Position numbers and translations under genes: made by a program
The notes under the pieces: generated by a model
What the model saw: only the letters and a program-made list of their open reading frames with translations
The model's database searches: none
Told to the model about the DNA's origin: nothing
Shown here: one piece after another, positions 1 through 29,693 of the stretch
Position numbering within the stretch: position 1 is the stretch's first letter
Layout of the letters: every line of letters begins with the position of its first letter
Origin: Novakomyces olei
Taxonomy: Eukaryota; Ascomycota; Novakomycetes; Novakomycetales; Novakomycetaceae
Direction of reading: 5' to 3'
Assembly (NCBI GenBank): GCA_016906335.1
Contig: JADEYG010000008.1
Location: 1 to 29,693 of the forward strand
DNA length: 29,693 bases

Positions 1-81
1 ATGTGGTACCGGAAAAGCCGACGCGTACTTTGAGACTTGCTTCCCGAATATTGTACCTGACAGCACAAGTCAGCGAGCTGA

Positions 82-708
82 ATTATAGTTTTGCTGAGCA
101 AAGTGGTTTCGCAGTGGGAGGAAAAGCAGCGGCTCGGGGATCGATCCGTTTGCACAGCGCAACGGGTTCCGCAGGGGCTTGTCTTAAGCTGCAACCCGAA
201 AACCACACAAGAATCGGCTTCACTTAGCAGAGCCCGGGAGATTGAGACGGAACTGCTCTTATGGAGCTGCCCGGCCGAGTACAATGAAACCGCGCTTCAA
301 TTACTGGCTTTTTCGTATCGCAGTGCTGCACTTTTGCATCTTTATCGGACACTGAGGCGCTATTTTCCCGATTTAAAGACAGAATTGGAGACAAAGATGG
401 CCCAGCATGTAACGCACATCTCTGAAATAGTTTTGCAGATGAGCGAAGGCTGCTTGGCAGAATGTACTTTACTTTTTCCGCTCTTTATGGCCGGCGGCGA
501 GGCGGAAGACCCAGAGCAGGTGCGGGTTATCCGTGAAAAGCTCGTCTCTATTAATAAATGGCGGCGGTTCCAGAACGTTGATCTTGCTCTTGAAGTGCTG
601 GACGAGCTTTGGCGGCTAAGACGGGCCGGGTCACTGGGGCCAGACGGCACTAGACTGGATTGGCTACACATTACAAAGTCTCGCAATATTCAGCTGGCTA
701 TTTCTTGA
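82..708 (+). CDS. C-terminal part of a Zn2Cys6-type transcription factor (fungal_trans_2 domain)
   Basis: The frame is open from the stop at 79-81 to TGA at 706-708. Its C-terminal two thirds has the look of the fungal_trans_2 region (family of UGA3/ARG81-like regulators): SYRSAALLHLYRTLRRYFP, then LLFPLFMAGGEAED, then QNVDLALEVLDELWRLRR. In this family these helices form the ligand-responsive middle/C-terminal domain; the DNA-binding zinc cluster would lie upstream, outside the window. The N-terminal join is unclear: all three forward frames show coding-like stretches in 1-90, and either an intron or frame damage may lie there. No good ATG exists in this frame before the conserved part, so this is a 5'-partial gene. 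Its tail-to-tail position with the maltase gene (200 bases apart) makes it a candidate regulator of that cluster, which is inference. Confidence 0.72.
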   Translation: MIVLLSKVVSQWEEKQRLGDRSVCTAQRVPQGLVLSCNPKTTQESASLSRAREIETELLLWSCPAEYNETALQLLAFSYRSAALLHLYRTLRRYFPDLKTELETKMAQHVTHISEIVLQMSEGCLAECTLLFPLFMAGGEAEDPEQVRVIREKLVSINKWRRFQNVDLALEVLDELWRLRRAGSLGPDGTRLDWLHITKSRNIQLAIS

Positions 709-910
709 AAGTCTCAATAGTATAGTGACATTTAAAAGCAAATTCAGCAAGGAGTATTAGGTGCGCATTAATTCTCATGTTTATTGGTGCGAGTAATTGA
801 AGGTTCAGTAAGTGTGATTAATATGTTCTAGATTTTTATTGGTTCAGGTCTATGTTTAGCTATTCTAATCTCAAACTTATCCCCCTTTAACAGATCTGAT
901 AGATATTGCA

Positions 911-2707
911 TTATGGATTAACAAGGTATACACGGCCCTCAAACGGAGCCAATGAATCTGACTTGTTATCCCGTACCGTAGACATAATCTGCTGCAGATC
1001 CACACTCGCACCACTGGGCAGAGTGAGCTGTTCCGCGCTAGGTTTTTGAAAAGGTAAATGCTTTGCGGTAAAGTTCAGCACAACCAGAGCTTTGGATCGT
1101 GCAAAAGACTCCTTAACAAAAATGTGCAAGTCTGGATGTTCTGGTGCAACATCCTGATAGTCGCCATAGACAAAAAAATCCTTGTACTTGCGTCGTAGTG
1201 CAATAGCCTTTCGCCAAAATGCAAATACGCTATCCGGATCATCAAGCTGGGAAGTCACATTGATTTCCTTTGCTAGAGGATGGGGCTTCATCCACGGCTC
1301 TTTGACCTCCTTGCCTGCTGCCTCGGCTGCTTCGGAAAAGCCGCCATACTTTTTATCGGACCACGCCACCGGGATTCGGGTATGATCCCGGGCAAAGTAG
1401 GCGAGCGCATTAAAGGCCTTGTCCAGTGCCAGCGCATTGTCGGCACCGTACTTTTCCTTGATTGAAGTAATGTGTCCCACGCTCCCGATATCCAGATAGT
1501 TTTCCAGCGGGTATTCTGCCTTTGGCGCGTTTATACTCCCAATTTCCTGGCCCTGGTAGATGTACTGAGTTCCCGTAAGACAGGCCTGCATGAGCGCCAA
1601 CAGTTTCGCACTGCGGGCGCGGAATTCTGGACTATCATCCGCGAAGCGGCTGACGGACCGGGCCTGATCGTGATTTTCGAGAAACACGGTACTCCACCCG
1701 TCCGTATTGCGAATAAGCGATTGTGTCGCATCGATGGCGCGTTTAAACACGGGCAGTGTAAAGTCGTGCGGCTCGGCATCGTACGTTATAGCCTTGTTCA
1801 TGCCGACGGAAACGACGTCAAATTGAAACACCATATTTAAAGCGTTCGCTTTAGCGCTTACATACTCGAGAACATGTCGCGGATCCGGTGTAGTGGAAAG
1901 TTCTCCGACAGTTATGGCGCCGTACGCGTTTAAAACACGGCTCATTTCTTCCAGGTATTCAAACATGCGAGGCCCATTGCACACAAGTTTCCAAGCTGGC
2001 TGATAAGGAGCGCCCACGTCTACAATGGGCGCATCGGGAAACGTGGGCGGTTTACTGTACATGTTTACCGTATCCACACGGAACCCGTCAATCCCACGTT
2101 TGAGCCAAAACTCCATAGCCGATGCGTAGATTGCCTGTCGGGTTTCGGCATTGTCCCAGTTCAAATCTGGCTGCTCAATGGCAAACACGTGGAGGTAGTA
2201 CTCTTGCGTGGCTTCATCCCACTCCCAGGCACTGCCGGGTCCCCAGGCGGCCCGCCAGTTATTCGGCGGCAGCCGTTCTCCGGTGGCGGAGTACCGGGCA
2301 GGACGCCAAATATACCAGTCACGCTTCGGGCTGTCCTTACTGCTCCTTGACTCCTTGAACCAAGCGTGCTGGTCGGACGTGTGATTAATGACAAGGTCCA
2401 GCATAACCTTGATGCCCCGTGCATGAGCCTCGCGGACAAGATCGTCCACGTCCTGAAGGTCTCCGTACAGCGGATCGACACGTTCGTAATTCGAGATGTC
2501 ATAGCCCATATCGACACGCGGACTCTCGTACATAGGGCAGACCCATACGACGTTGACGCCGAGCGTTACGAGATAATCGAGCTTGCTCGTAATACCGCGA
2601 ATGTCTCCGACCCCATCGCCATTAGAGTCGTAAAACGAGGACGGGTAGACCTGATACACTATCGCCTCTTTCCACCATTGCCGCGTGTGAGTGCTAAAGG
2701 CCGACAT
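911..2707 (-). CDS. Alpha-glucosidase (maltase), GH13, cytosolic
   Basis: Hydrolyses terminal alpha-1,4-glucose from maltose and related oligosaccharides inside the cell. The protein is a complete, intronless 598 aa, close to the usual 580-600 aa of yeast maltases. I chose the ATG at 2707 because homologues begin a few residues before WWKEAIVYQVYP; the frame stays open upstream to 2803 but that stretch is low-complexity Ala-rich. The TIM barrel carries all GH13 marks: DLVINH (about 104-109), GFRVDT with nucleophile D212, VGEL with acid/base E269, and ENHDQ with D347. The residue after the nucleophile is Thr; budding-yeast maltases have Thr there and isomaltases have Val, so alpha-1,4 specificity is likely. 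There is no signal peptide, so the sugar must be imported. It is divergent from the transporter at 3281 with 573 bases between the start codons, which suggests shared control. It is one of the few undamaged genes here. Confidence 0.95.
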   Translation of the reverse strand: MSAFSTHTRQWWKEAIVYQVYPSSFYDSNGDGVGDIRGITSKLDYLVTLGVNVVWVCPMYESPRVDMGYDISNYERVDPLYGDLQDVDDLVREAHARGIKVMLDLVINHTSDQHAWFKESRSSKDSPKRDWYIWRPARYSATGERLPPNNWRAAWGPGSAWEWDEATQEYYLHVFAIEQPDLNWDNAETRQAIYASAMEFWLKRGIDGFRVDTVNMYSKPPTFPDAPIVDVGAPYQPAWKLVCNGPRMFEYLEEMSRVLNAYGAITVGELSTTPDPRHVLEYVSAKANALNMVFQFDVVSVGMNKAITYDAEPHDFTLPVFKRAIDATQSLIRNTDGWSTVFLENHDQARSVSRFADDSPEFRARSAKLLALMQACLTGTQYIYQGQEIGSINAPKAEYPLENYLDIGSVGHITSIKEKYGADNALALDKAFNALAYFARDHTRIPVAWSDKKYGGFSEAAEAAGKEVKEPWMKPHPLAKEINVTSQLDDPDSVFAFWRKAIALRRKYKDFFVYGDYQDVAPEHPDLHIFVKESFARSKALVVLNFTAKHLPFQKPSAEQLTLPSGASVDLQQIMSTVRDNKSDSLAPFEGRVYLVNP

Positions 2708-2820
2708 GTCGGTGGCAGCGGCAGCAAACGCGGCCAAACCGTCGGGAACGCCATGCCTTAAATTCGCGCTCGTTATCGCTGCCACTCGTAAATCTCTAGC
2801 CAATCAACATATACAGCGTA

Positions 2821-2834
2821 TAGGGTTAGGGTTA
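2821..2834 (+). repeat. Internal telomere-like motif
   Basis: TAGGGTTAGGGTTA, two TTAGGG-type repeats in the promoter of the maltase gene. Such teloboxes are bound by TTAGGG-binding factors (Tbf1/Tay1 kind) in yeasts; use here is not shown. Confidence 0.6.
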
Positions 2835-2971
2835 AATGTTTTCAATATTCGGTAAAACCGCAATTGTTTCCCGATATAGTCTCGGCCATCGCAGAATATA
2901 TGAGCGATAAGGCGCGAAGGGCGGTGCCCACGCAGCGCTGATTGCACCTGTCAAAAACCAGCCAGGCTAAT

Positions 2972-3010
2972 GTGAGATAACGTATCTCACGTCAGCCGAG
3001 TGCTGACGTG
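2972..3010. promoter_or_regulatory. Two abutting perfect palindromes, operator-like
   Basis: GTGAGATA-acg-TATCTCAC occupies 2972-2990 (8-base arms). CACGTCAGC-cgagt-GCTGACGTG occupies 2988-3010 (9-base arms). They share the triplet CAC. The first contains GATAA-type half-sites and the second TGACGTG, a bZIP/CRE-like core. They lie midway between the divergent maltase and transporter genes. Confidence 0.6.
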
Positions 3011-3280
3011 TACAAAGCGTCTCTATCTCGCGGCGCACATTCGAATGGCGTATGCCCACTTATCGCGCGCGACACACCTGGCCAATCGCGTTCCATCGGC
3101 ATTGCCGATGAAGCACCGGGTTCTCTTATCCACACGTTATCAGGAGAAAATAATGGGGAGATAAGAGTACTTGCAGGAGAAAATTCAACATGACAGGTGA
3201 ACTGCGCGCGGCTTTAAATTGACGAGCAAAGACCGCATTGTACGACAACTTTTAGAGATCGCTATACCTTTTATTACAAA

Positions 3281-5363
3281 ATGTCTACTTCAACAGCTGA
3301 CGAAATTTCCGGCACTGCTCTTGGGCAAAGTTTTTCTTCGGAAAAGAAAAAGCCCGAAGTCGAAGACGAGCAGGCCAAGGCCAACGTAGTCTACGGCACC
3401 GTCCATGTTGCCGACGAGTCTGAACTCTCGTACTTTGAACGCAAAGCCGCATTGATCAATGAGTGAGTGTTCCAATCTTGGTTCAAAATTTTACCAGCTT
3501 TTTTGGCCAGAGTTATTATTCTTTTTTATTTTTTTTTCCTTAGCCTTCAATCAAGCCGAACCTTTGATTCTTGAAATATTGTCTATGTCTATTCCTATCG
3601 AAGCTTTCGGCTAACATGTATAGCGAGCTCGACAAATTCGGGTTTGGCAGGTACCAGCAATGCATTTGGCTGCTCTGCGGATTTGGGTATTTTTTAGATC
3701 TTGCCTGGTCACAGGGCGTTGGCCTCATGGCAACGGCCGTATTGTAAGAAAACCGTTGTTAGCTTTTACTTACGCATTTGAAAGCCAGGAAATGAACGTT
3801 CCGGCTGGCCGGCAAGGCCTCATCTTCACCTGCGCAAATGCCGGACTAGCGTATGTTAACCCTAACCCTCGATTAAAAATCTTAACAGTATTAGGATTGG
3901 TGCCTTTTTCACAGGTATTCTCACAGACATTGTCGGGCGCAGATGGGCTTTCAACATTACGTGCCTCATTACTTCCGTATTTGGCATGCTTCTTGTAAGT
4001 TTATACCCAAACCAATTTGAACAACTTGCTAACTTTTTCAAGGCTGCCAGTAAATTCAACTATGGAGCTATTTGCGGCATTTATTTCTTGTCCTCTATCG
4101 GTCTTGGTGGAAACATTCCTATTGACGCTACAATCGCCCTTGAATTTATGCCACCTAGCCGCCGGTACTTGGTATCCCTGCTGAGCATGTGGCAGCCAAT
4201 TGGCGTCGTTGTTGCTTCGGCTATTGCTTACGGCACGGCTGCCCGGTACCGATGCGGGGCCGATCTGCCTTCTTGTCGGGCTGTGAGCGAAGGCGAAGCT
4301 TGCTGCTCTGTCGCCAGCAACATGGGATGGAGATATATGGTTATTGTGATTGGTGCAATGACTCTCTTCATTTTTTTTGCTCGCTTCCTAATTTTCCGAT
4401 TTTACGAGTCGCCAAAGTTTCTTGTAAGCAAAGGCCGCGAGCAAGAGGCAATCGACGTTTTGCACAAAATCGCTAAATTCAATCGTGCACCGGCTCCTAC
4501 TCTCACTATGGAACATTTCTACGAAATTGATCGCGCAATGGGTATTGACCGTAATGCCCTTAAAGCCACAGTTGATGCCAAGGGAGCTTTTACGCGCGCC
4601 GTGAACGACATCAAGTTTCTTAAGGGTCTTTTTGAAACGAAAATGACGTGTTTTCTTTTCGTTCTTCTCGCTTTCACCTATATGGTAAGACTTGATTTAG
4701 TTTCCACGCCTTTTTACAAACGTTGTGATTCACGTTTAAATTAATATTAAATCCAAAATTTGCTCTTATAATGGTCGTTATTATTATATTTTTGTTTAGC
4801 TTTATTATACTAACATCCCAGGGCAACTACTGGTCCTTTAATTTGGCCGGGTCTTTCCTTCCAATTATTCTGCTTCGCAATAACGTGAGCTCAGGCGCTA
4901 CAACTGTCACTGAAACGTATCGTGAATATGTGTATATTTACTTGCCCGGAATTATTGGTGCAATTATCGCTCTTTTCTTGTTCAGCTGCCTTTGATTGGG
5001 AGAAAATGGTCGCTCGTTATTTCTGCTGCTTTACAGGGTCTGGCAATGGCCATGTACACACAAGTGAAAACTACGGCAGGCTACGTAGGGCTCAACGCTT
5101 TCGAGTACATTATGCAGACTTATTTTAACGCTGTACTTTACGCATCGGCACCGGAGCTTTTCGATACGCCATACCGTGCCAGTGCTAGCGGTATGTTGTC
5201 CTGCCTTGGCCGAATTGCCGGGATTGTGGCGCCTCTGGCAGGACAGCGATACATTGGACAAGGCAGCCAGGGAGTCTTGTGGCTCGGTGCTGGCGGTATT
5301 TGGCTGTCCAGTATTCTCATGGTATTTTTGCCCATCGAGATGCGAAACAGACAGATGTATTAA
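3281..5363 (+). CDS. Major facilitator transporter (sugar/SV2-like), six exons, one apparent frameshift
   Basis: Predicted exons: 3281-3462, 3624-3743, 3785-3850, 3895-3994, 4043-4684 and 4822-5363, giving about 550 aa. Donors GTGAGT, GTAAGA, GTATGT, GTAAGT and GTAAGA pair with acceptors mostly preceded by CTAAC-like branch sites. The joins restore family text such as DELDKFGFGRYQQCIWLLCG, ANAGLAIGAFFTGILTDIVG and GNYWSFNLAGSFLPI. MFS marks are visible: D-x2-GRRW in loop 2-3, ESPKFL after TM6, and RASASGMLSCLGRIAG in TM10-11. The family (fungal MFS proteins resembling SV2/sugar porters) is a 12-TM plasma-membrane group of mostly unknown substrate; neighbour maltase suggests a sugar, by inference. 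Intron 3 acceptor was set at 3894 because it gives LAIGAF. Near 4983 the frame changes: upstream reads IIALFLF, downstream PLIGRKWSLVIS. One base appears to be missing in a short C run. This is either an assembly error or a recent pseudogene. Confidence 0.85.
3856..3869 (-). repeat. Telomere-like motif inside intron 3 of the transporter
   Basis: TTAACCCTAACCCT begins right after the GTATGT donor of the short third intron (3851-3894). It is the C-strand orientation of the TTAGGG-like repeat. Confidence 0.6.
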
Positions 5364-5902
5364 GGCTGTGCTTATAATCTTGTTCAAACGCTTTTACAGT
5401 AGATATAATAAAGAATTTTTTGATTTAGCGTAATTAATTGAAATTGTGTAGATTGGTAAACCTTGTAAATTTTTTATATATAAACAATTACATGATTGTG
5501 TAATCTTGATCAAGCGAGTCGAAAGACTGCTAAATAATTGGAATATGTTCAAAAAACAATTAATAGTAAATGAAAACTGCTCTAAAAAATATAAAATTAT
5601 AAAATAGCCGCACAAATGATCTTGAGTAATTGGTACAAATAACAGTTTTGTTCATTGGGCAACTCAAGCTTAGAGGTAGCAAAGACTTTTATGACTTTAG
5701 GTGAAAAAAATCGCATGTCCCTTACACAAGAATTCCAGCTAATTAAAAAATAAACACGATGCACCGATGAAAATATTACCATAATCAAATAACAAAGTAA
5801 AAGAACTGGTGATAATATATAGTCAAATATACAAACATGTTTCCCACATTCAAACCATTAGCCATAAGCAAGAACATAAAAGCAAATACGCAGACGGAAA
5901 TT
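5364..5902. other. AT-rich convergent intergenic region
   Basis: About 540 bases between the 3' ends of the transporter and the minus-strand regulator. It is AT-rich, with short chance open frames only. No gene or RNA was recognised; both genes would end their transcripts here. Confidence 0.5.
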
Positions 5903-8686
5903 TTACGCGGGTCGTGCATTGTCAAATAAACTTGACCAATCAATCGGCTCTAAGCCTGCCTGTTGCCACATATCCCACATATCGCCTCCCAGACTAGCAT
6001 GTAATTGCTCACTTAAATTGGCGGCGTCACCAGCTGAAAGAGCTCCTGCATCGATACTGCCTTCTTGGGTATGAGCGCTTTCTGACACTATTGTATTCAT
6101 CATCTCGTGTAGAAGCGGAACATAGCGGCGGGCCAGATGACCCTGAGGAGGACTAGCGGCTTCAAGCGTACAAGCAGCCAGCTTTACCAGCTTGTAAAGA
6201 AGACTTGTTTCGGGTTGCTGTCCAGGTGTCGATAGTTGGGTATATTTTAAAAGATTCACTGCAACGATTAGTTTGAAAAGCAACCAATTAAAAAAGCACA
6301 AATACGGATATTGAATATAAGAATTAAAATTAAACAAAATATAAACTGAACTTAACATTAAAAAACAAAATAACTATTATAATAACCAATATTGAAATTG
6401 AACAAAGCAATGAATAAACAGGCCGAGGTCAAACTTACGGTCAATGTACTTTCTGAGCCAACTGTTCAAAAGGAAAAAAGCCGCGTATGTTATAACCACA
6501 AGTAGTGATCGATAGCAAACGACATCACACTGATCACTTTGGGATCAGGTTCCAGTCGAATATCATCAGAGGGCAAAACCATCTTTCCACCAAGTGTGGG
6601 TCGTGATAAGTGCAAAAGAATTTGACGAGCCCAATCCACAGCCCACATTAAAGCCTGTTTGGTCCATTGGCTCTGATCAGTGTTACCGAGAAAAGTGCAA
6701 GTATATGAAAGCCGATACCATCGAAGCGAGGTGAAAGGAAAATGCTGGCTCATAGTATCTGATCTTTGATTATCTTGACAAGACGTGAAATTCCATTCAA
6801 CCTGCTGCACTTGCCTGTCAAACTCCTCAACGTCTCCGATGCTTGTTGGCCTGCAATTGGTGAGGTGAGTGAAATGGGCGACTTGAAACAAAGACGTCAA
6901 TCGTATGTCAGTGGTCTGCGTGAAACGACACCGGCTAAAATTTGCTAGAACCTCGCTAACCGAATTTGTGTTTAAAGAGCAAGGTCTCCTAGATGAAAGA
7001 GCAAGACTAAAGATAAAGATAACAGTCAGAAACGCTAAATAAAACAGATATGGTGACAAACTTTTAGAAAATAAAACCAAAAGAGTAAAAACAAATCACA
7101 AATAAAATAAAAACTAGATTGAATTAAATTAAAATTATCGATACTGAAAACAACAACATACTAATGGTCACTTTCTATAAGGTAGAGCATCGTCCGAAAC
7201 TTGCGAGCATCCATTCTGGCAACTATGTCAGGGTTTCGAAAGCTAGCACAGCAACTTTTTTCCAGTTCCAAAGATGTCGCCCACCGAATAGCCAGGCTCA
7301 AGTAATGCCAAGCACCGGCCTCGGAAAATCTCGAGCGAAACTTTTCGCGATCAATGCACACGTCAAGAGGCATCCAATGAGCGCACAGTATGAGGGCTTG
7401 CACGGTCTCAAGCATATGATCCTCCAGTCTTGGACGTAAAGTAATCCGCATTATTTCTGCATCCAGTAGACGAACTAGATCAGGGTATCGAGGGTGAAGC
7501 CAGCAAGAAGATCTGACTATTAGCAGTGAAATAATTAGCCATTTAATCGAAGCATACTTCGACGGAGCGCTCCAGAAGCGCGCACCAATACAGAGGATAG
7601 CGAGGAAAAGCAGCATACTCCTCCCACGGACACTATCAGCATTAAAATCGATCTCTTCGTCCAAAAAGGGAGCGTTAGGATGGCCGTAGGAAAAGAACCT
7701 GTTTAGTTTAGATTGGAATCATTGATATATAAAGAGAAGGAAACCAACTAAAATGTAATTAAAAGATAAGCAGAGCAAATATTACAGCTTGAACATGACT
7801 TGCGCCTCTGCATGCGTCAAAACGGATTGAGCAATAGGATCATCCATCTCAAACTCGAGAGGATCATCCGGCTGAAAACGGTGCAAAGTCCGGAGAGGCC
7901 CGTCCGTCATAACTGCACCCGAAGAGGCGGCAAATGTACTTGTCGACGCAGTCCGATTAATTCGGGGCGCGGGCCTTATCAAAAGCAATGGTCAGCAGAA
8001 ATAAATTTTTAAATATTTGCATTACGAGACTGGTATAGGGGGCAGATAGTCCTGCTGCCGTGAACTGGGCGCTATATTGTTCCCGAAAGATTGCTTGTTC
8101 GTGAATCCCGAGTCTGACTCGGTGGAAATCGGGCTCGGCCGCCCAACGTGCTGTGATAATTCCAGCCTTTTCTCCAATTCACCAACCCTATTCGCATTAG
8201 TCAGCCGCGAGCCATTAATAGTCTAACCGTTGAGCAAGCAGTTGAACCTGCCTGGGCAAATCTCCATCACCGTTTGCGATTGGCTGCTGCGACGCATCGA
8301 CTTTTATCCGGCCAGACCAATTGCCGTCTTCACTTGCGGCCATTTGTGGCATTTGTGGGGCCATAGTCCCTTCCACCGTGCGGAGAAGGCCTCCGTGACA
8401 GGTACTGCCTTCTTCAACTGGCGTCGATTTTGGCAGGTTCATATGGGCAAACGGACTGTGCCGCAAGTCCATCACCTCGTTCTGAAAGCTGCACTGCACC
8501 CTGCGCGCCATACAAGGCCGGCAGATAATACTAGTCGTGAAGCCACCGCACTTTTGTTTTCTTTATAAAGTCAGGTCTTTCTGTGCTATTGGAACAATCT
8601 CACCTCTGCCGACACTGCGCACACGAATGTATCGTGCGGCCCGACGGTAGCGAATATGGGACCCGACGCGATTCCCGAGGAGGCAT
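5903..8686 (-). CDS. Zn2Cys6 transcription factor, eight exons, one apparent frameshift
   Basis: Predicted exons in order: 8604-8686, 8228-8560, 8026-8187, 7786-7974, 7558-7698, 7162-7512, 6439-7006 and 5903-6258, giving about 727 aa. Splicing exon 1 to 2 rebuilds a perfect zinc cluster: CAQC, RQRKQK, C, then nine residues, CRPC, six residues, C. The third exon supplies a coiled-coil linker (VGELEKRLEL). The middle homology region follows: FFSYGHPNAPFLDEEIDF, then LHPRYPDLVRLLDAE, TVQALILCAHWMP, AGAWHYLSLAIRWATSLELE and ESDHYLALSSRRPCS, the pattern of the fungal_trans domain. The C-terminus is acidic/aromatic (GGDMWDMWQQAG, DWSSLF), like an activation region. Introns carry GTGAG/GTTAGA/GTAAT/GTATG/GTAAGT donors and CTGAC, CTAAAC or CTAATC branch-like sites; the 45-base intron at 7513-7557 is optional because it is in frame. 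Near 6496 one base seems missing, where DHYLW changes frame into VITYAAFFLLNSWLRKYID. Likely nuclear; target genes unknown, with the adjacent transporter and maltase as obvious candidates. Confidence 0.85.
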
Positions 8687-8990
8687 TAAAAGCTTTGCTG
8701 CTTTACTTTTTTCTGCCCTCTCGCAGCATTGTTACTGCAATGCCGATCGACCCGCTCTCAGTTTGTGATTACAGTTTATATTCTTTGTTGTACTTCGTCA
8801 GTCTGTCTACACAGTTACTGATAACAGTTATCTGATAGATTATCAACGCTATGAAATGGAAATTTAAATAATAAAAACTCCTATAAATAAAGGTTTTTTT
8901 AATTTATGGAAGTAACAATATGGCCATTGACAGCTCCATTAGCGGCACGAAAAAAGTAGCCCCCACCACACCTCGCGTTCTACCTAAAAC
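8687..8990. promoter_or_regulatory. Upstream region of the Zn2Cys6 gene with a GATA palindrome
   Basis: The sequence upstream of the start at 8686 is AT-rich. It contains the perfect 13-base palindrome GATAACAGTTATC at 8820-8832, with further GATAG and TTATC copies at 8833-8848, a cluster of GATA-type half-sites. Assignment as promoter rests on position. Confidence 0.45.
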
Positions 8991-9179
8991 CAATGCGCTT
9001 TTCTCGACTCAAGCACCTTTCCTGAAGCCAGTAAATCATTTTCAAGTGTAAAATCAGTCCCGTTGTGATCAGCGTCTGGCTGGATTATTGGCCGCCCGTA
9101 AAAACTAGTATTACAGAAGATGCTTTCACCTGAATCATCATTTCCACGCCTTTTGGACATTCTCAAAGGAAAACCCTGA

Positions 9180-12100
9180 CAGAAAAACCCTTACGTCAGT
9201 TATCTAACGTTTCACTTCCCCTAGCCATCGCTCGCAAGTACCTTTACTAAAACCCCAACTTGCGCTCACTTTGATTATCTTGCAATTATGCCACGCAACT
9301 AATTCGATAACAAGTCTGAACATGGACGGTCTTTACCCGTCATGGACTCGTATCATACAATACCTTACAACTATACACACTCTACCTTAGGCTATGGCAT
9401 CCCGACTTACGGTTTTTTATATACGTCAACATAGGAATAGCCAACTATCAACAGAGTAGGTTTGCTTTCCATTATTTTTTTCTTTGCCTACCGTGAAATA
9501 TCCTAGCTTCCTCCTCCCATCGGATCTTTCGCAAATTCGCCTTATTTTCCGCTCGATCTTGGCAGCTGAACCAATAACCTCTTCAGTGCAAAAGGCCCAT
9601 AGAAGTACGATGAAGTATCATCCTTGACAGCTGGTCGTCTCTGCTTAGCATCGAGCTCTTGACCGAAACAAATGTTGTAAACCGACCGTAAGTCATCCCG
9701 CCTCCATGGCTGCAGATCGGCAACACGGCTGATAAAACTCAATGACAATGAAACAAAAACCGTATTTCTTCATTCCGACCAATGCCGCTTCCACTTCAGC
9801 CGTAGTAGTCTTGCCGATATATTTACCAGTCGTCAATTCGGCACAATCCAAATATCCTCACTCCGATAGGCCCATCACCGGTAAACAAAACAAATTTGTT
9901 AGCCAACTGGCGATCAAAACATAACACTAAAGTTCAAGGACTACATAATAACCCGGTACCACATGAATAGTTTCCTATACGATCAGACTCTTCCAGATTA
10001 CTCCTTGCCATCTAGCCAAATTTTTTATAGCAAGAATCCCGCAACATTACTCTTTTATTCTTTCCAGTACACCATATGCAGTCGTTCCAAAGATGGCAGC
10101 GCATTCCAGCTCATGGGGTTATCCCCACAACAACTTAGAACCGTCTCAGTTTCCAAATGTCTAAACACGAAATAGCCCAACTCCTTTAGTCAAAAGCGAC
10201 TCGAAATAAGTCCCTTACATCAGTCAATGGGGACATTTGTCTTCGATAATATTAAATACCAGGGGCCAAGCTCCCGAAATAGGTCTCCAGTATCCTAACA
10301 CCCGTAAGACGCATTTAGGATGGTGCGTCGTCTCAAATCGCTTGAGGTCTCAATCCTTGGAGCAGTATAAAAATGGGTAATTGATACTGTTATTAATCCA
10401 ATATCGACTTCGAGTGGGTAAATGGTTACTTTCAAACACCATAGAAAACATCCAAGAAGTAATGAGATACACCACATATTTGCCTGTATCAACCAACATC
10501 AGCTCCGCAAAAACATTTGTCTATCGTAGATCAAAACATATTTGGCCATACTGCCACCAGTAAATTCCCCTGGTGTGATAAACCCTTGGGTTTCCCGTTA
10601 TCCGGCTATATAGAAGAAAGAGGTCTTCTAGTCATGGCTTGGAGAATAAGCTGGGTCTTTTCCAGCTCTTCATTCCACCAAATCTCGACCTGTCGTCCCA
10701 AGTGTCAACATTTTTTATCGTTAGACAATGACTTTGAACACATTGCATTGCTCATCGCCTGGTCCACAATCATTTTCGTTAGTTGATTTTCCTCCTCAAA
10801 GCCTTCGTTTGGCAGAAATGACCCGCGAGAGTTGGATCGAGATCACTCGGAACAGACTCCGCCGAAAACCCAGCAAAAACACGGAATGGATGCACCAATA
10901 CGGCCATGCCAGCATAGAAATTATTGGCGTTGAATCATGGCAATATATTGTGACAACGTCGCCTTCTTGACACCGGAATTTGAGACCCAGATAAACGACA
11001 GGTCTTCAGTAACTCGGCCATAGTGAGACTCTGCTTCATTGGGTTGATCACTTCATATATCATAGCTATTTCTCCGGTATTTGCGCATGTCGGTCGATAC
11101 AATTGTAGGATGGGTTCAGTTTCCCACCAGCAAACCAGGCACTATGCCTTCAAGCAAAGGCGCTTAGGTAGTATAAAAGGCGGTCAATGAAGCAATCATT
11201 CGCCATTCGAGCCCAAAATTATCGGGTGATATTGATTATTGTAGCTTCGAATTCATCCACTCCGCTGAATGAGGGGTAAGGGGTTCGGCGGAAGGCCTTG
11301 GCTAGAACCGAACGGCCAGCATTAGGCTTTCCTAAGGCCATCAGCGAATTATCCGACAGTGCTCTTTTCAAAGCTTCATACATGGCAGCCTTTACTTTAC
11401 AAAAGTAGGATAGCCCCCGTGAAAAGACCTTACATTTCTGGGGTCAGACCAATTTTACGTGTCCTGGCTGACTCCCGGCCCGAAAATAATCGCGGATCGG
11501 CCTATCGGATTTACTAAATACTAAATTATCAGAAAAGACACGCTTGAAGATGCAATATTCTCTAAATGGAAAGACCAATAACTATCTTGACTTCATAGCG
11601 GATATCCACACGGTGGGCAGCCACTACAGTAAAAATTCGGTGGCATGGGTTAATGCCAATCGAATTGCCAGAGCGCTAACTACTGTCTCAAGTCGAGCAA
11701 GAAAACAGAAAGTCATCGTGTTATCTATGTGCAGCTAGCATAGCGTAGTAACCAAATTTACCATATCTTGGAAACCAAATCGGGCCAAACCCATGAGAAA
11801 ATCGCGAATAATTGGCGGTGCCCGACCTTGCTCATTTATCGGATTCGGTAACAATAATCGACTAGGCACGAGAAAATGCTTACCAACTTGCCGGCTGGAT
11901 TTCTGCGCGTCAAGCAGTTTTTTCATACTATTTTGGAAAGTTCATTCGACTGGAAACCCTATCATATATCCCAAAAATTACGTCGTTCAGATATTGACTA
12001 CTAAACAACTCCCTTGGTATACAAATAACTTTAATCCTTTCCTATCGATTGAAATGCTAGGCCCACTCTATGACCAGTCTTCACAATCACGGTTCAGATT

Positions 12101-12200
12101 ACCATATATTATTATTATTTTATCGCAAAATACAAGATTATTGGCCGAATACCAGACTACAGACATTAATACTAATATAAAATTATAATAATTTACATAA
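9180..12200 (-). mobile_element. Decayed Ty3/gypsy-like retroelement (fossil)
   Basis: On the minus strand the core of a Ty3/gypsy polyprotein can be followed in order: a reverse-transcriptase start (KKLLDAQK, near 11920), the reverse-transcriptase palm to thumb region (about 11700-11450), and the RT/RNase H connection (ALKRALSDNSLMALGKPNAG, near 11370-11310). Sequence downstream, to about 9500, has the right length for RNase H and integrase but is too worn for me to name motifs safely. No gag and no matching long terminal repeats were recognised, so both ends are approximate. It is thoroughly broken, with many breaks in every part, and looks old. It is compositionally unlike the host genes on either side. 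Confidence 0.55.
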
Positions 12201-12889
12201 AAACATATACCAACTCCACTACCCCCAACAATATGCACAGGCTGTATGGTCACTCTCCGTGTCCATATAGCCATATAACTCTAAGATGCTCCATAACTAA
12301 CTTACAATCCATTTCAGCTTCTTGCCCTCATCCCGTTCTTCGAAATCTGTCAGTTCCCTTCCCATTCCCTCCTAATCCTTAACATCTAGATCTCTCCGAT
12401 TATAATATCTCCGATTCTCTAGGGGTATAAAACTAATTAAGGCCTTCAGCGAGGGTCTGACCGCCCAATGACCAACAGTCTCTTAGGCTGGAACGTTGTT
12501 TCAAACTCCACAAAGCCCAAATCAAAGGAATCCCAAAATTCAGAATTCACGAGTATCGATCATCTGAAAGCAAGGTATGCCATTCACATAGAAGACTGCG
12601 AGGCTCTATCGTGCAAGAGAGTTAGTTTTCTCTCTTGAATCATTATCGCTCGGCATGCCGCACTCCTCAAGAGTTCAGCTGCTGCGTCTTGCCATTGCTT
12701 TTCTGGTGATCGATTGCCATTCGTCACCATCCAATCAACTCAAAAAAATGACTGCACCGAGTCGCGACTGAAACCGTTGTGACTTAAGACATGTTCTAGT
12801 TGATTTCGTTGCCAGCCAATGATTGATAGTCTCTATCACGCGTTTGGCCCGAAACCCTAGTAAGTTCTCAGCGGATTTTCACGCTCAAA
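12201..12889. other. No gene recognised
   Basis: Non-coding or fully decayed sequence between the gypsy fossil and the regulator relic. The only local structure seen is an 8-base inverted repeat, CAAGAGAG/CTCTCTTG, at 12614-12637. It could hold worn remains of the element's 5' part. Confidence 0.3.
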
Positions 12890-14210
12890 AAACCTATAGC
12901 TCTAATCGCGCTGTGCACGAATCGAGGTCACGAAAAATGCTGTATTTTGAGAACAGTAACTTATAAAGAAACAAAGCACTGCTACCTACTGAATAGGTTG
13001 CCAAAGTGGCCACGATTCGTGCCGTATTTGCCTGCATCTGCGTGCCAAGGTATACATGGCAAGTTTGGAGACGATAGCGTAGTTTGCCAACAGGCTTTCG
13101 TTTAGTTCCGAACATAAATACCAATCCCGCCTCCTGCAGTAGCCGAGAGAAGCATCAGGCGCACAACGCAGGAAGTCTCTGCCTCTAGTTGGTCAGATGA
13201 TAATTCGAATTCAGTGCGTAACGAAGTAAGCATAGATTGTAGAAGTTTGGAGTGTGAAGCGATATTTTGACTTTTTCTGGGCTTGATTGTGAAAATCTGC
13301 TCCTCGAGAACGAATTGGGTGTTCTGCTCTAATCTGCGAGCTATGGCGGCATACCAATACATGAGCTTTGGCACACCCGTAGCATCGCCTCTCGAAGCCA
13401 GAAACTTGAGAATGACAGGATCTTGGTTGACCTGGGCGGGAATCCCTTAAAGCAGGCTACGTACTGATTAACCACGTAGCATGCTATCCAGGTACAAAGG
13501 CGCTCACTTTCCACCGTCAACGAAACGTATCCGGGCGCCAAATATTCGTCCGGATAATTTGGCCGGTGCAGCCCAATGTTTGCGCCAGATGAATGCAGTC
13601 CCACAATAGATCCAAGAGAGATTACGTGAGCTCGTAAGCTTGATGATTTCCATAAGGCAAGCAGGAGCAGAGCCTGTACAGCAAAAATAGCGGTCCTGTC
13701 TCTTTCTAGTGCCTCAAAAGACTCTTTAGCCGTAAGCCGTTAATCGAAGCATCAATCTTCTGTCCGAGTTCAACTTCGAGCACTGGCTGCTATCATACAG
13801 ATGCTCCAGAACAAGAGCGGAGATTTCTAAAAAGCACCTTTGGCTCTGCATCACTCCTGACAATAGGCAGATATCTACTAGGACCTTCGAAGAAAATCTT
13901 GAAGAGATTGGAAGCGTCGGCCAGACTAAGGGCAACGTGCTCCAGAGAAAAGCATCGTCAGAAAAGGCGCAGACGAATCTCTCTCTGCAAAGGCCCGGGC
14001 AGTACCATCTGGTAGAGCAAGAGGCTCTGCTGGTTGATAGCCTTGCACGTCATAGACGCACTCCAGTTTTTCTTCGCCGGCACCGCAAGCATGGTTTCCA
14101 GGATCTCTAATGCAGCGCATTTTGAGCTGCCTGCAGCGATTGCAGGCACTGTGTCGACTCTGTCGCCGAGCTTTATCGCACGACCAGTCATGATAATTGA
14201 AGACTGATGT
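12890..14210 (-). pseudogene. Decayed Zn2Cys6 transcription factor gene
   Basis: Fragments in all three minus frames line up in family order. Near 14150-14055 a zinc cluster is readable: SACNRCRQLKMRC, then eight residues, then C, ending LECVYD. The fifth Cys and its neighbours are missing, so the metal site could not form. Around 13935-13800 SLADASNLFKIFFEGPSRYL matches the start of a middle homology region. Near 13600-13440 the frame reads GLHRPN, then ESERLCTWIACYVVNQYV, the usual 'ERRRTWW..F..DR' zone of these proteins. Downstream frames to 12890 are helical and unassigned. At least four frame changes separate these pieces. The relic is unrelated in detail to the regulator at 5903-8686. 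It lies next to two metabolic relics (hydrolase and transporter) and may have been their regulator. Confidence 0.6.
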
Positions 14211-14985
14211 TGAGCGTCAAGATTGGGCCTGCTGGAATTAGATGGTCCTCTCCTGAACAATAGTACGACCGCATCAAAAGCTATAATGCTGCTTTAGCAC
14301 CATAGACTTCAGACAAGGCAGCGAGGTGAGAAATCCAACATTTGCCAGCTGTGCAAAGCAAAAATTTGATCCACGGCCTAGTTCTACGATCCTATAATGC
14401 GCCGATCCGCCCAACACATATAGATCCTTTGCAGAGTTGAGTTTTACAAGTCAGTAAATTAGCTTGAATGTCACCTAAATCTGAATCTATAGTTTTCTAT
14501 CTAAATCACCAAATGTAGATCACCTGTTATACTATGAAAACAACAAAGAACAAAGTGAGCAAAAAACAAGTATTACTTAAGAACAAAGACAAGCCTTATC
14601 ACAAGGAGCAAAGTGTCGTCCTTGTCCAAGGTCAGTATAGGAAGTAAGCAGCATTCTCTTTGGGTACGTATATTATACATTGTTAGGACCCAACCCAATA
14701 TTTGATTTAAAAACCCAGCTATCCAGGCCTTATCGAAATGGAACAAGGTAGCAGCGGCGCTATTGCAAATAGCGAAGCTATAGATAACGGCGTCTTGAAG
14801 CATTTATGTTTCAAAGCACTGAGATTAATATACTATGGGCGAATGGTCCCTATTATAGACACGAGTGTCGAGCAAATGCATCTCTCTTCCCTTCCATACA
14901 TATATTAGAAAATAGAACCCCCTGATCAATGGGGGTACCCACATACACACACAAGAAATACTAAACAAACTAAGCTTGTACAAAC
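14211..14985. other. No gene recognised
   Basis: Upstream flank of the regulator relic. Short open frames on the minus strand (14573-14803 and 14825-15007) show no family features I recognise. Confidence 0.3.
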
Positions 14986-15190
14986 TGTTATAGAACCCAA
15001 ACTTCATAAACTACCCGACCGTCGGCCGACGGAGGGAGCGTCTCCGCTTCTCCCCAATTAGGTTAGGGTTTGCTAGGGGTTTGCTAGGGTTAGTTTGGTA
15101 AACCCGGACCAGTTGAAGCAAGAACACACATATATAGCCTACATAGCCTATCAAAATATACTATCCCACTTAATACGAACTCCATCAGAT
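14986..15190 (+). repeat. Possible solo LTR-like segment with telomere-like core
   Basis: A segment starting TGTTATAGAACCC contains a GC-rich symmetrical stretch (CGTCGGCCGACG at about 15020-15031, then GGAG...CTCC) in an AT-rich setting, which recalls LTRs of fungal Ty3/gypsy elements. Telomere-like copies follow at 15059-15094 (GGTTAGGGTTTGCTAGGGG and similar). I found neither a partner copy nor a target-site duplication, so the ends and the class are uncertain. If it is an LTR, it is a lone fossil. Confidence 0.25.
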
Positions 15191-15229
15191 CCAAATCATA
15201 ATATGGTCAAGCCCACGCTACGCTAACCA

Positions 15230-15245
15230 GGGTTAGTTAGGGTTA
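15230..15245 (+). repeat. Internal telomere repeat with the same 10-base unit as the chromosome end
   Basis: GGGTTAGTTAGGGTTA matches the terminal 10-base unit exactly for one and a half copies. It overlaps the stop codon of the dienelactone hydrolase relic. Confidence 0.75.
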
Positions 15246-16056
15246 AATATCACGGTCTTTAGCGTGCTTGTCGAAAAAGCTGGCAAAGTTGTCGAAGCCT
15301 TGTACAAATCGTTGCTGATGAACAGGGTCTTTTGGATCGTGCCGTGCCCCCCATGAAACCGTGGGGAACATCGCCAAAAGTTTCTACCCGCTGTCCTGCC
15401 GCGTTTGGCAGACTTTGAACTGGTTTGCAAACTCTGCTACTTACAGCCTTGTCTTCGTCATGTGATGCCAGCAGATAGAAGGGGGCTTGCAGGTCTTTTG
15501 CATCGCTGATCCAGCAAACTATATTTTGTAAGATGTAAGCAGACTGATGCGATGGGCGCCCGCACGGAGGCACTTACGACGGATGGCACACTGCGGCCAG
15601 CGCGAACAGGCACATGAGGGTCATGCAAAAAGTAAGGTAACGCGCTTGCGCCCCAGCATGCACCATACAGAATATTGCCGCCGTTGTAGTGCCAGCAATG
15701 TGCATTACAATTTCTCGCAATTCTTTGTGCTCGCTTCGACGTTTGACGGCCTTTAAGAAACTCATGATTGCATCGGTGCGCGGTCCCGGTTCCATCGCGC
15801 CTATGGCCTTCTCTTCTAGAGAATGGCCTTCGAAAAAGTCGGCAGGTAGACCCGAATCCTTTTGCACAGCGTGTCGACTCCTCTCAGAGTCTGCTCTGGA
15901 AGCCAAAGATATCGTACACACCAACAGCGACGGGTGTTGTCTTTTCCATCCCCACCGGATACATATGTCTCGGTCCCGCAAAGGTTTCGTAAGTCCCTGA
16001 GGCTTATAGTCGCTGGTCACTGCCGGCTCGCTGGACGTACAGCACGGAGAAGTCAT
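15243..16056 (-). pseudogene. Broken dienelactone hydrolase family gene
   Basis: Alpha/beta hydrolases of the dienelactone hydrolase family open lactone rings in aromatic degradation, and many fungal copies act on unknown esters. The N-terminus MTSPCCTSSEPAVTSDYKPQ is the family's hallmark start. The following pieces appear in order but in different frames: GTYETFAG, VAVGVYDIFGF, QTLRGVDTLCKR, DFFEG with AIGAMEPGPRT, ILYGACWGAS (nucleophile Cys motif), APFYLLASHDEDKA (acid Asp region) and VETFGDVPHGFMGG (His region). The end reads SFFDKHAKDRDI and TAA at 15243-15245. Total length, about 814 bases, suits the usual 250-270 aa. At least five frame changes make a working enzyme impossible as read. 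It is divergent from the transporter relic at 16360. Confidence 0.8.
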
Positions 16057-16198
16057 GTCAAGGTTAATTTACAGCGCAATAGTTCTTGGATGGATGGTGT
16101 TTAATGGGAGCGTCAAGAAGGGCGTCTTTGGTCTCCGCTTAAATGCTTTCCCGTAATGGCTCCATCGGAGCCGGAGCAAAGCCCAGTAAATCCGTAGG

Positions 16199-16313
16199 TC
16201 CGGCTGAGCAATCCGGCTGAGCAGTCCGGCTGAGCAGCTCGGTCGAAATGCTCGTTGAACTTGTCCGGCTGACATCCGGTTGAGTGTCAGACGTCCGGCT
16301 GACATCCGGCTGA
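16199..16313 (+). repeat. Seven copies of TCCGGYTGA in a short divergent promoter
   Basis: Copies start at 16199, 16212, 16225 (13-base period, TCCGGCTGAGCA-like) and at 16264, 16275, 16294 and 16305 (11-base period, TCCGGCTGACA-like). The array lies between the start codons of the hydrolase relic (16056, -) and the transporter relic (16360, +). Each copy carries CCGG, i.e. a CGG half-site on either strand, the core bound by Zn2Cys6 regulators. Function as operator array is inference; simple minisatellite growth is the alternative. Confidence 0.65.
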
Positions 16314-16359
16314 CACGACAGGCAAATTGTCGGAGCTTGAGCCCTGCCAGCTTCATAAA

Positions 16360-17890
16360 ATGGACTCTATGGGGCACCCTGGTGCTTACTACAGGCGGAC
16401 TGACACTGGTAGCTGTGTCGCGAGTCTGATTAAAGGCAATGGATCTGGGGAAAAGAGTTCAGCCGCAGCTGGGGAAACGTATCCCGTGACAGACTGGGAT
16501 AGTGGTATTGTTGCATGGGATAGTCAAGATGATCCGGAAAACCCGCAGAATTTCAAAATGTGGCGCAAAGTACTGAATCTGGCTTTGCTTGTGGCGGCAA
16601 CGTTTTGCTCGCCGTTTGCGTCGAGCTCATTTCGCCCGGCGCAGGCGATGCTATGAGAGATTTTCACAACAATTCTGATATCTTGAGAGCGTTTATCGTG
16701 AGCGTCTACATCTTGGGCTATGCTGTGGGGCCGTTGGTTATTGCGCCTCTATCAGAGCTGTATGGGCGCTGGATCGTCCTTTCCGTGTGTAATTCCATGT
16801 TCACCGTCTTTCAGATTGGATGTGCGTTGGCCCCAACGTCACTGGTATGGCGTTTTGTCGCCTATTGACAGGTATCGGCGGCTCTGCTTGTATAACGTGT
16901 GGTGGAGGCATCGTCAGCGATATGTTTGGGCGCCACGAGCGTGGCCGCGTCATGGCTATCTACTCCTTTGGGCCCGTACTCGGGCCCTCCATCGGCCCTA
17001 TTGCGGGGGGTTCATTTCTACCAGAATTGGCTGGAGATGGGGGTTTTGGATATTACTGATTGCCGGCTTTACCATAACCACGCTCAATGTTTGTTTCCTC
17101 AAGGAAACAAATGCAATGGTTTTGCTTGAGCGCAAGACCAAGCGCTTGCGGCGCGAGACAAAACGGGACAATCTTGTCAATTATTATGTGCAAAAAAATT
17201 CTGCTATATCTCCCCAGCGCAAATTCAAACAGGCACTTCTGATGCCCATCAAGATATTAATGCAGCCGGTTGTTACGGCAGCCGCGTTGCATCTCGCTTT
17301 GTCTACGGACTTTTTACCTCCTTCTGACCTCCTTGTCTGAAATTTTCATCGAAAACTATCACTGAAATTAACATCGCGAATCTCTGCTTCGTTCCGCTTA
17401 TGCTCGGCTTCATTCTCGGCGGAGTGTTGTTGTAGCGTTTTCAGATGCATATTGCCGGAGATTGGCTCGCATCAATGGACACTTCCGTCCTGAATATAGA
17501 CTCTTGTTTCTCATCTATAGCGAATTTACATTGCCGATAGGGTTCATTTGGTATGGGTGGACTGCATACAAAAAAGTGTTTTGGATTGTTCCTATGATCG
17601 GACTAGTACCTGTGGGCTACGGCACGCTGACTGCATTTGTCAGTACTCAGATGTATATAGTAGACGCTGTCCCGGCGTATGCTAGTAGTGGTTTGCGGCA
17701 ATCACAGTCACCCGCAGCCTTTTTGGTGCCCTTTTACCTCTTTGCGGTCACAAAATGTACCAATCTTTGTCATACGGCTGGGCCAGCACCAATGCTAGGT
17801 CTGATTGCGCTTATTCTTTCGGCTACGCCTTATGCATTTGCAATTTTTTTAAGGAGGCATGATGCAACATTGGTCGAAAATGGTATTTGA
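16360..17890 (+). pseudogene. Broken DHA1-type multidrug/polyamine transporter (MFS)
   Basis: The predicted product resembles drug:H+ antiporters of the FLU1/TPO/CYHR kind, 12-TM plasma-membrane exporters. Start MDSMGHPGAYY, then the family signature ENPQNFKMWRKVLNL before TM1, SVYILGYAVGPLVIAPLSEL (motif of TM2), GRW-type loop 2-3, FQIGCALAPTSLVWRF (TM3), LLTGIGGSACITCGGGIVSD (TM4), GRVMAIYSFGPVLGPSIGPI (the antiporter motif C region, TM5), then WRWGFWILLIAG and FLKET. The C-terminal half carries EFTLPIGFIWYGWT, MYIVDAVPAYASSGL and LGLIALILSATPYAF. Length, about 1.5 kb, is normal, but the pieces are in different frames with some six or more breaks. It shares a promoter with the hydrolase relic, so the two may once have formed a catabolic or detoxification pair. 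Confidence 0.82.
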
Positions 17891-19300
17891 AGGAGCAATT
17901 CGGGTTCCTCAGCTAGAAATGCTAGTGGGGTTACCAGAGAAAGCTAATCAAACCATTTTACAGGTTGCAATATGAACACTAGATACAGAAAATACTGGCG
18001 CAGCGAGCCCAATTATCCCGAATTCTGATAGACGTGATCAAAGCTTGGCTCCCGGAAACTACCAGCATTATTCTGACGGGGGCACGCTTAAATGAATACG
18101 TCTTTAGAATATTAATTATATGCTGGCGCTAATGCAATAGTTCATGTCTTTCCTTTCTCATCTGCGCTGTAAGCTGCCCTTGAGAGACGTCATGAGTCTG
18201 AAGGCCACACTCATGTGAAAACATGTTGGCTTCTGCCATCACTAGTTGCCATATGGTCATGATAAAGAAGCGGGAATAGGCGCTACTATTCTGCATAAGA
18301 GTCACTACGAATGGCATCAGGGATTACAACGGGCAAGCTTGTAGCGGGATCATACTGGCGCGATTGTTTGGCTGTGAGCATTGACTAGATAGATCAAAGA
18401 TGGACTGCATCTTTGATCATGCTTGATTGCCCTTGGCTTTTTGCTTGTCCCGACCTTCTAAAATAACTTCAGACCAGGAAAAGAATCACAAGGTATTCGG
18501 TTTCTGCCGCCCTTATTCGCTCCGTCTACCTTCGGATAAAGCTTCCGAGCTCGTAAATACTCAGACAATTCGTTGTTGAGTAGTCACTTATTACCCTCGA
18601 GGGCCATGAAAGCATTATTTAATCGATTCCTGTGGGTCACATATTTTCGTTTTGCTTGCCTGGTAGAACCGCTGAACAAGTAGACAAAAGCGGAAATATA
18701 GCAAGAACGAGAGACGGGGAAGCGGGGTAAAAACCCAATTTGTCAATTACTCCTTTTATGTAACCGGAAGTTGGTCAGACTGCCCAAACTATATCACTCT
18801 GGAAGGATTTTGTCAAAGTTAGATGTGTAGACGAAGAAATGTATAAGATGCTCCTGAGGACGCGATTATGCTCCTCGATTCGTGTCATGCTGCTGTTCTA
18901 TGTGTCTTGCAACGACGACTATTCATTCTCAAGTTCGATCTGTGTAGACAAGCGTTGACTTAATTGGTATGGCCTGTCAACCATCGCTCCGTGCTATGAT
19001 TTTTTTGGTAGCATAGCCAAGGAAAGGTTGAGTAAAGAAGGTAAAAATAATTTAGACCTCTATTTCCATCGTCCATGTAGAAAAAATTATCTCCAATTCA
19101 CCGTTTCGTCTACTTTTGAGGCTCAAGGGTTGGCTTGTCCCAGCGGGACGGTTTACACTCAGCAATAAGATTTTCCAGCTTCTCCCTAATCCTTCGCACC
19201 ACAAACTCAAAATTGACGCTCTTTCTATTCATCGATATTTCGTCGGGTCGGCTACCTTTTAACGTGAACTTTTCCAGTTTAATATATGGGCAATGTACTA
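17891..19300. other. No gene recognised; one strong hairpin
   Basis: About 1.4 kb with only short open frames. A minus-strand frame at 18129-18317 (NSSAYSRFFIMTIWQLVM) looks mildly coding but I cannot assign it. A perfect 11-base inverted repeat with a 5-base loop lies at 18392-18418. A minus frame at 19110-19361 is charged and unassigned. Confidence 0.3.
18392..18418. repeat. Perfect 11-base inverted repeat
   Basis: GATCAAAGATG-gactg-CATCTTTGATC. No flanking T-run or promoter context shows what it does. Confidence 0.6.
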
Positions 19301-19309
19301 GTGCGTTCT

Positions 19310-19328
19310 GACATTTCGCCGAAATATC
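19310..19328. repeat. Palindrome copy GACATTTCGCCGAAATATC
   Basis: A 19-base near-palindrome of the same type as those in the inverted repeats at 19390 and 25894, lying 62 bases outside the left one. Confidence 0.6.
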
Positions 19329-19389
19329 AGTTATAGGGTTTTCTTGATTTTTAGACTGCAATTATTATACAAAACAATATATACTAACT

Positions 19390-19426
19390 GACATTTCGTC
19401 GAAATGTCGCTAGTAATAATAACTAG
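19390..19426 (+). repeat. Left arm of a 37-base inverted repeat bounding 6.5 kb
   Basis: Begins with the perfect palindrome GACATTTCGTCGAAATGTC (19390-19408) and continues GCTAGTAATAATAACTAG. It matches the reverse complement of 25876-25912 at 33 of 37 positions. The matching tail runs inward on both sides, as in terminal inverted repeats. It lies 168 bases upstream of the HNH gene start. Confidence 0.7.
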
Positions 19427-19593
19427 GATCCTACGTTTAGTGCAGCGTCACGTCCTAAGGATCAAAAGTAATAATGCTGGATCTTATTTAGAGCCAATAT
19501 GTTAAAATATTTACAAAAATCAATATGCGATTATGAAATTTTGACCTTGGCTTCACCCTCGACGAACCCTGGCCAAAACTGTGGACTCTGGGG

Positions 19594-20382
19594 ATGAAGA
19601 GCAATACAAGCGAGCTAAGTGCGATAAGCTGGGGCGCTGAGGGGATTGCAACCCTTGTTTCAAAAGATGGAGCCACAATAGCGGCGGTTCCGATTCAGTT
19701 CACAAATGCAGACCCTCATCCCGTCAACACAGCAGCTTACCTGTACGATGTTGCGCGGCGGTTGATATCCAACTTTAAAGTGGAGGATATCATTCAGCGG
19801 GGTGGGAGCACCGTTAACCCCGCAAGATCCGCTTACTTCTGGCATATACGCGGTGGATATGCTATTAACAATATGAACATCGTCCCGTCCACAGGAAGTC
19901 GTACCACAAACGATTTTCTGATGCGGATAGTTCATCAACTGTCAGCCGGTCGTCGCGTTCGTCTCAAGCGCAGACGTACTTTCGCGAGGATCTTCTTTTG
20001 CGTGATGGACGTTGCGTCTTCACAGAAGCCAGAGGGCGTACCGCTGTTGTTGCGTGCCACATGTTCCCTACAGTCTCGGCGACACGTACCTTTCGGAAAT
20101 ACTGGGAAACCAACAGTTCTCTGGTATTTACTCTTCTTCGAACGGACTGCTCATGAGGAGGGATATCCATTTCTGTTACGACAGATATCTCCTAGGGTTC
20201 TATCGGATTGCGCCAATGTATACGTTATTCATTCCTTTGGGACGGGCTACCGTGAACTTCACGGAAAAATCGTGGATTTTAACATCGAGCCCGGCGATCC
20301 TTCTATACCACCTAATGAAACACTCATGGCTTGGCACTATTCTCAATGTCTTATGGCAAGGATGCGTCCGTTTGTGGTTTAA
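19594..20382 (+). pseudogene. HNH_2-type nuclease gene, frame broken
   Basis: Fungal proteins with an HNH_2 domain have a poorly conserved N-terminal half, then a Cys/His/Asn-His metal-nuclease fold, then a helical tail. Here the tail is the clearest single-frame match (NETLMAWHYSQCLMARM, the family's 'LLRWHFRQ.VL.NM' block). The nuclease core is split between two frames: RDGRCVFTEARGRTAVVACH, then SGIYSSSNGLLMRRDIHFCY and DRYLLGF, giving the C, H, N and D-x-H elements of the fold. The N-terminal third (ADPHPVNTAAYLYDVARRL) is coding-like. Length, 262 codons, is a little short for the family. At least two frame changes cross the core. Substrate and role of these fungal HNH proteins are not established. 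The gene starts just inside the left inverted repeat and points inward. Confidence 0.65.
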
Positions 20383-20561
20383 TGAGCGGGTGCGATTCGT
20401 GCTTCGACCCTGTTGGACAATTCAACAGTATATTCTCATCCCAGGGCTCACTATTATGAGGAAGCTTTATGTTTTTAATGAAGCCTGGGTTTATGGGTAT
20501 TCTACCCTATGTCTTATAATCGAAGACTGTGTAATCTTCTAGGGTTTCAAATGACCCTGCG

Positions 20562-21502
20562 GTGGGCTCTTTGGCCAAATTTTCGCCAATTTTTGATGCA
20601 GGTTTGTCGCTGCGCAGATTAAAAGGCATGCCGACAAGCTGCTTATCCGGCTGCAAGTTCGGCATGTACGTCCTACTGAAAGAGCCATTCATGTGGGCTG
20701 CTGGGTACTGAGCTTCTTATTGGTGACGGGGCACGATTGCCTCACAACTACTCTGCTGCTCCCGCTTGTGTCAAAGACTCAGACATCAGCGCGCGCAGGT
20801 CGCCGCCCTCCCTGTATGCCAACAGCAGCTTTTATGCCGATGTGCTGTTTTGTGCAGTAATGCGATCAGTGCCGGAACCACATCAACGCTCGCCGTAAAG
20901 TCATAATATCAGATGCGATTCTGCAGCGCCCTGCACGACCCATACTTTCATACTCTGCGCGTGGACTCTGTTACGCGAGCAATCAGCATAGACAGCGAAG
21001 CAGTAGCGCTTTTCATTGGTGTAAATTAACATTCTCCCAGATAGCAGATGATTTATGGGATTTTGGTACAGTGCGTAATGGAAACACTGCACAAAGTCCC
21101 GTAAAGCCTACACCTGCCCTTGAACTTGATGATGAGTTGGATCCTACAGTGCTGCAACACCTGCAGATTTCCGAGAATACCACAATCAAGCCTGCACGCA
21201 CCGAGCCGCCAAAAGCTACCGACGCTTTAAATAGGACAATGACGGTTACTGGCTTGAATAAGGGAAAAGATACCAATGAAAGTAAACCTAAAGTTGCTGA
21301 ACAGACAAGTGACGACTGGCTATCGCTGTCAGAATCAACTTTTCATTTAGATAAGCGCGACCGTCTGCTCGAGACACTAAAGCGCCTGCGGCAAAGTGAG
21401 GACGCAAAAGTTTTGCACGCTGCTCAATTGCTTGCTGATGCCATAACTGCAAGTGAAAAGGAGTGCCCCGATATTTTAACGCGTTTGCTCCACGATGTAT
21501 AG
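20562..21502 (+). pseudogene. Uncharacterised coding remnant with helical C-terminus
   Basis: I do not recognise this protein. The most solid part is an open frame from 20861 to the stop at 21500-21502. It includes AFHWCKLTFSQIADDLWDFG and a linker rich in T, P and K. Then follows an amphipathic, coiled-coil-prone C-terminus (DKRDRLLETLKRLRQSEDAK, LLADAITASEKECPDILTRL). Upstream, coding-like text continues in other frames (SLYANSSFYADVLFCAVMRS at about 20813-20872; SALHDPYFHTLRVDSVTRAI at about 20924-20983), so a spliced or decayed gene of about 900 bases is likely. There is no clear ATG. It lies between the HNH relic and an AT-rich spacer. Confidence 0.4.
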
Positions 21503-22186
21503 AGAGGTTCAACATCCAGGTGAGATTGTGGCCTTTTTATCGAGATTTATGTTCCATTCGCCTGTGATTATTTGTAGTTTGTTCAAGAGTGGATTGTAGA
21601 ACGTGGAGGTTTTGACGAGATCAATTTGGCCGTTTGCACGCCGTCTCACCGTATTAGTTGAAATCTTTATGGCCAAACTGTAATAGATTACATAACGTAT
21701 CAAAATGTGCAAGCTCAATCGTGCAGTCATCGAAGCGATTACTAAACAAGCACAACAAGTGTCTCATGAGCACCTTGCATTATTTGGACAACAAAAGATT
21801 TCGTCTCTTGATTTTGGTAGGCAAAGTAACGATGCCGTCTCACGTGCGCAACCTTCATGGATAAACTGTAAAACTCGTGCATAAACGAAAATATTAATAG
21901 TTTAAAAAGATGCATTCTATCGTGTTCATTGCAGACTGTTGGATTGCAGACTGTTGGAAATAATCAAAATAATACTAAGGATTGATCTACGTTTAGTGAT
22001 TTAAATAGAAAACTATATAAGTACAGGTAGCACCTAGATTCAAATTTAGATGGCATTCAAGCTAATTCACTGCTTATAAAACACAACTTTCCAACACAAA
22101 CTAATAGGATGCAACACGCTTTAAATACGTGCAAATAACTGCATGGCCTCTACTCGAAACTGTAATTTGAATGTCAAATAATCCAT
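21503..22186. other. AT-rich spacer, nothing recognised
   Basis: About 680 bases with only short open frames and no clear motifs. Confidence 0.4.
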
Positions 22187-23030
22187 TCATGCACACATGC
22201 TGTAATTAATTACCAAGCCCATGCTAACAAGCAATTCATATTTACGCGTGACAGGCAACCTTGCTTCCATTAATTTTGGATACCACAGGTTTGTTTGTGG
22301 AAGAGCGTTTTTATGAGAGGAATTCTGGTCTACAGCCATGCTTTCAGCTGCTGTGCCGATGAGCAGCTTTTTGTTATTGAGCAACATGGTTTGGTCGAAT
22401 TGTTGGAGAGCTCGGAATAGCCATAATTTAATCCTTCATATTGACTCAAAGCACTTGGGATGTAAGTGCATACATCACATGGCGGCTGTTTCCTGTATCA
22501 AGGTTCCAGGCACCAATGTTTTGCCTCGCGCTATGCGCATAAGAATCGGGTATGAGATAAAAGTTGCCTTCCTTGTCCCAGCCTCATAAATCAGCCAGTC
22601 CACCTGAACAGTGGCAGGTCAAAACGATGGACGGAAGCCGGCACTCGAACGCAACCCACTCATACTTATTTCTTTCGGCTAAAGCCACATTCCAGCCAAC
22701 ACGCCATTCCAACAAATAATACTGTATCAGTCACGACTTCCCCTTACTTCGACATATTTCTTGCCAGCTATCGTCGCCATGTCACCGCCACTGCCACAGC
22801 TATTTCTATATTACTCCAGCGCTCATACAGTCCCTTCGCCACTGGTGCTGCCATGCGACGGAGTTGGAATCGCCAGCAATAACTGGAATTGTGGAGGCAG
22901 GAACTCCGTCAAAAATATTACTTGATTTCTGTCCGTTCAATACGCGAGGCTCTTGAATGCTCATGATGGGTTGTATCGCTATTGGTGAACTAATGGAATC
23001 AAAATAAAACGCCAACAATATGCTAAACAA
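22187..23030 (-). pseudogene. Uncharacterised decayed gene
   Basis: On the minus strand, coding-like pieces follow one another in different frames: SIQEPRVLNGQKSSNIFDGV near 22970-22910, WVAFECRLPSIVLTC near 22660-22610, a hydrophilic stretch DKEGNFYLIPDSYAHSARQN near 22585-22520, and KKLLIGTAAESMAVDQNSSH near 22370-22310, ending at the stop at 22187-22189. A plausible intron end (CCATTAG) precedes the first piece. I cannot name the family. Like its neighbours it is interrupted by several frame changes. Confidence 0.35.
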
Positions 23031-23127
23031 AATGCAATTTAAATATGCTCAATAATATGCCATAACTATGCCAGACTTTAAAGCCTGGACGAAAATGAAA
23101 GGGTATTATACATCACTGGCCCCCGGC

Positions 23128-25816
23128 CTACTTGACCCTTCTTGCCTTTTTCTTCGGGACTCCCTGGCCTTCATGAATTTCTTCGTCCTCCTGACCACCC
23201 TGATTCCCATGGTCTCTACGATTTTCATATTCTCTCTGGAATTTATAGCTGCCATAGGCTTCGTGCCTCTCTGTCCCCATGGATCTCGTAACCTCAGTGA
23301 CCTCCGTGGCCCTTCTGGCTTCCCTGCCTCCTGGCCTCCCTGGCTGACCTGATTGACCTGGCCTCCCTGGAGTTCACCGCCTCCTTGGACCCCTTTCGTT
23401 GCAGATTTTCCAGCCGCTCCACTTCGCTGCTCAATATATTGAGAATTTTGTCATACAATTCTTCACCTTGTTCGATACGTACGCCTCTTGAATCTTTCAT
23501 GAACAATGCAATGCGAAGCTTTTCCATGCATCCCATCAAAGGCTTATGGTCATTAGTGAAATTTTCCGACATTTCGCGCATAAAAATATCGGATTCTCAA
23601 CGATTTTTGATTTATACGCCGAGACCTTTGACATACTGGCATAGTTCCAATCATCATACGGAGAATTCTGATTAATAGGCTGTCCATTTTGGAAATAGTG
23701 AGTCAAAATCCAGTAAGCCACCCAAAAGTGCGACTCAATGTCGTGCATCATGGTATGATCTTCTCCGTCTAGTAAAGGTATCGCCATAAACGGCCTCGTT
23801 CCTGTTCTCTCCATCGCGCCTGACAGACCAGCTTGGCTGATCCTGATCGCAAACTCAAGATCAATAAGAAATGCCGCCGAGACCCTGGATTTTCAGACCC
23901 CTCATTCATCATCAAGTTCCCGATCGAAATGTCCCGGTGCAGAATATCATTCTTCACAAGCGACCGGTGGCCCTCAAGACATCCCATTATCCCTTTCAGT
24001 AGCTCTATGTGTGAACTTGCCTTGTACAATGGCTTCCCGTAGTCCAACACAACGACTCGTCGATGGACTCGGTTTTTGATTTTCGCATCCAAAGAATCAA
24101 TCTGCTTTGCTGGCGACGACTCTCCGGACCTCTCCTCCGCATTCTCCTCTATATTCCATAATGGAGATTTCGCTGACCGAGTACTGCTTCGCCGCATGTC
24201 AAGTGCTGAAGTGCCCGATCCGGTCGATCCTCTCGACCATCTTGCTCCAAGATCCGGAATTGCCTTTTTAGAGCTCCGGTCATGTCTAATCCATTCCGCA
24301 CATTGCTCATAAGATCGTCTTCCTTGCCATCAATGTGAACCACCTCATGGTGATAATATCGCGAAATATTCTCGACACCACGAGTACCCGCTAGCTTAAG
24401 CAGCTCCCCTTCTTCCCTTCGCTCCGGCTCCTGCCACGAGTCTTGATCACTCTGACTGCGCTCTTATCCCTTCTCGGTGCGCCAGCCTACCGTCGTGCCT
24501 CTGCACGCAATTCCGCTCGAAGTCTTCAACACTTTGTCAATTATAAGTCGCTCACGCGTCCGCCCTAGTTTAATATCGATATATCTATCTTTCTCTTACT
24601 GACAATTGTCGGATCGTAACCCAGCTCTTTCTCTCCCATCGTAAGGAAAAACAGCATCACGTAGACTATCAGGCCTGTTGCTTTGTTGATGTCGAATGCT
24701 TTTGATGCTATCGCCCCACATCGATCATATTTCCACACCCTCATCGACGAGTCGCAAAGCGTAAATCCCAAAACATATCGACGGTTATCCTGCGCTCGAA
24801 ATATTTCCTTTATATACTTTGCAAGGCCAAGCCATGCTTGTGCAGGGCTATCGGCCTTACGACTGCTTTTTAGCTCTCCCACAACCAAGACGTTGTTCCA
24901 TTGTTTATCAGCATTTCGCTTTATGAAGAAAATGTCAGGTTTGCGTGCGAACTTTCCAGGGAGAGGTTTATTCGCCGCAGACATTGTAGTTCGCCGCACC
25001 TCTGTGCCTTTAATTCGCTTGTAAATGTTGCTTATTTGCGTTACAAAACTCTTGAGCCAATCTAGCACCGCTGCCTCCTTCGCTGATTTGGGCCAATCCT
25101 TCAATTTACCGTTTTTGAAGAGTAAGTTTCTTGGTTTGCCTCTTAACCACTCTCGCCGATAGTTTATTGAGCGATTTTTTCTGAGTGGACAAAATATCCT
25201 CCACCTCAAAGTTGATATAGAAAAATTTAAGTTCAGCTTTGATTGCTCTTCGACCTCTATTGATCGTTCGCTAGAATTGTACGCAATAGAATTATATTGA
25301 GTGGCGTCCCAGGAGCTTGTTTTGGTGGCTCTTCCTTCGTTTGGCTTTGAGCTTGCCTTAATCGCTCGACCTTCCTTTGGCTTTCCGCTACAACATCGTT
25401 CAGTTTCTCCCAAATCTCTAAGTCGTTATCATGTTTAAATGCAGCCGTCAGGACTGGGGCAATGTCATGATAGTAAAGCCGGATATCAGAGGCAATGTCG
25501 TTAACTAGTTCACTTATAGCAGGTTGAACATCCTCCGCCACAGCACTCAACTGCGGAAGCAAGATTCTAGCCAGCCTAAAATAGTCTATAGATGTTAGGC
25601 ATAAAGAAAAATCGACGAGACCCAATCGTTACCTTTTTCATGGAGCAAAAGGGCATTATACTGTCCTGAAGGGTCTCTATAGCCTGCTTTGTCAATCCGA
25701 CGTAAACTTTCGTAAAAGTAATATAAATGCGGTGTAAAGGGATTATCGTTAAGCATTCGTCGAATTCCATCGTTTATCTCGACCGCACCGGGCTCTGGCC
25801 TTAAAGGTTCCGCCAT
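23128..25816 (-). pseudogene. FunK1 fungal-type protein kinase gene, frame broken
   Basis: FunK1 kinases are a fungal family of eukaryotic-type kinases, often amplified, of unknown role. From the ATG at 25816 the product begins MAEPLRPEPGAVEINDGIRR, as in the family. An intron at about 25593-25639 (donor GTAACG, branch CTAAC, acceptor TAG) joins LLLHEK to DYFRLARILLPQLSA. The N-terminal domain follows: KPDIFFIKRN, VLVVGELKSS, EIFRAQDNRRYVLGFTLCDS, ELGYDPTI. The kinase domain follows: ACRGTT (glycine-loop region), KDSWQEPERREEGELLK-like text, YYHHEV, RVHRRVVVLDYGKPLY, catalytic loop ILHRDISIGNLM, FLIDLEFAIRI in the DFG position, TGTRPFMAIPLLDGEDHTMM and HDIESHFWVAYWILTHYF. The tail is long, charged and repetitive, to TAG at 23128-23130. 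About 2.7 kb in all, a normal length. Some five frame changes separate the pieces, yet catalytic residues are kept, so decay is recent or part of the damage is assembly error. Confidence 0.85.
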
Positions 25817-25875
25817 CGCCGCTGCGGTCAAGGTGGGAACGCGACTCGAGCCAATGAATGCATGTTGGATATACA

Positions 25876-25912
25876 CTAGCTATTATTAGTAGTGACATTT
25901 CGACGAAAAGTC
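25876..25912 (-). repeat. Right arm of the 37-base inverted repeat
   Basis: Reverse complement of the arm at 19390-19426 with four mismatches. It contains GACATTTCGACGAAAAGTC (25894-25912), then TAATAATAGCTAG inward. It lies 60 bases upstream of the FunK1 start codon, mirroring the HNH side. Confidence 0.7.
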
Positions 25913-25984
25913 GTATTATTGCATAGAATGCTTCTTGTTTGTGAAAAGATATATTAAAGATTATTTCTGCCAGCATTTATAACA

Positions 25985-26022
25985 GTTAGTGTTAGGGTTA
26001 TGTAACTAACCCTAACCCTAAC
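25985..26022. repeat. Head-to-head telomeric motifs (fusion-like scar)
   Basis: GTTAGTGTTAGGGTTA (25985-26000) is followed after six bases by TAACCCTAACCCTAAC (26007-26022). The G-rich strand points right and is met by the C-rich strand, the order expected where two chromosome ends were joined. It marks the border between gene relics and the repeated subtelomere. Confidence 0.7.
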
Positions 26023-26053
26023 TTATTCTGGCTTACTAGATATATTCAAACCG

Positions 26054-26386
26054 GAATTATGGCGAAATTCCATTTTTATGTAATGTGATTCTTATTATGT
26101 ATAATTCTAGTCAGGGTTTTCGCTTTTCCTTTACGCCATAATTCCATTTCGAAAAATAATTAATGTATGAGGGGGGTCATGCCAATTTCCTTAGCATTCC
26201 CGCGAATTATGGCGTAATTCTAATAAGAATGGTAGGAGAAACGTGGAGGCAGGGTTTTTTAGGGAGAATTTTCCGACTAAATTCCAAATTATAATATGGG
26301 AAATTGCGCGGGAATGCTAAGGAAATTGGCATAAACGGGGGTAAGAACGACGTAAGAGCAAAAATAGTTTCCGCCTTAATTCCAAA
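26054..26386. repeat. Foldback (MITE-like) element in unit 1
   Basis: Contains a perfect 26-base inverted repeat, ATGCCAATTTCCTTAGCATT and six more bases at 26179-26204, against 26307-26332. Outer arms GGAATTATGGCGAAA (26054) and TTTCCGCCTTAATTCC (near 26368) are also inverted copies. The whole could fold into a long cruciform. It is non-coding; with no transposase seen, a miniature element is one reading and a structured subtelomeric site another. Confidence 0.65.
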
Positions 26387-26759
26387 ACATTGGCAAACCA
26401 TATTGCGGCGAGGGTAGGGTTGCTGAATTTATAAAATATAATTATTATACAAGATGGTCTACACATATTATAGCTATCTGATAATATAATAAAAATATTA
26501 TAGAGAGAGCCCCATAGTAATAAAGTATAATAAGAAAAACGTCAGAAAAATAAGAAAAATTAAGAGTGTGTAGTCCATGTGTAGAGGTGACAAAACGTCG
26601 AATGAACAAGTGTTTTTACAAAAAGTGTATGGTTGGATAGAGGGGTGCAGTAGGAGTGTAAATATATACTTGTTTACAAGATTGGATTAGTAATTATGGA
26701 GATATATGGGTTTAAAGATTTATAAAAAGCTCATGACGGCGCAGGATGCATTTTATGTG

Positions 26760-27400
26760 GCATTATAATAATGTATAGTAGAATAATTTATTGTAAAGCA
26801 ATGTATGTATAATAATGTATAGTATAATAATGTATGGTAATTTAATGTATAGGAATAATGTATGTATAATAATGTATGGTATAATAATGTATGGTATAAT
26901 AATATATGGTAGAATAATGTATTGTAAAGTTATTGTAAAGTAATGTATGTATAATAATGTATGGAGGAATAATGTATGGAGGAATAATGTATGTATAATA
27001 ATGTGTGGTATAATAATATATGGTAAAATAATGTATTGTAAAGTGAATAATGTATGTATAATAATGTATGGTATAATAATGTATTGTAAAGTAAAGTATG
27101 TATAATAATGTATGGTAAATAATATATGGTAGAATAATGTATTGTAAAGTTATTGTAAAGTAATGTATGTATAATATATATGTAGAATCATATGTAAATA
27201 ATATATGGCATTATAATGTATGGTATAATAATATATGGTGGAATAATGTATGGAGGAATAATGTATGTATAATAATGTATGGTATAATAATATATGGGGG
27301 ATTAATGTATGGAATAATGTATGGGAATTAATGTATGGGGGATTAATGTATGGAGATAATGTGTATGGGGGAATAATGTATGGGGAATAATGTACGGTGA
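26760..27400 (+). repeat. AT-rich minisatellite, unit 1
   Basis: Degenerate tandem array built on TATAATAATGTATGG with variants (AGAATAATGTATTG, GGAATAATGTATGG). Long open frames across it are repeat artefacts. Confidence 0.9.
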
Positions 27401-27763
27401 TATTTATTTAGGGTTAGGGTTATTTATGATCGAATGGAGTAGAGAATTATATTGAGATTGTTGGATATGAAAGGGAGGGAGAGAGTTGGAGTTGAGATAG
27501 GAAGTAAAGGGAAATAGAAAATGGGAATAGAGTAATGTAGAAGTTGCCAAAAAAATGTTTGATAAAGGACAGTTATTGAAAGGAAGATTGTTTTAATATT
27601 ATTTAGTATTTTATAATATTTGGTTAAAGTTTAGAAAGGATCAAATAAAAATGATGATGTAAAAGTTTTAAAAGGGCGGAAAATGTGAATAATAATAGAT
27701 TGAAGGGGTGTGAGGGGATGTGGAAAAGTGATGGAGATGTTAGGCCTAGATATATTCAAGACG

Positions 27764-28096
27764 GAATTATGGCGAAATTCCATTTTATGTAATGTGATTC
27801 TTATTATGTATAATTCTAGTCAGGGTTTTCGCTTTTCCTTTACGCCACAATTCCATTTCGAAAAATAATTAATGTATGAGGGGGGGGTCATGCCAATTTC
27901 CTTAGCATTCCCGCGAATTATGGCGTAATTCTAATAAGAATGGTAGGAGAAACGTGGAGGCAGGGTTTTTTAGGGAGAATTTTCCGACTAAATTCCAAAT
28001 TATAATATGGGAAATTGCGCGGGAATGCTAAGGAAATTGGCATAAACGGGGGTAAGAACGACGTAAGAGCAAAAATAGTTTCCGCCTTAATTCCAA
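27764..28096. repeat. Foldback element in unit 2
   Basis: Same structure as in unit 1, with the 26-base arms at 27890-27915 and 28018-28043, both still perfect. Confidence 0.65.
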
Positions 28097-28464
28097 AACA
28101 TTGGCCATATTGCGGCGAGGGTAGGGTTGCTGAATTTATAAAATATAATTATTATACAAGATGGTCTACACATATTATAGCTATCTGATAATATAATAAA
28201 AATATTATAGAGAGAGCCCCATAGTAATAAAGTATAATAAGAAAAACGTGAGAAAAATAAGAAAAATTAAGAGTGTGTAGTCCATGTGTAGAGGTGACAA
28301 AACGTCGAATGAACAAGTGTTTTTACAAAAAGTGTATGGTTGGATAGAGGGGAGCCGTAGGAGTGTAAATATATATTGTTTACAAGATTGGATTAGTAAT
28401 TATGGAGATATATGGGTTTAAAGATTTATAAAAAGCTCATGACGGCGCAGGATGCATTATGTGG

Positions 28465-29050
28465 CATTATAATAATGTATAGTAGAATAATTTATTGTAA
28501 AGCAATGTATGTATAATAATGTATAGTATAATAATGTATGGTAATTTAATGTATAGGAATAATGTATGTATAATAATGTATGGTATAATAATGTATGGAG
28601 GAATAATGTATGTATAATAATGTGTGGTATAATAATATATGGTAAAATAATGTATTGTAAAGTGAATAATGTATGTATAATAATGTATGGTATAATAATG
28701 TATTGTAAAGTGAATAATGTATGTATAATAATGTATGGTATAATAATGTATGGTAGAATAATATATGGCATTATAATGTATGGTATTATAATATATGGTA
28801 GAATAATGTATGGAGGATAATGTAAAGAGGAATAATGTATGTATAATAATGTATGGTATAATAATATATGGCATTATAATGTATTGTAAAGTAATGTATG
28901 TATAATAATGTATGGTATAATAATATATGGTAGAATAATGTATGGAGGAATAATGTATGGAAGAATAATGTATGGAAGAATAATGTATGGATGAATAATG
29001 TATGGGGATAATGTATGGTGTTAATATATAGTATTAATGTATGGGGGCAT
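28465..29050 (+). repeat. AT-rich minisatellite, unit 2
   Basis: Same TAATAATGTATGG-type array as in unit 1 with different copy number and order of variants, ending in G-richer variants (GGGGATAATGTATGG). Overlapping open frames on both strands here reflect the repeat. Confidence 0.9.
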
Positions 29051-29518
29051 AATATGAGAGTTGTTCAGTTAGGGTTAGGGTTATTTATTGGGATAATGTA
29101 TGGGGTATTATAATGTATGAGTTAGTTGTTTTATTAGGGTTAGGGTTATTTATCATGGAGTGGAGTAGAGAAATTTGTTGAGATTGTTGGATAAAGGAAA
29201 GGATGGAGAGAGTTGGAGTTGAGATGGGAAATAGAAGTAGAAAATGGGAATAGATTTATGTAGATTTTGGCAAAAAAAGGTTGAAAAAGGAGAGTAGTTG
29301 AAAGAAAGATTGTGATAATATTGTATAGTATGATATAGAATTGTATGTTAGATTATAAAGGGATCAAGCATAATTAAAGATATGAAAGATAAAAAAAGGC
29401 AGAGAATGAGAATAATAATTGATTGAAGTGGTGTGGGGGGATGGTGAAAAGAGATGGGAGATGAAGAAAGACAGATTTTGGAAGAGTTGAGGGAAGTATA
29501 TGGAAGTTGATGGAGATT

Positions 29519-29693
29519 GTCAGGGTTAGGGTTAGTCAGGGTTAGTTAGGGTTAGTTAGGTTAGGTTATGTCAGGGTTAGTGTTAGGGTTAGTTAGGGTT
29601 AGTTAGGGTTAGTTAGGGTTAGTCAGGGTTAGTCAGGGTTAGTTAGGGTTAGTTAGGGTTAGTTAGGGTTAGTTAGGGTTAGTTAGGGTTAGT
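29519..29693 (+). repeat. Terminal telomere, 10-base unit GGGTTAGTTA/GGGTTAGTCA
   Basis: The G-rich strand runs 5' to 3' to the end of the window, so this is a right-hand chromosome end. The distal part (from about 29587) is regular: three TTA units, two TCA units, five TTA units and a partial one. The proximal 65 bases are degenerate (TTAGGTTAGGTTATGTCAGG and the like). GGGTTAGTCA is the known Yarrowia lipolytica unit; GGGTTAGTTA differs by one base. Confidence 0.97.

What the first reader, a model, noticed from the sequence alone, without database searches (positions are those of the whole stretch)
19390..25912. A 6.5-kb block carrying an HNH nuclease gene and a FunK1 kinase gene is bounded by a 37-base inverted repeat
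The arms match at 33 of 37 positions in inverted orientation, begin with a 19-base palindrome and run inward. The HNH gene starts 168 bases inside the left arm and the FunK1 gene 60 bases inside the right arm, both pointing inward. This is what a mobile or once-mobile unit with a nuclease and a kinase would look like. The alternative is a shared palindromic promoter element placed upstream of both genes. No target-site duplication was seen, and the interior has decayed, so present mobility is unlikely.
Basis: partly seen in the sequence, partly recalled or inferred. Interest (0 to 1): 0.85.

Follow-up and report, generated by a model that had tools for sequence, protein, structure and literature searches.

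The report
Shared palindrome upstream of two genes
At the end of what looks like a fungal chromosome, two broken genes that point towards each other carry nearly the same short palindrome in front of their start codons, which looks more like a shared control switch than like the two ends of a jumping element.

Summary
Arms 19390-19426 and 25876-25912 match at 33 of 37 positions, inverted; the best of 100 shuffles was 28. HNH_2 and FunK1 domains lie inside, both genes point inward and both look broken. The element reading is weaker. A third copy of the 19-base palindrome lies outside the block at 19310-19328. No target-site duplication was found, and none of 39 interior reading frames scanned matched a transposase. 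The palindromic half of the arms carries no orientation; the inner 18 bases do, and match at 15 of 18. All three copies lie within 290 bases upstream of a start codon. The one other palindrome cluster found (2970-3112) lies between a divergent maltase and sugar-transporter pair. I favour a palindromic promoter element shared by two subtelomeric genes; the telomere repeat starts 3.6 kb beyond the right arm. A decayed element remains possible.

The parts
19310..19328 (.). Third copy of the palindrome (GACATTTCGNCGAAATGTC type), outside the reported block; one mismatch
   Evidence: neither flank matches the 18-base inner extension in ungapped comparison (5 to 8 of 18)
19390..19426 (+). Left arm: perfect 19-base palindrome 19390-19408 plus an 18-base AT-rich extension running inward
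19310..19408 (.). Two palindromes as an imperfect 99-base inverted repeat; arms 19310-19333 and 19385-19408 are 92% complementary
   Evidence: I3; self-BLAST E 3e-5, 71%
19594..20382 (+). HNH_2 nuclease gene, apparently broken: by eye its coding parts lie in three different frames
   Evidence: PF13391 E 3e-6 on frame 20006-20539, profile 28-65 of 66 only; frames; the frame that by eye holds the first half (19869-20153) gave no HNH_2 match of its own
20383..23105 (.). Interior between the two genes, no family above its curated cut-off in the frames scanned; holds one copy of a ~110-base dispersed repeat (21983-22094)
23106..25816 (-). FunK1 (Pkinase_fungal) gene, broken: kinase profile spread over four reading frames, the last three of which overlap in turn, so not explained by introns alone
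   Evidence: PF17667 pieces, profile 1-125, 176-234, 243-336, 330-386; frame coordinates
25876..25912 (-). Right arm: palindrome 25894-25912 (one mismatch) plus 18-base extension running inward; inner end 60 bases upstream of the FunK1 ATG

Best explanation
The arms are two copies of a promoter element: a 19-base palindrome (GACATTTCGNCGAAATGTC) bound by a symmetric, dimeric regulator, followed by an AT-rich stretch towards the gene. It lies upstream of two convergent subtelomeric genes, an HNH_2 nuclease gene (two palindromes, 80 bases apart) and a FunK1 kinase gene (one). The two genes would have been switched together. Both now look like pseudogenes. Shown: the palindromes, their positions, the domains, the kinase frame breaks, the telomere-type repeat. 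Inferred: binding by a dimer, co-regulation, and that the ATGs taken are the true starts.
For: Three copies within 3 mismatches, 0.01 expected, none elsewhere in 29.7 kb (the pattern is taken from the copies themselves, so the expectation flatters). Copies start 204 and 284 bases upstream of the HNH ATG, and one ends 78 bases upstream of the FunK1 ATG. The third copy is outside the block and lacks the extension in ungapped comparison, so the palindrome seems a unit of its own. Under one criterion 1-26030 has 7 palindromes, shuffle mean 2.2, maximum 7 in 60; clusters of two or more within 150 bases: two observed, in none of another 60 shuffles. The other cluster (2970-3112) lies between divergent maltase (ATG 2707) and sugar-transporter (ATG 3281) genes. 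No target-site duplication; no transposase-like domain in 39 frames.
Against: The 18-base extensions also match (15 of 18; 14 or more in 1 of 395,807 random pairs) with inverted polarity, more than a minimal binding site needs. Only two domain-bearing genes carry the element here, and both look broken. Of the 7 palindromes one lies inside a transporter-like frame (17090) and one between genes (18392); the total of 7 was reached by a shuffle. The right arm's palindrome does not pass that criterion because of its mismatch. The three palindromes of the maltase promoter do not resemble this motif (by eye). No regulator or expression data.
Confidence: 0.6

Rival explanations
1. The arms are terminal inverted repeats of a decayed DNA element that carried an HNH nuclease and a FunK1 kinase, moved by an enzyme supplied elsewhere or by a lost transposase.
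For: 33 of 37 inverted match, above all 100 shuffles; the inner 18 bases have inverted polarity; the block lies at a chromosome end. FunK1 genes are enriched in non-syntenic regions of Paracoccidioides (PMC3203195, passages), and the lineage-specific genome contributes to FunK1 expansion in Fusarium oxysporum (PMC6001611, passages).
Against: No target-site duplication; no transposase-like domain in 39 chosen interior frames; a third palindrome outside; GC content of the block within the range of its left flank.
Confidence: 0.2
2. Each site is a remnant of a short dispersed repeat: the 99-base structure at 19310-19408 is a small element with 24-base inverted ends, and the right arm is a lone end of another copy. 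Their position at the two genes is incidental.
For: 19310-19333 and 19385-19408 are 92% complementary, 51 bases apart; the whole 99 bases is an imperfect inverted repeat, E 3e-5. Another short dispersed repeat exists here (21983-22094 and 14429-14522).
Against: The left and right arms share 18 bases that lie outside the 99-base unit; the right site has no second palindrome within 3 mismatches.
Confidence: 0.12
3. Subtelomeric recombination copied the upstream region of one gene to the other (promoter capture), leaving only the most constrained part recognisable.
For: Upstream regions align at score 66, 0 of 300 shuffles as good, and the gapped alignment runs beyond the arm on both sides. The duplicated 1.7-kb unit next to the telomere suggests that this end recombines.
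Against: Without gaps the similarity stops at the arm: outer flanks match at 3 of 18, and the inner 40 bases at 20 of 40, of which 15 are in the first 18.
Confidence: 0.06

Closest known systems
Palindromic (dimeric-regulator) upstream sites of fungal genes
   Same: Symmetric 19-base site upstream of coding sequence, two copies before one of the genes; a second palindrome cluster sits between the maltase and transporter genes of this window
   Different: I can name no known site that it matches (recall only, no motif library was searched); it carries an 18-base AT-rich extension at two of three copies; no regulator known
Terminal inverted repeats of fungal DNA transposons
   Same: Inverted arms of 37 bases around a gene-bearing block
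   Different: No target-site duplication, no transposase in the frames scanned, an extra palindrome outside
FunK1 kinases (PF17667)
   Same: All four kinase pieces score above the family cut-off; FunK1 genes show lineage-specific expansions in non-syntenic regions (PMC3203195, passages)
   Different: Broken gene; [quoted passage not shown]
Crinkler (CRN) effectors with HNH_2 or kinase C-termini
   Same: HNH_2 occurs in two, and a kinase domain in another, of the CRN proteins of Plasmopara viticola (PMC8044898, passages)
   Different: The frames at either N-terminus (19537-20379, 25598-25879) gave no Pfam family at all at E up to 1

Membership tests
DNA transposon with terminal inverted repeats | Terminal inverted repeats beyond chance | tested here: met
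   33 of 37; best of 100 shuffles 28
DNA transposon with terminal inverted repeats | Target-site duplication | tested here: not met
   No duplication of 2-10 bases at the ends; longest shared word in the two 25-base end stretches is 3, where 4 is commonest among 3000 random pairs
DNA transposon with terminal inverted repeats | Transposase or remnant inside | tested here: not met
   39 chosen interior frames, no transposase family at E up to 1 (19 frames) or 0.1 (20 frames); not every frame was scanned
DNA transposon with terminal inverted repeats | Several copies, empty sites in sister strains | not testable with these tools
   No genome held; palindrome in 0 viral contigs and in 5 stretches of 257 Gb of prokaryotic genomes, against about 3.7 by my own estimate of chance
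Shared promoter element | Lies upstream, outside coding sequence, near start codons | tested here: met
   60 and 168 bases from arm to ATG; the ATGs were chosen by eye, not confirmed by transcripts
Shared promoter element | Motif recurs singly, independent of the block | tested here: inconclusive
   One further copy at 19310, but in the same upstream region
Shared promoter element | Recurs upstream of other genes genome-wide | not testable with these tools
   No genome held
FunK1 kinase (PF17667) | Family profile above curated cut-off | tested here: met
   59 to 126 bits, cut-off 24.1, in four frames
HNH_2 nuclease (PF13391) | Family profile above curated cut-off | tested here: met
   27.4 bits, cut-off 21; second half of the profile only

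The most novel reading that the evidence does not exclude
A subtelomeric two-gene unit, HNH nuclease plus FunK1 kinase, whose palindromic ends are both the promoter sites and the recognition sites of its own nuclease, so that it spreads as a nuclease-driven selfish or conflict module in fungi.
Probability: 0.04. Interest if true: 0.75.

Novelty: new member of a known kind. Interest (0 to 1): 0.25.

Why it matters
If the palindrome is a shared switch, it would tie a fungal HNH_2 gene and a FunK1 gene, both families of unclear function, to one regulator and give a handle on what they do. If it were an element end, FunK1 expansions in variable genome regions would gain a mobility mechanism. On the present evidence it is a modest finding.

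Tried and rejected
Search of the own genome: none is held. Palindrome in viral contigs: none. In prokaryotic genomes: 5 stretches, about chance, not followed. FunK1 relatives in viral contigs: 3 stretches matched a pattern, none encodes a relative. Rfam at gathering scores: nothing. Papers holding FunK1, HNH and transposon together: 0. Papers holding at least two of PF17667, PF13391, HNH_2, Pkinase_fungal, FunK1: 3, none of which pairs the FunK1/PF17667 terms with the HNH terms. FunK1 with kinase: 14 papers listed, of which I looked at passages of two, PMC3203195 and PMC6001611. Broader searches for FunK1 with nuclease and transposition words (25 of 1,709 listed) and with subtelomere, promoter-motif or inverted-repeat words (8 of 4,474 listed, none of the 8 holding FunK1) gave no lead that I followed beyond PMC3203195. 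The paper on the origin of crinkler effectors (PMC4857004; seen in the reference list of PMC9815663) is not held; one search lists 14 papers that hold its title words and 'crinkler'. Fungal NLR effectors: PMC9815663 has no occurrence of HNH, FunK1 or the two Pfam accessions. RIP-type mutation: no clear sign, TpA/ApT 0.65-0.92 and the second index 1.06-1.52 in the 12 stretches tested. Organism from the telomere repeat: the 10-base repeat TTAGTTAGGG with TTAGTCAGGG variants resembles that of Yarrowia lipolytica (PMC6746865 and PMC10100673, passages); by title and abstract start none of the 13 papers listed is about TTAGTTAGGG as a telomere repeat, nor did the listings settle it. A reading in which the 19310 copy serves a left-facing gene: the minus-strand frame 19113-19361 has no domain and the ungapped flank does not match the arms; a gapped alignment of that flank, palindrome included, with the HNH upstream region scores 49 (0 of 300 shuffles as good) and with the FunK1 upstream region 36 (5 of 300), so it is not excluded.

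Full report
What is there. The window looks like a fungal chromosome end: its last ~170 bases are a 10-base telomere-type repeat, preceded by a duplicated 1.7-kb unit (26036-27739 and 27746-29463, 86% identical) with a 15-base satellite inside each copy. The reported block ends about 120 bases before this. Arms 19390-19426 and 25876-25912 match at 33 of 37 positions inverted. In 7.5 kb around them none of 100 dinucleotide shuffles gave more than 28.

What the arms consist of. The outer 19 bases are a palindrome, so they match in both orientations and give no polarity. The inner 18 bases match between arms at 15 of 18, against 14 or more in 1 of 395,807 random pairs. So the arms are a real 37-base unit with polarity. 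A third copy of the palindrome, with one mismatch, lies at 19310-19328, outside the block. Its flanks match the 18-base extensions at only 5 to 8 of 18 without gaps. Together with the left palindrome it forms an imperfect 99-base inverted repeat.

The genes. HNH_2 scores 27.4 bits on one frame, covering only the second half of the profile. By eye, and from recall of such proteins, the first half and the C-terminal part lie in other frames, but the frame with the supposed first half gave no HNH_2 match on its own. FunK1 is spread over four frames; the last three overlap one another in turn while profile positions run on, so frame breaks rather than introns alone are needed. An open 1.9-kb maltase frame at 914-2803 speaks against a generally poor sequence. 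Both genes are therefore most likely pseudogenes. In 39 frames scanned inside the block (10, 9 of 10, 20) only HNH_2 and Pkinase_fungal reach their curated cut-offs; not every frame listed was scanned.

Element or promoter. Against an element: no target-site duplication, no transposase-like domain in those frames, and an extra palindrome outside. For a promoter element: arms 60 and 168 bases from two start codons, two copies in one upstream region, and the behaviour of palindromes in this window. Under one criterion 7 palindromes are found in 1-26030 (shuffle mean 2.2, maximum 7 in 60), and clusters of two or more within 150 bases occur twice, in none of another 60 shuffles; one cluster is the HNH upstream region, the other lies between the divergent maltase and transporter genes. 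The right arm's palindrome does not pass that criterion because of its mismatch. Two of the 7 are not in promoters (17090, 18392). The clusters were seen before the shuffle test was designed, so its weight is limited.

What could not be tested. None is held, and the collections that I searched are viral and prokaryotic. The choice between promoter and element therefore rests on one locus. I put the promoter element at 0.6, a decayed element at 0.2, a short dispersed repeat at 0.12 and promoter capture at 0.06.

Context from print. FunK1 genes are expanded and enriched in non-syntenic regions in Paracoccidioides (PMC3203195, passages), and the lineage-specific genome contributes to FunK1 expansion in Fusarium oxysporum (PMC6001611, passages). 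A broken FunK1 gene as the last recognised gene before a telomere fits this picture and needs no element of its own.

Noticed in passing
914-8600: Alpha-glucosidase (best solved match BaAG2), sugar transporter and a fungal transcription-factor domain side by side, like the MAL clusters of yeasts (recall).
   Followed up: partly
2970-3112: Three 21-23-base near-perfect palindromes within 143 bases between the divergent maltase and transporter genes.
   Followed up: partly
29525-29693: Telomere-type repeat of 10 bases, TTAGTTAGGG with some TTAGTCAGGG units, the latter being the Yarrowia lipolytica repeat.
   Followed up: partly
25984-26023: Telomere-like repeats facing each other (TTAGGG then CCCTAA) just outside the right arm.
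   Followed up: no
21983-22094 and 14429-14522: A ~110-base dispersed repeat in inverted orientation, 73% identical.
   Followed up: partly
26179-26204 and 26307-26332: Perfect 26-base inverted repeat in the subtelomeric unit, present also in the second copy of the unit.
   Followed up: no
16702-17890: An MFS-transporter-like frame (MFS_1 E 1e-5, below the family cut-off) that by eye continues in another frame, so possibly also broken.
   Followed up: no
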